Positions 1 through 64,000 of a stretch of DNA of 64,000 nt are shown one piece after another. The position numbers and the translations under genes were made by a program. This DNA comes from a virus. The stretch is taken from IMG/VR virus record IMGVR_UViG_3300034109_000283, positions 1 through 64,000 of that record; one strand, given 5' to 3'. The first letter of the stretch is position 1. Every line of letters starts with the position of its first letter. The notes beneath the pieces were generated by a model. The model saw nothing but the letters and a program-made list of their open reading frames with translations. It was not told the origin of the DNA and did not search any database.

Positions 1-73
1 CTATAGCACAATTGGTTAGTGCAAACGACTCATAATCGTTAGGTTACAGGTTCGAGTCCTGTTGGGCCCACCA
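1..73 (+). tRNA. tRNA with CAT anticodon (Met/Ile2), 5' end cut by window edge
   Basis: The D arm, the anticodon loop CTCATAA, the T arm with TTCGAGT loop and the 3' acceptor strand ending in CCA are all present. Most of the 5' acceptor strand lies before base 1. The CAT anticodon could be elongator Met, initiator Met, or Ile after lysidine modification; the cut acceptor stem prevents a choice. Confidence 0.9.
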
Positions 74-82
74 TTTAATTTT

Positions 83-174
83 GGAGCGTTGACCGAGAGG
101 CTGAAGGTAGCGGTTTGCTAAACCGTCCACGTACTAAAATACGTGCATAGGTTCGAATCCTATACGCTCCGCCA
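83..174 (+). tRNA. tRNA-Ser(GCT)
   Basis: A complete class II tRNA. The acceptor GGAGCGT pairs with the 3' ACGCTCC, the anticodon loop is TTGCTAA (GCT), a long variable arm with ACGT...ACGT pairing follows, and the T loop is TTCGAAT. Discriminator G73 and encoded CCA fit serine. Confidence 0.96.
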
Positions 175-185
175 AAGGACATAAT

Positions 186-548
186 ATGCACTTTACTATT
201 CCTGAAGAATATATTACTGATGTTACAGTTAGGCATGAATACGATTATGTTAAAGATCGTAACAATCCTACACATGAAGACCTTATCAAAATCCTTAAGG
301 GATATGATAAAGGATATAGTATCAGTAGCAAAGACCACGATGAGTTTACTAAATTGCGTAACCAACTTGAAAGTGAAGGTTACATTAAGTGTGAGCGTGG
401 TTGGTGGAATGGTGATCGTGTATTAAAGCCGTTCTATTTGAATGAATGGAAGTTTAAAAAGAATCATAAGTTTCCTTGCGCGGCAGCAATGCGTACAGGT
501 ATTGACTGTGCTAGGAAATTTGGATGGAAAAGTATTTCAAGTTTATAA
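186..548 (+). CDS. Conserved phage protein of unknown function
   Basis: A 120-residue protein starting at an ATG behind an AAAGGA ribosome-binding site and lying directly between tRNA genes. It is rich in aromatic and charged residues, with a central KDHDEF segment and a GWWNGDR stretch, and has no signal peptide or membrane helix. It resembles small soluble proteins often found in large myoviruses (from memory, not searched). No enzymatic motif is recognisable. Confidence 0.8.
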   Translation: MHFTIPEEYITDVTVRHEYDYVKDRNNPTHEDLIKILKGYDKGYSISSKDHDEFTKLRNQLESEGYIKCERGWWNGDRVLKPFYLNEWKFKKNHKFPCAAAMRTGIDCARKFGWKSISSL

Positions 549-561
549 CAGAAAGGTAAAA

Positions 562-735
562 ATGAAACCTACTTCAACTTTTAAATTGCCCAAGTCTACT
601 AAGATGTTACTAGATAATATCTTGGATCCGCATCTCCGCGGATCAATGCGTAGAGATTATATTAAGGCAATTTTAGAAAATCAAGTAAAAGCGAAATCTA
701 ATAAAAAGGATCGCAATCAAACTAACGATGAATAA
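562..735 (+). CDS. Small basic phage protein, unknown function
   Basis: A 57-residue Lys/Arg-rich protein. The ATG at 562 follows AGAAAGG at good spacing; an upstream in-frame ATG lies inside the previous gene and has no ribosome-binding site. The helical N-terminal half contains LPKSTKMLLDNIL and the tail is KDRNQ-rich. The charge suggests nucleic-acid or ribosome association, but nothing specific is recognisable. It sits 13 bases after the previous stop, so probably the same transcript. Confidence 0.7.
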   Translation: MKPTSTFKLPKSTKMLLDNILDPHLRGSMRRDYIKAILENQVKAKSNKKDRNQTNDE

Positions 736-740
736 TTAAT

Positions 741-825
741 GTATCGGTGGCAGAGTGGTTGAATGCAACGGATTGCAAATCCGTACCGTATAGGCGCGTC
801 GGTTCGAATCCGACCCGATACTCCA
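741..825 (+). tRNA. tRNA-Cys(GCA) with an enlarged variable region
   Basis: Acceptor GTATCGG pairs with CCGATAC, discriminator is U73, and the anticodon loop TTGCAAA gives GCA. The stems ACGGA/TCCGT and GTCGG/CCGAC are clean. About 13 bases lie between anticodon and T stems, so the gene is 85 bases against about 74 for normal tRNA-Cys. U73 and GCA are cysteine identity elements; the long arm is unusual. Confidence 0.88.
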
Positions 826-830
826 TTAAT

Positions 831-920
831 GGAAGCGTGGTAGAGCGGTTGAATACACTGGTCTTGAAAACCAGCGAACATGAAAGTGTTCCGTGAGTTC
901 GAATCTCACCGCTTCCGCCA
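831..920 (+). tRNA. tRNA-Ser(TGA)
   Basis: A complete class II tRNA with acceptor GGAAGCG/CGCTTCC, anticodon loop CTTGAAA (TGA), a long variable arm, T loop TTCGAAT, G73 and encoded CCA. It reads UCN serine codons. Confidence 0.96.
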
Positions 921-935
921 ACAAAGGAGTCTAAT

Positions 936-1514
936 ATGCCCAGCGTGTTTTTAGTAAGTGATACTCACTTCGGTCACGCCGGAGTGTGTAGATTTTTGCG
1001 TGATGATGGAACCAAACTGCGTCCCTGGGATGACCCCAATGAAATGGACGAAGAAATGGTCAAGCGTTGGAACGAAAGAGTAAAGCCTAACGATAAAGTT
1101 TATCATTTAGGTGATGTAGTAATTAATCGTAAAGCACTGAACATCCTTCGTAGATTGAACGGGGATAAGGTGCTTATCAAAGGTAACCACGATATTTTTA
1201 AGTTGGAAGATTATACTGACCACTTTAGAGATATTCGTGGCTATCATGTTATGAACGGTATGATTTTAAGTCATATCCCTGTCCATGAAGAAAGTTTGGG
1301 CCGTTTTGGTGTAAACATTCACGGACATCTTCATGCAAACCGCGTTGTCAAAATCAAGCACAAGGGTGCTACACCTGAAGTTGATCACAGATATCATTGT
1401 GTTTGTGTGGAACAAACTGATTTTGCACCTATCTTATTTGAGGATGTGTTAAAGCGAATCAAAGAAGAAGGTGGCGAAGTTGGCTTTAAAAATGGTAATG
1501 GTGTTGTTATGTAA
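936..1514 (+). CDS. Calcineurin-like metallophosphoesterase
   Basis: A 192-residue protein with all blocks of the binuclear metallophosphoesterase fold: DTH near residue 9, GDVV near 59, GNHD near 83, SHIP near 111 and a terminal HGHLH near 129. All metal ligands are present, so it should be active. The family hydrolyses phosphomonoesters or phosphodiesters, and small phage members often act on nucleic-acid ends or nucleotides; the substrate here is unknown. The start follows AAAGGAG, 15 bases after tRNA-Ser. A second intact paralogue lies at 36124-36954 and a degenerate one at 46374-47072. Confidence 0.92.
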   Translation: MPSVFLVSDTHFGHAGVCRFLRDDGTKLRPWDDPNEMDEEMVKRWNERVKPNDKVYHLGDVVINRKALNILRRLNGDKVLIKGNHDIFKLEDYTDHFRDIRGYHVMNGMILSHIPVHEESLGRFGVNIHGHLHANRVVKIKHKGATPEVDHRYHCVCVEQTDFAPILFEDVLKRIKEEGGEVGFKNGNGVVM

Positions 1515-1530
1515 CTTTACCCAAAATTAC

Positions 1531-1559
1531 TTGTCAACAAGTGACTTTGGTGACATAAT
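1531..1559 (+). promoter_or_regulatory. sigma70-like promoter for the structured leader and Ro-like gene
   Basis: TTGTCA (1531-1536), a 17-base spacer and CATAAT (1554-1559). It lies just after the phosphoesterase stop and predicts a transcript start near 1566, ahead of the long structured leader. Confidence 0.65.
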
Positions 1560-1565
1560 AACATC

Positions 1566-2010
1566 ATTGAGTTAGAGATTATAAGGATCGGTACAGCAAC
1601 ATTTACTTTATAGTGAATGGTCTGGGCATAGTATGGTACATGCTGGAGGGACAACCCGTTGAAGGTGTGTATTGAAATACTCCGGACGAACTCAGAGTGA
1701 TGGCCTGAGTATAATAAAAGCAGTCAACAACGATCCTGTTATTTTGTTAGGATGATGACAGCAATCTAAAACAATACTGCCTTGTTTTAGGGAAACCTAA
1801 ACAGCCTGTTGGGGTTAGCCAACTTTGTGTCTAGTCAAGATACTAGGATCGGTCATGTACGATACATGATAGGCTTGTGGTACAAACTCCCTTAGTGGTA
1901 GGGGGCAAGCAGAAATATAAAATACCCGTATCGGTCATCCTGTTAGAATTAGTGAATGCTAACAGCAACTTTTTATTCAAACTTGAAAATTGAAATAAAA
2001 CGCATTCAGA
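1566..2010 (+). ncRNA. Long structured RNA or 5' leader upstream of the Ro-like gene
   Basis: About 450 bases without a supported reading frame but with many strong hairpins: ACTCAG/CTGAGT (1690-1710), ATCCT/AGGAT (1733-1753), CTAAAACAA/TTGTTTTAG (1766-1790), TCATGTA/TACATGA with 3-base loop (1853-1869) and CTGTTAG/CTAACAG (1940-1965). ATCGGT recurs near 1587, 1847 and 1930, and ACAGCAA follows hairpins at several points, suggesting repeated modules. Ro proteins bind structured RNAs, so this may be a ligand or an autoregulatory leader (inference). I cannot assign it to a known RNA family by eye. Confidence 0.55.
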
Positions 2011-2022
2011 AAGGAAAATGAA

Positions 2023-3438
2023 ATGAACGCATTTGTAAACGCAGTAGCGAACCAAGAAGCCCGTACCCAAAATGGTATGAAGGCTCGTAAGTCTAGTGCT
2101 AACGCACTGGTTGATCTGTTCTATAACATCGGTGCAAGCCGTGGTAAGAACATTGTACCTGCTTTTACCTCTGCCTATGTCCAAGATAAGGACTTGGCAT
2201 TGCGTATCGCATTGTGGGCCCGCGATGCCCGTAGTGGAGCAGGCGAACGTCAATTGTTCCGTGATATCTTGACTCATTTGGAAAAGACTGATCCCGATGC
2301 GGCAGTCCGTCTGTTGAACAAGGTACCTGAACTTGGTCGTTTTGATGACTTGTTTGTTTTCAAGTCAAAGGACATGAAGGCTAAGGCTTACACTCTGTTG
2401 GGTGATAACCTTCGTGTTAAGAATGGTCTTGCGGCTAAGTGGACTCCTCGTAAGGGCCCTGTTGCCCGCGAAATCCGTGAGTTCTTCGGCATGAGTCCTA
2501 AGAACTACCGTAAGACTTTGGTCTCTATGACCAATGTCGTTGAATCACAAATGTGTGCCAACGACTGGGACAACATCAACTTCAGCCATGTTCCCTCACA
2601 GGCTGCACGAATCTACAAGAAGGCGTTCAACCGTCATTCTGTTAAGTTCGCAGAGTATGTACAGAAGTTGGTTAGTGGAGATAAGACTGTCAAGGTTAAC
2701 GCCGGCGCGATCTATCCTCATGATGTCCTGAAGGGTGTGATCAATGCATATGGTCGTGCGTCTTATGACAAGACCGAGTTGGATCACATTGTTGCGCAAT
2801 GGGATGCATTGCCTAACTATGTTGGTGATGCTAACATCATGCCGCTTGTTGACGTTAGTGGTTCTATGACTTGCCCTGCAGGTAAGAACACTAACGTTCG
2901 TTGCTTGGATGTTTCAGTCTCATTGGGATTGTACTTGGCTGATAAGAACAAGGGTGCGTTCCACGGAACCTTCTTGACTTTCAGCGAAAAGCCTGAATTG
3001 ATGACCCTAAAGGGTAACATCGTTCAAAAGGCTGATCAAATGATCAAGTCAACTTGGGGCATGAGTACCAATCTACATGCGGCTTTTGACAAGATCCTTA
3101 GCACCGCAGTTAAGAATTCTGTTCCTAACAGCGATATGCCAAAGATGTTGTTGATCCTTAGCGATATGCAGTTCAACCAATGCGTCCGTCATGATGACTC
3201 AGCAATGGAAATGATTGAACGCAAGTATCGTGACGCAGGCTACGAAATGCCAGCAGTGGTTTTTTGGAACTTGAACAGTAGCGACAACGTTCCTGTCAAG
3301 TCAGACAAGAGTGGTGCGGCACTTGTGTCAGGGTTCAGCCCAAGCATCATGACTAGTCTGTTGTCAGCAGACCCGCTGGAATTCACTCCAGAAGGTATGA
3401 TGATGAAGACCATCATGGCAGATCGTTACGATTGCTAA
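2023..3438 (+). CDS. Ro60/TROVE-like RNA-binding protein with vWA domain
   Basis: A 471-residue protein. The N-terminal ~270 residues are a helical-repeat region of the TROVE/DUF2828 type, with LALRIALWARDAR and GAGERQLFRD blocks. The C-terminal half is a von Willebrand A domain whose metal site is LVDVSGSM, with a later ILSDMQF strand. Ro60 homologues form a ring that binds misfolded RNAs and Y RNAs; bacterial Rsr works with exoribonucleases in rRNA and tRNA decay. The gene has an AAAGGA ribosome-binding site, a structured leader of ~450 bases and its own terminator, and it sits among tRNA genes with a tRNA-like RNA 1.1 kb downstream. An RNA-quality or tRNA-handling role is likely but inferred. 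Confidence 0.8.
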   Translation: MNAFVNAVANQEARTQNGMKARKSSANALVDLFYNIGASRGKNIVPAFTSAYVQDKDLALRIALWARDARSGAGERQLFRDILTHLEKTDPDAAVRLLNKVPELGRFDDLFVFKSKDMKAKAYTLLGDNLRVKNGLAAKWTPRKGPVAREIREFFGMSPKNYRKTLVSMTNVVESQMCANDWDNINFSHVPSQAARIYKKAFNRHSVKFAEYVQKLVSGDKTVKVNAGAIYPHDVLKGVINAYGRASYDKTELDHIVAQWDALPNYVGDANIMPLVDVSGSMTCPAGKNTNVRCLDVSVSLGLYLADKNKGAFHGTFLTFSEKPELMTLKGNIVQKADQMIKSTWGMSTNLHAAFDKILSTAVKNSVPNSDMPKMLLILSDMQFNQCVRHDDSAMEMIERKYRDAGYEMPAVVFWNLNSSDNVPVKSDKSGAALVSGFSPSIMTSLLSADPLEFTPEGMMMKTIMADRYDC

Positions 3439-3446
3439 TGGACTAT

Positions 3447-3479
3447 AAAGTTATATCGGATTAATCCGATATAACTTTT
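3447..3479 (+). terminator. Perfect-palindrome terminator after the Ro-like gene
   Basis: A 32-base perfect palindrome with two 16-base arms (AAAGTTATATCGGATT and its complement) follows the stop codon by 8 bases and ends in TTTT. It probably ends the Ro-like transcript; it is AT-rich, so termination may be partial. Confidence 0.6.
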
Positions 3480-3498
3480 CTAGGAGTTATAATTTAAA

Positions 3499-4104
3499 AT
3501 GTTTGAAAAATTACAATTAATAAATCCTCATCCTAGCACAGAGTCTATATATGTAGGTGATATTCCTGCTGAAATTTTTTCAGAAATACAAACTAAGGTC
3601 AGTAAACTTCAAAAAAATTTTTTTGCAGTGTCTAAACTAACTTCTATGAATAAAAGTTTAGTTGGTCAAATAGAAAACTCGGTAAGAATGACTCCTCTAC
3701 CTAGTTTAGAATCTTTCTTAAAAAACTTCTTTAAAGAAAATATATCAACTAAAGACATTGAAATTCATAGTAATTGGGTAAACTTTCAAAAGAAAACAGA
3801 ATACAATCCCAATCATACTCATACCGGTGACTGGGCATATGTGATATGGGTTAAAATACCCTTTTCATTTAATGAAGAGGACATAGCACCCAATTCTATT
3901 CATTCAAGCACGAAAACTAATGGAAGATTTGAATTATCCTACATAAATGAAAATCTAGAAGTTACTTCAAAAAAGCTTGAAGTTGATTCAAAATTTGAAG
4001 GAAAATTTATTTTATTCAGATCCAATACACGGCATTGTGTATATCCATTCTATACCTCAGATGACTATAGAATTTCTATGGCAGGAAATATTATATTTGT
4101 ATAA
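3499..4104 (+). CDS. 2-oxoglutarate/Fe(II) oxygenase-like protein
   Basis: A 201-residue soluble protein. The C-terminal half looks like a double-stranded beta-helix oxygenase: HTHTGDW near residue 110 supplies a putative HxD-type iron site, and a distal RHCVYPF...YRISMAGNI segment supplies the second His and the cosubstrate Arg. Phage enzymes of this superfamily hydroxylate proteins or nucleic acids; the substrate is unknown. It has an AGGAG ribosome-binding site about 12 bases upstream. The first 90 residues carry no recognisable motif. Spacing of the iron ligands is judged by eye. Confidence 0.7.
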   Translation: MFEKLQLINPHPSTESIYVGDIPAEIFSEIQTKVSKLQKNFFAVSKLTSMNKSLVGQIENSVRMTPLPSLESFLKNFFKENISTKDIEIHSNWVNFQKKTEYNPNHTHTGDWAYVIWVKIPFSFNEEDIAPNSIHSSTKTNGRFELSYINENLEVTSKKLEVDSKFEGKFILFRSNTRHCVYPFYTSDDYRISMAGNIIFV

Positions 4105-4107
4105 ATA
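4100..4107 (+). promoter_or_regulatory. T4-late-like promoter box TATAAATA
   Basis: An exact TATAAATA overlaps the stop codon of the oxygenase gene and lies 8 bases before the first helix of the 4115-4384 structured RNA. It matches the T4 late consensus, but AT-rich stop regions produce such boxes by chance. Confidence 0.4.
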
Positions 4108-4114
4108 AAATTGC

Positions 4115-4384
4115 AACTAGGTAAGTGTATAACGACACTTTAAACAAGATTGTGGACGCACATGATTCGGCCTAGTTCAACGATCACTCGGCTTACACTT
4201 TGCCGTAATCAAAAGTGGGTAGGCAGTTACCATATCTGCCGGGTACGCACGAACTTGACCTTAAGGCCCGCGATGTATGGGCGACTTAAAAATATCGTGG
4301 GGCAGAACTTGACTGTCCATATGGAGACAAGTAGGACGGAACCTTACACCCATGTCGGGGCTTGGTAGTGCGAGTAGCCGACAT
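4115..4384 (+). ncRNA. Candidate structured non-coding RNA, ~270 nt
   Basis: GC-richer than its surroundings and full of complementary segments: AACTAGG/CCTAGTT (4115-4177) closing an AAGTGT/ACACTT hairpin (4123-4140), CGGC/GCCG (4189-4205), GGCAG/CTGCC (4222-4240), TTAAGGCCC/GGGC..CTTAA (4261-4289), and ATGTCGG/CCGACAT (4352-4384). The open frame at 4150-4368 has no ribosome-binding site and an implausible composition. It ends immediately before a perfect promoter for the next tRNAs. I see no tmRNA, RNase P or 6S hallmark. Confidence 0.5.
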
Positions 4385-4389
4385 TCTTC

Positions 4390-4418
4390 TTGACAATAAT
4401 TCCTACTTAGTATATAAT
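4390..4418 (+). promoter_or_regulatory. Consensus sigma70-like promoter for the second tRNA block
   Basis: TTGACA, a 17-base spacer and TATAAT, a perfect match to the consensus, followed by AAGTGC. It should drive tRNA-Lys, the tRNA-like RNA, tRNA-Glu and downstream genes. Confidence 0.9.
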
Positions 4419-4473
4419 AAGTGCATACGCTGAGAAATCGGCAATGCTCTTTAACAGTTTATTGGTTTTATTT

Positions 4474-4550
4474 GGGACGTTAGCTCAGTTGGTAGCAGCA
4501 CTCGGCTTTTAACCGATAGGTCATTGGTTCGAACCCAATACGTCCTACCA
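4474..4550 (+). tRNA. tRNA-Lys(TTT)
   Basis: Complete cloverleaf with acceptor GGGACGT/ACGTCCT, anticodon loop CTTTTAA (TTT), T loop TTCGAAC and encoded ACCA. Confidence 0.96.
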
Positions 4551-4654
4551 TATTAAAACACATTCAAGGCAAAGTACAAGCCTGGCAGAAGGTGCAGCCT
4601 TGCCCCGTATGGAGCAATGGTGGACGGTGCTACTCCGTCGAGTGTGTTTTAATA
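4551..4654 (+). ncRNA. tRNA-like RNA with a long terminal stem (Y RNA-like candidate)
   Basis: The ends form a near-perfect 15-pair stem (4551-4565 with 4640-4654, one G-U). Inside are three hairpins in cloverleaf order: AGGC/GCCT with a 9-base loop (4567-4583), GGC..AAGG/CCTTGCC (4584-4604), and GACGG/CCGTC with a 7-base TGCTACT loop (4623-4639). The last has exactly the size of a T arm, keeps the U54, C56 and A58 equivalents, and abuts the closing stem as in tRNA. There is no CCA end. Bacterial YrlA RNAs pair such a tRNA-like module with a terminal stem bound by Ro; a Ro-like gene lies 1.1 kb upstream. The Y RNA assignment is inference. Confidence 0.6.
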
Positions 4655-4664
4655 TGGTATCTTT

Positions 4665-4740
4665 GCTCGGTTCGTCTATCGGTTTAGGACGCTAGCCTTT
4701 CACGCTGGAAAGACGGGTTCGATTCCCGTACCGAGTACCA
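4665..4740 (+). tRNA. tRNA-Glu(TTC)
   Basis: Acceptor GCTCGGT/ACCGAGT with G-U at the first pair, anticodon loop CTTTCAC (TTC), T loop TTCGATT, encoded ACCA. Confidence 0.94.
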
Positions 4741-4754
4741 GTATTAAATACAGT

Positions 4755-4949
4755 ATGATTGTTGAAACCGTTAAAACTTATACTCATTGGGCCCGTGATA
4801 ATATTGTTACCAAACAATATGTCACCGAAGTGGACAATAGCAATAAAAGAGTTTTAACAGTTATTGAAAATTCTTACATGCCCTACAGTATCAGAGGTGA
4901 GTTGCAAAAAGAAGATACTAAAGGTAAACATATTGATGTAAAAGTTTAA
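4755..4949 (+). CDS. Small hypothetical protein
   Basis: A 64-residue soluble protein between tRNA-Glu and tRNA-Tyr. The ATG has no clear Shine-Dalgarno sequence. Composition is ordinary for this phage (charged, beta-prone, QKEDTKGKHIDVKV tail), and the stop lies 3 bases before the tRNA-Tyr gene. No motif recognised; reality is supported mainly by codon use and tight fit. Confidence 0.6.
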   Translation: MIVETVKTYTHWARDNIVTKQYVTEVDNSNKRVLTVIENSYMPYSIRGELQKEDTKGKHIDVKV

Positions 4950-4952
4950 AAC

Positions 4953-5037
4953 GGAGATGAAGCATCAATGGTGATGCAGTGGACTGTAAATCCGCCGCCT
5001 TATGGCACGACTGGTTCGATCCCAGTAATCTCCACCA
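4953..5037 (+). tRNA. tRNA-Tyr(GTA)
   Basis: Class II tRNA with acceptor GGAGAT.../ATCTCC, anticodon loop CTGTAAA (GTA), the long variable arm expected for bacterial tRNA-Tyr, T loop TTCGATC and encoded CCA. Confidence 0.94.
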
Positions 5038-5044
5038 AGATATT

Positions 5045-5121
5045 GCACCGTTAGATCAGTTGGTTAGATCGCATGCCTGTCACGCATGAGGCCAGGGGTT
5101 CAAGTCCCCTACGGTGCGCCA
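5045..5121 (+). tRNA. tRNA-Asp(GTC)
   Basis: Acceptor GCACCGT/ACGGTGC, anticodon loop CTGTCAC (GTC), T loop TTCAAGT, encoded GCCA. Confidence 0.96.
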
Positions 5122-5125
5122 AATT

Positions 5126-5202
5126 GGTCGGGTATCTTAAGAGGAAGTAGAGCCTCCCTCATAAGGAGGAATGTGGGATTTCGAGCGTCCCCCTGACCAC
5201 CA
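5126..5202 (+). tRNA. tRNA with CAT anticodon (Met or Ile2)
   Basis: Acceptor GGTCGGG/CCTGACC, anticodon stem CCTCC/GGAGG around CTCATAA, T loop TTCGAGC, encoded ACCA. The first acceptor pair is G-C, so it is not an initiator. It is elongator Met or lysidine-modified Ile2; the two cannot be separated by eye. Confidence 0.9.
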
Positions 5203-5217
5203 GATAAATAATTTTGT

Positions 5218-5294
5218 GCGGGTATAGTGTTTAACGGTAGCACGGCAGCCTTCCAAGCTTTAAGAGAGGAGTTCGAATCTCCCTACCCGCTCCA
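5218..5294 (+). tRNA. tRNA-Gly(TCC)
   Basis: Acceptor GCGGGTA/TACCCGC, anticodon loop CTTCCAA (TCC), T loop TTCGAAT, U73 and CCA. Confidence 0.95.
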
Positions 5295-5295
5295 G

Positions 5296-5324
5296 TTGAC
5301 AATATGTATGAAATCAAATATACT
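5296..5324 (+). promoter_or_regulatory. sigma70-like promoter
   Basis: TTGACA starts one base after the CCA of tRNA-Gly, then a 17-base spacer and TATACT. It predicts a start near 5331, ahead of tRNA-Leu and the HNH gene. Confidence 0.75.
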
Positions 5325-5356
5325 TCATACTTGTTCTTTAAGATAAATAGTTTTTT

Positions 5357-5441
5357 GCCCTGGTGGTGTAATTGGTAGCCACGCTGGTCTTAGAAGCCAG
5401 TGCTTAATCGCGTGTCGGTTCGAGTCCGACCTAGGGCACCA
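5357..5441 (+). tRNA. tRNA-Leu(TAG)
   Basis: Class II tRNA with acceptor GCCCTGG/CTAGGGC, anticodon loop CTTAGAA (TAG), long variable arm, T loop TTCGAGT, encoded ACCA. Confidence 0.95.
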
Positions 5442-5484
5442 CAATTTATTGGGAAATCACTTGCCTAGAGGAATAAATACTTAT

Positions 5485-6039
5485 ATGAAAAGAGTTTATA
5501 TAAGTGATATGCCCTGGGAAGAAATACAAAGGCACTACAACGAAGGAATGTCTTTGCGTGATTTACAGAAAAAGTTCAGAATTAGTTTTAAAACTTTTCA
5601 AAAAGCAAAAAAATTGAACTTATTTGTGCCTAGAGATTTATCATCAGCAATGAAAATAACTTTGATGATTAACCCTAGAAATTACTCACATATAAGAAAG
5701 AACAGGTCAGCACTTAAAAATTATAGGGCTGATTGTACTTTTAAGTTTAACTTGTCAGATTATCCTGACGAATTCAATTTTGAATTGATTGAAAGCTATG
5801 GTTGGTATAAACCCAAAAATAGGGGCGATAATATCAATGGTGTTAGCAGAGACCATGCAGTAAGTGTAAAATACGGGTTCGACAACAATTTACCTGCTGA
5901 ACATTTGGCTCACCCTGCTAATTGTGTTTTAATGAGACACGGTGATAATGTGTCTAAATATAGCAAGATATCAATGTCTTATGAAGAATTGCTCAAACGC
6001 ATTGAAGCATGGGACCAGAAATATGGGGGATTGGTATAG
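5485..6039 (+). CDS. HNH-type homing endonuclease-like protein
   Basis: A 184-residue protein from the ATG at 5485, which follows AGAGGA by 12 bases; a TTG at 5449 would add 12 residues. Near residue 15-35 is a helix-turn-helix-like segment (GMSLRDLQKKF). The C-terminal part has the HNH-like pattern GVSRDHAVSVKYGF followed by HPANCVLMRHGDN, seen in free-standing phage HNH nucleases. Such genes commonly sit in phage tRNA clusters as mobile elements. The last 15 bases, including the TAG stop, lie inside tRNA-Ala. Confidence 0.75.
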   Translation: MKRVYISDMPWEEIQRHYNEGMSLRDLQKKFRISFKTFQKAKKLNLFVPRDLSSAMKITLMINPRNYSHIRKNRSALKNYRADCTFKFNLSDYPDEFNFELIESYGWYKPKNRGDNINGVSRDHAVSVKYGFDNNLPAEHLAHPANCVLMRHGDNVSKYSKISMSYEELLKRIEAWDQKYGGLV

Positions 6040-6099
6040 TTGGGAACACGATGCCCTTGCAAGGCATAGTCAGCGGTTCGACCCCGCTATCCTCCACCA
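6025..6099 (+). tRNA. tRNA-Ala(TGC), 5' end shared with the HNH gene
   Basis: Acceptor GGGGGAT/ATCCTCC, anticodon loop CTTGCAA (TGC), T loop TTCGACC, encoded ACCA. The first 15 bases are also the last codons and stop of the HNH reading frame. Confidence 0.94.
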
Positions 6100-6105
6100 A
6101 TCAAT

Positions 6106-6181
6106 TGCGGCCGAGGGAGACAGTAACCCGCCAGTCTCATAAGCTGGAGATACCTGGTGCGACTCCAGGGGTTCGCAACCA
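6106..6181 (+). tRNA. Atypical CAT-anticodon tRNA or tRNA-like gene
   Basis: The anticodon arm CCAGT-CTCATAA-GCTGG and a 5-pair T stem (CCTGG/CCAGG) are clear, but the T loop is TGCGACT, not TTCGANT. The D loop lacks the usual GG, one extra base follows the T stem, and the acceptor TGCGGCC/GTTCGCA has a mismatch. The 3' end GCAACCA and weak T1-A72 pair recall initiator tRNA, but the three G-C anticodon-stem pairs are absent. It may be a divergent or decaying tRNA. Confidence 0.5.
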
Positions 6182-6224
6182 ATTAATATTTTTATTCTAT
6201 ATCTTATAGATAAGTAAGTTTACT

Positions 6225-6300
6225 CTCGGATTAGTATAGCCTGGTAGTATCCGTGCTTTGGGAGCATGTGGCGGGGGTTCAAATCCCTCATCCGAGACCA
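6225..6300 (+). tRNA. tRNA-Pro(TGG)
   Basis: Acceptor CTCGGAT/ATCCGAG, anticodon loop TTTGGGA (TGG), T loop TTCAAAT, encoded ACCA. Confidence 0.94.
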
Positions 6301-6317
6301 TTTAAATTGAGGAAAAT

Positions 6318-6449
6318 ATGGCAGCAAAAAGTGAACAAAGAAAGAGTGTTGTAAAGCGTACTAGTCAAGGCGGTAGTAGCCCCAAGACCAGTTCAATGAA
6401 TAAAACTGAAAAGCGTAGTTTCAAAAAGAATAGAGGACAAGGCAAATGA
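6318..6449 (+). CDS. Small basic phage protein
   Basis: A 43-residue protein, strongly basic and Ser/Gln/Gly-rich (KRTSQGGSSPKTSSMNK, then KKNRGQGK), starting at an ATG after TTGAGGAAAA. The TGA overlaps the next ATG as ATGA, so the two are translationally coupled. The pattern resembles short disordered basic proteins common in large phages; function unknown. Confidence 0.75.
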   Translation: MAAKSEQRKSVVKRTSQGGSSPKTSSMNKTEKRSFKKNRGQGK

Positions 6450-6622
6450 GTGGCAAAGGTAGTAGTCCAAGACCTTTTAGTGTGTCTCAAGAAGAATACG
6501 CAAATCGCTGGGACGCTATCTTTGGACGAGATTTAACTGATGATCTTAAAGTTAAGGAAGATGAACAAGCATTGGACGAAGCTTTTGATCAAATAGAAAC
6601 AGAGCAAGAAATTCGTAAATGA
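6446..6622 (+). CDS. Small acidic phage protein coupled to the preceding basic one
   Basis: A 58-residue protein beginning MSGKGSSPRPF and containing NRWDAIFGRD, followed by an acidic helical tail. It starts in the ATGA overlap with the previous gene and ends 7 bases before tRNA-Val. The MSGKGS...YANRWDAIFG pattern recurs in myovirus small proteins (memory, not searched). Function unknown. Confidence 0.75.
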   Translation: MSGKGSSPRPFSVSQEEYANRWDAIFGRDLTDDLKVKEDEQALDEAFDQIETEQEIRK

Positions 6623-6628
6623 AATATT

Positions 6629-6704
6629 GGATCGTTAGCTCAGTTGGTAGAGCGGCGCCCTTACAAGGCGTAGGTCGGCGGTTCGAACCCGTCACGATCC
6701 ACCA
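6629..6704 (+). tRNA. tRNA-Val(TAC)
   Basis: Acceptor GGATCGT/ACGATCC, anticodon loop CTTACAA (TAC), T loop TTCGAAC, encoded ACCA. Confidence 0.96.
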
Positions 6705-6719
6705 ATAATAAATAATGTT

Positions 6720-6869
6720 ATGAAATTGTTTGAGGCAACAATAAGAGTTAATGGTAAAGAGTTTAAAGATAGAGTCGGCGCAAACAACGCTGAAGAAGCT
6801 AAACTCTTACTGCAACAACGACATGGTCCAAGAGCCGTTCCTTATTTGCCAAAAATGATTCCAAGTTAA
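6720..6869 (+). CDS. Small conserved phage protein
   Basis: A 49-residue protein: MKLFEATIRVNG begins a likely beta hairpin, followed by a helix AEEAKLLLQQRHG and a Pro-rich end. Similar 45-60 residue proteins with this strand-strand-helix layout are frequent in T4-like phages. It fits exactly between tRNA-Val and tRNA-Gly, its stop lying one base before the latter. Function unknown. Confidence 0.75.
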   Translation: MKLFEATIRVNGKEFKDRVGANNAEEAKLLLQQRHGPRAVPYLPKMIPS

Positions 6870-6870
6870 T

Positions 6871-6944
6871 GCGGGTATGATGTAAAGGTAACCTGAATCC
6901 TTGCCAAGGATTATTTGCGAGTTCGATTCTCGCTACCCGCTCCA
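6871..6944 (+). tRNA. tRNA-Gly(GCC)
   Basis: Acceptor GCGGGTA/TACCCGC, anticodon stem AATCC/GGATT around TTGCCAA (GCC), T loop TTCGATT, U73 and CCA. Last tRNA of the array. Confidence 0.95.
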
Positions 6945-6946
6945 AA

Positions 6947-7528
6947 TTATTTTATCCCAATTACCATAAATCTTTTATACTCAAAGTGTGAGTAAACAAT
7001 GGGTAACTCATCCTTAAACAAGATTTGTTCTAATGGGTATTTGTCTATAATAGAATCAATAGTGGGTGTATAGTCTTTTATATACCATGGATGATCTGTG
7101 ATATCAATGTCGGTAGCTTGTAAACACACAATGCTACCTTTTTTTATGTTTGGAAACCAATCTCTGTTTTCAAGGTGTTCAATTGAACAGTTGATGTAAA
7201 TCAAATCACCCTCATGATTGGTATAATCAATATGATTGATATCAACTAAATGATTTTGTATTTTAGGTTCTTCATAGTTCCAAGCATCAGTAATTTGATT
7301 CGCAATAGTTATAGATGAAGTATCAATGTCGTAAGAATGAATTTCTTGATACTGATGACCTTTACGGACACTAAGCATAAAGCCCAAAATATTAGTCCAG
7401 CCGGCTAGAATATGCACATTGTACTTTACATCATTTTGTATAATATTTTCTAATTCATTGCATAGCCAAAGTTTGCTTTTAATCAAACCATGCTTGAACG
7501 ATTCAAAAGTTTCAAACTCTTTTCCCAT
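6947..7528 (-). CDS. Class I SAM-dependent methyltransferase-like protein
   Basis: A 193-residue protein on the opposite strand to the tRNA array. AGWTNILGFML near residue 41 matches a glycine-type motif I and SYDID near 68 an acidic motif II; VDINH and YINCSIEHLE follow as later strands. This layout is typical of small Rossmann methyltransferases found in marine and freshwater phages. The substrate cannot be inferred. Its stop abuts tRNA-Gly, so the two transcripts converge. Confidence 0.6.
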   Translation of the reverse strand: MGKEFETFESFKHGLIKSKLWLCNELENIIQNDVKYNVHILAGWTNILGFMLSVRKGHQYQEIHSYDIDTSSITIANQITDAWNYEEPKIQNHLVDINHIDYTNHEGDLIYINCSIEHLENRDWFPNIKKGSIVCLQATDIDITDHPWYIKDYTPTIDSIIDKYPLEQILFKDELPIVYSHFEYKRFMVIGIK

Positions 7529-7574
7529 AATCTTACTTAGTCATAATTTTGTAACAATTTTTTTATATACTCTG

Positions 7575-7582
7575 TATAAATA
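7575..7582 (+). promoter_or_regulatory. T4-late-like promoter box TATAAATA
   Basis: Exact TATAAATA, 15 bases before the ATG at 7598, leaving room for the ribosome-binding site GAGGA in the transcript. Located between divergent genes. Confidence 0.55.
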
Positions 7583-7597
7583 ATCGTAGAGGATATC

Positions 7598-8038
7598 ATG
7601 CTTCAATTCATCAAAGACCTAACTGACAAACTACTAGAATTCATTAAAGATGATCCCGTTAGACCCGAAATTTCAAAAGATTTTCGTGTCAGTGACGGAC
7701 GAATGGTTGCGGCATTAGTTGATGAAGAACGGAACCCCGAAGCTATGGTATGCGTTAGCTTTCATGACTTTGTTCCTGAAACTGTAGAAGGATTGAACAA
7801 GACTACTCAAGTGCCCACAACTGCGGTATTCTATACAATTTGGAGTTATAAGTCAGGCGCCGGTGCTGAATTGTTGGCTGCGGCTGTACATGGCATCAAA
7901 GAACAATACCCCAGTGTAACAAGGTTTGTTACTTTAAGCCCAAAAACAAACATGGCTAGACGATTTCATTTAAAGAATGGTGCTATTGTTTTTCGTGAGA
8001 ACGATGACACAGTAAATTATGAGTACATTACCAGATAA
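7598..8038 (+). CDS. GNAT-like acetyltransferase-fold protein
   Basis: A 146-residue protein with the strand-helix order of small GNAT-like folds: MVAALVDEE...AMVCVSFHDF strands, a YKSGAGAELLAAAVHGIKE segment resembling the CoA-binding turn and helix, then FVTLSPKTNMARRFHLKNGA as the C-terminal core. Several phages carry such proteins with unknown substrates. The match is structural by eye, not a strict motif. The stop overlaps the next gene by 20 bases. Confidence 0.55.
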   Translation: MLQFIKDLTDKLLEFIKDDPVRPEISKDFRVSDGRMVAALVDEERNPEAMVCVSFHDFVPETVEGLNKTTQVPTTAVFYTIWSYKSGAGAELLAAAVHGIKEQYPSVTRFVTLSPKTNMARRFHLKNGAIVFRENDDTVNYEYITR

Positions 8039-8468
8039 TGGTAAGATACAATTTATTTACAACACGGATACTTTTGATGGTGTCCGTGAAACTGTAATTA
8101 CTAATCTTACAATCAAGGCTAGGAAATTTTTAGAACTTCCACCTAGCTTGGAAGTTGAATTTAAAAAATTACCTATGCATATGCATGCTGAAACATTATT
8201 GAATCCTAGATTCAATAACAGAATAAGACTGCAGGATATGCTAAACAGCAAAGAAGTTATTGTTCCCTACTTGCATGAACTTATACACATAAATCAAGTT
8301 TACAAAAAAATACTGATTCCTAGAAATAACTCCTATGTGTCATGGAAAAATAGGTTGTATGTTATACAAGCAAACCAATCTGATCCTGACGAGTGGGCCA
8401 AACTTCCATGGGAAATAGACGTTGCCAATCGGCTGCCTACTTTAGTTCAAAATATCCTATCGGCTTGA
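8019..8468 (+). CDS. Putative zinc metallopeptidase-like protein (HELIH)
   Basis: A 149-residue protein with a single HELIH motif near residue 87, preceded by a hydrophobic strand and followed by WEIDVANR. The 10654-11064 protein has the same plan (AHELVH ... PWEVEAFSR), so the two are paralogues. HExxH with a downstream acidic residue suggests a zincin fold. Whether it is a protease or a dead relative is unknown. It starts inside the preceding gene by 20 bases, indicating coupling. Confidence 0.6.
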   Translation: MSTLPDNGKIQFIYNTDTFDGVRETVITNLTIKARKFLELPPSLEVEFKKLPMHMHAETLLNPRFNNRIRLQDMLNSKEVIVPYLHELIHINQVYKKILIPRNNSYVSWKNRLYVIQANQSDPDEWAKLPWEIDVANRLPTLVQNILSA

Positions 8469-8524
8469 CAATAATTATTTGTTAGTAAGCACTCACTTAC
8501 CAATATTGTAAGGAATCTGTAAGG

Positions 8525-8553
8525 TTGACAATAAATCAAATTGGGTATACAAT
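8525..8553 (+). promoter_or_regulatory. Early-type promoter TTGACAATAAAT family
   Basis: TTGACA, 17 bases, TACAAT. The -10 ends only 7 bases before the ATG at 8561, so the predicted transcript starts at or next to the start codon (leaderless). Confidence 0.8.
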
Positions 8554-8560
8554 ATGAATT

Positions 8561-8896
8561 ATGTTGAAAGTTACCCGTAAGCGCAGATCCGATCGTAATC
8601 AGGTCATCTACTTCATTGAGGATGTAGTGACCCGTGAGGTCTATATCGGTCTGACCGCACTCTCATTCAAAGGCAATGTGTTTCGTACCCTTCGCCGTCG
8701 TATGCAAAAGCATATGCAACGGGCCCTTGCTGAAAACAAGGATTGGGGTCTGAGCCGTGCATTGCGTGAGCGTGGTGCCGAGCGTTTTGTGTTCGGTGTT
8801 GTAGAGGTTGTGCGTGGTAAGAAAGCCGCTCATGCACGTGAGACCGAACTTATTAACACTATGCAACCCGCCCTTAACACTTTTGGAATCAAGTAA
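8561..8896 (+). CDS. GIY-YIG family endonuclease
   Basis: A 111-residue single-domain GIY-YIG protein. VIYFIED...EVYIGLTA corresponds to the GIY...YIG core, RRRMQKHM supplies the conserved Arg and His helix, and EVVRGKKAAHARETELI carries the catalytic-type Glu. Free-standing members act as phage homing nucleases or repair nucleases. Arg/Lys content is high. It has its own promoter with essentially no leader and a strong terminator, so it is a stand-alone transcription unit. Confidence 0.85.
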   Translation: MLKVTRKRRSDRNQVIYFIEDVVTREVYIGLTALSFKGNVFRTLRRRMQKHMQRALAENKDWGLSRALRERGAERFVFGVVEVVRGKKAAHARETELINTMQPALNTFGIK

Positions 8897-8913
8897 ATAG
8901 CCTTCTTAGCCTT

Positions 8914-8939
8914 ATAGGGACTTCGGTCCCTATTTTTTT
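8914..8939 (+). terminator. Rho-independent terminator after the GIY-YIG gene
   Basis: ATAGGGAC / TTCG tetraloop / GTCCCTAT followed by seven T: a classic strong intrinsic terminator. Confidence 0.95.
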
Positions 8940-8955
8940 GGCTACCCAACCTACC

Positions 8956-8963
8956 TATAAATA
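8956..8963 (+). promoter_or_regulatory. T4-late-like promoter box TATAAATA
   Basis: Exact TATAAATA 16 bases before the ATG at 8980 and directly after the terminator, so a new promoter is needed here. Confidence 0.5.
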
Positions 8964-8979
8964 ATGTAGGAGCAGTAGC

Positions 8980-9126
8980 ATGATTCGGGCAAAAACACTA
9001 TTGCGGGTTTTTAAGTACCTTGCTATAATAATAAGTGTCATAGGATTTTTTATTCTGTGGACAAGTGTACCTGAAGATAATCTAAATGAAACAGAGGTTA
9101 ATCATGCATCTGAGCAAAGTAAATGA
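8980..9126 (+). CDS. Small single-pass membrane protein
   Basis: A 48-residue protein: a basic N-terminus (MIRAKTLLRVFK), a hydrophobic helix (YLAIIISVIGFFILW) and an acidic polar tail. It follows AGGAGCAGTAGC, a good ribosome-binding site, and overlaps the start of the next gene by 23 bases. Size and topology would fit an antiholin, holin-like or small envelope protein, but nothing specific can be said. Confidence 0.7.
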   Translation: MIRAKTLLRVFKYLAIIISVIGFFILWTSVPEDNLNETEVNHASEQSK

Positions 9127-9619
9127 AGCACTAGACCATCGTATTACTGGTGGTAGCGAATATCAATGGGACTGTTACGGTCTTGATGTGAGGTTTCTTG
9201 ACTACGAAAGTGATTACGCACATGCCAGTGTAGTTTTTGATACTACCACACAGACTGTATACGAGGCTACGGTAAATAGCAAGGACGAGTCAGTTAGGCC
9301 ATATCGTTGGTTGAATCCTAATACCAAACAAGAATATTTGGATGAATGTAAGGATAGAAACATTGACCCTAATGAAGCATGGGACGATGTAAAGTGGGTA
9401 GACCTTGAAACTATGGAAGACTTCCTTGACAAGGCTAGTGCTATCTTTAATGGTGAATCATTTGATGAGCGTGTTCAAGTCCCTCTTGATTTGAGTCGTG
9501 ATGAGTTGTTCCAACTTATGCAAATGGCGCATGAGCGTGATATGACATTGAATGAATTGGTTGAGGACATTCTTTGGGATGTAATAAATCGTGAGAAAAA
9601 GGTCGGGGTTTTTGAATAA
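9104..9619 (+). CDS. Conserved phage protein with ribbon-helix-helix-like C-terminus
   Basis: A 171-residue protein. The ATG at 9104 is preferred because GAGG stands 6 bases before it; an in-frame ATG at 9086 lacks a site. The N-terminal part contains GGSEYQWDCYG and a long beta region. The last ~45 residues (LDLSRDELFQLM...ERDMTLNELVEDIL) resemble CopG/MetJ-type segments appended to many T4-like proteins. It is acidic and soluble. Function unknown. Confidence 0.75.
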   Translation: MHLSKVNEALDHRITGGSEYQWDCYGLDVRFLDYESDYAHASVVFDTTTQTVYEATVNSKDESVRPYRWLNPNTKQEYLDECKDRNIDPNEAWDDVKWVDLETMEDFLDKASAIFNGESFDERVQVPLDLSRDELFQLMQMAHERDMTLNELVEDILWDVINREKKVGVFE

Positions 9620-9631
9620 ATAATTTGTCAA

Positions 9632-9659
9632 CTATATAATGCTCAAATGCGTTATATAG
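9632..9659 (+). repeat. Inverted repeat upstream of the lipoprotein gene
   Basis: CTATATAA and TTATATAG arms separated by 12 bases, inside an AT-rich TATATA tract 16 bases before the lipoprotein ATG. It could be an operator or an mRNA hairpin. Confidence 0.45.
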
Positions 9660-9675
9660 TATATAGGAGCAAGTT

Positions 9676-10077
9676 ATGAAGAAAATCATTCTAGCATCAT
9701 TGGTATTGATAACACTTACCGGCTGTGCTACCAATCGTCAAAATGGTGAATTACTAGGGGCGATGACCGGTGCCGCAGTAGGAAAAACATTTGGCGGTAC
9801 AGGGGGTGCAGTTATTGGAGCTGCTGTGGGAGCCGCGGCCGGAGGGCAAGTTGGTCAGTCTATTGACAATCAAACACCAATGGCTCCGCCCATTGTAACA
9901 CATGTTGATCCTAAAGACATACCATATGTAGCACCTCCTTCAGTAGTATATGTTCAACCATATTGGCCAGCACCATATGTAGGAATGCGTTGGATCTATG
10001 TTCCTAGATATGGATGGGGTTGGCATCATCATAGACATGGTTTTTACTATCGCCATCCACATCGCCACTGGCGTTAA
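9676..10077 (+). CDS. Glycine-zipper outer-membrane-type lipoprotein
   Basis: A 133-residue protein with a lipoprotein signal (lipobox LTGC, Cys17), then a glycine-zipper segment (GAMTGAAVGKTFGG, GGAVIGAAVGAAAGG) like host 17-kDa antigen/SlyB-type proteins. A Pro/Tyr/Trp/His-rich tail of about 60 residues ends in HHHRHGFYYRHPHRH. Glycine-zipper lipoproteins insert in the outer membrane and affect envelope integrity. Such a gene is unusual in a phage and probably host-derived; superinfection exclusion or envelope remodelling is possible (inference). It has a good AGGAGC ribosome-binding site. Confidence 0.85.
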   Translation: MKKIILASLVLITLTGCATNRQNGELLGAMTGAAVGKTFGGTGGAVIGAAVGAAAGGQVGQSIDNQTPMAPPIVTHVDPKDIPYVAPPSVVYVQPYWPAPYVGMRWIYVPRYGWGWHHHRHGFYYRHPHRHWR

Positions 10078-10094
10078 TTTTTTAAAGGAAAAAA

Positions 10095-10400
10095 GTGAAC
10101 GATATTATTGTACCGGCACCTACCGCTGAATGGACTGATAAAGATTGGAATAAATTCCGTGATTGGTTGAAGGGTATGTTGAAAGTAGGTGAAATGACAA
10201 TCACCTTCACAAAGAAAGATGGAACCGAGCGTGTTATGAATTGCACCTTGAATCCTGACCAGTTGCCTCCTGCACCAGTTACTGAAAATAAAAAAGAACG
10301 CAAGGTCAATGATGATGTTTTGGCAGTGTATGATATTGAGGCAAAAGGATGGCGTAGTTTTACACTTAAGACCGTTATCCGTGTTCAACTAACCATTTGA
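10095..10400 (+). CDS. Small SH3-like beta-barrel phage protein
   Basis: A 101-residue protein starting at GTG 10095 behind AAAGGAAAA. WNKFRDWLKGMLKVGEMTITFTKKDG and VLAVYDIEAKGWRSF match the small SH3-like/WYL_2-type proteins abundant in large myoviruses, where a Trp-rich helix is followed by a beta barrel. The function of the family is not known. Promoter 10397-10425 overlaps its final codon. Confidence 0.7.
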   Translation: MNDIIVPAPTAEWTDKDWNKFRDWLKGMLKVGEMTITFTKKDGTERVMNCTLNPDQLPPAPVTENKKERKVNDDVLAVYDIEAKGWRSFTLKTVIRVQLTI

Positions 10401-10425
10401 CAATAAATGCCATATCTGCTAGAAT
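10397..10425 (+). promoter_or_regulatory. Early-type promoter TTGACAATAAAT family
   Basis: TTGACA, 17 bases, TAGAAT. The TGA stop of the preceding gene is the TGA of this -35 box. It drives the small gene at 10452. Confidence 0.8.
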
Positions 10426-10451
10426 ATGGGTTATGTCGTTAGAGATTCATT

Positions 10452-10622
10452 ATGAACAAGCAACACCTTTCTTTTAAGATTCCACGAATCAAGCCTCGTT
10501 CACACAAGGCGCTTTTTGACAATGATCTTCCTTTCCAACCCAAGATTGAGAAGGCCAAAAAGTCTCAGTACAATCGGCGTCCCAAGCATAGAAACACCCC
10601 AGATTGGGATTCCGAATATTGA
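10452..10622 (+). CDS. Small basic conserved phage protein
   Basis: A 56-residue basic protein: SFKIPRIKPRSHKALFDNDLPF, then a Lys/Arg-rich KKSQYNRRPKHRN segment and acidic WDSEY end. The plan recurs in large phages (memory only). It has its own promoter, and its TGA stop is embedded in the -35 box of the next promoter, an extreme case of packing. Confidence 0.75.
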   Translation: MNKQHLSFKIPRIKPRSHKALFDNDLPFQPKIEKAKKSQYNRRPKHRNTPDWDSEY

Positions 10623-10647
10623 CAATAAATGGATATCCTGTTACACT
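10619..10647 (+). promoter_or_regulatory. Early-type promoter TTGACAATAAAT family
   Basis: TTGACA, 17 bases, TACACT. The next ATG lies 7 bases after the -10, so the transcript is predicted to be leaderless. The -35 box contains the stop codon of the preceding gene. Confidence 0.75.
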
Positions 10648-10653
10648 TAAAAC

Positions 10654-11064
10654 ATGGAAATCAAAGTAGAAGGTAGTCGCAGGAACCGTAAATTCGTAGA
10701 GGCATTATTGCCTTCTATGATTACTCAACTGAACCTGGACAACTGCCGTAAAGGTCTGCTCATTCGCATTTATGATGAATGTGAGGACAATCAAGGGATA
10801 ACACTAGACCTGACCAATCTTACTGGTTGCTATCTTGTTGTTATCAAGCCCGACCGTAACTTGAAAGAAATGGGACTTACCCTTGCCCATGAATTAGTAC
10901 ATGTAAAGCAAATGGCTAAAGGTACACTAAAGACCACAAAAAATGGAAACCATCTTTGGGCCGGCAAAAAGTATAGTAAGAAAATGGCATACTTAAATAT
11001 GCCTTGGGAAGTTGAAGCCTTCAGTCGCCAAGAACTCATCCTCCGTCGTGCATTTGAGGAATAA
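10654..11064 (+). CDS. Putative zinc metallopeptidase-like protein (HELVH)
   Basis: A 136-residue protein with LAHELVHVKQ near residue 75, followed by a Trp-containing loop and PWEVEAFSRQ near the C-terminus, as in the 8019-8468 protein. The HExxH helix and distal Glu fit a gluzincin-like fold. Substrate unknown. The upstream promoter leaves no room for a ribosome-binding site, so translation would be leaderless unless another start upstream is used. The N-terminus MEIKVEGSRRNRKFVEAL looks natural. Confidence 0.65.
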   Translation: MEIKVEGSRRNRKFVEALLPSMITQLNLDNCRKGLLIRIYDECEDNQGITLDLTNLTGCYLVVIKPDRNLKEMGLTLAHELVHVKQMAKGTLKTTKNGNHLWAGKKYSKKMAYLNMPWEVEAFSRQELILRRAFEE

Positions 11065-11069
11065 AAAGG

Positions 11070-11098
11070 TTGACAATAAATCAATTTGGGCATATAAT
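11070..11098 (+). promoter_or_regulatory. Perfect early-type promoter with conserved leader
   Basis: TTGACA, 17 bases, TATAAT, all consensus. It is followed by the leader element CATAGACAGTT (11104-11114) and ACGGAGCAA before the ATG. The same leader occurs at 11453, 38469, 42865 and 56218. Confidence 0.92.
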
Positions 11099-11131
11099 AG
11101 TCTCATAGACAGTTGATTAACGGAGCAACAA

Positions 11132-11416
11132 ATGGAACGATTGACGGAAATTCAGCAAATCAATTCTAGCATCATGTTCGGTTCGTTTAGTAACGACCAA
11201 CTGGACTCCATTATCATGGCAGTAAAGTTCGCTAGGAATCAGATTGCCAAACAAACCAAATATACCCTTGTCAAAGGTGCTAAGGTCAAGTTCACTTCTA
11301 GCCGTACAGGGCAGACCGTCGTCGGCGAAGTGACCGAGGTCAAGCGTAAGTTCGCACATGTCCGTAGCGGCATGACCAACTGGCGTGTTCCCATGAATAT
11401 GTTGTCGGCCGCATAA
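11132..11416 (+). CDS. Conserved phage protein, possible small beta-barrel domain
   Basis: A 94-residue basic protein. An N-terminal helix (DQLDSIIMAVKFARNQIAKQ) is followed by GAKVKFTSSRTGQTVVGEVTEVKRKFAHV, a KOW/SH3-like strand pattern ending in WRVPMNML. This suggests nucleic-acid or ribosome binding (inference). It has a consensus promoter, conserved leader and CGGAGC ribosome-binding site, and is followed at once by the promoter of the next gene. Confidence 0.75.
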   Translation: MERLTEIQQINSSIMFGSFSNDQLDSIIMAVKFARNQIAKQTKYTLVKGAKVKFTSSRTGQTVVGEVTEVKRKFAHVRSGMTNWRVPMNMLSAA

Positions 11417-11418
11417 GG

Positions 11419-11447
11419 TTGACAATAAATCGGTTTGGGTATATAAT
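11419..11447 (+). promoter_or_regulatory. Perfect early-type promoter with conserved leader
   Basis: TTGACA, 17 bases, TATAAT, then CATAGACAGTT (11453-11463) and ACGGAGCAATAA before ATG 11481. Nearly identical to the promoter at 11070. Confidence 0.92.
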
Positions 11448-11480
11448 ACATACATAGACAGTTAGATAACGGAGCAATAA

Positions 11481-11912
11481 ATGGCTTACATGAATCCGGA
11501 ACGCAAAGCAAAGATCGCAACTGCTATCAAGCCGATCCTTAGTAAGTACGGTGTCAAGGGTTCCTTGAGTGTTAGGAATCATTCTAGTATCGTGTTGACC
11601 CTCAAGTCCGGTAAGATTGATTTCATTGAGAATTTTATCAAGACCGACACCGATAGTATTGTTGGTCGGAAAATGGATCAAAGTCAGATTGATTACATCC
11701 GCAAGAATCAGAGTTTGGATGTAAATCCCTACTGGTTTCAGGAGCATTTCAGTGGTGATGCTAAGGCTTTCTTGGCCGAGGCTTTCAAGGCACTGAAGTC
11801 GGCTGACTGGTATGATGAGTCCGATCCAATGACGGATTATTTCAACATCGCCTACTATGTTGATGTTAATGTTGGTAAATGGGATCGTCCTTACGAGGTG
11901 ACCAATGCTTGA
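11481..11912 (+). CDS. LPD29-like conserved protein
   Basis: A 143-residue soluble protein beginning MAYMNPERKAKIATAIKPIL, with a GVKGSLSVRNHSSIVLTLKSG block and a C-terminal DYFNIAYYVDVNVGKWDRPY block. The sequence resembles the LPD29-type domain found in phages and polyvalent proteins of conjugative elements; its function is not established, but polyvalent proteins are thought to protect incoming DNA or modulate the host. It is strongly expressed judging by its consensus promoter and leader. Confidence 0.65.
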   Translation: MAYMNPERKAKIATAIKPILSKYGVKGSLSVRNHSSIVLTLKSGKIDFIENFIKTDTDSIVGRKMDQSQIDYIRKNQSLDVNPYWFQEHFSGDAKAFLAEAFKALKSADWYDESDPMTDYFNIAYYVDVNVGKWDRPYEVTNA

Positions 11913-12024
11913 CAAAATTAAAGAATGGCTGTATACTTATTTTTGGTGGCTAGAGCCTGCTGTATGGTTGGCTATAGTTTTGTGTAGTGTGTATTTTCTA
12001 GCATGGAATGCGAGGTTAATATGA
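11905..12024 (+). CDS. Very small membrane protein
   Basis: A 39-residue Trp-rich protein: MLDKIKEWLYTYFWW followed by a hydrophobic helix (VWLAIVLCSVYFLAW) and a short basic end. It overlaps the preceding gene by 8 bases and the next by ATGA, which supports coupled translation. Likely a small inner-membrane peptide of unknown role. Confidence 0.6.
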   Translation: MLDKIKEWLYTYFWWLEPAVWLAIVLCSVYFLAWNARLI

Positions 12025-12179
12025 ATCAATATTGGGTACTTGTGAAGTTTAAAGATGAGCCTGGATCAGCTTTTCAACGGATGTATATTTTTGCTGGTGA
12101 TCCTTATCAGGCAATTCAAATGGCCAAGGCACAGTACGGTCGTTTGCTGATTTCAGAATCAGCAACCCCGGTTTATTGA
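12021..12179 (+). CDS. Small conserved phage protein
   Basis: A 52-residue protein: MNQYWVLVKFKDEPGS forms two likely strands, FQRMYIFAGDPYQAIQMAKAQYG a strand and helix. The same architecture is seen in the 6720-6869 protein (strand-strand-helix, A-K-x-x-YG ending), so they may be distant relatives. Starts in an ATGA overlap. Function unknown. Confidence 0.65.
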   Translation: MNQYWVLVKFKDEPGSAFQRMYIFAGDPYQAIQMAKAQYGRLLISESATPVY

Positions 12180-12197
12180 ATTCGGGCAAATTAATGG

Positions 12198-12226
12198 TTG
12201 ACATTTACTACGCCCGGTACTATAAT
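12198..12226 (+). promoter_or_regulatory. Perfect sigma70-like promoter
   Basis: TTGACA, 17 bases, TATAAT. It differs from the TTGACAATAAAT family in the spacer (TTTACTACGCCCGG). It gives a ~45-base leader before ATG 12279. Confidence 0.9.
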
Positions 12227-12278
12227 AGTAAATGTCGCAATGACTTTTTTATCAACTCTAGACAACAAAGGAAACACA

Positions 12279-12677
12279 ATGTCTAATCAAACTTTCAAAG
12301 TCGCTGGTATTACTGTTCACAATGGCAACGCTAAGGTCCGTTTTACGGATGACATGGTCCGTCGCATTAAGCAATTTACGAAAGGTGGCGCAACCCGTGC
12401 TGACTTCGTAGAGTTGCCGAGTGAGATGACCAAGGTTGAAGCACTTACTTATATGCTTACTCTTCCCGAGTTCGCAAGTGCAGGAGATCAGGCAACCATC
12501 AATGATGCACTGGCTGACCGTGCTAAGGATGCAAGCAAGGGTACGGTCAAGGTCAAAGTGTCCAAGGCAAAGGCTAAGCCTAGCATTGACAGCATCAAGG
12601 CACGTGCCAAGAAGTCTGCTACTGTTGAGACTCCCGCCGAGACTCCTGTTGAAGCCCTTCCCGAAGCTCCTTTCTAA
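12279..12677 (+). CDS. Phage protein with Ala/Lys/Pro-rich C-terminus
   Basis: A 132-residue protein. The ATG at 12279 is chosen because AAAGGA stands just upstream; the longer frame begins inside the promoter. The first ~75 residues are a compact mixed domain (KVAGITVHNGNAKVRFTDDMV, then helices). The remainder is a low-complexity Lys/Ala then Glu/Pro/Thr tail (PAETPVEALPEAPF). Probably abundant given its promoter. Function unknown. Confidence 0.75.
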   Translation: MSNQTFKVAGITVHNGNAKVRFTDDMVRRIKQFTKGGATRADFVELPSEMTKVEALTYMLTLPEFASAGDQATINDALADRAKDASKGTVKVKVSKAKAKPSIDSIKARAKKSATVETPAETPVEALPEAPF

Positions 12678-12682
12678 TAGGC

Positions 12683-12704
12683 AGGTGATAGGCAACTATC
12701 ACCT
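12683..12704 (+). terminator. Hairpin, possible weak terminator
   Basis: AGGTGATA / GGCAAC / TATCACCT followed by TTAT, directly after the stop codon. The short T run makes it a weak or partial terminator, or an mRNA 3' stabiliser; the next ATG follows 8 bases later. Confidence 0.5.
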
Positions 12705-12712
12705 TTATCCTT

Positions 12713-12946
12713 ATGCGATACTCTGTACTAAACAATTTTCATCAACGCCGCAGATTTGATCCTACGAATACTGAGGATCTTGCTGAACTGAAATTCTTTT
12801 TAGAACACAATCATTGGCGTAATGCTTGTCCGTTCTATGCTGAGTATCCTTGGGAAGATATTCCGGCAATGTGTTATTACAAATACACTGAACGCATGTT
12901 GTCACATTTAAAAGTGACTACACAAAAACAAAAAAGCCCCGAGTAA
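12713..12946 (+). CDS. Small conserved phage protein
   Basis: A 77-residue soluble protein rich in aromatic residues and histidine: LAELKFFLEHNHWRNACPFYAEYPWEDIPAMCYYKYTERML. Two Cys and several His could bind metal, but there is no standard finger. No ribosome-binding site is evident, so it may be translated by coupling after the hairpin. Its last codons lie in the shared terminator, and the converging fibre gene follows. Confidence 0.65.
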   Translation: MRYSVLNNFHQRRRFDPTNTEDLAELKFFLEHNHWRNACPFYAEYPWEDIPAMCYYKYTERMLSHLKVTTQKQKSPE

Positions 12947-12957
12947 GGGGCTTTTTT
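12931..12957. terminator. Bidirectional intrinsic terminator
   Basis: AAAAAGCCCC / GAGTAA / GGGGCTTTTTT: GC stem with A run on one side and T run on the other, so it ends both the (+) small gene and the (-) fibre gene. Confidence 0.92.
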
Positions 12958-12974
12958 ATGGCTACCTAATTCAA

Positions 12975-15900
12975 TTAAGCGTTAGGTGCTTTTATAACCA
13001 TAAATCTTATTGTTACTGCTTCATTGGCTGTACTAAATGTATCTATATTTTTTAAGTATAAATAAAATCCATTACCCACAAGGCTTGTAGGCAATGGAGT
13101 AACTAAATAACACCCATTGTGATAACTTACTACTTGAGCATATACAATATCAGTTGCAGGATCTACTTGATTGTTATTGACCACAATAGCATCTACTTGA
13201 TTTGGAACCATAACAGCACTTGTGGTGATGATAGTACCAGCTAAACTATTGATAGTTACACCTTGACTTCTGTTAGTAGTTTGAGTAACAGTAGAACCTG
13301 ATGCATAACCAATTTTACCAGTTGAAGTTAATGTACCAGTTACATTAGCACCAGTACCAGTAACTGTCATAGTTGTGTTACCAACTGCGGAAATAGTTAC
13401 ATTACCGTTTGCTGTTGCGATAGAAACATTACTATTACCGTTAGCGATGATAGATGATGATGGAATAGCAGCGAATGCACCGTTGCCTAACAGGACCTGA
13501 CTTGTGTTTCCATTCAAGTTGATAGTGGCGATATTACCAAATGCTGCCGAACCATTAGCAAATTTAATTGCCACTGCATTACCCGGTAGTGTCAAGTTAC
13601 CTGTGCTATCAAATGCCCAAGTGTTGATTGTACCAGTAGCATTGGTTTGAATAGTAGCGTTAGTAGCGTATGCTGATACGATACTAGTTGCAGCTCCTGC
13701 ATTAGTCATTGACAACAATTGTGCTGGGTTGTTTGTACCATTATCAACTGCCGCAATACCGATAGAAGCATTTGCTACTGTTTTAATGAATCCACCTGAT
13801 GAACCTGGAATAATCAAGTTACCAGTGCTATCAAATGTCCAAGTGTTTGAGTTGGCGTTGATAGTTACATTTGAGTTACCATTTGTGAATTGTAGTGCGC
13901 TTACGCTGCTAAATCCTCTGATGACTGGAGCAGGGCTTGCGCTTATTGCAACTAAGTCACCGGGTAATGTTAAGTTACCATCTACGCCAAAGGCCCATGT
14001 ATTAGTATTGGCTGTGATATTAACACTAGTATTAGCAGTTTCACTTATTTGGCTACCTTGAGGCAATGTTAATACACCGTCATTACCAAATGTCCAACTG
14101 TATTCAGTATTGCCGCCCGAGTTAGCCCAAATCTGAAGATTTGCTGTTGAACTAATTTCACCATCATCAGGATAAATCTTAATTGCGTCACCAGTGAAAC
14201 CAGTGAATATAGTATTAAGAGCCGAAATACCAAGATTAGCAGGACCTGCTAAACTAGCGTCAGTTGAAGTGATTGTAGGATTTGCACCACCGATAATATT
14301 TAAGATAGGATCAGTAGTATTAGGACCAGTATCACGCGGGAATACTAGAGTACCAGCAGTGTCAAATGTCCAAGTGTTGTTATTACTGTGAATGTATAAG
14401 TTAGGAACATTACCGTTATAATAACCTACTTCAAAACTTGATGCTTCACCACCTAAGAAGATATTAGCATCTGGTTCGTCAATATTTGCACCTGGTGCTC
14501 GTAAGTGAATATGACTTGGACCAGTTGGGTCAAGTACTAGTGACTGTGAACTAAGGAGAGCATCAGGTGTAAAGACCATTGTGCTGACATTTGGATATAA
14601 TGGCTCCGATGAACTGTTAGCGATACTTTGAATCACACTGTTGCCACCTGCTAATATTAAATTACCAGTTGTGTCAAGTGTCCAGGTATATGATGTGTTA
14701 CCATCATACGAACTCATAATGATATTGCCAGTGCTGCTTACTTGAACAAACTTATCATCATTACCTACAATCAAATCATATGCTTCACTATTACCCGTAT
14801 CAAAGTGAATATGACTTGCTACATCGCCCGCACGAACTTGCAAATATGCTAAGTTAGCAGTATAGTCTGGGCCGGCACTCAAGTTCAATTCATTGTCGCC
14901 CTGAACTGTTACGTCATCAAATGTCACATTGCCGAGTTGAGCAGCGCCAAGTGGTACTTGAGTACCGTTAGCATAGTTAACTGCGAAAGTATTGTCTGGT
15001 AAGGTTAGGTTGCCAGTACCGTCAAATGTCCAAGTGCCACCGTTACCATTAGCACTGCTAGGTATGTTTATTTGCACTCGGCCCGCTAATGCGTTTGCAC
15101 CAGCAAGACCGGTATTTAGAATGATTTCGCCACCACTATCACCATTGCCAGTACTATCACCGGCATTTATGGTTACATCACCGCCGCTAGCACCTAGGGC
15201 AATATTGCCACCGTTACCACCAGCATCGCCTGCACTAAATGTAAGAGAACCGCCACTTAACGCCTCGTAATTAGCAGAGGCTGCACCACCATCACCGGCT
15301 TCAATCCGAATAAATCCACCCGAACCACCAAAGTCAATATTAGATGCTCCGCCATTACCGGCTTCAATGATAACATCACCTCCTGATGTGTCACTATCTT
15401 CAGCAGAATCACCGGCAAAGATATTAATGTCACCACCTTCTGAGGTAGATCCTGTAGCACGATCACGGGCTTGTAGTGTGATATCGTCGGCTGAATATAG
15501 ATTAATATCTGCACTATTACCAGAAGCACGGTTGTCAATTTCTATTGTGCTTGATCCAATAATGTTCCCACTTAAATTAACATTACCTGCACCTATATTG
15601 CCTGTATATGTTGGAAGATATGCTGCAACATTACTATTTCCATAGTCTCCGTTTCCGCCGCCACCTGTTGCATTAATAGTGACAACACCGGTACCACTAG
15701 CACCAGTAGAAGTAATAGTTACACCAGTGCCTGCAAGAATTTGACTGACTCCGGAATCTATAGAGGTATACTGATTGATGACTTGATTGATAGGATTTAC
15801 AGTAATACGACCAGCAGTTGTATAAACAGTTGTAATATCTCCGGTATCATTATTAACTGATGAGTTAATTGTGACTGAGTTGCTACTTGTTGTTGTAGTG

Positions 15901-16103
15901 GACTGTGGGAAAATAACATCTTCACCTGATACTACAGGTGCTACGGCTCGGATTCCACTTGAAGTTACAGTGGGAGTTGTAGTTCCGCCCACTACCGTTG
16001 GATTAGAAGCGGGTTTAACAAGTGCCGTATCTGTTTGACGCTGAATTTGTCTTAAAATAGATGGGTCACTTCCGTTGACATTAGGTGCTGTATTTGCTGC
16101 CAT
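12975..16103 (-). CDS. Long repetitive tail-fibre-like protein
   Basis: A 1042-residue protein of low complexity (Asn, Gly, Thr, Ser). At least seven copies of a module like NTWTFDSTGNLTLPG are visible, plus a GGGDVTINAGDSTG-rich central region that looks like a beta-helix. The N-terminal ~40 residues may attach to the virion and the C-terminal ~100 residues (after TTNRSQGVTINSLAG) are a different, non-repetitive domain that may bind the receptor. Such architectures are typical of cyanophage and freshwater myovirus fibres. Receptor unknown. It shares a module with the 16196-17536 protein. Confidence 0.8.
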   Translation of the reverse strand: MAANTAPNVNGSDPSILRQIQRQTDTALVKPASNPTVVGGTTTPTVTSSGIRAVAPVVSGEDVIFPQSTTTTSSNSVTINSSVNNDTGDITTVYTTAGRITVNPINQVINQYTSIDSGVSQILAGTGVTITSTGASGTGVVTINATGGGGNGDYGNSNVAAYLPTYTGNIGAGNVNLSGNIIGSSTIEIDNRASGNSADINLYSADDITLQARDRATGSTSEGGDINIFAGDSAEDSDTSGGDVIIEAGNGGASNIDFGGSGGFIRIEAGDGGAASANYEALSGGSLTFSAGDAGGNGGNIALGASGGDVTINAGDSTGNGDSGGEIILNTGLAGANALAGRVQINIPSSANGNGGTWTFDGTGNLTLPDNTFAVNYANGTQVPLGAAQLGNVTFDDVTVQGDNELNLSAGPDYTANLAYLQVRAGDVASHIHFDTGNSEAYDLIVGNDDKFVQVSSTGNIIMSSYDGNTSYTWTLDTTGNLILAGGNSVIQSIANSSSEPLYPNVSTMVFTPDALLSSQSLVLDPTGPSHIHLRAPGANIDEPDANIFLGGEASSFEVGYYNGNVPNLYIHSNNNTWTFDTAGTLVFPRDTGPNTTDPILNIIGGANPTITSTDASLAGPANLGISALNTIFTGFTGDAIKIYPDDGEISSTANLQIWANSGGNTEYSWTFGNDGVLTLPQGSQISETANTSVNITANTNTWAFGVDGNLTLPGDLVAISASPAPVIRGFSSVSALQFTNGNSNVTINANSNTWTFDSTGNLIIPGSSGGFIKTVANASIGIAAVDNGTNNPAQLLSMTNAGAATSIVSAYATNATIQTNATGTINTWAFDSTGNLTLPGNAVAIKFANGSAAFGNIATINLNGNTSQVLLGNGAFAAIPSSSIIANGNSNVSIATANGNVTISAVGNTTMTVTGTGANVTGTLTSTGKIGYASGSTVTQTTNRSQGVTINSLAGTIITTSAVMVPNQVDAIVVNNNQVDPATDIVYAQVVSYHNGCYLVTPLPTSLVGNGFYLYLKNIDTFSTANEAVTIRFMVIKAPNA

Positions 16104-16131
16104 GAGCTAGTTTCCTTATTATAATTATAAT

Positions 16132-16139
16132 GTATTTAT
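16132..16139 (-). promoter_or_regulatory. Late-like promoter box ATAAATAC
   Basis: ATAAATAC on the minus strand, 28 bases before the fibre ATG at 16103, with AAGGAAA as ribosome-binding site between. Consistent with late expression of a fibre. Confidence 0.5.
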
Positions 16140-16144
16140 CGTGG

Positions 16145-16177
16145 AAATGGAAAAAGCCCTAAGGGCTTTTTCCATTT
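16145..16177 (-). terminator. Intrinsic terminator between the fibre genes
   Basis: A 16-base perfect inverted repeat (AAATGGAAAAAGCCCT and complement) with a one-base centre; AGGGC followed by TTTTT. It ends the 16196-17536 gene; symmetry means it could act in both directions. Confidence 0.9.
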
Positions 16178-16195
16178 TGAGCAATCTAAATCAGA

Positions 16196-17536
16196 TTACC
16201 AACTTGTTGTACCTGTGAACTTAGCCCAAGTATTTGTTGACACACATACATACAAGTTACCGCCCGTATCATATGCAGCCTGTCCTGCTGTTCCTGCACT
16301 TGTGTTTGCTACAGGAGCAGTAGTCCAAACTACAGTGTTTGCGTTGATAACTGGAAGAGCAACGAATGTACCATTGCCGGTTAGGACATTTGAAACGTTG
16401 CCGTCTAAGTTAGTAGCAACAATGTTTCCAAATGCGGCTGAACCATTAGCAAAGTTAATTGCTACAGTATTTCCGGGCAATTGTAAGTTACCATCATTGC
16501 CGAATGTCCATGTTGTAGTTCCGTTTGCAGTAATTGTGACATTACCGTTAGCGGTAGCAATATTAAGATTGCTATTACCATTTGATAGTGGTAAACCACC
16601 TCCACCGGCTTGTGCTACCCAAGCACCATTGCCTCCTAGTACTTGATTACCATTACCGTTTAGGTTGATACCAGCAATATTACCTAAACCAGTGACATTA
16701 CCTGCAGGTAAACCATGTGCAAACGCTAAATCACCTACAAAATAAGTCGCATCTACTCTTGATACTGTTAATATTCCGTCTGCTGGATTATATTGAAAAT
16801 CATCATCAATATCATTGTGTAATGTATAGTCATTAGGACCGGTTGTTAAAACCACATGATAACTAAAATTATTACTTACAGCTTCTACATAAACACTATT
16901 TGCAAATTCTGCATTTTGAACTGTGCCACTTACATTTGCCCCATTAATGTTAGATAAATTTCCACCGTCCCCGGTTAAACTAACTGATGGGCTAGCAGCA
17001 AACACGCCGTTACCATATAGTATATTGCTTGTATTGCCGTCTAAATTTAACTCAGCTATGTTTCCGATATTATTTGCAGAAATATTACCAGTAACGCTGA
17101 TGTTTCCTGCTGTTAAATTTCCTGTATATGTTGGTAAATAACTAGCAACATTACTGTTACCATAAGACGTACCATCTGCTACCCAACTTAAATTACCTGT
17201 ACCGTCGGTTCTTAAAATTTGTCCTACTGATCCGCCTAGTATTCTAACATTTGCAACACTACCTAAATTTACAGTGCCGCCTACAGTTAAGCTTGTTAAA
17301 GTACCAACACTTGTAATGTTTGGTTGTGCTGCATTGGTTACAGATTGAGAATAGATTGATGAATTTGCGCTAGGGAAACCGTTGCCTGCGTTGTTCAAAA
17401 TTAAGTTACCAACAATCTGCAAGTTTGCTTTTTGCGTTGTTGGAGTCCCTGCCATGTTAACTACTGGCACTAGTGTATTTTGATTTAAACTATTGCCGAT
17501 GTTTGTTAACTCAGTAATTTTTATTTGCGTTGTCAT
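16196..17536 (-). CDS. Tail-fibre-like repeat protein
   Basis: A 446-residue protein from the ATG at 17536 (AGGATAATAAAA upstream; 19 extra residues of the longer frame look spurious). It begins MTTQIKITELTNIGNSL, a pattern common in virion fibres, then Asn/Gly/Thr-rich repeats with GNISVTGNISANNIG and one WTFGNDGNLQLPG module. About 40 residues after that module match the corresponding part of the 1042-residue protein (ANGSAAFGNI, then GNGxF). The last 40 residues (YDTGGNLYVCVSTNTWAKF) resemble a small C-terminal cap seen in other fibres. Confidence 0.8.
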   Translation of the reverse strand: MTTQIKITELTNIGNSLNQNTLVPVVNMAGTPTTQKANLQIVGNLILNNAGNGFPSANSSIYSQSVTNAAQPNITSVGTLTSLTVGGTVNLGSVANVRILGGSVGQILRTDGTGNLSWVADGTSYGNSNVASYLPTYTGNLTAGNISVTGNISANNIGNIAELNLDGNTSNILYGNGVFAASPSVSLTGDGGNLSNINGANVSGTVQNAEFANSVYVEAVSNNFSYHVVLTTGPNDYTLHNDIDDDFQYNPADGILTVSRVDATYFVGDLAFAHGLPAGNVTGLGNIAGINLNGNGNQVLGGNGAWVAQAGGGGLPLSNGNSNLNIATANGNVTITANGTTTWTFGNDGNLQLPGNTVAINFANGSAAFGNIVATNLDGNVSNVLTGNGTFVALPVINANTVVWTTAPVANTSAGTAGQAAYDTGGNLYVCVSTNTWAKFTGTTSW

Positions 17537-17553
17537 TTTTATTATCCTATTTA

Positions 17554-18654
17554 TTATGCAAATGCTACACCGTTCTGTCCTATGCAATACCATTTACTGT
17601 TTATATATTGCAAGGTGCATCCATCACCTATATCACCGAATGTGATTGTACCTGTTCCTGATGTTTTCCATCCAGCGTTTGTGACTGTGATTACCATGTC
17701 ACCGCCGTCAGCTACCATCATAAATGTTTTGATTAATCCTGCGGTGCCAGCAGCTAATGTTGCTGTGCTAGCACCAGTTGTTGTAAAATAACTAGCCGTT
17801 ACTAATAAATTAGCAGCACTACCACTAGTTAAATTTTCACTACCACTTAAAGTAAGTTGACCAGTAACTGGAACATTTGCTTTTAATTCTATACCGATCG
17901 TTCCTGATGTTACCACTGGGCTACTGGTTACATTCAATGTTGAACTAGAAACCCCTACACTGGTAACTGTGCCACCTGCTAGTGTAGTAGAAACTGTAAC
18001 TTCTCCATTACTTCCACTTAGTAAAATACCAGTACCTGCACTTAACCGGGTTACACCGGTATTAGTAACTGTCATTGTTCCGCTGCTGGTTATTGGACTT
18101 CCTGTAACTTGTATTCCTGTGCCAGGAGTAATACCTACACTTGTAACTGTACCGACACTAGCACCATTGCTTGCCGCTGTTATTCTACCATACGAATCAA
18201 CAGTAAAAGTAGGATATGTATATTGTCCTGCAACTACACCCGTGGTCGTCAAGTCTAATGTTATACTACCTGCTCCGACAATGGGGTTACCTGCGGCTGT
18301 AATTCTTGCATTGCCTGCAGCACCAAAAACACTAATGCTAGTAACTGTTCCGCCACCGTTACCACCGCCACCAGTACTACTAATCGTAACTTGGCCATTG
18401 CTTCCACTTAAAACAACACCAGATCCTGCAACTAAAGAAGTTACTCCTGTGTTGGTTATCGTTACAATACCGGTAGTAGAATTTGCAGATGCAGAAATTC
18501 CTGCACCACTGTTAAAAGTGTTATATGGACTGGCACAAGCAAATAAATTGTTAAAATTTTGCTTTGTTTTGTTGAAGGCATCGTATAAACTGTCGCTGCC
18601 TACGGATTCATTGGGTAATCCTACATTAATTACTTGTTGTCCGGAAATCGCCAT
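17554..18654 (-). CDS. Tail-fibre-like repeat protein
   Basis: A 366-residue Gly/Thr/Ser/Val-rich protein beginning MAISGQQVINVGLPNESVGSD, a start typical of phage fibre or virion-attachment proteins. GTVTSVG occurs three times, and a unit (NTGVTSLVAGSGVVLSGSNG) is duplicated near residues 70 and 200. The C-terminus (GDGCTLQYINSKWYCIGQNG) carries two Cys in a strand-rich cap. It starts with a good GAGGAA ribosome-binding site below a late-type box, in the same direction as the other fibres. Confidence 0.78.
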   Translation of the reverse strand: MAISGQQVINVGLPNESVGSDSLYDAFNKTKQNFNNLFACASPYNTFNSGAGISASANSTTGIVTITNTGVTSLVAGSGVVLSGSNGQVTISSTGGGGNGGGTVTSISVFGAAGNARITAAGNPIVGAGSITLDLTTTGVVAGQYTYPTFTVDSYGRITAASNGASVGTVTSVGITPGTGIQVTGSPITSSGTMTVTNTGVTRLSAGTGILLSGSNGEVTVSTTLAGGTVTSVGVSSSTLNVTSSPVVTSGTIGIELKANVPVTGQLTLSGSENLTSGSAANLLVTASYFTTTGASTATLAAGTAGLIKTFMMVADGGDMVITVTNAGWKTSGTGTITFGDIGDGCTLQYINSKWYCIGQNGVAFA

Positions 18655-18673
18655 AGAAAAAGTTCCTCATAGT

Positions 18674-18681
18674 GTATTTAT
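18674..18681 (-). promoter_or_regulatory. Late-like promoter box ATAAATAC
   Basis: ATAAATAC on the minus strand 19 bases before the ATG at 18654, leaving GAGGAA in the transcript. It touches the stop codon of the iscA-like gene. Confidence 0.5.
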
Positions 18682-19004
18682 CACACACTAAAGGAACTTC
18701 CACATCCGCAAGTAGTAGTAGAATTAGGATTGTTAATTACAAAACTTGAACCTAACAGTTCTTCTTTATAATGAACTTCGGCTCCCTCTAGATATTGCAT
18801 GCTCATACTGTCAACCAGGACACTTGTGGATCCTGCAGGAATTACAAAATCATCGTCATTTTGCTCGGTATCAAGTGTAAATCCATAGCTAAATCCTGCG
18901 CATCCGCCTCCCTGTATAAACATTCTTAATTTGATGTTTGGATCGTTATTTTCTGCAATAATATCACTAATCTTTAGTGATGCCTCTTTTGTTAATGTAA
19001 TCAT
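18681..19004 (-). CDS. A-type Fe-S cluster carrier (IscA/ErpA-like)
   Basis: A 107-residue protein of the HesB/IscA/ErpA family: [15 protein letters not shown] start, GGCAGFSY carrying the first conserved Cys, and CGCGSSFSV at the C-terminus carrying the other two. All three cluster-binding Cys are present. These proteins transfer [2Fe-2S]/[4Fe-4S] clusters to target enzymes. The ATG at 19004 overlaps the SOD stop as ATGA and has GGGGGA as ribosome-binding site. It lies last in the IF-1/SOD/IscA operon. Phage copies are known but uncommon. Confidence 0.92.
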   Translation of the reverse strand: MITLTKEASLKISDIIAENNDPNIKLRMFIQGGGCAGFSYGFTLDTEQNDDDFVIPAGSTSVLVDSMSMQYLEGAEVHYKEELLGSSFVINNPNSTTTCGCGSSFSV

Positions 19005-19570
19005 AAATTCTTCCCCCATCTAGTGTTTATATAAACCCAATTGATTATTTTCCAGGTATTTTCTAAATATTGCTTCTTGTCAGCTTGGTAGTCTAAGGAC
19101 CAAGCGTGTTCCCACCAATCAACTAACAATAGTATATCGTCACGGACTTCGTGGTTTACGATAGTTTTTATGTCACCGTTGTAAGACAAGTAAATCCAAC
19201 CTGACCCTTGAATTTTCATTGCTTCAGTTTTGAACTGTTCTTTGAAATCTCTCCAATAACCATACTTGCGTTTGATAAGATTCAATACAGGTCCGTTGGG
19301 ACTATTATCATCTTGTGGTTTACGGAACTGGGCAAAATAGATATTATGAAGGAATACACCGGCATAATTGAATTCACTATCACCTTCTCCGGCGTTATAT
19401 CGTTTAGCATATCCTTTAGCTAAACTATCAAAATGGTAATCCAGTGTTGCTTTAGACAACACTGGATTTAAATCCGTGAGGGAATATTTAAGTTTATCTA
19501 ACTCTATTCTCTTTTTCTTGGATTCTTCTATGCGCTCTACAATGTCATACATTATAGAGTATTTAGTCAC
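19001..19570 (-). CDS. Fe/Mn superoxide dismutase
   Basis: A 189-residue protein of the Fe/Mn-SOD family. The four metal ligands are recognisable: His46 in LDYHFDS, His75 in FLHNIYF, Asp151 and His155 in [16 protein letters not shown] near 121 and the terminal KIINW segment also fit. It should convert superoxide to oxygen and peroxide in the cytoplasm. The start is GTG, overlapping the IF-1 stop as GTGA, so expression is coupled. Metal preference (Fe or Mn) cannot be told by eye. SODs are rare in phages. Confidence 0.93.
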
Positions 19571-19779
19571 CTGCGGCGAGTGATTCTACCTTTTGTTAGG
19601 TCATATGGACTCAAGTCTAATTCAACTGTATCACCCAATAAGATTTTAATGTCATGCTGCCGCATCTTTCCGGATATGTATCCTAGAATTACTCCATTGC
19701 CCACTTTAACTTTAAATGTGGCATTAGGCAACACATCAACTACTTGACCTTCTACTTTAATTGCTTCTTCTTTAGCCAT
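19567..19779 (-). CDS. infA: Translation initiation factor IF-1
   Basis: A 70-residue S1/OB-fold protein close in length to bacterial IF-1 (about 72). [24 protein letters not shown] matches the N-terminus, [40 protein letters not shown] the rest; phage differences are few. IF-1 binds the 30S A site and tunes start-site selection. A phage copy could bias initiation toward phage mRNAs (inference). It heads an overlapping operon with SOD and IscA. Confidence 0.95.
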
Positions 19780-19801
19780 GATTTTTAGCTATATTCTCCC
19801 T

Positions 19802-20182
19802 TTAACCTCTACGCATGGTGCTAATGTCCTTGGCTTGCTGGTCACTGAAGATTGGAACAGCGTTGGACTTGTGCATGGTACCGATACCGATAATCTTATC
19901 TCCGGTATATTGTTGTGTTTGTTTGACATTAACGGCCCCAGTAACCCAAGAATTAAGACTGGGGATTTTTTTAGTATCAGCAGTCTTGGTTACTGTACCG
20001 ATCTTTTTAACTGTAAATGATTTGGGTGCAGGCTTGCTCATAGATTTCCATTTAGCCTGATTTTCTTCCCAAAGAGCCTGAAGGTCACGGGCCTTACGGG
20101 CCTCCTCAGCATTACGGAACTTTTGTTTACCCTTACGCTTGCCTGACATAGACAACCATGGGCCTTCAAGATGCATGGTCAT
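19802..20182 (-). CDS. Conserved phage protein
   Basis: A 126-residue basic protein. HLEGPWLSMSGKRKGKQKFRNAEEARKAR at the N-terminus is followed by a linker and a C-terminal block with QQYTGDKIIGIGTMHKSNAVPIFSD. I recognise this two-block pattern from many environmental phages, where the function is unknown. It has its own consensus promoter (20212-20240) and a short leader. ATG 20176 is an alternative start. Confidence 0.8.
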   Translation of the reverse strand: MTMHLEGPWLSMSGKRKGKQKFRNAEEARKARDLQALWEENQAKWKSMSKPAPKSFTVKKIGTVTKTADTKKIPSLNSWVTGAVNVKQTQQYTGDKIIGIGTMHKSNAVPIFSDQQAKDISTMRRG

Positions 20183-20211
20183 AACATTACCATATTAGTT
20201 ATTACATGCAT

Positions 20212-20240
20212 AGTATAGCAGAAAAGGCAATTATTGTCAA
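20212..20240 (-). promoter_or_regulatory. Consensus sigma70-like promoter
   Basis: Minus strand TTGACA, 17 bases (ATAATTGCC...), TATACT. Predicted start near 20205, ahead of the gene at 20182 and perhaps the IF-1 operon. Confidence 0.88.
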
Positions 20241-20242
20241 AT

Positions 20243-20680
20243 TCACTTCTTTAAAATATCCCATATCTTTTCTTTTTCAATAATCTCTTTTTCTAGTTCC
20301 ATGTACTGTTTGCGTAAGTTACGCAATTCTTCCCATTTTTCTTCTAGTTGTTCGTTGGGGCGTAGTATCGCTAATTTTTCTTCAATCTTTTCTAAACTGT
20401 CAATAAGACTCTTGCCTTTGATTTTAATATCACCTTCAAAGTTTGCGTCACCGTTGACTTGTAGTGTATTTGACAGATTGCCCCAATCTGCGATGGTGAT
20501 AGTATCTGTGCCGGTTCCCGTTGATATAGTATTCCAATTATAACCCGGCGATGTATAAATTGGGGCTGTGTTACTTGTTTGTGTTATAGTGTATATACCA
20601 CTAGATCCACTGCCTAATGTATTAGTTCCACTGCCCAAAGTGATGGTCATGTCGTTAAAAGTATATGGATCATTATTCAT
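20243..20680 (-). CDS. Virion-associated-like protein with C-terminal coiled coil
   Basis: A 145-residue protein. The first ~75 residues are Gly/Ser/Thr-rich beta repeats (ITLGSGTNTLGSGSSG), then a short strand region (LQVNGDANFEGDIKIKG) and a charged helix from about residue 88 to the end, a probable coiled coil. A similar layout is common in T4-like small structural proteins. It overlaps the AbrB-like gene as ATGA. Role unknown. Confidence 0.7.
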   Translation of the reverse strand: MNNDPYTFNDMTITLGSGTNTLGSGSSGIYTITQTSNTAPIYTSPGYNWNTISTGTGTDTITIADWGNLSNTLQVNGDANFEGDIKIKGKSLIDSLEKIEEKLAILRPNEQLEEKWEELRNLRKQYMELEKEIIEKEKIWDILKK

Positions 20681-20868
20681 TTGTGTGCCTTTTTGATATA
20701 CAATGTTCCATCTGAAGCTACTTCAAATTCAACATCATCTCCCTCTTGGAGCTTTAATGCGCGGAGTAGTTCTTCAGGAATAGGCAACAATAAATCACCA
20801 GTGGCGTCATCCTCTTGAATGATTACTTCATAACGAATTTGTGTTTTGGCAGGATCTTTTTTAGACAT
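20677..20868 (-). CDS. AbrB/SpoVT-type swapped-hairpin protein
   Basis: A 63-residue protein. LLLPIPEELLRALKLQEGDDVEFEVASDGTLYIKK matches the SpoVT-AbrB swapped-hairpin fold used by MazE-type antitoxins and transition-state regulators. No toxin gene is beside it; it is coupled to a structural-type gene. It may be a small DNA-binding regulator or a structural reuse of the fold. Confidence 0.7.
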   Translation of the reverse strand: MSKKDPAKTQIRYEVIIQEDDATGDLLLPIPEELLRALKLQEGDDVEFEVASDGTLYIKKAHK

Positions 20869-20916
20869 ACTGCATTCTATATAATTTTCGTTGAATATTA
20901 TATATTATTGGGTAAA

Positions 20917-21477
20917 TTACCATGCGCGGCATGACCAATATCTTGCCTTCCAGCGTGGACCTGGATTATCGCAATTATGTCTAGCACGGAAGCTCTTGCG
21001 GCGTGCGGGATTTGATTTCTTTATTCGCATCTTTTTGTCACCAAAGTTCACTTTGACAACATTTCCCTTTGGACCGCGAACATAAACTTTAGATTTCTTA
21101 ACATCACCTGCCATTGGCTTGCCAAGTTGAACTTCTCTTCCCTGATACTTAGCCTCATCAATATCATTTACAGTATGCCAAAATTCTTTTATCCATTCTT
21201 CATCACCGTACTTGTCGCAGAATTCTTCTAATTCCATGCGCTCTGCATCATCATGCATTGCTTGTTTGGTCATACCTTCGGTTAATTGCTTTTTAGCGTC
21301 AATTATTAAACTAAGTGCAGTTTCATCTATTTTTACAATTACGCCATCTTCTGTGATATCTTCAATGTATGTTTCTACTAATGTATCACCTAAATCAATT
21401 CCAACTATATCACCAACCTGTGGTTCGTGGTCAACTGAAATATCTTCTAATTTGTTAAGAAAGTCTCTGAAGTTCAT
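20917..21477 (-). CDS. Conserved head/scaffold-associated-type phage protein
   Basis: A 186-residue protein. The N-terminal half is acidic (an SH3-like GDIVGIDLGDTLVETYIEDI stretch). The last ~55 residues are strongly basic and end in RHNCDNPGPRWKARYWSCRAW. That Cys/Arg/Trp-rich tail is a known signature in cyanophage and related myovirus proteins encoded near head genes (memory). A role in capsid assembly or packaging is plausible, not shown. It has an AGGAAA ribosome-binding site. Confidence 0.7.
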   Translation of the reverse strand: MNFRDFLNKLEDISVDHEPQVGDIVGIDLGDTLVETYIEDITEDGVIVKIDETALSLIIDAKKQLTEGMTKQAMHDDAERMELEEFCDKYGDEEWIKEFWHTVNDIDEAKYQGREVQLGKPMAGDVKKSKVYVRGPKGNVVKVNFGDKKMRIKKSNPARRKSFRARHNCDNPGPRWKARYWSCRAW

Positions 21478-21494
21478 AATTATTTCCTGATCTT

Positions 21495-22067
21495 TTATTT
21501 ATTCAAAAATGGACGATAAATCTTTTCTAATTGTTTTATGGTTTCTGTAGCAGAGTTAGGATCCTCATGCTCATCTTCATGCTTGACTGCGATGCCACCG
21601 GCGTTTCGCCAAGCTTGCAAATATTTGCCAAAGTCATCTACTAAGACTTGAGGTTGTCCGTCCTTCATAGCATACTTGTACTTTTCACCAGTAAAAATAG
21701 CGTTACCTGAAGTTCCTGGATTGTATTGATCTAGCCAATCTTTTTTAGCTTCAATACTAGCATCGTTATATGGTCCTCTTAGAGGAGCACTTAAAACAGT
21801 AAATGGTATTTTATTTTGATGTAGCCAAGCTACAACTTTATTACCACCTTTTAAGGGCTTCAAATCTCTAAAAAAGTCATACACTTCTTTTGCTGAACTG
21901 TTTGCTAAAATCTCAATTTCTTTTTCTTTGTCATTGATTGCCTTCCAATGACCGACTTTATTTCTTTCAGCCCAGGCACCAAAGAAGTCAGCTTGCACCC
22001 CATCCATATCTAGATATAGATGTGGCATTTGTTTTAAATCTTCAAAAATAAAATCTTTAGCTCTCAT
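21495..22067 (-). CDS. HAD-family phosphatase, 5'-deoxynucleotidase-like
   Basis: A 190-residue protein with HAD motif I LDMDGVQADF near residue 19 (both Asp present), motif II in TVLSAP near 89, a Lys region and motif III VLVDDFGK near 142. The short cap is like phage/mitochondrial 5'(3')-deoxyribonucleotidases, which adjust dNMP pools. A substrate other than nucleotides cannot be excluded. Its start overlaps the TAA of the next upstream gene. Confidence 0.78.
   Translation of the reverse strand: MRAKDFIFEDLKQMPHLYLDMDGVQADFFGAWAERNKVGHWKAINDKEKEIEILANSSAKEVYDFFRDLKPLKGGNKVVAWLHQNKIPFTVLSAPLRGPYNDASIEAKKDWLDQYNPGTSGNAIFTGEKYKYAMKDGQPQVLVDDFGKYLQAWRNAGGIAVKHEDEHEDPNSATETIKQLEKIYRPFLNK
21496..21502 (-). 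promoter_or_regulatory. Late-like promoter box ATAAATA
   Basis: GAATAAATAAA on the minus strand, 18 bases before ATG 21477; overlaps the upstream stop codon, so chance occurrence is possible. Confidence 0.35.
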
Positions 22068-22471
22068 TAGTCATCTCCGGCAGCATCTTTAACTTCTTGT
22101 GCTGTTGCCTTTCGTCCTTTAGGACCGCCTATAGGTTTGTTAGCTTCTTCGGCTGCCCGTTTAGCTGCCTCTTCTTCTTTGCGCTTTTTAAACGGATCTT
22201 GGTTAATATCCTGTTCGGCAATCATACGCTCTTTTTCAATAGTTTTACCACGCAATTGCATGACTGTTTCAACTTTTTGATTGAGGCGTATCAAATCATT
22301 ATCTAACATTCTGATGCGGTCAATCAATGCTATCAGGGTGCCATTGGCTTGACCAATCACGGGTTTAATTTCTGTAGTTACCCACTTCCAAACAAAGTAT
22401 ACGAAATACCCCATACCGACTGCTGCGATAATGGGGAATCCGTATTTGTTTACTAAATCAACTAGATCCAT
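22067..22471 (-). CDS. Single-pass membrane protein with long cytoplasmic tail
   Basis: A 134-residue protein: MDLVDLVNKYGFPIIAAVGMGYFVYFVWKW has one membrane helix, then a heptad-like region (LIALIDRIRMLDNDLIRLNQKVE) and a highly charged Glu/Lys/Ala tail. The N-terminal plan (LVNKYGFPIIAAxGxGYFVYF) is shared with the 23019-23300 protein, so the two are paralogues. The layout recalls small holin-like or BhlA-type proteins, but function is not certain. Confidence 0.72.
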   Translation of the reverse strand: MDLVDLVNKYGFPIIAAVGMGYFVYFVWKWVTTEIKPVIGQANGTLIALIDRIRMLDNDLIRLNQKVETVMQLRGKTIEKERMIAEQDINQDPFKKRKEEEAAKRAAEEANKPIGGPKGRKATAQEVKDAAGDD

Positions 22472-22475
22472 AATT

Positions 22476-22994
22476 TTATAGTATAAATGGTAACCACATC
22501 CATAGTGCCTGGCTTACGAATACAGACCCGACTGCTCCGACTACTACACTAATATAAAACATTGGCATACTAACAGCAAGAATACTAGCAGTTAGCAGAA
22601 CAATGGCGATCTGTAACACACTGCCGCCCCATGTAAACCAGGGTGACTTCTTGCGGGCTACCTCACGCTCGGCTTCGAGAGCCTTGGCCTTTTCCATAAT
22701 TTCTTTCTTGTCTGCTTCCATACGGGCAGCTTCGGCTTCAAACTTGGCTTTGTTTTCAGGAATCTTGGCCTCCATTGCGGATGTTTCATATAGAACTTGA
22801 CGCACATTTTTTGCTTGATACCAAGCCCACTGGTTATTAGCAGCAATTGTATTGTTCATAATTTTACTGCTATTTTGACCACCTATCATAGTATTGATAG
22901 CCAATAATGCTGCAAAGAACACAATAACAAAGCCTGCTTTGTCTTTAATTTTAGCTTCTTTTTCACTTCTTGAAAGTGGTTTTACCTCTGACAT
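22476..22994 (-). CDS. DUF4337-like membrane protein
   Basis: A 172-residue protein with a membrane helix near residues 20-42, a coiled region (NNQWAWYQAKNVRQVLYE, then Glu/Ala/Lys-rich helix) and two C-terminal helices ending in WMWLPFIL. The order helix / N-N-x-WAWYQAK / coiled coil / double helix matches DUF4337 proteins found in bacteria and phages. Function unknown. Good AAGGAAA ribosome-binding site. Confidence 0.75.
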   Translation of the reverse strand: MSEVKPLSRSEKEAKIKDKAGFVIVFFAALLAINTMIGGQNSSKIMNNTIAANNQWAWYQAKNVRQVLYETSAMEAKIPENKAKFEAEAARMEADKKEIMEKAKALEAEREVARKKSPWFTWGGSVLQIAIVLLTASILAVSMPMFYISVVVGAVGSVFVSQALWMWLPFIL

Positions 22995-23018
22995 TTTATT
23001 TCCTTTATGGTTATTATG

Positions 23019-23300
23019 TTAATCTTTTCTTTGGTCTGCTTGTTCTGCTCTTGACAAACGGTCATAATCAGGCTGTAATCCCAATGCATGACTGACTTTA
23101 ACATCAATTCTTTGTAATTGATTAGTCATGGTATCCACCCGAGCGTCAAGGCCCTTAATAATTCCGCCCATGCCGTTAACACTAGAAGTTACCCCGGCAA
23201 GTATAAATTTTAGTGTTAAAAACACGAAATATCCAGCCCCTAAAGCAGCAGCGATAGGGAATCCCAATTCAGCGATAAGTTTTAGCATGTCCATACGCAT
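23019..23300 (-). CDS. Small membrane protein, paralogue of 22067-22471
   Basis: A 93-residue protein with an N-terminal helix (LIAELGFPIAAALGAGYFVFLTLKFIL) and a heptad-like region (GLDARVDTMTNQLQRIDVKV). Three in-frame ATGs lie close together and none has a clear ribosome-binding site, so the exact start is open. The three genes 22067-23300 form a small membrane-protein cassette beside the curli island. Confidence 0.7.
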   Translation of the reverse strand: MRMDMLKLIAELGFPIAAALGAGYFVFLTLKFILAGVTSSVNGMGGIIKGLDARVDTMTNQLQRIDVKVSHALGLQPDYDRLSRAEQADQRKD

Positions 23301-23346
23301 ATTTATCTAAAAAATAATATATGCGTACACATATACTAAATACCAT

Positions 23347-23718
23347 ATGGACGGTATTGTCATAATGCTATTGCTCCAAATAAAGCATTGGTATGCTGAT
23401 TTTTGGATTCAAACATATCATCAAACGGTTTATAAAGGCGTTTATGGGAATCCTGTGGGTATCAGTCATACATTAGAACATACCATTGGAACAGTTTTAG
23501 CATTGCTGATAGCTAACAGTTTTGTTCCTATATCAGTCTCCGTGATTATCTTACTATCGCTTTTGGATTTTATAATCCACTATCATGTTGATTTTGTCAA
23601 AGTTAAATATGGCATTAAAGACAATAAAACCACAAGATACTGGCGAGAGTTTGGTCTAGACCAACTTGCACACCAGCTTACATACATTTTAATAACCTAC
23701 ATTATAATTAGTCGTTGA
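23347..23718 (+). CDS. DUF3307-like membrane protein
   Basis: A 123-residue multi-helix protein. KHWYADFWIQT and ISHTLEHTIGTVLALLIA carry conserved-type His residues in membrane-helix context, and FGLDQLAHQLTYILITYI another. The His-rich helix pattern resembles DUF3307 membrane proteins known from bacteria and phages. It is the first (+) gene of the island and lies upstream of the csgF control region. Ribosome-binding site not evident; a downstream ATG is possible. Confidence 0.65.
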   Translation: MDGIVIMLLLQIKHWYADFWIQTYHQTVYKGVYGNPVGISHTLEHTIGTVLALLIANSFVPISVSVIILLSLLDFIIHYHVDFVKVKYGIKDNKTTRYWREFGLDQLAHQLTYILITYIIISR

Positions 23719-23719
23719 G

Positions 23720-23776
23720 ATTACTCCCCAGTTTTATATAAATACAAGTATACTAAAAACTAAATTTGGGAGTAAT
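23720..23776 (+). promoter_or_regulatory. Inverted repeat able to mask the csgF ribosome-binding site
   Basis: ATTACTCCC (23720-23728) is the exact complement of GGGAGTAAT (23768-23776), which contains the Shine-Dalgarno sequence just before ATG 23779. The late promoter box 23737-23744 lies between the arms. Read-through RNA would hide the site; RNA started at the late box would lack the masking arm. Confidence 0.65.
23737..23744 (+). promoter_or_regulatory. T4-late-like promoter box TATAAATA for the curli genes
   Basis: Exact TATAAATA followed by C, 34 bases before the csgF-like ATG, with predicted start near 23751. Best-placed late box in the window because of the flanking inverted repeat. 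Confidence 0.65.
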
Positions 23777-23778
23777 TT

Positions 23779-24249
23779 ATGAAAAGAATCCTATTAGGAT
23801 TGTTGTTCATGCCGGTTGTAGCATCTGCACAACTTGTACAACAGTTTAAAAATCCGGCTTTCAATAGCCAGGGTTGGAGCAGCCATGCACTTACGATTGA
23901 TAGTATAGAAAAAAGTCGCAAGGATGCTATAGCTGCCGAGAAAAAGGCTGAGTTAGCAGCATTAGAAGCAGCAGCACAAAATACACCTTTAGCTAGATTT
24001 ATGAATTTGTTCAGCAGCCAAGTGTATGCGCAACTTGCTACTCAATTAAGTAATAATTTATTTCAGAACAAATGTGCTGGAGTAGCCGGGCCTATTCCGG
24101 GTTGTGTCAATCCAACTACCGGACAGTTTCAATTAGACGGCAATACGGTTACATGGGTTAAAACAGATAAAGAAGTAACATTAACTGTTGTTGATGCCAA
24201 AGGTACAATCACAATTGTTAAAGTACCTATAGCAAGTTTTGGATTCTAA
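23779..24249 (+). CDS. csgF: CsgF-like curli assembly factor
   Basis: A 156-residue secreted protein with a signal peptide (MKRILLGLLFMPVVASA). QLVQQFKNPAFNSQGW at the mature N-terminus corresponds to the CsgF segment that inserts in the CsgG pore. A helix with SQVYAQLATQLSNNLF follows, and the C-terminal strands TVTWVKTDKEVTLTVVDAKG end in a VPIASFGF-type tail typical of CsgF. CsgF sits at the outer-membrane CsgG channel and couples curlin secretion to surface nucleation. Length is slightly above the usual ~138. Ribosome-binding site GGGAG lies in a hairpin arm. It is directly followed by csgG. Confidence 0.85.
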   Translation: MKRILLGLLFMPVVASAQLVQQFKNPAFNSQGWSSHALTIDSIEKSRKDAIAAEKKAELAALEAAAQNTPLARFMNLFSSQVYAQLATQLSNNLFQNKCAGVAGPIPGCVNPTTGQFQLDGNTVTWVKTDKEVTLTVVDAKGTITIVKVPIASFGF

Positions 24250-24250
24250 T

Positions 24251-25063
24251 ATGAAATATACTAAAATATTAATTGCGTGTTTATCAGCCTTAGCATTTAC
24301 TGGATGTAGTACTATAAGACCTATGCAGGATTTAGAAAGAACTACGGAACCTAGAATTGCTGAAAATATTAATGAAAGTTTTAAGGATGTTGCAGCGCCT
24401 GCAGGCCCACCAGTTGTAGTGGCTGTGTATGGCTTCAAGGATCTGACAGGACAGCGTAAGCCTAGCACTACACTAAGCAGTTTCAGCAGTGCAGTTACAC
24501 AAGGCGCTGAAAGTTATCTAATTAAGAGTTTACAGGAAGTTGGCAACCGTCAGTGGTTTACTGTAGTTGAGCGTGTTGGTCTAGACAATCTGTTAAAAGA
24601 GCGTCAAATGATCAAACAAACCCGTGAAATCTATGATGGTGCCAATGCTAAGATGTTACCTCCTCTTGCACTAGCCGGAGTTATACTAGAAGGTGGAATC
24701 ATTGATTACAATAGTCATACATTAACAGGCGGTACTGGTGCTCGTTGGTTAGGTATTGGACCATATACACAGTATACCCAAGATTTAGTTGTTATCAGTA
24801 TGCGTTTAGTAAGTGTTCAAACCGGTGAAGTACTAACCACCGTAACCGTTGAAAGAGACCTACTAAGCACCGGAGAAGGTATAACAGCTTTAAGATTTTT
24901 CAATCAAGCAACTAAAGCTTTTGAATTTGACAGTAGCCAAACATACAACGAACCCGGCAACTATGCATTGCGTAGTGCCATAGAAACTGGGGTTGTTGAA
25001 TTGATTCGCAAAGGAGAACGTCAGGGCCTTTGGAAGTACAAAACACCTGACACTAAAAAATAA
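24251..25063 (+). CDS. csgG: CsgG curli secretion channel lipoprotein
   Basis: A 270-residue lipoprotein: signal peptide with lipobox FTGC (Cys19), then the CsgG domain including VVVAVYGFKDLTGQRKP, WFTVVERVGLDNLLKERQ, GGIIDYNSHTLTGGTGARWLGIG and the YTQDLVVISMRLV strand series. Length and order match CsgG, the nonameric outer-membrane pore that exports curlin subunits. The ATG at 24251 is one base after the csgF stop; a TTG 12 bases earlier is less likely. Base composition is phage-like (AT-rich), which argues for long residence in the phage. Confidence 0.95.
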   Translation: MKYTKILIACLSALAFTGCSTIRPMQDLERTTEPRIAENINESFKDVAAPAGPPVVVAVYGFKDLTGQRKPSTTLSSFSSAVTQGAESYLIKSLQEVGNRQWFTVVERVGLDNLLKERQMIKQTREIYDGANAKMLPPLALAGVILEGGIIDYNSHTLTGGTGARWLGIGPYTQYTQDLVVISMRLVSVQTGEVLTTVTVERDLLSTGEGITALRFFNQATKAFEFDSSQTYNEPGNYALRSAIETGVVELIRKGERQGLWKYKTPDTKK

Positions 25064-25087
25064 TAATAACAAGGGAGTATTCCTCAT

Positions 25088-25882
25088 ATGAAATTTAATA
25101 AAATATTTGCAGCAGCAATATTATCTTTAAGTGGGTTATCTGCATTTGCGCAAACTGCCGTGACACCACCCACTGCACCCACTGTTCCCAACACAGTAAC
25201 AGTTAGTCCCAATGCTACCACAGCATTGGGTAACAGCACAACCAACCGCATCTTTATTGATCAAAGTGGTTCCAATCCTGATGTGAACATGACACAAGAT
25301 GGCAGTGGCAACAAGCAAGGAAGCGCACAAAGACCCATTTACTTGCGTGGTGCTGATCAGGTGATCATCACTCGTCAGATTGGCAACAACAATGAGATAG
25401 ACTTAGAAGTTTCCAATCCCACAACAGGAGCCAGTGTGGGTGCCAAAGTTACCATTCAACAGATTGGCAACAGCAACAAAGTTGATGCAGCTTGCGGATA
25501 TGGTAACAGCAGCACTGGCACAGCTCTAACAGGTTGCAAGAATGCTGACTTGAACTGGAAGTTCACTGGCAACAGCAATGAGTTTCAGTTCCGTGCCAGT
25601 GGTGACGACATTCGCAGTGCTGTCACAGTAGCAGGCAATGGCAACAAGTTCTGGATTGACGCTGTGGGCAACAAGCACAGTCAGACTCTAATGGTAACTG
25701 GTGACAACAATGAATTCAATCTAAGTCAAACCAGTACTGGCAGTGCTGGCAGCAGCATCTGGATTGATCAGACTGGCACTGGCACCAAGTTCTTTGTGGC
25801 TCAAAGTGGAACTGTTGACAACGTTCTGAACATCAAGAGTGTTGCAACAGGAGGAACCTTTAATATAGTTCAGAAGAACTAA
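25088..25882 (+). CDS. Curlin-repeat amyloid subunit (CsgA/CsgB-like)
   Basis: A 264-residue secreted protein with a signal peptide ending in SAFAQ. About eight degenerate curlin repeats follow, of the type V.I.QIGNNNEID or VTIQQIGNSNKVD, rich in Gln, Asn, Gly and Ser. Curlin repeats stack as a beta-solenoid and polymerise outside the cell. It has two extra Cys and a Pro/Thr-rich linker after the signal. GC content is higher than in csgF and csgG. A good GGGAG ribosome-binding site precedes it. Whether it is the major fibre or the nucleator is unknown. Confidence 0.88.
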   Translation: MKFNKIFAAAILSLSGLSAFAQTAVTPPTAPTVPNTVTVSPNATTALGNSTTNRIFIDQSGSNPDVNMTQDGSGNKQGSAQRPIYLRGADQVIITRQIGNNNEIDLEVSNPTTGASVGAKVTIQQIGNSNKVDAACGYGNSSTGTALTGCKNADLNWKFTGNSNEFQFRASGDDIRSAVTVAGNGNKFWIDAVGNKHSQTLMVTGDNNEFNLSQTSTGSAGSSIWIDQTGTGTKFFVAQSGTVDNVLNIKSVATGGTFNIVQKN

Positions 25883-25890
25883 GGATCATT

Positions 25891-27141
25891 GTGAAGCGAC
25901 TACTTGTGGCCTTGTGTGGGCTAGTACTAAGCACAAGTGTACTAGCCAATGTGGGTTCTGTAGCAGAACTCACGGGCACAGCCGTGATCAAGCGAGGCAA
26001 AACCACTGTACCAGTGACAAATGGCACAGTGGTTGAAATGAATGACCGAGTAGAAACTAAAAACGGTAAACTGAAAATTGTTTTCCGTGATAAAACCACT
26101 GTTAGTGTCACTGAAAGTAGTGCATTAGACATAGATGAGTTTGTGTATGATCCGAAAAATGCTGGTGCAGGCAAACTAGGTATAAAAGCTGCGGCGGGCA
26201 CAGTACGATATGTCAGTGGTGCTATTGCTGGCGCTAATCCCAACGCTGTAAACATCAAAACACCCACAGCAGCCATCGCAGTTCGTGGTACAGATTTTGT
26301 CATGAGTGTGAATGAGATCGGTGGTAGCATGATTATCTTGATGCCACAGTGTGAGGAGCATGGTGTAAATGTTCGTGGCATGATATGTGGTAGTGGCCGG
26401 ATAGATGTTGAAAGTGGCGGAACAGTGGTGAACATGTCCAGACCCTATCAAGCCACACTAGTAGAAAAAACAGGCTCACCACCTAGTCCGCCCATTACAG
26501 TAAATCTATTCAATACACCAATTAGTAATAACTTGCAAATAGCTCCACCCAGAACCATGAGTGGTGGCAGTGTGGTAGCAGCAGCCCGGGCAGCAGTAGC
26601 ACAAACTAGCAGTGGTGTTCGCAGTGCTGCAAGATCAAGTAGTGGCAGTGGTAGTTCAAGTGGCAGTAGTGGTTCAAGTGGCGGCGGAGCAGAACCTGCA
26701 GCAGCAAGCGATGCACCTCCAGCAGAGGCTGTTGTAGCCAGCGAATCAAATAAACCTGAAACGGTCGCCAGTAAAAGCGAAGAAACAACGACAGCAGTAG
26801 AAGCACCCAGTAATATCGTGTCTCTTGAACCAGTGCTTGAGCTAGTTACTAAAACAACAGAATCTGCCAAAGATGAAAAAGCTGAACCCGCACCAACTGT
26901 GACAACCACTGAAACTAAAAGCGATGAAGATGCCAATCTCAGAAAGATTTATAGTGGAGCTTCACAATCAGGATGGGGCTACGAAAGTTTGAGTAAAACC
27001 AGTCGTAACTATGCCAACATTGTGTTGCCTATCAATACTGCCATACAAATTTACATAGTTCAAGATAACATGGTTGCTGCTAAAAACTTTAGCAGTGGTC
27101 GCCCACAAGGGCAAATAGTAATCAATCAGACATTCAGATGA
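25891..27141 (+). CDS. Secreted FecR-domain protein
   Basis: A 416-residue protein starting at GTG 25891 after AAGGA. A signal peptide (to STSVLA) precedes a FecR domain: GKLKIVFRDKTTVSVTESSAL, GKLGIKAAAGTVRYVSGAI, and VNIKTPTAAIAVRGTDFVM are the classic blocks. After residue ~200 comes a low-complexity Ser/Gly/Ala/Glu linker and a C-terminal ~60-residue domain. FecR domains bind periplasmic or surface ligands and act in signalling or assembly. In many proteobacteria FecR proteins neighbour CHASE2 cyclases. The stop overlaps the next ATG (ATGA). Confidence 0.9.
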   Translation: MKRLLVALCGLVLSTSVLANVGSVAELTGTAVIKRGKTTVPVTNGTVVEMNDRVETKNGKLKIVFRDKTTVSVTESSALDIDEFVYDPKNAGAGKLGIKAAAGTVRYVSGAIAGANPNAVNIKTPTAAIAVRGTDFVMSVNEIGGSMIILMPQCEEHGVNVRGMICGSGRIDVESGGTVVNMSRPYQATLVEKTGSPPSPPITVNLFNTPISNNLQIAPPRTMSGGSVVAAARAAVAQTSSGVRSAARSSSGSGSSSGSSGSSGGGAEPAAASDAPPAEAVVASESNKPETVASKSEETTTAVEAPSNIVSLEPVLELVTKTTESAKDEKAEPAPTVTTTETKSDEDANLRKIYSGASQSGWGYESLSKTSRNYANIVLPINTAIQIYIVQDNMVAAKNFSSGRPQGQIVINQTFR

Positions 27142-28961
27142 AACTCTTACTAGCATTCATATTACTGTTGTTTTCAAATTTCAGTCAGGCAGCTTTTACT
27201 GACATAAAGTTTGGCCGCTATCAAGTAGCCGACAGTCAGTGGAATGTGAGTGCCTGCTTGAATACAACCACTTGCCAGATATACAGCAAGAATCCAGGAA
27301 CTATGTACAAGATACCCTGGACCAGTGGCCAGTGGAGTTGGCAAACTGGGCAGTATGTTCAGTTCAGCCTAAGTGGTAACGCCAGCTTTCCCTATGAAGG
27401 CAAAGTGTATAATAGTAACGGCACCTTAGCAGGTACTATAGGCATTGGCAAGATAGTAAACATGGGCCCTGACTATTTCTTCTTTGTGGGCAGTGACAAT
27501 AACACAGGTCAATTGTTCAGCGGTAGTAGTGGCATGAGTAACACCAGTGGTGTTAGTTGGACAGGAACATTGAATCCTACAACAGCACAAGCAGATGCTT
27601 ATGCTGATGCAAGTTATAGCACAGTGCCTTTAGCGGCAGGACAAACTGCTACAGTAACTCCCAGTTCATCTAATACACCTGCACCCAACCCCAGACCAGT
27701 TTGGCCTGTGATCAATCGTGCCGCCAATCAAGTTCAGTTTGGCAGTGGTCGCACTGGTGGCTGGAGTACATACTGGCAAGATTGTTGTGGCAGTGGAGGC
27801 GGAACATGGGGGTCAATAAATTATGGTGGCAATGGAAACAGTTCAGCACAATTTTGGGCTACAACATATATGCGTTGGCCAGGAGCAGACAATGGGGTAA
27901 GCAGAACCATATGGTTTAGAACGGGTCTGGATGACGCCCATCAATTACGAATAAATGGTCAACTGGTCACTAGTGGTGGTTGCTGTAGTTGGGCATATGG
28001 GTCATATACTGCCAAGCCTGGCGAAATTGTAAAACTTGAGTTCTACAGTAATAACTCTGGCGGCAATGACTGGGTATTTCAGGTTGCCTGGGATCCGCAA
28101 GGTGATGGTAGTTATGAATTACTAGACAGCAACACAGTCGCACTACAAAGTGCCACAGATGGTGGTGGCGGTTTCTGGTACGGCAGCGGTATAACCACAG
28201 ATCAAACTAATATCATGAACAGTGCCAGAACACGCACAGGAGCTGTAGCACTGGGCAATCGCATTGACCTAGAACAAAAAATAGGCACTAGTGGCAGTGT
28301 AGTTACAATAGAACAGACTGGTAACTATAATTTGATTCAGGGGTTAGGTGGCGGCAATGCCATCATTGATGGTCAGAACAACACACTAAACATCAAGCAA
28401 GGTGACACATTGGGTCGTAACTTGATTGAATTGGGTGTATACGGAAATACCAATACTGTTACAGTAAATCAAGCCCGTAATACTACCACTGGGTTGCAAG
28501 ATGGCAGCGAAAGCGGCGGACATTATGCTGGCTTAGGCGTCAATGGTAATAGTAACACAGTCACAATTAGACAGGGCAATGATGGTGGTATCAGTAGCGG
28601 ACATTTCGGTTTAATGTACATCAAGGGTGATACCAACAACATGTCACTTACACAAGCCAACAACAATGACAAGAGAGCATTTATTAGTGTTGATGGTAAC
28701 AATAATAATAGCATATTATCGCAATCAGGTTTGGGCAACCACTATATTGACTTAATGATGACTGGCAACGGTCACACAGCCAACATCACACAGTCAGGAA
28801 ATGCCACACATAGAGCCACAATCAACTTGACCAATGCCGGCGGTTCAAGCATTCTAAACTTGATTCAGCAAGGTAGTACAGCACAACAATACAGTATTGT
28901 GCAGCAATGTGCTAACTTACAGGGCTGTAGTGTTACTGTAACACAAGGCAATGGACCGTAA
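27138..28961 (+). CDS. Large curlin-repeat surface protein with PA14-like domain
   Basis: A 607-residue secreted protein with a signal peptide (to FSQAA). Residues ~20-150 form a beta-rich domain. A Pro-rich linker leads to a PA14-like lectin-type domain (~200-335) with FRTGLDDAHQLRINGQLV and VKLEFYSNNSGGNDWVFQVAWD. From ~390 to the end are roughly eight curlin-type repeats (VVTIEQTGNYNLI, NTVTVNQARN, NTVTIRQGND, SVTVTQGNG). It would be built into or onto the amyloid fibre and could give it a binding head. Translation is coupled to the FecR gene. I know of no standard csg name for it. Confidence 0.82.
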   Translation: MKLLLAFILLLFSNFSQAAFTDIKFGRYQVADSQWNVSACLNTTTCQIYSKNPGTMYKIPWTSGQWSWQTGQYVQFSLSGNASFPYEGKVYNSNGTLAGTIGIGKIVNMGPDYFFFVGSDNNTGQLFSGSSGMSNTSGVSWTGTLNPTTAQADAYADASYSTVPLAAGQTATVTPSSSNTPAPNPRPVWPVINRAANQVQFGSGRTGGWSTYWQDCCGSGGGTWGSINYGGNGNSSAQFWATTYMRWPGADNGVSRTIWFRTGLDDAHQLRINGQLVTSGGCCSWAYGSYTAKPGEIVKLEFYSNNSGGNDWVFQVAWDPQGDGSYELLDSNTVALQSATDGGGGFWYGSGITTDQTNIMNSARTRTGAVALGNRIDLEQKIGTSGSVVTIEQTGNYNLIQGLGGGNAIIDGQNNTLNIKQGDTLGRNLIELGVYGNTNTVTVNQARNTTTGLQDGSESGGHYAGLGVNGNSNTVTIRQGNDGGISSGHFGLMYIKGDTNNMSLTQANNNDKRAFISVDGNNNNSILSQSGLGNHYIDLMMTGNGHTANITQSGNATHRATINLTNAGGSSILNLIQQGSTAQQYSIVQQCANLQGCSVTVTQGNGP

Positions 28962-28974
28962 TAAATAAAAGACT

Positions 28975-31032
28975 ATGAAAAAAATCTTATTAAATCCCTG
29001 GACAGCACTTGCCACCCTCGTAATTGTGTTATTCGTCCGTATGTTAGATCCTACATTTGTAGAAAGTGTAAGGTTACGCTATTTTGATACACTAATTACT
29101 AGCCAACCGGATAAACCTGTCAGTGTTAGTGTTGTCAACATAGATGAAGCTAGTTTAGACAAGTATGGACAGTTTCCATTTCCAAGAGATGTATATGCTC
29201 AAATAATACAGGACATTTATAAACGAAACGCAGGATTAGTTGTATTCAATGTATTGATGCCTGAAAAGGACAGATTTAACAAAGATACCGTTTTAGCTCA
29301 AACATTAGAAAAAAATCCAGTTGTATTACCTGCATTAGGTAGCACTAAGAGTAAAAATACTGATGTTGGTAGCGCAGTTCAAATTGTTGGAAAAAATGTA
29401 GAAGGCAGTCTAGTACAGTACCCTGGATACATTACATCAGTTAATGAAATATCTGATAAGGCTGCAGGAGTTGGTATCGTTAATACTTTTCCAGAAGTTG
29501 ACGGTGTTGTTCGTCGCATGCCATTAGTTATTATTGCAGGAGAAAATGTTCACCCTGCACTATCATTAGAAGCATTGAGAGTTATAGCACAAGATACAAA
29601 AATTCAAGTTAAAATTTCAGAGTTGGGCGTTGAAGCATTGCGTATTCCAAATTTTGCAAAAATCAAAACAGACAATTTAAGTCGTATATGGATAGATTAT
29701 AGTGGTAAACCCGAGCAGTATAGTTTAGTTGATATGCCAAAAGATTTTGAAGGCAAAGTTGTTGTGGTTGGTTTAAGTGCAGCTGGATTAGTAAATCCTG
29801 TGCCAACAAGTCGCGGAGAAATATGGCCACAAGAACTACAAGCCAGTGTAATGGGAACCATCTTAAATGATACAGTAATCAGTCGTCCTAATTATGCCAA
29901 TGAGTTAGAAATACTTGCAATATTAGTTGCAGGTATATTATTGATATTCTTAATGAGGTGGACATATGTTGGTATTGCGGCAACAGTTGTTACGGTTGGT
30001 GGTGTTATTGTTGGTAGCATCTATGCTTACAGTAACTTTTTATTCTTATTTGATAGTACTGCCTTCGCAGTTGGCGTTGGATTGGTCGCTCTGCACGCCT
30101 ACATGGTCAAGTTCGTATCAGAATTCTTACAGAAACAGCAAATAAGAAAACAGTTCCAAAGTTATCTAAGCCCTGACTTAGTTGCTAAGTTAATCAAAGA
30201 TCCTAGTTTATTAAAACTAGGCGGTGAGGAAAAAGAACTGTCTATTATGTTTACTGATGTTCGCGGATTTACATCAATCTCTGAACATTATGGTCGTGAT
30301 GTACAAGGACTTACTAGCATCATGAACCGTTATATGACTGCCATGACTAGAACTATTCTAGAAACAGGTGGCACATTAGACAAGTACATCGGTGACGCAC
30401 AAATGGCATTCTGGAATGCACCATTAGATGAAACTAAGCACTGCAAAGATGCTGTTAAAGCCGCGTTAGAAATGTTAGGAAGTTTAGATGGGTTTAATGC
30501 AGGTATTAAAGAAGAAGGGGTTCCTCCATTCGGTATGGGCATTGGTATTAACACTGGTGTTGTTGTGGTTGGCAATATGGGTAGTGAGCAACGCTTTGAC
30601 TATACTTGCCTTGGCGACGCTGTTAATTTGGCTAGTCGTTTAGAAGGTCAATCTAAGAACTATGGCGTACTAATTGTTCTTGGTCCTGTGACTGCTGAAC
30701 GGTTAGGTGATGAATACTTTACATTAGAATTAGATTGTATTGCTGTTAAGGGTAAAAAAGAAGGTGTTAATATCTATACAGTATTCTACAATCCTTCAAC
30801 AAATGTTGAAATGGTAAAATGGAAAACAGCAAAAGAGTTACATGAATTAATGTTAGCTTATTATCGCAAACAACAGTGGGATAAGGCAATAGAATTGATA
30901 CACAGCCTTAAGGGAGAATTTAGTGGCGGCATGGATAATTATTATGATCTATGGCTTGAAAGAGTTGAAGAAATGCGCAATGCTAATTTACCAACTGATT
31001 GGGACGGAGTGTTCCGGGCTACAAGTAAATAA
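28975..31032 (+). CDS. CHASE2-domain class III adenylate cyclase
   Basis: A 685-residue membrane protein. An N-terminal helix precedes a large periplasmic CHASE2 domain (~35-310; VSVVNIDEASLDKYGQFPFPR). Two or three membrane helices follow (~315-380), then a class III cyclase domain from ~415: MFTDVRGFTSIS with the metal Asp, LDKYIGDAQMAFW with the second metal Asp and adenine-selecting Lys, and FDYTCLGDAVNLASRLEG with the transition-state Asn/Arg. Lys plus Thr suggests ATP as substrate. The expected product is cAMP, controlled by an envelope signal, perhaps through the neighbouring FecR protein (inference). Confidence 0.92.
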   Translation: MKKILLNPWTALATLVIVLFVRMLDPTFVESVRLRYFDTLITSQPDKPVSVSVVNIDEASLDKYGQFPFPRDVYAQIIQDIYKRNAGLVVFNVLMPEKDRFNKDTVLAQTLEKNPVVLPALGSTKSKNTDVGSAVQIVGKNVEGSLVQYPGYITSVNEISDKAAGVGIVNTFPEVDGVVRRMPLVIIAGENVHPALSLEALRVIAQDTKIQVKISELGVEALRIPNFAKIKTDNLSRIWIDYSGKPEQYSLVDMPKDFEGKVVVVGLSAAGLVNPVPTSRGEIWPQELQASVMGTILNDTVISRPNYANELEILAILVAGILLIFLMRWTYVGIAATVVTVGGVIVGSIYAYSNFLFLFDSTAFAVGVGLVALHAYMVKFVSEFLQKQQIRKQFQSYLSPDLVAKLIKDPSLLKLGGEEKELSIMFTDVRGFTSISEHYGRDVQGLTSIMNRYMTAMTRTILETGGTLDKYIGDAQMAFWNAPLDETKHCKDAVKAALEMLGSLDGFNAGIKEEGVPPFGMGIGINTGVVVVGNMGSEQRFDYTCLGDAVNLASRLEGQSKNYGVLIVLGPVTAERLGDEYFTLELDCIAVKGKKEGVNIYTVFYNPSTNVEMVKWKTAKELHELMLAYYRKQQWDKAIELIHSLKGEFSGGMDNYYDLWLERVEEMRNANLPTDWDGVFRATSK

Positions 31033-31035
31033 CCT

Positions 31036-31064
31036 TTGACTCATTGGTAAAAATATGTTATACT
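31036..31064 (+). promoter_or_regulatory. sigma70-like promoter for the PBP-like gene
   Basis: TTGACT, 17 bases, TATACT, placed 4 bases after the cyclase stop and 20 bases before ATG 31084. This gene can therefore be expressed separately from the curli genes. Confidence 0.8.
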
Positions 31065-31083
31065 ATAAAGAATGGATTAATTT

Positions 31084-31842
31084 ATGCTACGATCATTATA
31101 CAAAATATTTTTTATTGGTATACTACTTTCCTTATTTCCTAGCTGGGGCAGAGCCGATCCTCTGCCCAACATCACCGCGCAAGCCTGGTTAATTGCTGAT
31201 GTAAATGGTAATATTTTACAAGGTTCTAACACAACTGATGTCCGTAGTATAGCAAGTATTACAAAATTAATGACTGTGATGGTTGTTATTGATGCACAAC
31301 AAGACCTCAATGAAGTTGTCACCAAGAAGTTATTCAATAAAAATCTAACTAGAATGGATCTTATTGATTTAGCAATCGTTAAATCAGATAATGAAGCTTC
31401 AAAAATATTATGTGACAAGTACCCGGGTGGGTACAAAAGTTGCGTTCAGGCTATGAATGATAAGGCGCGTGGATTGCAAATGTACAATACCAGCTTTACT
31501 GATCCAACTGGAAGAATGCATGACAATGTAAGCACTGCTCAAGACTTAATAAAATTAGTTATAGCCTCTAGCTCTTATCAAGTAATTGTTGATGCTAGCA
31601 AAAAGGATCATTTAAGTTACTCAACAGGAAAAAGAAATTCTATAGTATTCAACAATACTAATAATTTAGTCGGAAAAGGTTACGATTTTATTGTCACTAA
31701 AACCGGCTTCATAAACAAAGCAGGTGGCTGCATTGTGTTTATGATAGACACTGTTCGTGGAGTAAGAACTGTGATTGTATTGGGAAGTAAAAATACTAGA
31801 ACTAGAATCCCCGAAGCTTTCTTGTTATCTACATTATACTGA
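31084..31842 (+). CDS. D-Ala-D-Ala carboxypeptidase/endopeptidase-type serine hydrolase
   Basis: A 252-residue secreted protein of peptidase family S11 (PBP5/PBP7 type). A signal peptide ends near SWGRA, then SITK (58-61, nucleophile Ser), SDN (101-103) and KTG (206-208) give all three penicillin-binding motifs at normal spacing. It should cleave D-Ala-D-Ala or DD-crosslinks in periplasmic peptidoglycan. No C-terminal amphipathic anchor is visible, so it resembles soluble PBP7/PbpG. In a phage it could loosen the wall for lysis, for curli export or for injection control; which one is unknown. Confidence 0.9.
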   Translation: MLRSLYKIFFIGILLSLFPSWGRADPLPNITAQAWLIADVNGNILQGSNTTDVRSIASITKLMTVMVVIDAQQDLNEVVTKKLFNKNLTRMDLIDLAIVKSDNEASKILCDKYPGGYKSCVQAMNDKARGLQMYNTSFTDPTGRMHDNVSTAQDLIKLVIASSSYQVIVDASKKDHLSYSTGKRNSIVFNNTNNLVGKGYDFIVTKTGFINKAGGCIVFMIDTVRGVRTVIVLGSKNTRTRIPEAFLLSTLY

Positions 31843-32124
31843 CTTTAAAGAATCCAAATACTTTTTGTATTTTAAATTACCTTCAGGTATGTAGTCAATA
31901 TTCATAACAGGGCTGTAATCAGTTTCAACTAGATTGACAATTTCATCCCCGAACTTAATGGTCAAGTATGATAATGTTTTATCACTATTTTCTTGACCTT
32001 CACTGAATGCCAACAATAAATGATGTAGCCACTTGATTTTTCTTTTACAATATTTTTTAACTTGGGAATCTGATAAGATATCAGTAAAGTTATTTGACTC
32101 GCGGTAAAATACTAGATATTTCAT
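31834..32124 (-). CDS. Conserved phage protein
   Basis: A 96-residue basic protein from the ATG at 32124 (TTGGAAG upstream; a longer TTG start is less likely). MKYLVFYRESNNFTDILSDSQVKKYCKRKIKWLHHLLLAF looks like a strand plus helices. Its 3' end overlaps the end of the convergent PBP-like gene by 9 bases. The start overlaps the previous stop (TAATG). Function unknown. Confidence 0.7.
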   Translation of the reverse strand: MKYLVFYRESNNFTDILSDSQVKKYCKRKIKWLHHLLLAFSEGQENSDKTLSYLTIKFGDEIVNLVETDYSPVMNIDYIPEGNLKYKKYLDSLKSV

Positions 32125-32327
32125 TATTTCTTCCAAATTGTAAAAGCGATGTAGTCTCTTTCTGATTCAAAAAAGAATATCCAGCTATTATACATTTCTT
32201 CATGCGGATCTTCCATGTACCTCCACTCACTAGTACAATTACGATCACACCATTCAACAACGGGTCGTAGTTCGCCGTATGGTAATTTTATCTCAACTTT
32301 ATACGCTGTCGGTATACTGATGGACAT
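32124..32327 (-). CDS. Small conserved phage protein
   Basis: A 67-residue protein: VEIKLPYGELRPVVEWCDRNCTSEWRY, then NSWIFFFESERDYIAFTIWKK. The strand-helix-strand layout ending in a FxFExxxDYxxF block is common among T4-like small proteins and suggests a ferredoxin-like fold. It starts 29 bases inside the dCMP deaminase gene. Confidence 0.75.
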   Translation of the reverse strand: MSISIPTAYKVEIKLPYGELRPVVEWCDRNCTSEWRYMEDPHEEMYNSWIFFFESERDYIAFTIWKK

Positions 32328-32829
32328 TGACCCCGCCTTGTTTTAAAAAGGTTACTCCTGAGTCATCGCGGTATTGCTCACGGTAGTATAGTGTATTGAT
32401 TCCTGATTGGTATATCAGTTTAGCGCACTCAATACATGGCGCATGTGTACAAAACATAGTTGCCCCGTCACTGCTTTCAGTGGACCTGGACACTTTAGCG
32501 ATGGAGTTACTTTCGGCGTGAAGTACCTCTGGTTTGGTTCGTAAGCGATAGCGTCCCTCTACCTCGTTCCCGTTGGCATCTACATATGTGCCTTCATGGG
32601 GCCAACGTTCCTCAATTTCATCAGGGTTTAGCCAACCACCTGCGTCACCGCTCATCCATTCCCGATCTTCACAATTGTTTTCCCAACCAGTGGGCATACC
32701 ATTGTAGCCTGTGCCAATGATTTGATTACCTTTAACGATTACTGCACCTACTTGTAATCGTTTCGCATAGCTTAACTTACTCGTCAAGTTTGCTATACTC
32801 ATAAAGTAATCAATAAATTTCTTTTTCAC
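32299..32829 (-). CDS. dCMP deaminase
   Basis: A 176-residue zinc-dependent deaminase: HAESN near residue 104 and PCIECAK near 131 provide the His, catalytic Glu and two Cys. LQVGAVIVKGNQIIGTGYNGMP is the typical N-terminal part. An insert with CEDREWM and a GDAGG segment is as in T4-type dCMP deaminases. It makes dUMP from dCMP for dTMP synthesis. The start is GTG in a GTGA overlap with the upstream gene. Confidence 0.92.
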   Translation of the reverse strand: MKKKFIDYFMSIANLTSKLSYAKRLQVGAVIVKGNQIIGTGYNGMPTGWENNCEDREWMSGDAGGWLNPDEIEERWPHEGTYVDANGNEVEGRYRLRTKPEVLHAESNSIAKVSRSTESSDGATMFCTHAPCIECAKLIYQSGINTLYYREQYRDDSGVTFLKQGGVNVHQYTDSV

Positions 32830-33065
32830 TTAATATAACCTAGTTTTTCAATATGAAGTTTGGCAGTTGAATCACTTAATGCTTTTAGAAAAAAATTGTT
32901 AAATCCAAATCTTTCGCAGAATGCTTCTCCGAATGTCTTACCTTTTAATTTATCAAAAATAAATTCCTCACAGAATATTTCATAGTCAACAGTACTTATT
33001 GTTTTTTCACTGTTGGTTGTTAAACTTTCTAATGCACCCAACGAATACATAAAACTGTCGTTCAT
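32826..33065 (-). CDS. Hypothetical protein
   Basis: A 79-residue protein from the ATG at 33065, which has GGGA just upstream; the longer frame runs inside the neighbouring gene. Mostly helical with FCEEFIFDKLKGKTFGEAFCERFGF, two Cys and an acidic centre. It overlaps the deaminase start. Not recognised. Confidence 0.65.
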   Translation of the reverse strand: MNDSFMYSLGALESLTTNSEKTISTVDYEIFCEEFIFDKLKGKTFGEAFCERFGFNNFFLKALSDSTAKLHIEKLGYIK

Positions 33066-33066
33066 A

Positions 33067-33606
33067 TTAATCCCAAAGATTCCTATAATACTTACCAAAC
33101 AATTCAAGACCTTCTTGAATTCGTTCTTCGTGTAATTGGTGACCAACATGATCATACCAATGTTGATTGGGATTTTTATCTACCATGCGAAATGTATCTT
33201 CCATCTTACCTGAAATGGGATTAGGATATTGTTTATCAGACTTTACAAAATCATACTCACTTTTTCCATGCCGATATTTATCTTCGTATGATTCTAGTGC
33301 TATCTGTTGGAAACTCCAAATCATCTTGTCAAGAACTTCGTCCCAAAGTTTACACTTTTCATCAAATGCTTCTTTGTGTGTTTCTTTGTAAAAGTCAAAA
33401 CTGTCTTGATCAACATAATCTTCTCCCCCTATATCAGCAATAAAATCACCAGGAACACCGTGTTTTGTTGCCTTCAATTGTAAAAGTGCAGGAAGGATAA
33501 TTAATGCAAGTGTGTAATCTAAACTGAATGTGTCGTGTCTTTCAATATCAATATCAAATCTTTGTCCAATTTCTGATTTGAGATACTTACCAATCTTTAC
33601 CTTCAT
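33067..33606 (-). CDS. Conserved phage protein
   Basis: A 179-residue acidic protein. LDYTLALIILPALLQLKATKHGVPGDF is a helical core, followed by KCKLWDEVLDKMIWSFQQIALESYED, then a loop with DHVGHQLHEERIQEGLELFGKYYRNLWD. I recall this sequence type from cyanophages and other large myoviruses, always as 'hypothetical'. It overlaps the next upstream gene as ATGA. Confidence 0.78.
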   Translation of the reverse strand: MKVKIGKYLKSEIGQRFDIDIERHDTFSLDYTLALIILPALLQLKATKHGVPGDFIADIGGEDYVDQDSFDFYKETHKEAFDEKCKLWDEVLDKMIWSFQQIALESYEDKYRHGKSEYDFVKSDKQYPNPISGKMEDTFRMVDKNPNQHWYDHVGHQLHEERIQEGLELFGKYYRNLWD

Positions 33607-33944
33607 TGTATTTTACCATTAATAATTTTAATAATTTTATTATCCGGCGCCGCAAGTAAAGCAAAGTTCACATTTTTATTTTTAAATAGATTTTCTGCAA
33701 CTTCGTCTAATGATGATCCTTGCGCCATAAAATCATTTGATTTAATGTCGTATGTATAAAAAACATTGTTATGAGTTTCTACTTTTAACATTCTAATATC
33801 AGGTGTCACAACTTTATTTTCTTCTAGGTTTATGCCTTCCTTTTCTGCTAACTTTATAAGTTGACGATATACTTTGAATGCAAAATAATTATAGCCCAAA
33901 AAACAGCCTATAACAAATCCTATGAGGTAATTTAGAAGTTCCAT
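33603..33944 (-). CDS. Membrane-anchored hypothetical protein
   Basis: A 113-residue protein with an N-terminal membrane helix (LLNYLIGFVIGCFLGYNYFAF) and a soluble C-terminal domain of alternating strands (VETHNNVFYTYDIKSNDFMAQG). Single-pass topology with the domain probably in the cytoplasm. Similar proteins occur in T4-like phages. Function unknown. Confidence 0.68.
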   Translation of the reverse strand: MELLNYLIGFVIGCFLGYNYFAFKVYRQLIKLAEKEGINLEENKVVTPDIRMLKVETHNNVFYTYDIKSNDFMAQGSSLDEVAENLFKNKNVNFALLAAPDNKIIKIINGKIQ

Positions 33945-33953
33945 GATGTGTAT

Positions 33954-34232
33954 TTATTTGATTTTAATGTTAGAATAGACTTTCAATTTCTCAAACTTTT
34001 TATTTTTGGCAGTGTTAATACCATCTTGTGAAACACCTACCTTTTGTTTCACAAGAAGTTGAATCATAGCCTGAAGATCACCGATTTCTTTTTCAAGTCG
34101 TTGAATGTTTGTTACATCAATACCATCCATCATTTGATCGGGTCCAAAACGAAAACACTTACTGACCTCTACGATAACTTCGGCGCATTCTTCTTGTAGA
34201 ATGGTTAATATTTCTTTAGTTTGTTCATTCAT
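33954..34232 (-). CDS. MazG-like nucleotide pyrophosphohydrolase
   Basis: A 92-residue protein from ATG 34232 (the longer frame lies in the upstream gene). ILTILQEECAEVIVEVSKC and LEKEIGDLQAMIQLL give the paired EExxE and ExxD motifs of all-alpha NTP pyrophosphohydrolases. Phage MazG-like enzymes hydrolyse (d)NTPs or affect ppGpp levels; the substrate is uncertain. Overlaps the upstream gene by 8 bases. Confidence 0.75.
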   Translation of the reverse strand: MNEQTKEILTILQEECAEVIVEVSKCFRFGPDQMMDGIDVTNIQRLEKEIGDLQAMIQLLVKQKVGVSQDGINTAKNKKFEKLKVYSNIKIK

Positions 34233-34647
34233 TTGTGTTTTCCGTTTCAAGGTCTTCTGGTTTTGTATGCTCGTCACAAGCAGTATATAGCCAACCGCCT
34301 CCCCTTAGTTTACCCGGTTTACCACAAACTTCACAAGTATTAGCCGCCCAACTTTCAGCCATGCGAACCATACCATCTATATAGTCATCGCCGCCGTTGT
34401 AATAGAATCTAAGTCCACCAAACTTCTCTTTAACTTGTGTAGCTACAACTTGTGCCACCTCCACCTCATTTCGGTTTTGCCAATCAATGTGACGTTGAAT
34501 TTGACTGCAAAGACTATCAAGTATTTGATACCAGCCGTCGCCGTGATCAAACCCCCAGCACATTGCTGTTAATGTCATGGGCTTGTGTCTATCAGCAAAA
34601 ATCTTTGGATACTTTTTGCAAAGTTGGTTATCTAGTTCTTTACGCAT
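34225..34647 (-). CDS. Conserved phage protein with zinc-ribbon-like C-terminus
   Basis: A 140-residue protein from ATG 34647. The N-terminal part (MRKELDNQLCKKYPKIFADRH, AMCWGFDHGDGWYQILDSLC) is a well-known phage sequence type. The C-terminal CEVCGKPGKLRGGGWLYTACDEH has a CxxC and Cys/His pair that may bind zinc. Function unknown; helical with a possible nucleic-acid-binding ribbon. Confidence 0.82.
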   Translation of the reverse strand: MRKELDNQLCKKYPKIFADRHKPMTLTAMCWGFDHGDGWYQILDSLCSQIQRHIDWQNRNEVEVAQVVATQVKEKFGGLRFYYNGGDDYIDGMVRMAESWAANTCEVCGKPGKLRGGGWLYTACDEHTKPEDLETENTNE

Positions 34648-34648
34648 A

Positions 34649-34900
34649 TTACATTCCAAAATGTTCTTTAACTGCCATCTTGCTTTTCTCAATAGTAGCC
34701 ATAATTAAATTGTGATCAAAGGTTGCATGAGCATGGTGTAGATTGGTATTGTCAATTGCAGTCAAACACTCCTGAATAATTAACTCGGCAAATGTGTAGA
34801 AGGCTTCTGTGGTTTTAACCAAGCCAGTGTTACCTTCATCATCGTATTTCTTACAACGATCAAATGCTTGGCCCAAAATATCTGCGATTCTTTCATTCAT
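34649..34900 (-). CDS. Small conserved phage protein
   Basis: An 83-residue protein: MNERIADILGQAF...FAELIIQECLTAID and a C-terminal KMAVKEHFG. This FAELIxxEC / KEHFG plan is widespread in T4-like phages and recurs within this window at 42401-42619 (YAHRVIRECARI ... KKHFG). Function unknown. Overlaps its upstream neighbour by 4 bases. Confidence 0.78.
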   Translation of the reverse strand: MNERIADILGQAFDRCKKYDDEGNTGLVKTTEAFYTFAELIIQECLTAIDNTNLHHAHATFDHNLIMATIEKSKMAVKEHFGM

Positions 34901-35118
34901 AGAATTTTCTTTTCGTGTACCAGTTTTTCAAAGGTGTTGAACAATTCATTAAACTTCATTTCATACAATGTTTGTATACCCAGTAATGCGTTAGCAATCT
35001 CATCAGTAGTCATTTCCTTAGGACCATCTAACAAATTGCGATATAACAAATCAACATCCTCAGTAACATTCCAGCACTTCAAAATCTGCTGTTCAAGATC
35101 AAAACGGTCTACTTTCAT
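34897..35118 (-). CDS. Small conserved phage protein
   Basis: A 73-residue acidic helical protein: RFDLEQQILKCWNVTEDVDLLYRNLLDG followed by DEIANALLGIQTLYEMKFNELFNTFEKL. It resembles a conserved small myovirus protein of unknown function. Part of the overlapping 33954-35118 gene string. Confidence 0.78.
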   Translation of the reverse strand: MKVDRFDLEQQILKCWNVTEDVDLLYRNLLDGPKEMTTDEIANALLGIQTLYEMKFNELFNTFEKLVHEKKIL

Positions 35119-35127
35119 GTTAATTCC

Positions 35128-35658
35128 TTAAGGTTTCTTTTTGCTCATTGCCATAGCCATCTTAGGCTCAATATAACGCTTGTGATAATCTTTATAGTTA
35201 TTCAGATAGTGTTCCCATTGAATCCATTGTGTTTTTTGCTTAGTGCGATTCACTAGAAAGCCCCAGTCTCGTTGCTGCCGACCCATGAAGAAAAGAGTAG
35301 TAGCAGGACCCACGCTCTCATCAAGTTCAAGCCAATGAAAATCTTTTGCACGGCGCCGAATAATACTACCGGGGCCACGCCATTGACATAGTTCTCCAAT
35401 GATCTTACCATCGTTTCCGTAAAGAGGTGTATGCTCGTAATAGCCACCCTTAAGAATGATTGTAAGAAAAGGCCAAGGATGATCATGCAAAATAGGATCA
35501 TCACTCTTTACAATCTTATGTAGTGTAAGATTGAAGGGAAAATTTTTACGGTCTTTCAAAAACAAGTAATACCGATGCATATAATCTTCACCAGTGCGGC
35601 GATCAGGAATCAAACGATACCGATCTAGTTTGTTCATAAGATTGTGAAAGAAACCCAT
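35128..35658 (-). CDS. Cupin-like phage protein
   Basis: A 176-residue protein with a cupin-type barrel: LHKIVKSDDPILHDHPWPFLTIILKGGYYEH supplies HxH and the distal Glu, and IIRRRAKDFHWLEL the second His motif. Many large phages encode such proteins; their ligand or reaction is unknown. It has its own promoter and an AGGAGC ribosome-binding site. A basic Met/Lys tail (MAMAMSKKKP) ends it. Confidence 0.72.
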   Translation of the reverse strand: MGFFHNLMNKLDRYRLIPDRRTGEDYMHRYYLFLKDRKNFPFNLTLHKIVKSDDPILHDHPWPFLTIILKGGYYEHTPLYGNDGKIIGELCQWRGPGSIIRRRAKDFHWLELDESVGPATTLFFMGRQQRDWGFLVNRTKQKTQWIQWEHYLNNYKDYHKRYIEPKMAMAMSKKKP

Positions 35659-35684
35659 TGATTGCTCCTGTAATCAGATATACT

Positions 35685-35713
35685 ATTGTAACATATTTTA
35701 CATTTTTGCACAA
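35685..35713 (-). promoter_or_regulatory. sigma70-like promoter for the cupin gene
   Basis: Minus strand TTGTGC, 17 bases, TACAAT; -10 ends 27 bases before ATG 35658. Weaker than the consensus promoters here. Confidence 0.55.
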
Positions 35714-35718
35714 GTAGG

Positions 35719-35741
35719 AAAAGGGCACGAATGCCCTTTTT
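35719..35741 (-). terminator. Intrinsic terminator after the HTH gene
   Basis: AAAAGGGCA / CGAA or TTCG loop / TGCCCTTTT followed by T on both strands. On the minus strand it lies 19 bases after the stop of the 35760-36017 gene. Confidence 0.88.
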
Positions 35742-35759
35742 GCTCATCTCATCCCGAGA

Positions 35760-36017
35760 TTAGTCGTTGCTCATTGCAAGAGCACGGTAGCCTGCGGCAA
35801 CAACTGCGCGGCTGGGGGTACCCAAACGGTACTTAGTGAAAGTATCACCACGGCTGTTGGTACGCTTGTTAGCGTAAACTGCAAAACCTGCAAAGCGAAG
35901 GTCGCTTACGGTTGCGGTAGGATTAGCAATACCAAAACGGCTAGTGATTTGCTTTGCGGTCAATTGCTCACCGCGCTGAAGTGCCTCAAGAAGGGCTTGT
36001 TGCTTAGTAACAGTCAT
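35760..36017 (-). CDS. Small winged-helix DNA-binding-like protein
   Basis: An 85-residue basic protein from ATG 36017 behind GAGGAAAT (the longer frame is untranslated leader). LLEALQRGEQLTAKQITSRFGIANPTATVSDLRFAGFAVYANKR is a helix-turn-helix with a beta wing, and SRAVVAAGYRALA a C-terminal helix. The sequence type is very common in large phages. Own promoter and terminator make it a single-gene unit, as expected for a regulator. DNA target unknown. Confidence 0.85.
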   Translation of the reverse strand: MTVTKQQALLEALQRGEQLTAKQITSRFGIANPTATVSDLRFAGFAVYANKRTNSRGDTFTKYRLGTPSRAVVAAGYRALAMSND

Positions 36018-36060
36018 TTTATTTCCTCTTAAAAAATCGTTGTTCTCACAACGTACATAG

Positions 36061-36089
36061 ATGATAACACGATCAGTAGTCTTTAACAA
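36061..36089 (-). promoter_or_regulatory. sigma70-like promoter for the HTH gene
   Basis: Minus strand TTGTTA, 17 bases, TATCAT, with a leader of about 35 bases that contains an AGAACAACG/CGTTGTGAGAA-type hairpin. Confidence 0.6.
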
Positions 36090-36123
36090 GACATAAGGGC
36101 AACGAAGTTGCCTTAATTTGGAT

Positions 36124-36954
36124 TTATAGTTCCAAATACTGCAATTTAAAATTTTCAGCTTGTTTTTCATAATTAATATAACCACGAGGATTACAAACAA
36201 TACGGCAATCACCGATCATATAATCAAAGTTATGATGGGTATGCCCATGGGTCCAAACTTTAATCTGCGGATGATCCAAAATAAAATCACTAAGATCGGA
36301 ACTATAAGCACCGTTCATGAGTGTGTCATCAGCATATTTTGGATGCGTACTCAACCGTGAAGGTGCCATATGGCCTACCACTACAAATTTTTCATCAAAC
36401 TTGCCTTCAATGACAGTACGAATGTACTCTACACTATGACGGTGTCTAGCCGCGGTATGGGCAGGACGCAGTTTGGTATATCCCTTACTATCCTCACGAA
36501 TGATACGGTAATCATTCATCATATCAGTAACAGTATGTAGTGTAAGTGGGTCATAATTATTCATGTTAGTCCAAAGTGTACAACCAATGAATGTAATATC
36601 ATTGATCTTTTTGGTCATGTTTTCCAAAAAGTAAACATTCGGAAACTTACTACACTCGTTCATCAGGTCGTCAAGGCTACCGTGGAATTTTCCGTGGTAG
36701 AATTCATGGTTGCCTGCAATGTAGATAACATGCGGAAACTCTGAGCTACAACGCTTCAAAAAATCACGATAGCGTTGGGCACTTAGTTGACGCCGACCCA
36801 AATCAATATTATTGGCTGCACCCTCAGGATGGTCGTGCAGATCCTGAGCGATCATAATGTCGCCACTCAGGATCAATACATCTGCATTTCCATCATTGGT
36901 TAAATTGATATCACCAAATTCAAGGTGAAGATCACTTGCTAGTGCTAGTTTCAT
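36124..36954 (-). CDS. Metallophosphoesterase
   Basis: A 276-residue protein with intact calcineurin-type motifs: SDLHLEFG near residue 7, LSGDIM near 29, IAGNHEFYH near 98, VVGHMAPS near 198 and WTHGHTHHNFDY near 235. Larger than the 936-1514 enzyme and more like UDP-2,3-diacylglucosamine-hydrolase-type or nucleic-acid phosphoesterases. Substrate unknown. A small membrane-protein gene overlaps its start. Confidence 0.92.
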   Translation of the reverse strand: MKLALASDLHLEFGDINLTNDGNADVLILSGDIMIAQDLHDHPEGAANNIDLGRRQLSAQRYRDFLKRCSSEFPHVIYIAGNHEFYHGKFHGSLDDLMNECSKFPNVYFLENMTKKINDITFIGCTLWTNMNNYDPLTLHTVTDMMNDYRIIREDSKGYTKLRPAHTAARHRHSVEYIRTVIEGKFDEKFVVVGHMAPSRLSTHPKYADDTLMNGAYSSDLSDFILDHPQIKVWTHGHTHHNFDYMIGDCRIVCNPRGYINYEKQAENFKLQYLEL

Positions 36955-37045
36955 TTCTTATTTCTTTTAAAACATATTGTGAGCTTAAATATCCTAAGAA
37001 TAAGCACACAACAATTATAATTAGTTCACGGACAACTGGTTTCAT
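36932..37045 (-). CDS. Very small membrane protein
   Basis: A 37-residue protein: MKPVVRELIIIVVCLFLGYLSSQYVLKEI has one membrane helix and a polar tail. It overlaps the upstream gene as ATGA and the downstream phosphoesterase by 23 bases, an arrangement that favours a real coupled gene. Confidence 0.6.
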   Translation of the reverse strand: MKPVVRELIIIVVCLFLGYLSSQYVLKEIRNETSTSK

Positions 37046-37431
37046 ACGAAAAATCCCGCATTACGCAACTCGTTCAAAGCAGAATTACGGACCTTCGCAT
37101 CAATATAAATTTTCTGCGGCTTGCCACTAGTCAAGTAGTCACACAGGTCCTTCGCCTCTTTCAGACCCAAACGCCGATTGTCAACACTACGCACAGCCTT
37201 AATCATAGCGACCTTGTTTGCCGAAGCACTATACCCAGTAAGAGTAATGATACCGTCGTAGTCACCAGTCAACAGAGAAAAGAAAATCTGACCCTTAACA
37301 TCAGGGTCAAGGACACTTGCGATTTGGTCCCAAAGTTTCATACCATCATTAGTTCCGTAGGCATCCGTGATGCTACGCATGAAGTTGATACCACTTTGGA
37401 TAATGTCTTGTTTGTGTTCAGCGGGAATCAT
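37042..37431 (-). CDS. Ribosomal bL12 C-terminal-domain-like protein
   Basis: A 129-residue protein. The segment from ~70 (NKVAMIKAVRSVDNRRLGLKEAKDLCDYL) to the end (NSALNELRNAGFFV) follows the bL12 C-terminal domain, including the KxxxIKxVR and GLKEAKDL signatures that contact GTPase translation factors. The N-terminal ~65 residues are helical and unlike the bL12 dimerisation domain. It could recruit or divert initiation and elongation factors (inference). It is embedded in a string of overlapping phage genes. Confidence 0.8.
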   Translation of the reverse strand: MIPAEHKQDIIQSGINFMRSITDAYGTNDGMKLWDQIASVLDPDVKGQIFFSLLTGDYDGIITLTGYSASANKVAMIKAVRSVDNRRLGLKEAKDLCDYLTSGKPQKIYIDAKVRNSALNELRNAGFFV

Positions 37432-37628
37432 TTCGTTGGACGTCTAAGTTTAGAAATTTGAGGAGTATAAACAGGTTCTTCTTCTACGATTTTAACTGAT
37501 TTTGATTTGCTTGTCAATAGCACTTCCAAATCATCATAGAAAATATAAACCAATAATCCTATCCAATAAACTATGGAAAAGAAAAATAAGATTACGGTAA
37601 ATGTTAAAAAGGCTGTGTCACTTAACAT
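37428..37628 (-). CDS. Small membrane protein
   Basis: A 66-residue protein with a long N-terminal hydrophobic segment (FLTFTVILFFFSIVYWIGLLVYIFY), probably one or two passes, followed by an acidic then basic tail (VKIVEEEPVYTP, SKLRRPTK). Overlaps both neighbours by 4-11 bases. Function unknown. Confidence 0.68.
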   Translation of the reverse strand: MLSDTAFLTFTVILFFFSIVYWIGLLVYIFYDDLEVLLTSKSKSVKIVEEEPVYTPQISKLRRPTK

Positions 37629-37992
37629 CTTGAATATGCTTGCAAGTATGCCTGAAAGTAAATCCAGGACATGTACAAGAATATTTACCAGAACTGTTTT
37701 TTGTAAGTAGATAGACTTTTCCGTTGCTACCTTGAACCTCTATAGCATTATTAGGCTTAGTCTCAACAACAGGCTTACCGAAATAAACCTCGTCACGCTC
37801 AGCCTTCTTATCCTTCAATTCTACAAATTTGCGACCACGGACATCAATGGTCATGGGCTTTGAAAACTTGAACAGTGCCTTAGTACCAACCTTGATGTAG
37901 CCGACCATTTTAGTCTTGCTGTCGTTTACATAGTAAATGTGATTGGGAGTATTGTGCGACCCCCAATCAGTAGTCTCCTGAAGATATCGCAT
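37618..37992 (-). CDS. SWIM zinc-finger protein
   Basis: A 124-residue protein. The C-terminal CTCPGFTFRHTCKHI is a SWIM finger (CxCx..CxH), a zinc site used for nucleic-acid or protein binding. The rest is a small beta domain (KMVGYIKVGTKALFKFSKPMTIDVRGRKFVEL). Stand-alone phage SWIM proteins have no defined role; nucleic-acid contact is likely. Confidence 0.82.
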   Translation of the reverse strand: MRYLQETTDWGSHNTPNHIYYVNDSKTKMVGYIKVGTKALFKFSKPMTIDVRGRKFVELKDKKAERDEVYFGKPVVETKPNNAIEVQGSNGKVYLLTKNSSGKYSCTCPGFTFRHTCKHIQDVK

Positions 37993-38007
37993 TAGGCTAC
38001 CACCTGC

Positions 38008-38451
38008 TCACGCACGAAAGCCTCGGCCGAGGGTAATGTAACCATCAGTATCATAAGACTTGACATACCAGCGACCATCCTTACGGAGAATGTACTCATA
38101 CTCCTCGTATTGATGATGAGCCAAGTAATCCTGAAAATCAACAAAGTACCGGGCGCTGACACCTGCCTCGCCCCTATCACGACCATAGAAGGTAGTCATG
38201 TTACCATAGAGGTTGTCAAACTCAGCATCGGAGATAGTAGCATCCAACTTGGAAAAAGGATGCTTGGTACCAATCATTGGCTTAAGGCTTGAAACATCTC
38301 CAAGGTCAATCAAGTCACGCAGGATGAAAGGATTGCTATAGTTTTCAAACAGGATCTTGCCGTTGTGCGACAGGTAACCGTCCCAATGACAATAAACTTG
38401 ACCAACAGTACCGTCAGCAAATTCCAGAGCGATAGTAGAGCGAGTAGCCAT
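38008..38451 (-). CDS. Conserved phage protein
   Basis: A 147-residue protein beginning MATRSTIALEFADGTVGQVYCHWDGYLSHNG, a block I recognise from many phages and plasmids. The middle contains FSKLDATISDAEFDNLYG, and the C-terminal part YEYILRKDGRWYVKSYDTDG is a strand pair. Function unknown. Driven by an early promoter with the CATAGACAGTT leader. Confidence 0.82.
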   Translation of the reverse strand: MATRSTIALEFADGTVGQVYCHWDGYLSHNGKILFENYSNPFILRDLIDLGDVSSLKPMIGTKHPFSKLDATISDAEFDNLYGNMTTFYGRDRGEAGVSARYFVDFQDYLAHHQYEEYEYILRKDGRWYVKSYDTDGYITLGRGFRA

Positions 38452-38484
38452 TTGTGAGTCCTTTTCTTAACTGTCTATGTATGT

Positions 38485-38513
38485 ATTATATACCCAAATC
38501 CATTTATTGTCAA
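38485..38513 (-). promoter_or_regulatory. Perfect early-type promoter with conserved leader
   Basis: Minus strand TTGACA, 17 bases (ATAAATGGATTTGGGTA), TATAAT, followed by the leader CATAGACAGTT (38469-38479) before ATG 38451. Confidence 0.92.
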
Positions 38514-38515
38514 CC

Positions 38516-38914
38516 TCAGAAAAGCATAGGAGTGTAGGTTTCTTCACCTTTTAGGGTCATCCAAATTTCTTTTTCCTCTGAGTAAATCAGTTCAGCATGT
38601 TCCAGTAGTGCCCTGCGTAAGCCTTCATCCATACGCAACCATCTATCAACGGTATCATAATCACCCCAGGCTCGGGTTTTCAGTCCTGTATTTTGAAGCC
38701 AAACACTCAACATCTTGAGACCTTCAACTGTATTGGCAGGATGACTGCGGCACATTGCTCCAACAAAATCATTGGCAAGCAATGCAGTGAAAAAACTGCC
38801 AGGTTGAAACCCATGAACAAAGTAATTGAAAACGGGATCCGCAAATTCTTTCGGCACGTTGTATGTGACAAAAGTTTCGTAAAACCTATTTTCACTGTAT
38901 TTGGTAAGTTTCAT
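38516..38914 (-). CDS. Conserved phage protein
   Basis: A 132-residue soluble protein from ATG 38914, in a TGATG overlap with the upstream gene. ENRFYETFVTYNVPKEFADPVFNYFVHGFQPGSFFTALLANDFVGAM is a known phage sequence block, followed by SHPANTVEGLKMLSVWL. Helical throughout. Function unknown. Confidence 0.8.
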   Translation of the reverse strand: MKLTKYSENRFYETFVTYNVPKEFADPVFNYFVHGFQPGSFFTALLANDFVGAMCRSHPANTVEGLKMLSVWLQNTGLKTRAWGDYDTVDRWLRMDEGLRRALLEHAELIYSEEKEIWMTLKGEETYTPMLF

Positions 38915-39210
38915 CAATCACCTGAGTCAATTTCATAGGATGATTGGCAATGCTTACAAGTGTACCGAGTCAGGCAACGACCGATAGTACGGCTTTCGTA
39001 TTCATGTAAACAAGGAGTGCCGTCTGGGCGCAGTAGTACCTGACCACTAGCACGACCATACATGGTTTGAGCACCACAGTTGGTACAGGCTACAGTATCA
39101 TCTTCAGCACGATAGCCATACCATCCATACTTCTGACCGCCGTCACGCAAACGATCGGGACAGGGCATATGACCGGTACCGTTACACGCAGGACAAGTTC
39201 CAAGACTCAT
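38914..39210 (-). CDS. DnaJ-like zinc-finger phage protein
   Basis: A 98-residue protein from ATG 39210. CPACNGTGHMPCP resembles a DnaJ zinc-finger repeat (CxxCxGxG), and CTNCGAQ and CKHCQ add two more CxxC pairs, so two zinc ribbons are likely. The long upstream extension of the frame is antisense to rIIB and is not translated. Driven by its own early promoter. Possibly a small chaperone-like or RNA-binding adaptor. Confidence 0.78.
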   Translation of the reverse strand: MSLGTCPACNGTGHMPCPDRLRDGGQKYGWYGYRAEDDTVACTNCGAQTMYGRASGQVLLRPDGTPCLHEYESRTIGRCLTRYTCKHCQSSYEIDSGD

Positions 39211-39234
39211 TACATTCTCCTTTAACATATCCAT

Positions 39235-39263
39235 ATTATAGTATAAAACGGATTTATTGTCAA
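39235..39263 (-). promoter_or_regulatory. Perfect early-type promoter
   Basis: Minus strand TTGACA, 17 bases (ATAAATCCG...), TATAAT, located after the rIIB terminator and before the zinc-finger gene. Confidence 0.92.
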
Positions 39264-39267
39264 CCAT

Positions 39268-39290
39268 TAAAAAAACCCCTTTCGGGGCTT
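39268..39290 (-). terminator. Intrinsic terminator after rIIB-like gene
   Basis: AAGCCCC / GAAA / GGGG followed by seven T on the minus strand, just after the rIIB-like stop. Confidence 0.93.
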
Positions 39291-39292
39291 GA

Positions 39293-40270
39293 TTAAGTAC
39301 GATTACTGGGGAAAGGCCAGAATCCTTGTGACTCATCAGGATTAACATAGCGATAACGCTCTGGTCTACCTTGTTCACGGTCTCGCTCACCCTTGACATA
39401 ACCTTCTTCGTAGTTATTGCCATCCTCGTCGGTTTCATATCCCCAAGAATCGTATTCTTCACCATTGAATCCATGACTGTAACCATCATAGAACGGAGTG
39501 CTACCAGTTTTGGGTTCGGTACGCACACTGTTGGCGTTATGCTGTACAGGCTTAGTAAACTCAACCTCATCTTTAGCATCACGCTCAACTTCACCGATAA
39601 CCTCGTAACGGCAAGTACGACCCTTAGCATTGTTGTAATCGCTAGGAATGGACACTACGTCAGCAGGGTCAATCTTAACGATAACAGTACGATCACCACT
39701 AAAACTCTGTAGATAACTATGGCTACAGAAGTGCAGACCTGCCGAGCAAGTATTGTCACGGTTGTCATCAACCATGTTGCGTTCCATTTCTACAACACGA
39801 CCAATGCTGTTGTCCATAGTGCCAGTATGACAATCAGTATAGTCACCACGCACACGCTTGTATGCGAGGAAGTGACCATCGGGAGTAATCGGCAGACTGT
39901 TCTTTTCTAAGAAGCCATAGAGTTCATCAACGGCTCGCTTGCTAGGATTACGCATGAGGTTGTTCATAAACTGAACCATTGGTTCAATGTCAAAGCCTTC
40001 TTCAAGCATACTTACAATGCGAGTAGCCAAAGCATTGTGGAATGCCTGACCACGCCAAAACATTTCACCGTCAACAACACTAACATTGCCGCGGCTGTAG
40101 TTAACAAGAACCTTAGTAGGGTTGATCAATTCCTTGACACTACCCCAATCACCAGCCTTAATAGCCTCTACGACCTTGTTATAGGTCATGTGTGTTTTGT
40201 TGATGGTATGCGGTTCACCATCAATAACGATAACAACATTATCACCTTGGAGAATAAACGGATAACTCAT
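39293..40270 (-). CDS. rIIB: rIIB-like protein
   Basis: A 325-residue protein from ATG 40270 (T4 rIIB is about 312). ITPDGHFLAYKRVRGDYTDCHTGTMDNSIG, HFCSHSYL and a DPADVVSIPSDYNNAKGRTCRYEVI block are the rIIB core. The C-terminal ~90 residues are acidic and Gly/Tyr-rich, ending in a PFPSNRT tail. In T4, rIIA and rIIB act at the membrane in lysis inhibition and exclusion of superinfecting or prophage-linked functions. It directly follows rIIA and ends at a strong terminator. Confidence 0.9.
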   Translation of the reverse strand: MSYPFILQGDNVVIVIDGEPHTINKTHMTYNKVVEAIKAGDWGSVKELINPTKVLVNYSRGNVSVVDGEMFWRGQAFHNALATRIVSMLEEGFDIEPMVQFMNNLMRNPSKRAVDELYGFLEKNSLPITPDGHFLAYKRVRGDYTDCHTGTMDNSIGRVVEMERNMVDDNRDNTCSAGLHFCSHSYLQSFSGDRTVIVKIDPADVVSIPSDYNNAKGRTCRYEVIGEVERDAKDEVEFTKPVQHNANSVRTEPKTGSTPFYDGYSHGFNGEEYDSWGYETDEDGNNYEEGYVKGERDREQGRPERYRYVNPDESQGFWPFPSNRT

Positions 40271-40271
40271 T

Positions 40272-42401
40272 TTAGATTCCTTTAACTTGATCAACCATAT
40301 TAATGTAGTCAACTACATCATCAATTTTAGCATAATAACTAGAAATATGTTGTAGCATTGGGTAACGACTCATAACCTTTTCAACCTTAACCTTGTATTG
40401 TTCAATAAGTTTGTTAGGATCAACATTGTTGACAACGATACCAAACAGTTTGAACAATTGTTCCAAATAGTGTCGCTTGTGGTCATCAACTGCCTCTACA
40501 TCCTTAAACTCAGCAAACAACTTGTAGTACGGGCTGTTTTGATTTAGATTACCGTTAATATACTTGAAATTGTTTTTAATGTCAATGCTGGCTTTGACCA
40601 AACCTAGTACATTACTGGTATCAGTAGCCAACAATTTTTCACGGACATGATCAATCAGATTGACCCAATTCTTTTGCTTACGAACCAATTCAATGTCACT
40701 CTTGCGAACACCATGAACGGTTTGACTAAAGATTTCTGCCCGTTGAAGATTCTCAACAAACATAGCCATGTCACTCATGGGCACTCCAACTGGCTCCCAG
40801 TGATTCATTTCTACATAGTAGAATGTCTTGTTGGCATCGTAGTCACTAGCAGTACCGCCATTAGCCCAAACATACTTGCGTTGATAACGGCTACGCTGGC
40901 GTTCAACAAATTGTAGGATACTTGCCTTACCCCAGTTGCCACTAACATCACGATCCTTCTCAAGCAATTGAGTAGCATACATGGTGTTGATTGGGCTGTG
41001 CAGGTCACGCAAGAAACTACCAACACTCATAGTTTTGGTTTTGTCAAATGGCTCAATCACAATGACCGACTCACTATAAGTATCCATCTTTTTATTACGC
41101 CAGTGATACTTAGCCCGTTCCAACGCACCACGCTTGGTATCAGTAATAACAAAGTGAACATTCATAGACGGTTGAATGCGCCAAGCATGAACATATTTCT
41201 TGGTAACATCATCCAATATGCTGTCGGGCTTAAAATTATTACACTTGTCACTACTACGCTCCTTATGGAAGCCACGGATAGTGATGTTGTACTTTTCCTG
41301 AAGGTCAGTAACCTTCAACATAAAGGGCTTGATAAGATTGTATGATGTAGCATCAGCAAGCGGGAATTTAGAATCAGTCACATACTTAATAGTAGCCGCC
41401 TTGAACAAGGCTTCACTATGGCGCTTGCTAAGATAATCTGCCCGTTGCCAAAAATTATCAATCTTGTCGGCTTCAGTAGCAATATGGATAGCCAGTTGGT
41501 TGTTTAATGCCTCAAGTTTATTTTTGATGGACTGAATTGTAGAAGGAATATAACTCAGACCTTCACGACTTGCTTGGAAGTCAAGTTCACCGATATTAAA
41601 TTCCATAACAAGACCGCAACCAAGAAGACCGCGTAACTCGCCTAGTGTACTATCAGCCGCCGGCACATCAATGGGATACTGAATGTTACCCATGATTGCT
41701 ACACTAGATGAACGGTCACTACCAAGACTATGTACGCCTGGGATAATGTCACGATCCTTGTATTCGGGGTCAAGGAAAGTAAAGTCCTTAGAGCCGTGAA
41801 TTACAGGGCGCAGTTTGAAATACTTGTAGACATACCTTGTCTCAGTACGGAACTTATCAAAGTCCCAGCGGTCGTTTACACTAAACTTGACCTCAACACC
41901 ATTGGGTTCGGTAGTATCATTCTCAGTCATCAATGCGATACTAGGCACACCTTGATCATTGATAAAGGCTGTGTAGATACCCTTGCGACCGTTTTGAATA
42001 GCGGTTACAGTAAAATTATCTGTATAGCTAAACGGAGACTTACTACCAAGACCAAGAGCACCAATAAAATCGTTAGAATCGGTTTTAGTAGATTCAAAAT
42101 AGGTAGTATAGATGTTTGTAACTTGTGCATGGCTAAGTCCTGTACCATAGTCACGAATACTGAACCATGGCTCTAGTTGATTCGGAAGATGAATATCAAA
42201 AGGCAAGTCTGGTTTGCCTGCGGCAACATGACTATCCACAGCATTGCAGGACAATTCACGGATGATAGCGCGGATCTTGTTAGCATACAGACCCGAACTC
42301 AGAATGTTAAAAGCCTTAGCTGAATTGCGAATACGGAACTCGCCAATCTGGCCTACATTACTAAGGATGGCCTCATTTTGAGGCGTGTTATTCAAAATCA
42401 T
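40272..42401 (-). CDS. rIIA: rIIA-like GHKL ATPase
   Basis: A 709-residue protein (T4 rIIA 725). The N-terminus holds a GHKL ATP-binding fold: ELSCNAVDSH (49-58), DYGTGLS (84-90) and GALGLGSKSPF (114-124). The rest is a large helical region without simple motifs. Known as partner of rIIB, membrane-associated. It starts in a TAATG overlap with 42401-42619 and is followed by rIIB after one base. Intact ATPase motifs indicate an active protein. Confidence 0.93.
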   Translation of the reverse strand: MILNNTPQNEAILSNVGQIGEFRIRNSAKAFNILSSGLYANKIRAIIRELSCNAVDSHVAAGKPDLPFDIHLPNQLEPWFSIRDYGTGLSHAQVTNIYTTYFESTKTDSNDFIGALGLGSKSPFSYTDNFTVTAIQNGRKGIYTAFINDQGVPSIALMTENDTTEPNGVEVKFSVNDRWDFDKFRTETRYVYKYFKLRPVIHGSKDFTFLDPEYKDRDIIPGVHSLGSDRSSSVAIMGNIQYPIDVPAADSTLGELRGLLGCGLVMEFNIGELDFQASREGLSYIPSTIQSIKNKLEALNNQLAIHIATEADKIDNFWQRADYLSKRHSEALFKAATIKYVTDSKFPLADATSYNLIKPFMLKVTDLQEKYNITIRGFHKERSSDKCNNFKPDSILDDVTKKYVHAWRIQPSMNVHFVITDTKRGALERAKYHWRNKKMDTYSESVIVIEPFDKTKTMSVGSFLRDLHSPINTMYATQLLEKDRDVSGNWGKASILQFVERQRSRYQRKYVWANGGTASDYDANKTFYYVEMNHWEPVGVPMSDMAMFVENLQRAEIFSQTVHGVRKSDIELVRKQKNWVNLIDHVREKLLATDTSNVLGLVKASIDIKNNFKYINGNLNQNSPYYKLFAEFKDVEAVDDHKRHYLEQLFKLFGIVVNNVDPNKLIEQYKVKVEKVMSRYPMLQHISSYYAKIDDVVDYINMVDQVKGI

Positions 42402-42619
42402 TATTCAACTCCGAAATGTTTCTTGAGTTTATCGCCAAAACTGTCGTAGGGATAACTAGTATCATCACTATCCAATATCCGAGCACACTCCCTGATAACC
42501 CTGTGAGCATACTCTAGCATCTTCTTTTCATCGTATAGATCAAATCCACGACCATCATGTGGCTCTTGATAATCAACTGCCCAGGGGTTAGGCAGCAGTT
42601 CTTTTAAAAGTTCATTCAT
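42401..42619 (-). CDS. Small conserved phage protein
   Basis: A 72-residue acidic protein: LLPNPWAVDYQEPHDGRGFDLYDEKKMLEYAHRVIRECARIL, then FGDKLKKHFGVE. It shares the RECxxI / KHFG pattern with 34649-34900. Lies upstream of rIIA and overlaps its start. Function unknown. Confidence 0.75.
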   Translation of the reverse strand: MNELLKELLPNPWAVDYQEPHDGRGFDLYDEKKMLEYAHRVIRECARILDSDDTSYPYDSFGDKLKKHFGVE

Positions 42620-42625
42620 AAAACC

Positions 42626-42847
42626 TCAAACGTAGAAATCTTCACCACGCTGATAAGCGCCGATGGCGTCATAAACTGCCTCACGAACCACAGTGTCAAG
42701 AGCCTCACCGTACTTCTTGGAGTCAAAATTAGCGAGGTCTTCAAGATTCTGATATACAGTTTTCCAGGAAAGATTATGCTCCTTAGCATACTGAACGATG
42801 CCAAAAACTGCGACATTGCCTTCTGAAGTGAACATACCGAAATCCAT
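42626..42847 (-). CDS. Small conserved phage protein
   Basis: A 73-residue acidic helical protein beginning MDFGMFTSEGNVAVFGIVQYAKEHNLSWKTVY. It has a CGGAGCAAATT leader and the conserved early promoter. Known type of phage small protein without function. First gene of the rIIA/rIIB transcription unit. Confidence 0.78.
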   Translation of the reverse strand: MDFGMFTSEGNVAVFGIVQYAKEHNLSWKTVYQNLEDLANFDSKKYGEALDTVVREAVYDAIGAYQRGEDFYV

Positions 42848-42880
42848 AATTTGCTCCGTGTCTTAACTGTCTATGAGACT

Positions 42881-42909
42881 ATTATATAACCAAACGGATT
42901 TATTGTCAA
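42881..42909 (-). promoter_or_regulatory. Perfect early-type promoter with conserved leader
   Basis: Minus strand TTGACA, 17 bases (ATAAATCCGTTTGGTTA), TATAAT, then CATAGACAGTT (42865-42875) before ATG 42847. Probably drives rIIA and rIIB. Confidence 0.92.
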
Positions 42910-42912
42910 CCA

Positions 42913-43236
42913 TTACCACTGATGATAAATCACCATATGATCAACATTTGGGACATTGCCCACTGGCCGGTATATTTGTTGCTCACCGTCCCATTGATCC
43001 GGGTCAAAAAGTTTATCATGTTCACCGACTACAACAAAACGCACATCCTTGCCGGTGTGATGGCTCTTGACAAAAAATTCCTGAGGCATACCGAAAAACT
43101 CAGAAGCCAACTTAAGGACTTTGCGGGTCTTGTCGTATTCGCAATACTTGAGTGAAACAGTCGGGATTGTTGCCTCTTCGGTCATTTGACGATGCCGAGC
43201 AGCCTCGTACTTGCGGTCGGTAGCACTACGATACAT
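42913..43236 (-). CDS. Conserved phage protein
   Basis: A 107-residue protein: the Arg-rich N-terminus MYRSATDRKYEAARHRQMTEE precedes KYCEYDKTRKVLKLASEFFGMP and RFVVVGEHDKLFDPDQWDGEQQIYRP. Mixed fold with a strand pair near the end. Widespread phage type, function unknown. CGGAGTCAACA ribosome-binding region and own promoter. Confidence 0.78.
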   Translation of the reverse strand: MYRSATDRKYEAARHRQMTEEATIPTVSLKYCEYDKTRKVLKLASEFFGMPQEFFVKSHHTGKDVRFVVVGEHDKLFDPDQWDGEQQIYRPVGNVPNVDHMVIYHQW

Positions 43237-43265
43237 TGTTGACTCCGTTTTCTTACTGTACCCGT

Positions 43266-43294
43266 AGTATATAAGAAAACGGAATTATTGTCAA
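43266..43294 (-). promoter_or_regulatory. Early-type promoter overlapping the clpP stop
   Basis: Minus strand TTGACA, 17 bases, TATACT. The clpP stop TGA lies inside the -35 box. Confidence 0.88.
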
Positions 43295-43881
43295 CCTCTG
43301 TTAGTAATTACTTTGTCAGCAAGTCCATAATCTACGGCTTCTTGGGCGCTCATAAAATTATCACGCTCCATATCGGCGCTCAACTGCTCAAATGTTTTAC
43401 CTGCTGAGTTATGCTTGACATAGATATTGGTCAAGTTGCGCTTCATTTCAAGTATTTCGTTAACCTGAATAAGCATATCGGTTGCCTGACCACGGGCACC
43501 ACCACTGGGTTGATGAATCATGTGCCTAGCACTGGGAAGAATAAAACGCTTATTGGGTGCACCTGCTTGTGCAAGCAAACTCCCCATGCTACACGCCTGA
43601 CCCATAACGATTGTGTGAATGTCAGGCTTAATAAATTGCATAGTATCATAGATGGCCATTCCAGCGGTTACGCTACCGCCTGGGCTATTAATATAGAGAC
43701 TAATGTCCTTATCTGGGTTTTCACTTTCTAGGAACAACAATTGGGCAACAATTAAGTTTGCCATTTGATCGTGAACTTCACCTTCAAGCAAAATTACACG
43801 GTCACGCAATAGACGGCTGTAGATATCATAACTGCGTTCACCTCGGGCTGTTTGTTCCAAAACAATAGGTACTAGACTCAT
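43291..43881 (-). CDS. clpP: ClpP protease subunit
   Basis: A 196-residue protein with all ClpP features: [18 protein letters not shown], Ser98 in GQACSMGS, His123 in MIHQPSGG and Asp174 in ERDNFMS form the catalytic triad. No propeptide is evident. ClpP forms a double heptamer barrel fed by a Clp ATPase. A phage-coded ClpX (48184-49386) and ClpS (47069-47374) are nearby, so the phage can build its own protease. It has a dedicated promoter (43906-43933). Confidence 0.97.
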
Positions 43882-43905
43882 AAATTTCCTCTATAAAATA
43901 GTATT

Positions 43906-43933
43906 ATTATACAGGAAATTTACAATATGTCAA
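43906..43933 (-). promoter_or_regulatory. sigma70-like promoter for clpP
   Basis: Minus strand TTGACA, 16-base spacer, TATAAT. The -35 contains the TGA stop of the 43930-45444 gene. The -10 lies 24 bases before the clpP ATG. Confidence 0.82.
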
Positions 43934-45444
43934 CGCTTCTTTCGCCCTACATCACCGACTTTTAATTTTTGTGATGGTTTAGATATGGTGCCAGCACCAG
44001 TAATATCTTTGGCTTTAGAAACCAAATCCTTTTCACTACTTGAATAATCTACCTCAGGTTCTCCGGGTTCGTCACTTACACTGTTATCAGTTCTTCCTAG
44101 TTTAAAACTAAATCCACCGGCAGTAGGCTCCGTGGAGCTTGATTTGTTCTCAACAGATATTTGACCGTCAAGTTTAGCAGGCCATTGTGTGGCAAATGTT
44201 AATTGACCACCCTTATAATCTGTGTATTGCTGTATGAAATTCATTTCTAATATTTGTAATACTGCATCTTGGAATTCAGGTAAGCCATCTCTAGAATTAA
44301 TTGCTTCGGCTACATCTTTTTTAACAGCATAAACTATTTTACCGCCATCAGTTCCTGCACCCGAAACGCTATCTATGATACTATTATATTTTGCTGGCAT
44401 TAAATAATCATCTCGTTTTCTACCTGCTGCAATATTTTCTCTGCACATTTCTACGATGTTTGGATGCTTATTTGACCATGGCAAATATTTATGAAATTTT
44501 TTACTAATAGCTTGGGGATTTACACTGTAAATTAAATCCATTGCGCTGAATGCTTGTTGAATTGTTCCTTCTTTCTGGCAGATATCAATAAATTTAACTG
44601 CATTTTCAAAATTAGGATCATTTCTAATGTAATCAGGAACTTTTAATCCTGATATAGCAGGGGCTGCACCTCCGCCTGTGCCTTTACTTGAAATGTTTAA
44701 TGTGTGGCTAGTTTTGGGGTTAGTAACAGTGGCAAAGCTGTCAGCAAGGTTGGTGTTTGCTTTACTGGGAAAGTTTAAAACTAACTCACCTATATCTGAA
44801 CCCAACCATTGTTCAAATTGTGCTTTTCTTGGGAAACGACTACGGTCATACAACAACGCCAAAACACCTAGATATTCACCTGCGTAATCAACAATAGCCT
44901 TTCTAACTTTTTCTTTATTCTTACCTTGATACTCTTCGGGCAACATTACATATTCGCCGGATGTAATGTATTTTGCTAATTCAATAATAACTTGACCGTA
45001 GTCGGTGCTGTTCAACGCCTTATTTTGAACGATTGTTTCATAAAAATCATGTGCAGGAATATTTTTATCTGTTATTCCTATTTGGCTAGGTTTGACTACT
45101 AAACCTTCTTTACCTGCAGTGCTAGCATCTTGACCTGCGGCAACCGCGGCGCCACCAAATTCATTTGTTTTAGCTAACTTACTTAGGGGAATTTCTCCCC
45201 CATCTATTGTTTTAGCTTTTAAAATACCTTTAAAAGTTTTACCAATATGATACATGTTGAAAAATTTGTTAGCTTCAACTGGATCAATGATAACTTCTTC
45301 CCCGTCAACAGTGGTGAACGGTTCTTGTTTTTTGATTTTATCTATAAATTTCTCAAAACGCCAGTCATATTTTGATATCTCGCCGGCACTTAAGCCAACC
45401 GCAGCTTCCGAAATTGTATCTAGAATGTTTAATAAATCACGCAT
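43930..45444 (-). CDS. Conserved phage protein of unknown function
   Basis: A 504-residue soluble protein from ATG 45444; extra N-terminal residues of the longer frame overlap the upstream gene. MRDLLNILDTISEAAVGLSAGEI opens a helical domain, with LAKTNEFGG at ~90, HTLNISSKGTGGGAAPAISGL at ~245 and a long helical region after. Residues ~420-504 are Ser/Lys/Glu-rich and likely disordered. The layout is reminiscent of large cyanophage 'hypothetical' virion or DNA-processing proteins. No catalytic motif certain. Confidence 0.78.
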   Translation of the reverse strand: MRDLLNILDTISEAAVGLSAGEISKYDWRFEKFIDKIKKQEPFTTVDGEEVIIDPVEANKFFNMYHIGKTFKGILKAKTIDGGEIPLSKLAKTNEFGGAAVAAGQDASTAGKEGLVVKPSQIGITDKNIPAHDFYETIVQNKALNSTDYGQVIIELAKYITSGEYVMLPEEYQGKNKEKVRKAIVDYAGEYLGVLALLYDRSRFPRKAQFEQWLGSDIGELVLNFPSKANTNLADSFATVTNPKTSHTLNISSKGTGGGAAPAISGLKVPDYIRNDPNFENAVKFIDICQKEGTIQQAFSAMDLIYSVNPQAISKKFHKYLPWSNKHPNIVEMCRENIAAGRKRDDYLMPAKYNSIIDSVSGAGTDGGKIVYAVKKDVAEAINSRDGLPEFQDAVLQILEMNFIQQYTDYKGGQLTFATQWPAKLDGQISVENKSSSTEPTAGGFSFKLGRTDNSVSDEPGEPEVDYSSSEKDLVSKAKDITGAGTISKPSQKLKVGDVGRKKR

Positions 45445-45463
45445 AGTTAAGTATTTATGCGTT

Positions 45464-45955
45464 TTAGCATTTATATAAGTTTTGATGCCTAAACCATCTG
45501 CGCATTCCAAATGCCCGTTTTAGGGGTATGTTTACTTCTTTTAGTTTTTGTTTATAGATAAAAAATGAAGGACCGTGGCTCATTAATGGTTCTAAACCCA
45601 ACTTGTGTCGCTTAAAACTCTCAACATCCCACTGATATTGGTGACACATTTCATGCGCTAAAGTAGCTATTAGCCATTGTTTGCAAAACCACTTGTCACT
45701 TAATCTAATTAGACAACTTGACTTATTTTTCTCTATGACTCCTGACAATCCAACACAATACCCCCAATATTTTCTGCACCTGGGTAAAATTTCAAATTCT
45801 GGGGTGGGAAGTTTGTTGTTAAAAACTTCTTCATTTAATAGCTTAAAAAGATGTTGTACTTCCCGTTTTGATGTTCTATAAGAAAGTCTTTTTTGGTAGG
45901 TTCTGGATGGTAGTTCCTGAGCCATTAGTCTTTTGATTTGACTTTCTTTAGACAT
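45464..45955 (-). CDS. SprT-like zinc metalloprotease domain protein
   Basis: A 163-residue basic protein from ATG 45955. ATLAHEMCHQYQWDV near residue 105 carries HExxH, and SHGPSFF supplies a third ligand as in SprT/Spartan domains. KYWGYCVGLSGV and the SCLIRLSD strand precede it. Spartan-type proteases act on DNA-protein crosslinks; phage versions may process virion or DNA-bound proteins. Third HExxH protein in the window but a different subfamily. Confidence 0.78.
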   Translation of the reverse strand: MSKESQIKRLMAQELPSRTYQKRLSYRTSKREVQHLFKLLNEEVFNNKLPTPEFEILPRCRKYWGYCVGLSGVIEKNKSSCLIRLSDKWFCKQWLIATLAHEMCHQYQWDVESFKRHKLGLEPLMSHGPSFFIYKQKLKEVNIPLKRAFGMRRWFRHQNLYKC

Positions 45956-45983
45956 AGTATTTGTATGTAGCATATCTCACTTG

Positions 45984-46005
45984 CGTAAAAAATGCTGATT
46001 TTACG
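45984..46005. repeat. Inverted repeat between divergent genes
   Basis: CGTAAAA and TTTTACG with an 8-base spacer, midway between the divergent 45955 and 46059 starts. It could be an operator. Confidence 0.4.
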
Positions 46006-46058
46006 GGAAAAATTGCCATTTGCTTCAGGTCAAGTAAATAGTATTTTAGGAGAAAATT

Positions 46059-46367
46059 ATGGAAATTATTATCATTGCTGGCGTTGTAATTCTTGCAGGT
46101 TGGTACATCTTTTTTCGTCAACCCAAGAAGTCAGTAAGTGACCCAGTTGTTGCTGCACCATACAAAGTTGAGGCAGAACCAGCTCCAGTCGTAGAAGCCA
46201 AGGTAGAAGCACCTAAGGTTGAAGAAACTGCTGTTCCAGAGACAAAGGTTGAAGCTCAACCCAAAAAGCGTGCCGCTAAGCCAAAGGCTCCCGCAGCACC
46301 TAAGGCTGAAAAGAAGGCCCCGGCTAAGACAGCTAAAGCTAAGTCAACCCCACGCCGAGTTAAGTAA
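46059..46367 (+). CDS. Membrane-anchored Lys/Ala/Pro-rich protein
   Basis: A 102-residue protein: one N-terminal helix (IIIIAGVVILAGWYIFF), then an Ala/Glu/Pro/Val segment and a Lys/Ala/Pro tail like histone H1 (KKRAAKPKAPAAPKAEKKAPAKTAKAK). The basic tail faces the cytoplasm if topology follows the positive-inside rule, so it could tether DNA or ribosomes to the membrane (inference). Ribosome-binding site TTAGGAGAA is strong. Confidence 0.75.
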   Translation: MEIIIIAGVVILAGWYIFFRQPKKSVSDPVVAAPYKVEAEPAPVVEAKVEAPKVEETAVPETKVEAQPKKRAAKPKAPAAPKAEKKAPAKTAKAKSTPRRVK

Positions 46368-46373
46368 TAATTC

Positions 46374-47072
46374 ATGGGCGTCGGATTTGACGTAATAAGC
46401 GATTTGCATTTATCACCAAATGATAGTTTCAATTGGGAAGGTAAAGCAACTAGTTTATATTTGATTGTAGCAGGAAATGTAAGCTCTGATGTACGAACCA
46501 TTGGACTTACATTATCCCATCTTTCAAAGTTTTATCAAGGGGTGTTTTATACCCCAGGTGCGCTTGAGTATCACGAAGTTTCAGATGTAGATGCTAGAAC
46601 GGATGAGATATTAAAGATAACGAAAAGAATCGGCAATGTCGCCGTTCTTTACCATCATGTTGTTATAATAGACGGCATAGCGGTATTAGGAACAAATGGT
46701 TGGTATGGAAATACTAACACTGATGACCCAGTTGCAAACTTAAAAGTTGAATTACTAAGAAATGATGACATTCATTATCTTAAAAATTCAATAGAAAAAT
46801 TACAAAAACATTTGGATGTAGCTAAAATTATTGTAGTTACAAACTCAGTCCCTAACACTAATTTATACTTCGGAGAAATACCCGATTATGTTAGAGGACA
46901 ATTGCCATTAGATATTGCTCTATATGCGGATACTCAGTCAAAAGTATCTCATTGGGTGTTTGGCACACATGGAAAAATAGTTGACATTACTGTTAATAAC
47001 ATCAACTATTTGAACAACCCAAGTTATAAAATTAAACCTTACTGGGCTAAAAGACTAGAAATAACTGTTTAG
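46374..47072 (+). CDS. Degenerate metallophosphoesterase-fold protein
   Basis: A 232-residue protein that follows the metallophosphoesterase fold but lacks key ligands. SDLHLS near residue 9 is kept. The GD motif is AGNVS (Asp to Asn), the GNH(E/D) motif is PGALEYHE, the GH motif is VTNSVP and the final GHxH is GTHGK. Surrounding strands (VISDLHL, YLIVAGNVS, VLGTNGWYG) align with the active 36124-36954 paralogue. It is probably catalytically dead and used for binding or structure. Convergent 4-base overlap with clpS. Confidence 0.7.
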   Translation: MGVGFDVISDLHLSPNDSFNWEGKATSLYLIVAGNVSSDVRTIGLTLSHLSKFYQGVFYTPGALEYHEVSDVDARTDEILKITKRIGNVAVLYHHVVIIDGIAVLGTNGWYGNTNTDDPVANLKVELLRNDDIHYLKNSIEKLQKHLDVAKIIVVTNSVPNTNLYFGEIPDYVRGQLPLDIALYADTQSKVSHWVFGTHGKIVDITVNNINYLNNPSYKIKPYWAKRLEITV

Positions 47073-47374
47073 GCTTCTGCTTCAACTTTAATTTGAAGAG
47101 GATAACCTTGAGACCTTGCATCTACAGTTACCTCAATGCCTTTTTGCTCTGCAATTTCATAGGGTAAAATAGCAACAACAGCACTACCTTCTTCATGAAT
47201 ATTTTTAGTTATATTCGTGGCAGTTTCTGTGTTGTAATTAAAATAATCAATTAATGATTTTACTACGAACTCCATTGTCGTTACATCATCGTTTATGTAA
47301 ATGATTTTAAACAATGGGGGTTCTTGAAGTGAAAGATTGGGTTTAATCTTAATCTTGGTTTCAGCTTTAGACAT
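47069..47374 (-). CDS. clpS: ClpS adaptor
   Basis: A 101-residue ClpS-family protein. FKIIYINDDVTTMEFVVKSL has the NDD pocket residues, and the His in ITKNIHEEG matches the N-degron-binding His; VAILPYEIAEQK also fits. ClpS delivers N-degron substrates to ClpA/ClpC in bacteria. Here no clpA is seen in the window, but clpX and clpP are, so partner choice is an open question. AAGGA ribosome-binding site. Confidence 0.94.
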   Translation of the reverse strand: MSKAETKIKIKPNLSLQEPPLFKIIYINDDVTTMEFVVKSLIDYFNYNTETATNITKNIHEEGSAVVAILPYEIAEQKGIEVTVDARSQGYPLQIKVEAEA

Positions 47375-47390
47375 ATTGAATCCTTAGTAC

Positions 47391-47410
47391 GGTGCGTATT
47401 TCTACGCACC
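47391..47410 (-). promoter_or_regulatory. Leader hairpin upstream of clpS
   Basis: GGTGCGTA / GAAA or TTTC / TACGCACC, an 8-pair GC-rich hairpin with no T run on either side, in the leader between hsp20 and clpS. Confidence 0.5.
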
Positions 47411-47419
47411 TCTATAATA

Positions 47420-47427
47420 CTATTTAT
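47420..47427 (-). promoter_or_regulatory. Late-like promoter box ATAAATAG upstream of clpS
   Basis: ATAAATAG on the minus strand, 45 bases before the clpS ATG; it overlaps the hsp20 stop, so may be chance. Confidence 0.3.
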
Positions 47428-47860
47428 TAAACGAAATAGCAATTTTCTTGGGCTTTTGTTCTTCAGGAACAATACGCTCAAGTGAAATTGTAAGAATGCC
47501 ATCAGCAACAGTAGCACCTGAAACTTCAACATGGTCTGCAAGAGTCCAGGAGCGATTGAAGTTGCGGCTACTGATACCATGATGTAGGTATTCTACATTT
47601 TCTTTTAGTTCAATTGCCTTTTCTCCCTTGACACTAAGTTGGTTCTTTTCAACAGTAATGTCAATGTCTCCTTCTTTGAATCCTGCTACTGCAAGTTCAA
47701 TAGAAAACTTATCCTCACTATGTTTCACAACATTGTATGGCGGATAATTTACTTGTTGAGTTGCAGTCTGACGCATAAGTTCATCAAACACATTTTCAAA
47801 TCCGACTGCAAATTTATGGATAGAAGGAATATCCAAGGAACGAAGTGATAGATTTGTCAT
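47420..47860 (-). CDS. Hsp20/IbpA-like small heat-shock protein
   Basis: A 146-residue alpha-crystallin-domain protein. YPPYNVVKHSEDKFSIELAVAGFKEGDIDITVEKNQLSVKG, HGISSRNFNRSWTLADHV and GILTISLERIVPEEQKPKKI are the IbpA-type core with the C-terminal I-x-I-like motif (KIAI). It binds unfolded proteins without ATP. AAGGAGATATAAT gives a very strong ribosome-binding site, so it should be abundant. Phage sHsps are known from cyanophages and huge phages, often thought to aid virion assembly. Confidence 0.95.
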   Translation of the reverse strand: MTNLSLRSLDIPSIHKFAVGFENVFDELMRQTATQQVNYPPYNVVKHSEDKFSIELAVAGFKEGDIDITVEKNQLSVKGEKAIELKENVEYLHHGISSRNFNRSWTLADHVEVSGATVADGILTISLERIVPEEQKPKKIAISFNK

Positions 47861-47921
47861 ATTATATCTCCTTTTTTAAGCAAGAATGACATTGTAGACC
47901 CGACCATCGGCATCTACATTA

Positions 47922-47929
47922 CTATTTAT
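47922..47929 (-). promoter_or_regulatory. Late-like promoter box ATAAATAG upstream of hsp20
   Basis: GAATAAATAGT on the minus strand, 61 bases before the hsp20 ATG, leaving a leader with a CCGACCATCGG-type hairpin. Confidence 0.4.
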
Positions 47930-47965
47930 TCTAACAGTAATTCTATATAAAAACTATTTTTTTGG

Positions 47966-48187
47966 TTAAAATAACTTTGGGGGAAGAGTTTGGCTTTGGA
48001 GATAACGCTGCCAACGTTTTTTAGCTTGATTCTTTGCTAGTTTCTTTTTAATTGTTGGCTTGACATATGACTGACGGTTTTGTAATTCCTGTAATAATCC
48101 ATCCTCCGCAATTTTCTTTTTAAATTTGCGAAGTGCTTTGTCCACATTACCGTCATGAACGATAACTTTTTTACCTTTTATATTCAT
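47966..48187 (-). CDS. rpsU: Ribosomal protein bS21
   Basis: A 73-residue very basic protein close to bS21 in length and order: KKVIVHDGNVDKALRKFKKKIAEDGLLQELQNRQSYVKPTIKKKLAK. bS21 sits on the 30S platform near the anti-Shine-Dalgarno region and affects initiation. Phage-coded bS21 is known from environmental phages and is thought to replace the host protein. It starts in an ATGA overlap with clpX. Confidence 0.95.
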   Translation of the reverse strand: MNIKGKKVIVHDGNVDKALRKFKKKIAEDGLLQELQNRQSYVKPTIKKKLAKNQAKKRWQRYLQSQTLPPKLF

Positions 48188-49386
48188 ATCAATGCTTTAG
48201 GATGAATTACTAATTCCTGATTAATATTTATCTCTTTAATGTTATTTTTTTGGTATCTTTTGATATTATACATATGAGGCATTAAAGTTCTTTCTATCTC
48301 TGTATGTAACCCGCGGGCCCCAGTTTTCAACTTAATACAATTATCTACTATTTGATCAATAGCTGATTCATCAAACTGAAGGTCTACTTCATCCAAACTA
48401 AAAAGATATTGATATTGACTAATGTAGTTGTTTTTGACATTTAGTAATACTTGCTTTAATTCATCCTTAGATAATTCAGTAAGTGTAACGGTAGTAGTAA
48501 AACGACCTATAAATTCGGGAATCATTCCAAACTTCGTAAGATCATCTGGGCTTACAGATGATAAATCTTGTTCTTTGCTTGATTTATTAATCACTGCACT
48601 AAAGCCCATTGTGGTGCCTTTAGTGCGGTTCTTTAAGATTTCGCTTAAGCCCACGAATGCGCCACCGGCAATGAATAAGATATCTTTGGTGTTTACTTCT
48701 ATCATTTCACCACCGGGATGTTTACGGCCACCTTGATTGGGGATTCTGCAAACAGTACCTTCTACTAGTTTAAGTAGAGCCTGCTGAACACCTTCGCCAG
48801 ATACATCTCTTGTTATACTAGTAGATTCACCTTTACGGGCGATCTTATCAATTTCATCTACGAAAACAATTCCGCGCTCTGCTTTTTTAACATCGCCATT
48901 TGCGGCATTGAGTAGCATGCTAATCATAGATTCTACGTCATCACCAACATAACCTGCTTCAGTTAAGCTTGTTGCATCTGCTACTACAAAGGGAACATCC
49001 AAAAACTTAGCTACACTTTTTGCTAGTAATGTTTTGCCTGAACCAGTGGGCCCGATTAATAACACGTTGCCTTTGCTTATTGTTAAGTCAGTGGGAGGAT
49101 AAGTAATCCGTTTATAATGATTAGCAATAGCTACACTTAAAATTGTTTTCGCATCATTTTGACCAATTGCATGTTGGTCTAAGTATTCTTTAATAGCTAT
49201 GGCATCAAATGTAGATTTATCTTTGCTTACATCTTGTACTACTGCACTATCATCGGCTATGAGTTTGTTACACAAATCAATGCAGTCATTACAGATTGCA
49301 ACGCCTTCACTTACTATTAATTTTTTAACAATATCTTTGTGATTACCGCAAAAAGAACAATGGTTCAATGTGTTTTCAATGGTCAT
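48184..49386 (-). CDS. clpX: ClpX ATPase
   Basis: A 400-residue protein (host ClpX about 420). Zinc finger Cys10, Cys13, Cys32, Cys35; Walker A GPTGSGKT (112-119); pore loop GYVG (145-148); Walker B VFVDEID (174-180); arginine finger in EFIGRF; sensor 2 in GARGL. The ClpP-docking loop reads TTMGFSA where hosts have an IGF-type tripeptide, so docking is preserved in form. It unfolds tagged proteins for ClpP. Encoded with bS21, ClpS and Hsp20. Confidence 0.97.
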   Translation of the reverse strand: MTIENTLNHCSFCGNHKDIVKKLIVSEGVAICNDCIDLCNKLIADDSAVVQDVSKDKSTFDAIAIKEYLDQHAIGQNDAKTILSVAIANHYKRITYPPTDLTISKGNVLLIGPTGSGKTLLAKSVAKFLDVPFVVADATSLTEAGYVGDDVESMISMLLNAANGDVKKAERGIVFVDEIDKIARKGESTSITRDVSGEGVQQALLKLVEGTVCRIPNQGGRKHPGGEMIEVNTKDILFIAGGAFVGLSEILKNRTKGTTMGFSAVINKSSKEQDLSSVSPDDLTKFGMIPEFIGRFTTTVTLTELSKDELKQVLLNVKNNYISQYQYLFSLDEVDLQFDESAIDQIVDNCIKLKTGARGLHTEIERTLMPHMYNIKRYQKNNIKEININQELVIHPKALI

Positions 49387-49409
49387 AAAGTACTTATCAG
49401 GTGTTTTAT

Positions 49410-51065
49410 TTAAGATTTATTTTTAGTTATGAATGTTTCAACGCTTATTTTCTCATTTTCTGTTAGCATGTCAACATCATATTCACCCGATGAAATTTTA
49501 TTTGCCAAATACTTCATATATTCATCATCATACAAATAGCTTGATGATATGTGCTTATTAATTTCTATCCATTTTCTACCATCAAACTTAAATGCTTTGT
49601 TTGGCAATACATCAACTCTAACAAAAATATCTCCTTTGTTTGAGACTCTAGGAAATTCAGTACCAAAATTTGTTGTAGACTGTTTTATGGCATCAGCATT
49701 TAACAAAAACAAGTCTGGGCGTAATTCTTTTAATGCTACCTTACTGAATACTTTGTTTTCAAAACTTACATATCCATCCATTAAATCCTTTACAGCACTT
49801 TCTTTTGTTACATTTTCTATTTCTATAACAACTTCTTTTGCTGGCTCGGGTGTAGGTTCAGGAGTTGGCTCTGTGGATTCTTCAGTTACTGGATTATGAA
49901 TTTTTTGCAAAATTTCTAATTTTTTTCCGATATTGTCAACAGCTTCATCTGACACTTCAACTGGTTCATTAGTCTCAGTGATAACATCGGGTTTGTAAAC
50001 TTGCGGTCCTGACCTATCAATGCCGGGAACTTTATCAGACCAGGGGCGATTTAAATAAGCATATTTTGTAAAGTCAGTTTTTTCGTTGTCAGTACTACTG
50101 ATTGTAGCTTCGGGTACTTTTTCTTCTACAACTTTTTCTTTTATAGGTTCGGGTTCTTTCCATTCAGTTGGCCATGGTGTTGACCCTTCAATAGGTTTGT
50201 CTAATATTTCTTTTTCTTCTTCCGTGAATGGTCTAATAGTAACACCTTTTGGTTCGGGATTTATGTTAGTGGCGTCTTTGTCATCATCTACTTCTTTATC
50301 CCATTCTTTACTTGAGTTGGCAGCTAGCACAAGTGCAATAGCTAATGGATCAAATACTACAACAAGTAATATGATAACCCAACGAACTGCTCGTTCTAGT
50401 AAATTACTATCGGGGTTATCACCGTATATCAATGCGGCAACATACTTTATGGGACCAACTTCAGCCTCTACTTTACGGTTTTCTGCGGCGATCGGTGCTC
50501 GTTCTTCGTTTAATCTAGCAATTTCTTTTTGTGCTTCACCAATTTCTTTTTGTAATTTGGTTCTTTCAGATGCTTGTTGTCTACGAATCTGTACTGCCCG
50601 TTCTGCGCCCGCCTCACTATCACCTCTATTTAATCTTGCATCAACTTGAGCATCCATTTGCTGTAATGCTTTACGGGCAATATCAATATTGTCTCGTTGG
50701 GTTTTTATTTTTTCATCGTACAACGCCAGTTTAGCTTGAACATCACCCGATGTTATGCCAGCATCCATGTGTGCTCTGGACAAGAATCCAAATATTCCCA
50801 TGCTGGTTAACAACGCCAGTGCTACAACAGCAGGAACAAGATATAACTTTAGTAGTAATCCAGACTTGTGCCAGTATTTGCGTAACCATACTGTAGCGGT
50901 TATCTTTCCCACTTCTAGGATAGAACCCATAACAATAATGGGTATAACCGCACCTGCGAAGATAGCGGTTAATCCAATAATACTGTAATACGCGGCAACT
51001 GTGCTAAGTGCTAGTGCTACAAGTAAGGTTAAGTTTGATAAGTTTAATAAATTTTTAAGTGGCAT
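49410..51065 (-). CDS. Large membrane protein with coiled coil and soluble C-terminus
   Basis: A 551-residue protein. About three membrane helices lie in residues 1-95 (STVAAYYSIIGLTAIFAGAVIP, LEVGKITATVWL), then a long coiled coil (~115-215), another helix (~225-250, WVIILLVVVFDPLAIALVLA) and an acidic Pro/Glu-rich region to ~430. The end (RVDVLPNKAFKFDGRKWIEINKHISS) is a small conserved domain. Proteins beginning with this YYSIIGLTAIF pattern are common in T4-like environmental phages. Function unknown; perhaps an envelope remodelling or DNA-entry factor. Confidence 0.75.
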   Translation of the reverse strand: MPLKNLLNLSNLTLLVALALSTVAAYYSIIGLTAIFAGAVIPIIVMGSILEVGKITATVWLRKYWHKSGLLLKLYLVPAVVALALLTSMGIFGFLSRAHMDAGITSGDVQAKLALYDEKIKTQRDNIDIARKALQQMDAQVDARLNRGDSEAGAERAVQIRRQQASERTKLQKEIGEAQKEIARLNEERAPIAAENRKVEAEVGPIKYVAALIYGDNPDSNLLERAVRWVIILLVVVFDPLAIALVLAANSSKEWDKEVDDDKDATNINPEPKGVTIRPFTEEEKEILDKPIEGSTPWPTEWKEPEPIKEKVVEEKVPEATISSTDNEKTDFTKYAYLNRPWSDKVPGIDRSGPQVYKPDVITETNEPVEVSDEAVDNIGKKLEILQKIHNPVTEESTEPTPEPTPEPAKEVVIEIENVTKESAVKDLMDGYVSFENKVFSKVALKELRPDLFLLNADAIKQSTTNFGTEFPRVSNKGDIFVRVDVLPNKAFKFDGRKWIEINKHISSSYLYDDEYMKYLANKISSGEYDVDMLTENEKISVETFITKNKS

Positions 51066-51072
51066 CTAATAT

Positions 51073-51297
51073 TTATTCAGAATCGGGCCACGGAATATCT
51101 TCAGTCTTTACGCCGAATAAGTGACCAAAGGTATTTACAAACTCGTCAATTTGCATGACTTGTTTTCTAGGTATACCCGGACCTTGCTGTAAATGGTATG
51201 TAACCCAAGGTACGCCGCCATCCCGAACTTTTATTTGAATAACGGTAATACTGTCACCATCTTCAAATGTATGGCTTTTCCCAATTAAATCATTCAT
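51073..51297 (-). CDS. Small conserved phage protein
   Basis: A 74-residue protein from ATG 51297: MNDLIGKSHTFEDGDSITVIQIKVRDGG is a strand series, VTYHLQQGPGIPRKQVMQIDEF a second, and the tail is acidic. Likely a small beta barrel. Overlaps the upstream gene by 8 bases. Function unknown. Confidence 0.75.
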   Translation of the reverse strand: MNDLIGKSHTFEDGDSITVIQIKVRDGGVPWVTYHLQQGPGIPRKQVMQIDEFVNTFGHLFGVKTEDIPWPDSE

Positions 51298-51838
51298 CAA
51301 ATACTTCTCTGTCCAATTCAGCCATTAAATCCTTATAATGTTGATCTTGGGTTTTTCCTTCTTCAGTCAACTCCACATCACTATCGCACATTGGGCATAC
51401 ATCTTTGGTGCTGTGTGAATCTTCATCACTTTCAAAGTAGTTTTCAATAACTGTGCCATCTTCACGCAAGTATTGCGTTTGTGTTTGATACTTAGACCCA
51501 GTCCAACGACATTTGGTACACTTATGTGTGGGTTCAGGTTCTTTGTCGGGTTCTATCCAACTAGACTCGTCACCTAGCTCATATGTAATTTCGTAACCAC
51601 CTTTGCGGTCAGTCCAACAATCATCGTATTGGAAGTCCCATTCTATTTCAACATCGTTATCGTAGGCTGCTTCAATAACTTCGTCAACTGATACTTCGCC
51701 ATTTTCAATTTGCTCAAGCATATTGGCGATTTCGTCATCATCCAAGTCAGGATAAATTTCACTCAATAGTTGTTCATCAAGTTCAATAGCATATTGTCTA
51801 TCGTGTTGATGCCATTCATGTTTAACAAGTGTAACCAT
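51290..51838 (-). CDS. Acidic zinc-ribbon phage protein
   Basis: A 182-residue very acidic protein. The N-terminal half has helical DDDEIANMLEQIENGEVSVDEVIE. The C-terminal half has CTKCRWTG and CPMCDSD, two CxxC pairs making a zinc ribbon. Acidic charge could mimic nucleic acid or bind basic proteins. Function unknown. Confidence 0.75.
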   Translation of the reverse strand: MVTLVKHEWHQHDRQYAIELDEQLLSEIYPDLDDDEIANMLEQIENGEVSVDEVIEAAYDNDVEIEWDFQYDDCWTDRKGGYEITYELGDESSWIEPDKEPEPTHKCTKCRWTGSKYQTQTQYLREDGTVIENYFESDEDSHSTKDVCPMCDSDVELTEEGKTQDQHYKDLMAELDREVFDE

Positions 51839-51839
51839 T

Positions 51840-52082
51840 TTATTTATATACCTTTACATTTTTATGCTCTACGCTGATGACGGTGCGTGCAACACCAGAT
51901 TTGATGATAGGCAAATCCAAGATTACATACACCAATGGTGTGGTGTCAGGTCCACCTATTTGGCTGTCATTTCCAACTGTACCCACAAATGGAATTCCAT
52001 TCCACTTACCACATACTCGGTCACCGATAAAGTATTTGGGTTTGTAACTTTCTTTTGCAAAGTAATCAGCAAGACTCGCCAT
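51840..52082 (-). CDS. Small phage protein, likely beta barrel
   Basis: An 80-residue protein from ATG 52082: MASLADYFAKESYKPKYFIGDRV, then CGKWNGIPFVGTVGNDS and PLVYVILDLP strands. The YFIGDRVxGKWxGIPFxGTV block resembles SH3-like or KOW-like barrels in phages. Overlaps the upstream gene by 17 bases. Confidence 0.75.
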   Translation of the reverse strand: MASLADYFAKESYKPKYFIGDRVCGKWNGIPFVGTVGNDSQIGGPDTTPLVYVILDLPIIKSGVARTVISVEHKNVKVYK

Positions 52083-52320
52083 GATTGCACTCCTCGTCAA
52101 AAACGCTATCCAACATTCTCTTAAGTCTATTTACTTCGGTTTTACTCATACGCAAAGTCATAGACATGGTATCGTTCATAAGTGTAAGTGTTGCCATTTC
52201 ATATGTTGAATCATAACCTACTCTATAGAGTTCATTACTAGATTCAATAGAAGGCACATTCAATTCATTTTCCATGTCAGAAGATTCTTTTACCATAGGT
52301 TTTCCTAACCAATTAAACAT
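52066..52320 (-). CDS. Small acidic phage protein
   Basis: An 84-residue protein: a disordered N-terminus with MENELNVPSIESS, then strands (ATLTLMNDTMSMTLRMS) and a helix (KTEVNRLKRMLDSVF) ending with two Cys and a His. Not recognised beyond a common phage type. Four bases before it is the ligase stop. Confidence 0.7.
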   Translation of the reverse strand: MFNWLGKPMVKESSDMENELNVPSIESSNELYRVGYDSTYEMATLTLMNDTMSMTLRMSKTEVNRLKRMLDSVFDEECNHGESC

Positions 52321-52323
52321 ATA

Positions 52324-53661
52324 TTATTTGTCATCCCTAAAACGAACGAACCTTGGGAAACGCAAGCTATATGTACCGTCTTGATTCTGCGTGATTACAT
52401 CACAAAGGATTTCAACTGTACGACCAATAACCATATTGCGATCATTCCAAAAATTATCTCGGTCATCGTCACTAAAGCCAGACCCCACATTGACACTGAT
52501 TTCTTTACCATCATCTACTCCTTCACAAACAAGAGCACCAAGCCGACCTTCATTGCGACCAGTTCCTTCTTCAAGGTCAACCACAGTCAAGTCAACAGTA
52601 ATAGTGGGCTTCCACTTCATCCAGAATGTGTTTCGCTTGCACTCGTAAGGAGCATTTACATCCTTAATCATAATGCCTTCAAAGCCCGCGTTGACTTGAT
52701 CCTTAGCATACCGGTTTAGTACATCACGACCTTCTGCGGTATCAAGGTCAACCATGATATGTGGCAACAGTTCAACATTGGGCATATTATCAACAACATG
52801 CCGCATGTTTTCAAGAATTACAACACGCTTACTCAATTGTGCGTTCCAATGTCCACGACGGAAATCTTCAAGTGGAACAACATCAAAGATGTTGAATACA
52901 CTATCATCGGCTTGAACATTTTCCTTACGCCGTGCTTGTCGCATAAGTTCTTGGAATGTATTACCGATCACTTCACCATCAAGTACAAAACCATTTATTA
53001 GTGACATTGCTTTAGCCTTGCCAACCAACATAGTAAAGTTATCACGGATTTGATTTTCAATGTGCGTGAAGTTCTCAAACACCTTGCCATTGCGGCTAAG
53101 ACTGATAACAGATACCTCTCCATCATCGGCAGGGATAACCATCATCAACACACGCACACCATCCAATTTAGGTTCAAGTCGCTTGATGCCCTTCATTTCG
53201 GGACGACCTTCACTATTGGTAGCAAGTTGACAACCGAATACAGGAATCTCGTACTCAGTCTTTTTACAGATTTTATTGATAGTCTTGTCTGAAATGCCTG
53301 CCCGCATATCACGGCGAATCACAGGAGCGCAAAAATGATTCCACTCATCGCTATCAAAACGGTATGACATTTCTTCAATAGCATCACGGGCGGCATTGCC
53401 AGTTAGTTGGCGTTTGCTAAGTTTAATCAGCAACTCGTTAAATTCTTGCCACGGATTCTCAGCATTGGTAATGCAAAAAGTATCAGGCACTTGCCGCACA
53501 TTGAAAGTTACGAAGGGATTGTAACAAGCCTTGAGCAGACCCAAAAAGATTTGAGCATTGGTGCTGCCTAGGACACTTGCCTCAAGGGCTTGCTTAATTA
53601 CATCTTCTTTGTGAAGGCGACTATCACTCTCGTTTAGTTTATGAATCCAACTTGCTGACAT
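52324..53661 (-). CDS. ATP-dependent DNA ligase
   Basis: A 445-residue T4-gp30-like ligase. Motif I is LEPKLDGVR with the adenylated Lys165, motif III NGFVLDGEV near 230, motif IV GFEGIMIKD near 335 and motif V FWMKWKP near 355. N-terminal ~140 residues are the helical DNA-binding part, and the OB fold follows motif V (DLTVVDLEEGTGRNEGRLGAL). It seals nicks in phage replication and repair. Pairs logically with the 5'-3' exonuclease at 60940-61950. Confidence 0.95.
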   Translation of the reverse strand: MSASWIHKLNESDSRLHKEDVIKQALEASVLGSTNAQIFLGLLKACYNPFVTFNVRQVPDTFCITNAENPWQEFNELLIKLSKRQLTGNAARDAIEEMSYRFDSDEWNHFCAPVIRRDMRAGISDKTINKICKKTEYEIPVFGCQLATNSEGRPEMKGIKRLEPKLDGVRVLMMVIPADDGEVSVISLSRNGKVFENFTHIENQIRDNFTMLVGKAKAMSLINGFVLDGEVIGNTFQELMRQARRKENVQADDSVFNIFDVVPLEDFRRGHWNAQLSKRVVILENMRHVVDNMPNVELLPHIMVDLDTAEGRDVLNRYAKDQVNAGFEGIMIKDVNAPYECKRNTFWMKWKPTITVDLTVVDLEEGTGRNEGRLGALVCEGVDDGKEISVNVGSGFSDDDRDNFWNDRNMVIGRTVEILCDVITQNQDGTYSLRFPRFVRFRDDK

Positions 53662-53668
53662 TATTTTC

Positions 53669-54175
53669 TCACTTAAAAGGCCAAGAACTATTGGGATTTA
53701 GTTTCGGGCGAGACTCCAATTTGATATTTTCTTCAATGACTTCATTATACTCATCACCGTTTATAATGTCAACCGTGACGGGTCCGATAATTTCTACATA
53801 ATCTTCCTCTACCATCCAATCACTAAAATCGTATAGCCAGGCTGCCCCTACTCGTTCAAACTCGTCATCAGGATCTCCGTTATACCATTTATCTTCAATA
53901 TCTGCTTTTTCCTCGTCAGTCAATTCGTCATCAAATTCAAAATCAATACTGATACTGTCATCAAGTTCACAACCCCAACCCAGTCCCGGATCACAGATTA
54001 CCCATTTATCTTCAAGATAAACAGGTTCATCAAACTCACGGAAACCTTGCCCCCAGCGATAAAGTTCACGCACTACAAAACCGCGGGCGTTGCCCCTTTC
54101 ATCAGTTTTGTAGGCAGCATAAACGGCTGTAATAGATTTTTTATCTACGGGCTTGATGCGGTATAGTTTACCCAT
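53669..54175 (-). CDS. Acidic conserved phage protein
   Basis: A 168-residue very acidic protein (FEFDDELTDEEK, DPDDEFER). N-terminal MGKLYRIKPVDKKSITAVYAAY and KWVICDPGLGWGCEL are strand-rich. It overlaps the 54168-54359 gene by 8 bases. Strong acidity suggests a binding partner with positive charge. Function unknown. Confidence 0.75.
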   Translation of the reverse strand: MGKLYRIKPVDKKSITAVYAAYKTDERGNARGFVVRELYRWGQGFREFDEPVYLEDKWVICDPGLGWGCELDDSISIDFEFDDELTDEEKADIEDKWYNGDPDDEFERVGAAWLYDFSDWMVEEDYVEIIGPVTVDIINGDEYNEVIEENIKLESRPKLNPNSSWPFK

Positions 54176-54359
54176 TATTATCTTTCTTATACTCAGCCGC
54201 GTCCCAAATTAAAAACATACCGATCACTACCCAAAGAACGGCCAAACCTGTTTGACCAGTTAAATAGTAATTAAGTGCGGCAAGCAAATTAAGCCCGCCA
54301 ATAGTATAACCAACTGCCTTACGCTTGCTACCAAGCCATTCAAGAAATTTACCAAACAT
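54168..54359 (-). CDS. Small two-helix membrane protein
   Basis: A 63-residue protein: helices around VGYTIGGLNLLAALNYYLTG and GLAVLWVVIGMFLIWDAA separated by a short polar turn, with a charged C-terminus (EYKKDNNG). Topology like a class II holin, but the family is not recognised. Confidence 0.7.
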   Translation of the reverse strand: MFGKFLEWLGSKRKAVGYTIGGLNLLAALNYYLTGQTGLAVLWVVIGMFLIWDAAEYKKDNNG

Positions 54360-54369
54360 AATTTTTCCT

Positions 54370-54765
54370 TTACCAACTAGAATTATAAAACACTTTTCGC
54401 TTTAGAAACAATTCTGCCTTGGCATCAACACAGAATTGTAGGTCTTGCTCATAGTAAACATCATCGCTGGGATTACCAAAAAAGAATCCTTGCGTGTGTA
54501 GTTTGGCTACTACACCTGATTTAATATCTTTCTCAAGCCTATCAACATCTTCCCAGGTTAGTTCAAGTTCAATGCCATTGAACCCACCGTCCCAATCAGC
54601 CATTTCAGGAGGCACACCATTGGTTTTCAGTTTTTCAAACCACAGTTGTTCCATCCAACCTTGCAGATTAGGATGCTTACGCCAGTAACTAATCTCCTGA
54701 CGGCTATCATCATCGTAATCAGTACCAGCCTTACTGGCAATGTATGCGTATTGATCAAGTCCCAT
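54370..54765 (-). CDS. Conserved phage protein
   Basis: A 131-residue protein beginning MGLDQYAYIASKAG, a start known from many phages. ISYWRKHPNLQGWMEQLWFEK and WDGGFNGIELELTWEDVDRLEKDI follow. The MGLDQYA family occurs near-universally in large myoviruses and some plasmids without known function; I do not trust kinase labels sometimes given to it. Confidence 0.8.
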   Translation of the reverse strand: MGLDQYAYIASKAGTDYDDDSRQEISYWRKHPNLQGWMEQLWFEKLKTNGVPPEMADWDGGFNGIELELTWEDVDRLEKDIKSGVVAKLHTQGFFFGNPSDDVYYEQDLQFCVDAKAELFLKRKVFYNSSW

Positions 54766-54768
54766 AAC

Positions 54769-54978
54769 TCAGATACCCTTTTTGATTTTGCCAATCACTA
54801 GTTCAGCCAGATCAGTTTCCATCTTAGTGTCATAATGACTGGCTAACATCATGTTCACTACAGTAACAGCATCAGCGCCGTACATTGCTACAATTTGTCT
54901 AATCTTTTCAGGATCGTGGGTTGTATATAGCAACATAGCAATGTACTGTTGAAGTTCATTTGCCAGTTGAATATGCAT
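54769..54978 (-). CDS. Small conserved phage protein
   Basis: A 69-residue helical protein: QLANELQQYIAMLLYTTHDPEKIRQIVAMYGADAVTVVNMMLASHYD. Starts in a TAATG overlap with the upstream gene. Amphipathic helices suggest an oligomeric adaptor. Function unknown. Confidence 0.72.
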   Translation of the reverse strand: MHIQLANELQQYIAMLLYTTHDPEKIRQIVAMYGADAVTVVNMMLASHYDTKMETDLAELVIGKIKKGI

Positions 54979-55613
54979 TAGATAACCTTGACACGGTTGA
55001 GTTGGGTGCTGTTGTCACGGTGCGCCTTGACAGTGCCTTCAGCAATAATCAATTTTCCGATAGCGATAGGTTGCTTATAAGCAAAGAATACAGCCTGATC
55101 ATCAGTAGTGACACCGCTAATAAAATGTGTCATCCATTGCTGACTGAAAGTGCAACGAACAACCTCAACAGTAACCTTAACCTTGTCACCGGGACGACCA
55201 ATAAAACCACCTGAGGCATTCTCAAGTTTACGATTTATAGTGTCACGCTGGACTGCCCGTTCATAGCAACTAGGTAGACTTGCGATCACCGCAACATCGT
55301 AGGAGTTTTCAATAACATCACGGTTAGCAATCACCATTGCGGTGTTGTCAAAATCGTTCAACTTCTTGCCTTGAAGAATCTTAAAGGTAAGACCCTTGTA
55401 ATACTTACGAACTAGTTCGCCTTGCTCTCGGTCAGCTTGTGTGATAAGGTCTGTGTTAGCAAGGAAGTTATCAATGATCTGCCGATTGGTCTCGCCGGTT
55501 TTGCCTTCCTCGATATACTTAAGGTAAGAACCGTTAATGCGTTGTGCCGCACATGCCGCAGACCAAACATCGTCGGCTTGAAGATTGAGAACTGGACGTT
55601 GATAGCGAGCCAT
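54978..55613 (-). CDS. Conserved phage protein, possible nucleic-acid binding
   Basis: A 211-residue protein: NLQADDVWSAACAAQRINGSYLK and EQGELVRKYYKGLTFKILQGKKLNDF form a helical half; KVKVTVEVVRCTFSQQWMTHFISGVTTDDQAVFFAYKQPI an OB-like strand half. Conserved in T4-like environmental phages. An OB-type half suggests ssDNA or RNA binding, but this is by eye only. Confidence 0.75.
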   Translation of the reverse strand: MARYQRPVLNLQADDVWSAACAAQRINGSYLKYIEEGKTGETNRQIIDNFLANTDLITQADREQGELVRKYYKGLTFKILQGKKLNDFDNTAMVIANRDVIENSYDVAVIASLPSCYERAVQRDTINRKLENASGGFIGRPGDKVKVTVEVVRCTFSQQWMTHFISGVTTDDQAVFFAYKQPIAIGKLIIAEGTVKAHRDNSTQLNRVKVI

Positions 55614-55623
55614 TTAATGGTCC

Positions 55624-55908
55624 TTACTTAACTTTGATGACGATACCCTTGTTCTTAAATACAGCCCAACGTTTTGCGGCTTCAAGGGGTGCATAATCAC
55701 TGCCGCCGCGACTGCGATAAGTTGGTCGGGCACGAATTTGCAATTCAGTCAGTCGGACCCATTCTTCTTTACGGAAGAGTTTACCCGCCAATATTTGTGC
55801 TACTGCTCCGCCTTCACCGCTACGGTCAAGGTCCTTCCCGCCGAGCCTTGCTCCGGGGCGGTTTTGAACAATAACAAACAATGCATCGTTATCAGTACTC
55901 TTAGTCAT
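55624..55908 (-). CDS. Small basic phage protein
   Basis: A 94-residue protein rich in Gly and Arg: VQNRPGARLGGKDLDRSGEGGAVAQILAG and RARPTYRSRGGSDYAPLEAAKRWAVFKNKG. Its ribosome-binding area is CGGAGATAGAA, following an early promoter. Function unknown. Confidence 0.75.
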   Translation of the reverse strand: MTKSTDNDALFVIVQNRPGARLGGKDLDRSGEGGAVAQILAGKLFRKEEWVRLTELQIRARPTYRSRGGSDYAPLEAAKRWAVFKNKGIVIKVK

Positions 55909-55938
55909 TTCTATCTCCGTTGTTTCAGACTATACCTT

Positions 55939-55967
55939 ATTATATGACAATTTGGATTTATTGTCAA
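55939..55967 (-). promoter_or_regulatory. Perfect early-type promoter
   Basis: Minus strand TTGACA, 17 bases (ATAAATCCAAATTGTCA), TATAAT, driving the 55908 gene. The -35 contains the stop codon of 55964-56200. Confidence 0.92.
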
Positions 55968-56200
55968 CCAATTACAACTACACGGGGGAACTCGGCACGG
56001 TCCATGAAGTGTTCACCCTGCAAAGGAGCCGTGAAGTAGTCAGTCTTAAACTTCTGATCCTCAGAACCTTGCCAAACACGCTTGATAAACTGAGCACGGA
56101 AAGTGCCGTCAGACTCAAACACGCCCACGACCTTACCGACCATGAAGCAGTCATCAATACCGACGAAATCAAAAGACTTGACAATATCACCAACTTGCAT
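55964..56200 (-). CDS. Small conserved phage protein, beta barrel
   Basis: A 78-residue protein: MQVGDIVKSFDFVGIDDCFMVGKVVGVFESDGTFRAQFIKRV then a short C-terminal strand. A small SH3-like barrel is likely. Early promoter with the CATAGACAGTT leader. Function unknown. Confidence 0.78.
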   Translation of the reverse strand: MQVGDIVKSFDFVGIDDCFMVGKVVGVFESDGTFRAQFIKRVWQGSEDQKFKTDYFTAPLQGEHFMDRAEFPRVVVIG

Positions 56201-56233
56201 TGTTTGCTCCGTTATCTAACTGTCTATGTGACT

Positions 56234-56262
56234 ATTATAGACCCAAACCCATTTATTGTCAA
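56234..56262 (-). promoter_or_regulatory. Perfect early-type promoter with conserved leader
   Basis: Minus strand TTGACA, 17 bases (ATAAATGGGTTTGGGTC), TATAAT, then CATAGACAGTT (56218-56228) and ACGGAGCAA before ATG 56200. Confidence 0.92.
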
Positions 56263-56280
56263 CCTTTTCCGTACCCGTGG

Positions 56281-56299
56281 AAAAGCCCCTTTCGGGGCA
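56281..56299 (-). terminator. Intrinsic terminator
   Basis: TGCCCC / GAAA / GGGGC followed by TTTT on the minus strand, 10 bases after the stop of 56309-56578. Confidence 0.9.
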
Positions 56300-56308
56300 T
56301 TTTATGTA

Positions 56309-56578
56309 TTACTTTTTGTTGGTTTGATTAACAAAAGCATACATCTTTTCGGCGGTTTCCAAAACTTTGTCTAGACCTGGAAACTCTGGCATAGAAACTG
56401 TACTAACAAGTTGTCCACTTTTTTCATCACGCTTGGCGCTCATTTCCCAACCGTGAAACTTCATACTGTATTCGCTTTGAACCATGTCCTTAGCCATTGC
56501 TAGGATATCGGCACGAATCTCGTAACCGTTCTTATTGAACTTGACTTCTGGCAGTCCGGGTAGCTTATTTTCACTCAT
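56309..56578 (-). CDS. Small conserved phage protein
   Basis: An 89-residue protein: VKFNKNGYEIRADILAMAKDMVQSEYSMKFHGWEMSAKRDE, then a C-terminal helix (LDKVLETAEKMYAFV). The NGYEIRxxILxMAKDMV block is a recurrent phage sequence. Ribosome-binding site AAGGAGAAGT. Function unknown. Confidence 0.8.
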   Translation of the reverse strand: MSENKLPGLPEVKFNKNGYEIRADILAMAKDMVQSEYSMKFHGWEMSAKRDEKSGQLVSTVSMPEFPGLDKVLETAEKMYAFVNQTNKK

Positions 56579-56607
56579 GTACTTCTCCTTTGTGTGTATG
56601 TGTGATA

Positions 56608-56736
56608 TTACTTCTTTTCTTGTTCTTTGTCAACAGGTTGATTAAATTTTTCTGGGTAATTTAACCTTTCCCATTCTTCATCACTAACTGGCCACCAATT
56701 AGTAATACTTGTTTTGATTTGAGTTGCGATATTCAT
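56608..56736 (-). CDS. Very small phage protein
   Basis: A 42-residue protein: MNIATQIKTSITNWWPVSDEEWERLNYPEKF then a charged tail (DKEQEKK). It starts inside the next upstream small gene. Ordinary phage composition; function unknown. Confidence 0.6.
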   Translation of the reverse strand: MNIATQIKTSITNWWPVSDEEWERLNYPEKFNQPVDKEQEKK

Positions 56737-56791
56737 TTATAGCCTCCGCCCATGCAACAAGGAAGTCATAAAATCCTTTTAAAAATTTCAT
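56699..56791 (-). CDS. Very small conserved phage protein
   Basis: A 30-residue amphipathic protein: MKFLKGFYDFLVAWAEAINE followed by YRNSNQNKYY. Behind AAAGGAATTTTTT, overlapping both neighbours. I recall near-identical short proteins (FYDxLxAWAExIxEYR) in other large phages, which supports it despite its size. Confidence 0.6.
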   Translation of the reverse strand: MKFLKGFYDFLVAWAEAINEYRNSNQNKYY

Positions 56792-56982
56792 AAAAAATTC
56801 CTTTCTTGTTTTCTTTGAAAATCAATCGCATATCTTTCAACATCACCTGGAGTTTGTGGATTACGGTTGATAATATAATTTTCTAATTCTTTTCCATATG
56901 TTGTTTCTCTAAACATACCTACCATGCTTATGAAAATTCCAGCCAAGGCAAGTACTATAGAAACTACTAAAGCACCTAACAT
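56788..56982 (-). CDS. Small membrane protein
   Basis: A 64-residue protein from ATG 56982: MLGALVVSIVLALAGIFISMVGMF is a membrane helix, then a polar domain (YGKELENYIINRNPQTPGDVERYAIDF). ATGA overlap with the next gene. Function unknown. Confidence 0.68.
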   Translation of the reverse strand: MLGALVVSIVLALAGIFISMVGMFRETTYGKELENYIINRNPQTPGDVERYAIDFQRKQERNFL

Positions 56983-56983
56983 T

Positions 56984-57253
56984 TTATTTTCCCTTCTTTT
57001 TGCTAATAGCAGGAACAAAGGAATTGAAGCTATTGGTCATCTCATCAAAGAATTCTTTGCTTGCAAAGATCATTCCCAATGATGTGGCTGCAGTTGTTCC
57101 TGCTGATATCGCAGATTTTGTATATGAGGTTTGTGTGTCAACGAATTGATTTAACGCTCTTGCGATGCCTTCGTGTGAAACAAAGGTGTTGACAAAATTC
57201 TTTTTGGATGTTTGAACCGCATCAATGGCGGCATCTGTAAATGTGTTAAACAT
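56984..57253 (-). CDS. Phasin-like small helical protein
   Basis: An 89-residue protein from ATG 57253 behind AAGGAGACACAC. FTDAAIDAVQTSKKNFVNTFVSHEGIARALNQFVDTQTSYTKSAISAG resembles phasin proteins, which coat polyhydroxyalkanoate granules, including the FVDxQTxYTKxA segment. A phasin in a phage would be unusual and would fit a PHA-storing host. The match is short and by eye, so treat as tentative. Late-type promoter upstream. Confidence 0.5.
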   Translation of the reverse strand: MFNTFTDAAIDAVQTSKKNFVNTFVSHEGIARALNQFVDTQTSYTKSAISAGTTAATSLGMIFASKEFFDEMTNSFNSFVPAISKKKGK

Positions 57254-57288
57254 GTGTGTCTCCTTGTGTGTATGTGTTTTAACATTAG

Positions 57289-57296
57289 TATTTATA
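57289..57296 (-). promoter_or_regulatory. T4-late-like promoter box TATAAATA
   Basis: TATAAATA on the minus strand followed by C, within a near-palindrome (ATTAGTA-TAAA-TACTAAT), 35 bases before ATG 57253. Confidence 0.55.
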
Positions 57297-57326
57297 CTAA
57301 TATATTGACGCAAAATATTTAGATAT

Positions 57327-57352
57327 AAAAAGTGGGGACTAGCCCCACTTTT
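57327..57352 (-). terminator. Intrinsic terminator containing a stop codon
   Basis: AAAAGTGGGG / CTAGT / CCCCACTTTTT on the minus strand. The TAG stop of 57339-57599 lies in the loop. Confidence 0.88.
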
Positions 57353-57599
57353 CTTCATACCTCTTTAGTGCCATTTGTCTTGCAAACCAAAGTCTGAATT
57401 TTACATAGTCACTAAGTTCTTCGTCATCATCAACAGGAATAAATCTGAAATCCTGAGGTCTTCTAGAATAACCAACATAAATGTCGTCATCGTAAACTTC
57501 TATTTCTACTGGATCATATCCCTGAAGTAATAATGTGAACCGATGAGGATTACTTCTTAGGAGCCTCGGCTTTAGGGGCTTCCTTTTTAGCAGGCTCAC
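57339..57599 (-). CDS. Conserved phage protein
   Basis: An 86-residue protein. The part from ~20 (HRFTLLLQGYDPVEIEVYDDDIYVGYSRRPQDF) to the end (SDYVKFRLWFARQMALKRY) is a familiar phage sequence. No ATG precedes it in frame; the start is probably GTG 57599, inside the previous gene by 50 bases. The stop lies in the terminator loop. Confidence 0.7.
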   Translation of the reverse strand: MSLLKRKPLKPRLLRSNPHRFTLLLQGYDPVEIEVYDDDIYVGYSRRPQDFRFIPVDDDEELSDYVKFRLWFARQMALKRYEEKWG

Positions 57600-57780
57600 T
57601 TTTGGTGGCGTCAGCAGGCTTGGCTTCTTCCTTCTTCTTAGCCAACTTCATTTCAGGCTTCTTTTCTTCAGCCTTGGCAGGAGCTGCGGCTGCAGGCTTA
57701 ACTTCTTCTTTCTTTGCAGGTTCTGCGGCAAAAGCAGAAACAGCGAAAAGACCAGCGATCATAGTTGCGATAAGTTTCAT
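57550..57780 (-). CDS. Secreted Ala/Lys/Glu/Pro-rich protein
   Basis: A 76-residue protein from ATG 57780. Signal peptide MKLIATMIAGLFAVSAFAAEP, then only KAEP repeats. Short secreted Ala/Lys-rich proteins of this kind are frequent in betaproteobacteria and their phages; function unknown. Ribosome-binding site AAAGGAAATT. Confidence 0.72.
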   Translation of the reverse strand: MKLIATMIAGLFAVSAFAAEPAKKEEVKPAAAAPAKAEEKKPEMKLAKKKEEAKPADATKSEPAKKEAPKAEAPKK

Positions 57781-57887
57781 GTTAATTTCCTTTTTAAAAA
57801 CACAGAACATAATTGTTACTGTGTACATATATAACGCTTGAACTATCAAACCAGTTTACAACTAATTACCCAAATACTAAATACTCT

Positions 57888-58376
57888 ATGATTTATATTT
57901 CTTATCTAGGTGTTTACGACGGACAAAACTTTGAGAAGGCTAATACGCCTAATCAGATCGGTACAGCGATTACCTCAGGATTCTCTTGTATGATAAATGT
58001 TTGGAGAATTGGCGGCAATGTTTGTGTGGGTACTCAAAACAATCCTATCGTAGTGCCCGAACGGTCTATACAAGGCCCCAGGTATATTATAAATGCTATG
58101 AATACAGATATGCAGAATTGGCTACAAACACAGCCTAGTAAATTGTATCCATCATATTTTTGGTTCCCTACCGCAATGGAGAACACAAATGTTGTTACTA
58201 GTAACAACAAGATTATAACCCCGGGTACAGTCCCAGTCAATAATACCAGTATTATGTTCTTACCTGAAATAACTGATCGTGGATTGTTAAGTACCGTAAA
58301 GTTGCGTTGTTTCGGGGTTATCAGTAACTATCTGACTTTCATCAAACGAATGCGTAATGAAGGTACTTGGTACTAA
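57888..58376 (+). CDS. Conserved phage protein
   Basis: A 162-residue protein, the only (+) gene in the right part. ATG 57888 chosen: MIYISYLGVYDGQNFEKANTPNQIGTAITSGFSCMINVWRIGG is a well-known phage block, and residues of the longer frame are not. A central RYIINAMNTDMQNWL and WFPTAMEN resemble parts of TIM-barrel phosphodiesterases, but no catalytic set is clear. Converges with 58373-58534. Confidence 0.75.
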   Translation: MIYISYLGVYDGQNFEKANTPNQIGTAITSGFSCMINVWRIGGNVCVGTQNNPIVVPERSIQGPRYIINAMNTDMQNWLQTQPSKLYPSYFWFPTAMENTNVVTSNNKIITPGTVPVNNTSIMFLPEITDRGLLSTVKLRCFGVISNYLTFIKRMRNEGTWY

Positions 58377-58534
58377 CCGCCCCTACCACTTCTTCTAACT
58401 ACAGTTGCACCTCCAAAGCCTTTATTAGGTTTCGGTGCTTTACTTTGTTTTTGGTTATTGAATGGATTAGCATTCTTTTTTGCGGCATTGGCCATATTAA
58501 TGAATGGGTTTTTGCTTTTCTTTTCTTCTGTCAT
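58373..58534 (-). CDS. Small basic disordered protein
   Basis: A 53-residue protein: MTEEKKSKNPFINMANAAKKN, an Asn/Lys/Gln-rich middle and GFGGATVVRRSGRGG end. Starts in an ATGA overlap. Basic and Gly-rich, probably disordered. It overlaps the convergent gene by 4 bases. Confidence 0.7.
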   Translation of the reverse strand: MTEEKKSKNPFINMANAAKKNANPFNNQKQSKAPKPNKGFGGATVVRRSGRGG

Positions 58535-58935
58535 CTTCTTTCCTTTACTGAATCTAAGTATTCATGGATCGTTCCGTATAATTTAACTAGCATAGAAGTT
58601 TTGCTGTCATACAGTCTTATATAAGCTGATTTGTTTCCGTTGTCTAATTTTTTAACTCCCAAATAATAAGGACATTTCAACTTTCTTGTAAGTTCAGCAA
58701 GCACAATATAATAACTTTTTTTGTCCTGTCTAAAGTCGTGGTCATAGTATTCAATATTAGCCAACTCAAAAGCAACAACGCCTTCGTCTGTTAAACGAAG
58801 GCCTTCTTGTCTGCCCGTAAACCAAAGCTTAAATATTACTTGGTCAATTGGTAATTCATGGTAAATGCTGGGATGATGAATCTCAGAAAGTATTGCCTCT
58901 GTGATTTGTTGCTTGATTGATTTAGGATTGCTCAT
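58531..58935 (-). CDS. Conserved phage protein
   Basis: A 134-residue protein: SIKQQITEAILSEIHHPSIYHELPIDQVIFKLWFTGRQEGLRLTDEG then YYDHDFRQDKKSYYIVLAELTRKLKCPYYLGVKK. Known T4-like environmental phage type with a helical first half and mixed second half. Function unknown. Confidence 0.8.
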   Translation of the reverse strand: MSNPKSIKQQITEAILSEIHHPSIYHELPIDQVIFKLWFTGRQEGLRLTDEGVVAFELANIEYYDHDFRQDKKSYYIVLAELTRKLKCPYYLGVKKLDNGNKSAYIRLYDSKTSMLVKLYGTIHEYLDSVKERR

Positions 58936-59221
58936 CGGGGTAAACTGTAGTACCCGTGTTCATAAAGACTACAGCAAATTTATTTGTTTTAAACTGTGCG
59001 TTTAATTTCCTACATAAATTTCTAGCATGTCCAGGATTACTAAAGCTAGTCTTTTTATACTTAGGTGTGCTTTCATTATCTAAGTAATGTTGACTTTTTA
59101 GATTAATAGGCTGGCCATCGTAGAATACTGCCCAAATGCCAGAAGCTTCAACAATCTGATCACATTTGTAAGTTTTCTTATCTACGATTTCAAGCAAAAC
59201 CTTTGGTTGCGTCCTACTCAT
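58922..59221 (-). CDS. Conserved phage protein
   Basis: A 99-residue protein: QPKVLLEIVDKKTYKCDQIVEASGIWAVFYDGQPINL, then GHARNLCRKLNAQFKTNKFAVVFM. Strand-rich, two Cys. Overlaps both neighbours. Function unknown. Confidence 0.75.
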   Translation of the reverse strand: MSRTQPKVLLEIVDKKTYKCDQIVEASGIWAVFYDGQPINLKSQHYLDNESTPKYKKTSFSNPGHARNLCRKLNAQFKTNKFAVVFMNTGTTVYPDEQS

Positions 59222-59424
59222 CTAAAAGTGCCACCCTTCAATTCAATTTTAATAACAGGTTCTTCAACGGGTTTCTTTTCCTGAGACTGTGTGTAACAGT
59301 CTGCTAATATTTTAGTCAGTTCGTCCCTCAACCCTCTGGCTTCAGAGATGGGAATAACGAAATCTTTACTTTGTTTACTTTCTAATAATGAAACCCGATC
59401 TATGAACCTTTTAATGTATATCAT
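59218..59424 (-). CDS. Small conserved phage protein
   Basis: A 68-residue protein: FIDRVSLLESKQSKDFVIPISEARGLRDELTKILAD then a Glu/Pro/Val tail (EEPVIKIELKGGTFR). A sequence type common in T4-like phages, with a coiled helix and a short strand end. Function unknown. Confidence 0.75.
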   Translation of the reverse strand: MIYIKRFIDRVSLLESKQSKDFVIPISEARGLRDELTKILADCYTQSQEKKPVEEPVIKIELKGGTFR

Positions 59425-59876
59425 AGACTATTTATCATAGCGTTTGCTTCGGTTTCAGATTTGTAGGGACCGATATAGGGATATCTTTGTATAAAGATGT
59501 ATTTTGGACAAAAAATGACTTGATTTTGTCCATTTTGATTGATTACATAATATCCGGCTGCGTAATAACACTTACTTTTTTGCGTTTTTGTATACAAATG
59601 CAGTTTGCGCTTAACATCAAACATGCTATTGTATACCTTTGCTGTAGTTGGATAAATCGCAAAAGGTAACTGTATTTTAGTCTTGTTTGTTTTTAAAGTT
59701 TGAAATTCAATTTTAGTTTTGCGTCTAAGGTCAGATGTATTTTTGTAGTGAACATTTGTTCCGTTTAGCTTTACATTGAACCCGGACCCCTCAGCAATTA
59801 CATTACCGACCTTTTTATCTCCGTCGGTAACTACCCAATATTGATCTTTAACAATAGGTTTGGCTGTCAATGTCAT
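59421..59876 (-). CDS. Conserved phage protein
   Basis: A 151-residue basic protein: strand-rich QYWVVTDGDKKVGNVIAEGSGFNVKLNG, then FAIYPTTAKVYNSMFDVKRKLHLYTKTQKSKCYYAAGYYVI and a helix near the end. Two Cys. Function unknown; known phage type. Confidence 0.75.
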   Translation of the reverse strand: MTLTAKPIVKDQYWVVTDGDKKVGNVIAEGSGFNVKLNGTNVHYKNTSDLRRKTKIEFQTLKTNKTKIQLPFAIYPTTAKVYNSMFDVKRKLHLYTKTQKSKCYYAAGYYVINQNGQNQVIFCPKYIFIQRYPYIGPYKSETEANAMINSL

Positions 59877-60060
59877 TTTTTATCTCCATATATGGTGCAA
59901 TATTATTATCAAAAATTTGTGCCATAGTTTGCCACAAACCTTTTCGTTCTTTATCTGTCATGCCCGCCACCCACGGCGGATCGTCATCACTGCGGGTAAG
60001 TCCGTAGTCATGACGGTAAGTATAACACATATTTGTAATTATTTCATCCCTTGTTTTCAT
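59848..60060 (-). CDS. Small conserved phage protein
   Basis: A 70-residue protein: MKTRDEIITNMCYTYRHDYGL, WVAGMTDKERKGLWQTMAQIFDNNIAPYMEI. This is a recognisable widespread small phage protein of unknown function. Overlaps both neighbours by 17-29 bases. Confidence 0.8.
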   Translation of the reverse strand: MKTRDEIITNMCYTYRHDYGLTRSDDDPPWVAGMTDKERKGLWQTMAQIFDNNIAPYMEIKNDIDSQTYC

Positions 60061-60505
60061 CTTTTGTCAATTCACAAACAAGTAAGAAATGTTCATAGGC
60101 TTTCTTCACACTAGGATTAGTCATAAGTTTTTCTGCCTCTGTAATCATTGCCCTTACACCTGCGTCAACATGGTCACGTGTGCTACCATAGGTCAATGAA
60201 CATAGTTCATCGCCCATTTCTTTAGCAAGTTTTTTCCATGCTTTATGTTGTGCTTCGGTAATTGGCTTACGCATGGGGCGAGCCTCACTAGCTTTAACCA
60301 TAGCACTACAAATAGCATCCTCAGCAACACGACCCGCGGCAATTAATGGTGCATATTCAATTTCAACATTGTAGCGAGTGCTTTGTCCGCCGGGATAAAC
60401 CATAACTAGATGAGCACCTTTGGGCATGGCATCCATGAGTGTTTGGTCATACTCATAGACGGGCTTGTAACGCCGACCAACCTTTTCATAGAAAATCTTT
60501 TTCAT
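60044..60505 (-). CDS. Conserved phage protein
   Basis: A 153-residue protein from ATG 60505: MKKIFYEKVGRRYKPVYEYDQTLMDAMPKGAHLVMVYPGGQSTRYNVEIEYAPLIAA then helices (AQHKAWKKLAKEMGDELCSLTYG). The FYEKVGRRYKPVxEYD block is a hallmark of a common large-phage family. Function unknown. Confidence 0.82.
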   Translation of the reverse strand: MKKIFYEKVGRRYKPVYEYDQTLMDAMPKGAHLVMVYPGGQSTRYNVEIEYAPLIAAGRVAEDAICSAMVKASEARPMRKPITEAQHKAWKKLAKEMGDELCSLTYGSTRDHVDAGVRAMITEAEKLMTNPSVKKAYEHFLLVCELTKDENKG

Positions 60506-60729
60506 TTTGAAAATTCTTCCCAAAACAATTCATTATCTCTAACTGTTGCTACAGGCTTTAACCAGCCATAGTTAATGCATTCTTGAATAATTGATCTATA
60601 TTCTTTTGGACAACTATTACTAATTTCAAACCCTGCTCTAGGCGCCGTGACCATACCATCAGTTAACATCCATTTGGAATCGCCTTGCTTGACAGTACGC
60701 AATGATGTTTGCCTAGTAGTGAAACTCAT
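60502..60729 (-). CDS. Small conserved phage protein
   Basis: A 75-residue protein: WMLTDGMVTAPRAGFEISNSCPKEYRSIIQECINYGWLKPVATVRDNELFWE. Winged-helix-like spacing is possible. Overlaps its neighbours by 4 bases on both sides. Function unknown. Confidence 0.78.
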   Translation of the reverse strand: MSFTTRQTSLRTVKQGDSKWMLTDGMVTAPRAGFEISNSCPKEYRSIIQECINYGWLKPVATVRDNELFWEEFSK

Positions 60730-60956
60730 TTTTTCAATTCTTCAAACACAAGTTGTTTTGCCTTATGCACAAGCATTTCTTCTTCTTTTTCTAGTATGTG
60801 AGGAGCCATCATTGTGACATATTCTAATACTGCTTGTTGGCCTTTTTCGGTTAGTTTATTATACTTGGAATCAATGGTACTAACATAATAAAGGTCTTTA
60901 TCCTGTAGTATTTCCATCACGCCTGCACTAAACTGTTTCTTAAGCAGGTTGTCCAT
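60726..60956 (-). CDS. Small conserved phage protein
   Basis: A 76-residue helical protein from ATG 60956: GVMEILQDKDLYYVSTIDSKYNKLTEKGQQAVLEYVTMMAPHIL then a charged helix. The YxxSTxDSxYxxLTxxGQxAV block occurs in other large phages. Starts 17 bases inside the exonuclease gene. Confidence 0.78.
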   Translation of the reverse strand: MDNLLKKQFSAGVMEILQDKDLYYVSTIDSKYNKLTEKGQQAVLEYVTMMAPHILEKEEEMLVHKAKQLVFEELKK

Positions 60957-61950
60957 GTAGTTCCCCTTTATAAGGAGCATTAAGCCACTTAGCATAAGCC
61001 TCAGCGTTTTCACTGATTTTGTTAAGTTCATATTTGCCACAGAATTTCATAAAGTGAACACCAACTTGGGGTGTAGTAGTAACACGCACCCCTGTACGAA
61101 TAGATTCATCAACTTTATCTTTGATATCTTGAGGTTGTGCAGTCAAGTCAATCAATGTACGGTTACGCTCGTAACAATCACGCACCCGATGTTCTTCGCC
61201 ATTGTGGTCTACCCATCGTTGTAGCATCATGTTGTTCCAATTAAAGCCTTGCTTGTTGCGGTCAGCGTAAGCCTCAATCAATCCAACCTTGTTTTTGCTA
61301 CCCTTTTCACGCACACCGGGATATGCACTAAACACATTGTCGGTACTATCACCACGCATACACTTTTTGAACAACAGGTATTGAGGATCCTCAAGTAACT
61401 TGTGTTCTTTAGTCTTTTTGTCTAGTACCGGTTTTCCATTATCCTTGAAGTATCCGTCAAGTTTGATGAGTTCGTTGGATACGCCGTTGTATTGGAACAC
61501 GTGTTCAGCAATAAGCTGAACGTAATCAGTATCAGAAGAAATAATGTAGTGCGAGTCATTGGGATGTAGATGAATAAAACGGGCAATCAAATCATCTGCC
61601 TCAGCGTTAGGTTCACGCAGTACAGATACATTGGTCTTTTCACGCAAGTAATTGGTAAACATTTCGTATGTTTCCCAAAACATCTTATTTTCTTCAATCT
61701 CGGCATCAGTCATTGCCGTTTCATCAAGTTTACGATTAGCCTTGTATGGCTTGTAATAATCTTTACGCCATGACCTTCCCTCTAAGCAGAATACCACATG
61801 GTCAATTTTATGTGTGCGTACAATTTGATTTACACTTGCCAGTGTAAGATGTAATGCCATACCAATCTTTTCCCATGTATCCGAGTTGCGGCTTGCAACA
61901 TGTCGGGCACGGAAGAATGTATTGGCTGTGTCAATGAGTGCGTAATTCAT
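60940..61950 (-). CDS. 5'-3' exonuclease (T4 rnh-type flap nuclease)
   Basis: A 336-residue protein of the FEN/5'-3' exonuclease family. ALIDTANTFFRARH (Asp7), CLEGRSWRKDYYKPYKANR, NAEADDLIARF (Glu/Asp pair near 118) and IISSDTDYVQL (Asp near 138) give the metal-binding acidic set; GDSTDNVFSAYPGVREK supplies the helix-hairpin-helix region. It removes RNA primers and flaps, working with ligase 52324-53661. Own consensus promoter. Confidence 0.94.
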   Translation of the reverse strand: MNYALIDTANTFFRARHVASRNSDTWEKIGMALHLTLASVNQIVRTHKIDHVVFCLEGRSWRKDYYKPYKANRKLDETAMTDAEIEENKMFWETYEMFTNYLREKTNVSVLREPNAEADDLIARFIHLHPNDSHYIISSDTDYVQLIAEHVFQYNGVSNELIKLDGYFKDNGKPVLDKKTKEHKLLEDPQYLLFKKCMRGDSTDNVFSAYPGVREKGSKNKVGLIEAYADRNKQGFNWNNMMLQRWVDHNGEEHRVRDCYERNRTLIDLTAQPQDIKDKVDESIRTGVRVTTTPQVGVHFMKFCGKYELNKISENAEAYAKWLNAPYKGELHGQPA

Positions 61951-61985
61951 GTATGGGATAATATATAGTTGAATAATATGCGCTT

Positions 61986-62014
61986 ATTATACGCATATTA
62001 TTCAATTTTGTCAA
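61986..62014 (-). promoter_or_regulatory. Consensus sigma70-like promoter for the exonuclease
   Basis: Minus strand TTGACA, 17 bases, TATAAT; the -10 is embedded in ACGCATATTATTCA repeats (AATAATATGCG twice). It sits 35 bases before ATG 61950. Confidence 0.9.
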
Positions 62015-62015
62015 C

Positions 62016-62438
62016 CTATACTAATTCCAAATACTTATCGGGAAAGTTTTTAATACCTTCCTCAATAGTTTTAGCATTGTATCTAGTAATGGGCAAGAAA
62101 GTCTTTTTCAATCTTAGGAGTTTAAGTGGGTGACACTTAATCCTATCCTCAACCAAATTCTGAATATACTTGACATTGATATGAATGTGTTTGGGATCTA
62201 CATATTCACTGGGCGTACGGTTACCTTGTGGATTTTCTAAATAAGGGAAAAGTTCCCTTTTCACATAATGCTCACAATTTTTAACGTGTTCATCGTACCC
62301 TTCTCTCGCAACGTAGATAGAGTGAAAAGATGGATTGTTATTTCCTTTATCGTAGGATTTAATGCGTGAACTAATCTTATGTGTAATACCCGGCTTTAGT
62401 TTACTGTATACCTCTGCAATGTACAAAAATTGACTCAT
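62016..62438 (-). CDS. GIY-YIG/T5orf172-like protein
   Basis: A 140-residue basic protein: FLYIAEVYSKLKPGITHKISSRIKSYDKGN resembles the GIY-YIG core in T5orf172-type proteins (Y-I-x-E, K-P-G-I-T then R), HVKNCEHYVKRELF supplies the Glu-containing helix. Residues differ from classic GIY-YIG, so activity is uncertain. Overlaps the ParB-like gene by 4 bases. Confidence 0.6.
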   Translation of the reverse strand: MSQFLYIAEVYSKLKPGITHKISSRIKSYDKGNNNPSFHSIYVAREGYDEHVKNCEHYVKRELFPYLENPQGNRTPSEYVDPKHIHINVKYIQNLVEDRIKCHPLKLLRLKKTFLPITRYNAKTIEEGIKNFPDKYLELV

Positions 62439-63631
62439 TTGAACAACTCCCTTTTTTCCTTACTGAGACATTGGAACATTGTCTTACCTTGCTCACAGTA
62501 ACGACTGGTCAAACTTGTAGGGACATATTGATATGTTCCGCCTGCCTTTTGATAAAGTTGCATCAATAGTACCAATGAAGCATCACGGGGGCAACCGCTA
62601 GGTCTTTCACCAAATGCCTTTTCATAATAATCAGGATATGCTTTTTGAGTAAGGTTCTTAAATTCAGCATAGCCACCTGCAACTTCCTTAATAACAGCAT
62701 TCAAATCTCGCATAAAATCTTTGAATTCTTGTGTTGAAAAGTCAGCACCCTCTTTCAACAATTTTTTACGCAAGTCTTGGAAGGGCAATACTTCCATGGC
62801 ATCAAGGGGTTCTTGTGGCCAGTATTTCTTGTGGTTCTCGCCAATGAACTTGATGTCCTCTACTTCTAGCTTCTTAAGCAGATTAACATCAATAACAGCT
62901 CCTGGTTTGAAACGGTCACTACTGTCAGGATGAACAGGAATCAAATCATGCTTTTCAAGCTCGGCTTGCTTACGCTCCGCCATGACATATTTTTCTTGTG
63001 AACTGTTGTCCAGGCGACTACCGAATACATGAATTTTATGAGTGTCAAAAGGAAGAATAGGAAGTTTATCTTCACCGTTGATGCCCAAAAAATGTTCACG
63101 GGCAAAACTGAAATCACTTGTTTCAACAACTTGACAATTTACTTCTACATCCAAAAAGTCTTGTGGATCAACATCAGGGAACAAGCCTAGCATTGCTCGT
63201 ACAGCAATAGCAAGTACCGTATGCTGTCCGTCAGTAATATAATATGTATCAGTTCCAGGAATACGAATAACGTTAACTGTCATGGGCCTGCGTGAATCCC
63301 ATGTTGTAACGATCCTAATCAAATGATCCCAGTCAATTCGGCGTTGTACTGCCAATGCCGTAAAGAGATTGCGAATTTTAATTCGCATAAGCTTTGGCAT
63401 CTGATTATATTTTTGGGGTTTACCTTTTCTGTCTTTCTTATACTCGTCAGACTCAAGGATTTTTTTCAATGCCTTCAATAGGTCACTATCTTTGAAGTTT
63501 TGAATAAGATTGGTAACGCTATTTTGCTCAATGTAACCAGGCTTTTTATCCAGTTCATTTTCTGGAAGATCCTTTTTAGTTACCTTTTTAGAGTTGGAAA
63601 CCCATGCGAACTTAAAGTTAGATGTTGCCAT
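62435..63631 (-). CDS. ParB/DGQHR-type domain protein
   Basis: A 398-residue protein from ATG 63631 (AAGGAAAAATT upstream). RPMTVNVIRIPGTDTYYITDGQHTVLAIAVRAM near ~125-155 matches the ParB/Srx nuclease-like fold with a DGQHT motif, and VVETSDFSFAREHFLGINGEDKLPILPFD follows as in DGQHR proteins. The C-terminal ~200 residues are helical. ParB-like enzymes bind CTP or cleave DNA; DGQHR members often sit beside DNA-modification or homing genes. Specific function unknown. Confidence 0.78.
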   Translation of the reverse strand: MATSNFKFAWVSNSKKVTKKDLPENELDKKPGYIEQNSVTNLIQNFKDSDLLKALKKILESDEYKKDRKGKPQKYNQMPKLMRIKIRNLFTALAVQRRIDWDHLIRIVTTWDSRRPMTVNVIRIPGTDTYYITDGQHTVLAIAVRAMLGLFPDVDPQDFLDVEVNCQVVETSDFSFAREHFLGINGEDKLPILPFDTHKIHVFGSRLDNSSQEKYVMAERKQAELEKHDLIPVHPDSSDRFKPGAVIDVNLLKKLEVEDIKFIGENHKKYWPQEPLDAMEVLPFQDLRKKLLKEGADFSTQEFKDFMRDLNAVIKEVAGGYAEFKNLTQKAYPDYYEKAFGERPSGCPRDASLVLLMQLYQKAGGTYQYVPTSLTSRYCEQGKTMFQCLSKEKRELFK

Positions 63632-63693
63632 AATTTTTCCTTTCATTAAATTAAATTAGGCTGTGCAAAGAATATTATTCAACGCACAACCTA

Positions 63694-63722
63694 AGTATAC
63701 ATGAAAAGCTTTTTATTGACAA
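63694..63722 (-). promoter_or_regulatory. sigma70-like promoter for the ParB-like gene
   Basis: Minus strand TTGTCA, 17 bases (ATAAAAAGC...), TATACT, 62 bases before ATG 63631. Confidence 0.8.
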
Positions 63723-63734
63723 CAAAATGGGTAT

Positions 63735-64000
63735 CTAACTAACCTCTGTACGCCCATTTCCTATATCTCGGGTTCTTATAACTCGCATGTCCCTGTTATC
63801 AGGATCTGCTTGTTGCTGTTCATAAACTTCTAGTGCTACATTCCTACATACAGTTTGGAACCAACGATCAACAATTAAAGCCTCGTTGTCATCTTCACGG
63901 ATTTTGTATCCTGCACGAATCAGATTTAGTACGAACTTATCATTCCAGTCTAGTTCAAATGCACCGTTATTCACATCGTTAGGATCAAGTTGGACATGAA
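63735..64000 (-). CDS. Conserved phage protein, 5' end beyond the window
   Basis: The frame reads VQLDPNDVNNGAFELDWNDKF from the right edge without a stop, then VLNLIRAGYKIREDDN and IVDRWFQTVCRNVALEVYEQQ. A GTG at 63974 could start it, but it has no ribosome-binding site and the residues before it look natural, so the true start probably lies beyond 64000. The RWFQxVCRxxxLExYE block is familiar from T4-like phages. Function unknown. Confidence 0.72.
   Translation of the reverse strand, partial: HVQLDPNDVNNGAFELDWNDKFVLNLIRAGYKIREDDNEALIVDRWFQTVCRNVALEVYEQQQADPDNRDMRVIRTRDIGNGRTEVS

Follow-up and report, generated by a model that had tools for sequence, protein, structure and literature searches.

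A phage curli operon with exchangeable heads on its second curlin, a candidate system for late display of adhesive amyloid

The window analysed here, a stretch of 64,000 nucleotides of viral DNA, carries in a phage genome the gene order CsgF, CsgG, curlin, FecR-domain protein, curlin and adenylate cyclase (AC). The first five genes lie contiguously on the + strand at 23779-28961, and the conserved unit extends past this point to include a CHASE2-adenylate cyclase at 28975-31032. The operon is already known as a kind; the new part is the modular heads borne by the second curlin, together with two small membrane proteins. We give an even chance to the reading that the locus is a complete late phage type VIII secretion (curli) operon, which would coat the infected cell with a head-bearing adhesive amyloid. 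The more detailed picture of a modular adhesion machine, in which a constant export and fibre chassis would be combined with a chimeric subunit whose heads are traded like the tips of tail fibres, a late operon and two small membrane proteins, is held at slightly less than even.

The source contig is a virus record of 108 kb, a fragment of a genome, in which rIIA, rIIB, DNA ligase, DNA polymerase and PhoH families are present. A sequence-only reading had described a contiguous curli locus inside a phage genome, and all five of its genes were found, contiguous and on the + strand of this contig. Its right edge at 28961 was too short, as the cyclase to 31032 belongs to the unit. That reading did not mention the cyclase, the adhesin heads or the pair of small membrane proteins. 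The GC content of 0.44-0.46 over ~25-29 kb lies above that of the flanks, which would fit an assembly artefact in which a bacterial island had been wrongly attached to phage DNA. However, the identical gene order was observed in ~50 independent metagenome contigs and in the cultured phages HTVC008M and Melnitz, and in the six bacterial curli loci examined the curlins had no recognised head and neither FecR nor a cyclase lay next to them. The independent genomes with the same order rule out such a misassembly, which retains a vanishingly small probability.

The individual genes were identified using the curated Pfam cutoffs (PF10614 25.8, PF03783 20.8, PF07012 20.7 and PF04773 24). CsgF (23779-24249, + strand) scored 35.6 bits against PF10614 and carries a signal peptide, with QLVQQFKNPAF as the mature N-terminus. 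CsgG, the outer-membrane lipoprotein pore (24251-25063, + strand), scored 157.6 bits against PF03783 and aligned over its whole length with its E. coli counterpart (149 bits), with the lipobox Cys retained. In the constriction, the Y and N of the E. coli protein are replaced by S and the F is retained. The TTG listed as the start of this gene at 24239 is probably wrong, as relatives begin at Met 24251. The first curlin-repeat protein (CR1; 25088-25882, + strand) scored 23.1 bits against PF07012 and matched the CsgB model weakly (E 2.6e-7, under the cutoff of that model); it is headless, as it is throughout the relatives. The window locus holds the gene parts of a curli system, namely a CsgG with lipobox and full-length domain, CsgF and a curlin-repeat subunit. 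The identity and signal peptide of CsgF and the intact state of CsgG had been read correctly from the sequence, and the profile thresholds were exceeded by CsgF, CsgG, the first curlin and the FecR protein; the second curlin failed in the Pfam search and was confirmed by a family profile. The CsgE gate and CsgC are not universal outside Gammaproteobacteria, and neither was found on the 108 kb contig, which is possibly incomplete. PMC9599517 reports that phage modules, like curli of the alphaproteobacterial type, have no CsgC, CsgD or CsgE, so CsgC and CsgE are not defining for all curli systems.

The fourth gene (25891-27141, + strand; PF04773 38.2 bits) encodes an exported FecR-domain protein with a signal peptide and no further transmembrane segment. 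The layout of a FecR anti-sigma factor (cytoplasmic anti-sigma region, transmembrane segment and periplasmic domain) was not seen in this protein, and the module contains no ECF sigma partner gene. A curlin-like hairpin at its C-terminus was considered and rejected (hhalign probability 2.5). The cyclase (28975-31032, + strand) consists of a CHASE2 periplasmic sensor and a class III adenylate cyclase (PF05226 143 bits, PF00211 71 bits) and matched phrog_35576 with 779 bits. Its active-site residues, in FTDVRGFT, DKYIGD and FDYTCLGDAVNLASRLE, are kept in the alignment with CyaB and include the two metal Asp, the ATP-specificity Lys/Asp and the Asn/Arg of class III enzymes. The FecR-domain protein and the CHASE2 domain may form a periplasmic signalling pair that converts the state of the envelope into cAMP, a reading that draws on the pairing precedent in the biofilm-linked BiofilmReg operon of Burkholderia, where an exported FecR-domain protein also occurs with a CHASE2 sensor (PMC5192318). 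In that operon a FecR/LysM protein is accompanied by a CHASE2 histidine kinase and a response regulator, whereas the window has an adenylate cyclase, and unlike the window it is without curli genes (PMC5192318).

The second curlin (CR2; 27138-28961, + strand) is a chimeric protein, with head A at residues 20-172, head F at 201-335 and the curlin domain at ~378-607. The Pfam search gave no PF07012 match in this copy, and several of its relatives exceed the cutoff. A family profile of the C-terminal 230 residues matched 8c50, a curlin-repeat protein of known structure (E 5e-23), and, less strongly, 8enq, which is E. coli CsgA (E 0.0014), and an invariant ladder of glutamine, glycine and asparagine is common to the domain in ~60 relatives. 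An AF2 model of the domain, for which the HTVC008M row was left out of the alignment, displayed regular strands (pTM 0.79); in a Foldseek search of this model against the PDB no significant match was obtained (E >=0.12). The assignment of CR2 as a curlin is thus based on sequence profiles.

Across the loci of the first scan, the curlin domain of CR2 is constant at ~200-240 residues and the N-terminal heads range from 0 to ~540 residues. The combinations A+F, A+C, A+B, B+C, D+C, D+A, H+A, E and none were observed. Two of the heads exceed Pfam cutoffs in relatives: head C as F5/8 type C (37-42 bits), which is galactose-binding-like, and head E as PA14 (52.5, 51.3, 27.7 and 34.2 bits). Heads A and F of the window matched no Pfam family. 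Head A gave a good AlphaFold model (pLDDT mostly 84-92), and no carbohydrate-binding domain was recognised in it, not even by fold. Head F was modelled with modest confidence, and its nearest Foldseek neighbours were an RTX-adhesin PA14 domain, a fungal lectin, Flo1 and CBM35, all weak (E 0.03-0.09). Among the fetched loci, which mostly do not reach the virion genes, heads A and F were not detected outside CR2.

The distribution of the heads points to exchange. Loci L047 and L048 show 98% identity along 12 kb and have identical CsgG, yet their heads differ. The window and L029 have 87% identity in head A, against 74% in CsgG, and L042 and L036 are 83% identical in CsgG but only 43% in head A. 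At least 27 changes of architecture were counted on the CsgG tree, a quick tree on which the class 'none' includes unclassified heads. By these sequence comparisons, the heads of CR2 move between phages independently of the export and fibre chassis. The marine relatives illustrate the same range. HTVC008M gp018, annotated as hypothetical, is a CR2 in the form of a PA14-curlin fusion, the L180 protein has an unrelated head on a very similar curlin domain, and the Melnitz CR2 is headless. The words 'PA14', 'discoidin' and 'lectin' are absent from the main text of PMC9599517, which does not note the PA14 head of HTVC008M, and no earlier description of exchangeable binding heads on a phage curlin was found.

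Two paralogous membrane proteins are encoded beside the operon. S134 (134 residues; 22067-22471, - strand; phrog_18771 116.7 bits) has one transmembrane helix and a predicted coiled coil, as does S93 (93 residues; 23019-23300, - strand; 101.7 bits against the same family). Between phages, the identity of S93 reaches 93%. In a set of 50,697 phage records, homologues occurred in exactly the six with an annotated, csgG-containing curli operon. The reverse search covered S93/S134 loci of IMG/VR with 9 kb or more on either side; of these 52 loci, 44 had csgG within ~10 kb and four had another curli gene. Of the four remaining, one shares its contig with a curli locus (L276/L010), and another, L389, carries a fused remnant of the CsgF start and the cyclase end, which indicates that csgF to cyclase was lost as one unit; the other two showed no curli trace. 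The genes lie directly upstream of csgF in HTVC008M, Melnitz, loci L055-L081 and 35-43 kb contigs, and in the window they are divergent from csgF. Of the 120 marine loci that extend 3 kb or more upstream of csgG, 82 have two such small genes in that stretch. The association has exceptions, as one clade is without S93/S134 at the position before csgF.

PMC9599517 puts a 'histidine kinase, sometimes two' immediately ahead of csgF. In HTVC008M, Melnitz and the 35-43 kb contigs that position is held by S93/S134 proteins of ~79-134 residues, and Pfam detected no kinase domain in the S93 and S134 of the window at E<1. With this length and no kinase domain they cannot be histidine kinases, and the match in position suggests that they are the proteins so named in that text. 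Their co-occurrence with curli genes calls for re-annotation of the so-called 'histidine kinase'. We found no earlier description of S93/S134 as companions of phage curli modules.

The motif TATAAATA, resembling a T4 late promoter, is located at 23737-23744 (+ strand), 35 nt upstream of csgF. Its core, TAAATA, is common to the T4 late promoter, TATAAATA, and the cyanophage motif NATAAATA (PMC2984593). TAAATA was present within 80 bases before csgF in 46 of 52 relatives, compared with 3.3% of random 70-mers, where the loci counted are related and the bases around the motif differ widely. Its spacing to csgF is 26-36 bases in most loci. It also precedes S93 (20/24 and 28/28) and was seen before S134 in 2/26 and 0/28, before AC in 1/33 and before CR1 in 12/52 loci; it is absent before csgG (0/53), fecR (0/51) and CR2 (0/46). 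Across the window TATAAATA is not enriched (7 occurrences against 6.2 expected), so the motif is informative by its position across relatives and not by its occurrence within the window. From this position we infer that the operon would be expressed late.

The contig DnaK is 71-76% identical to that of Burkholderiaceae (reaching 81% in a partial match), no more than 73% to a wider sample of the class and 59-66% to Alphaproteobacteria, which suggests a host in the Burkholderiaceae. CsgF is present in only 4 of 151 Burkholderiaceae genomes; the phage would therefore usually supply a function that the host lacks. Three further genes border the operon. A DUF3307 membrane protein (23347-23718, + strand; PF11750 31.5 bits, cutoff 23) is the usual upstream neighbour of csgF in the phage group of the window (50 loci). 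A DUF4337 membrane protein (22476-22994, - strand; PF14235 113.6 bits) is accessory, and in L002 its gene sits between CR2 and AC. Downstream, an S11 DD-endopeptidase of the PBP7 type (31084-31842, + strand; PF00768 127 bits; NF008668 161 bits, under the equivalog cutoff) is preceded by its own sigma-70-like promoter at 31036-31064; it is likewise accessory (7 loci), and also lies downstream of AC in L004/L005.

The novelty claim of the sequence-only reading, which knew of no described phage curli system, was mistaken, since the operon was published in 2020 and 2022 (PMC7029224, PMC9004378, PMC9599517). In 2020, Zaragoza-Solas et al. described clusters of CsgF and CsgG in pelagimyophages and put forward 'sibling capture' as their role (PMC7029224). 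The curli operon of Melnitz was taken up by Buchholz et al. (2022; PMC9004378), and the 2022 mSystems paper describes podophages and myophages that have CsgF and CsgG together with two curlins, FecR and adenylate cyclase, supported by marine metatranscripts (PMC9599517). The HTVC008M record is already annotated with CsgF, CsgG and a curlin, and that of Melnitz with both curlins. The operons of the pelagimyophage HTVC008M, the Methylophilales phage Melnitz and HTVC023P-type podophages share the window's order CsgF-CsgG-curlin-FecR-curlin-cyclase (PMC7029224, PMC9004378, PMC9599517), with 37-38% identity in the cyclase and 44-47% in CsgG. Unlike these phages, the window derives from a jumbo-size/freshwater-type group, probably infecting Burkholderiaceae, and has CR2 heads A+F, divergent small membrane genes and DUF3307 and S11 neighbours. 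With the bacterial curli of the E. coli type (csgBAC/csgDEFG) it has the CsgG pore, CsgF and curlin repeats in common; it differs in the added FecR and CHASE2-cyclase, in the headed second curlin and in that CsgE and CsgC were not found on the contig.

In the reading we favour, CsgF and CsgG would form an outer-membrane pore through which CR1 and CR2 are exported unfolded. The plain curlin CR1 would build the fibre core, and CR2 would place exchangeable binding heads, of carbohydrate-binding types where recognised, facing outward on the fibre. Shortly before lysis the infected cell would be covered with adhesive amyloid, which may glue the dying cell to neighbours or particles bearing the ligand of the head, so that progeny are freed beside new hosts. 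The earlier proposal that the infected cell exports its own amyloid accordingly stands as the best reading of the gene anatomy, with secretion and fibres as its presumed part. Export of a headed curlin is favoured by engineered CsgA fusions, in which nanobodies or trefoil factors are carried on a curlin through CsgG (PMC9477280, PMC6898321); those fusions are man-made, whereas the phage CR2 fusions are natural and exchanged between phages. Against the adhesive amyloid, no CsgE gate was found on the contig, heads A and F of the window belong to no Pfam family, and passage through CsgG may be difficult for large heads with paired cysteines. Melnitz cultures showed no clumping (PMC9004378), which is weak counter-evidence because the Melnitz CR2 is headless and so does not bear on the headed form.

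Other functions were weighed against the same evidence. An unlikely one is lysis, with CsgG as a gated pore of the outer membrane, akin to a pinholin or secretin, S93/S134 as holin-like partners, the DD-endopeptidase as a helper and the curlins as secondary. It agrees with the late-type motif upstream of csgF and S93 and with the S11 gene adjoining the operon, and for Melnitz the pore was proposed as a lysis regulator by Buchholz et al. (PMC9004378); that proposal, however, was built on the absence of csgA/csgB, and both curlins are present in Melnitz. S93/S134 weakly resemble the holin phrog_4898 (E 0.013/0.039), in line with this function but far below significance, and no Pfam holin family matched them; they may have a holin role. 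The accessory nature of the endopeptidase also speaks against lysis, which would leave a curlin with exchangeable heads unexplained. Phages often alter host surfaces, and an amyloid coat or its heads could mask the phage receptor on infected cells, with exchangeable heads tracking receptors or competitors. Such superinfection exclusion is proposed in PMC9599517; against it, the late-type promoter motif implies a late onset, and we consider it no more probable than the lysis function. Decidedly less probable is an uptake pore, by which CsgG would raise outer-membrane permeability and feed replication with the fibres incidental. It is suggested in PMC7029224 and PMC9599517 and fits the lack of a CsgE gate on the contig, but it leaves the conserved CsgF, the two curlins and the head exchange unexplained.

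Since 2020 phage curli have posed a puzzle, in part because their subunits were believed to be missing or plain. A headed curlin gives the operon a specific and testable reason, namely what the heads bind, and the cultured HTVC008M with its PA14-headed version can serve as a starting point for tests. Among the csgG matches, a Salmonella 'phage' (OR851715) was set aside as an unannotated scrap of 1.5 kb with low coverage. The first match lists for 'bacterial' csgG relatives consisted mostly of phage contigs inside MAG bins.

The phage curli operon was found to be lost as a block in one locus, L389, where a remnant at L389:10614-11000 fuses the N-terminus of CsgF to the C-terminus of the CHASE2-adenylate cyclase. 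This remnant is a natural deletion of the entire csgF-cyclase unit, in which the small membrane proteins S93/S134 were retained. In some curli phage contigs, the DNA immediately 5' of csgF encodes heme oxygenase together with a ferredoxin-dependent bilin reductase (L232:5194-6400 and L245:5721-6413), and S93/S134 were absent from the ~3 kb upstream.

Within the operon, the interval between the second curlin, CR2, and the cyclase holds inserted cargo genes in relatives (L030:14086-15075, L046:16429-17313 and L053:15940-17977), encoding a PstS-like binding protein, a RimK ATP-grasp protein, a phosphoesterase and a glycosyltransferase. An additional type of the exchangeable CR2 head was identified in marine phages (L128:10643-12091 and L180:3600-4925); it had no Pfam match and is possibly an alpha/beta fold.

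Elsewhere in the window, three large ORFs of 1042, 465 and 366 aa (12975-18654) gave no Pfam or PHROG matches. The tRNA gene cluster at the left end (83-6944) comprised 13 genes called by ARAGORN, with 15 Rfam matches listed. The phage contig also carries a large set of protein-quality-control genes, namely DnaK, a ClpB-like ATPase, a DnaJ-like protein, ClpS and Hsp20 (L085:11531-13408 and L086:13217-16281; window 47069-47860).
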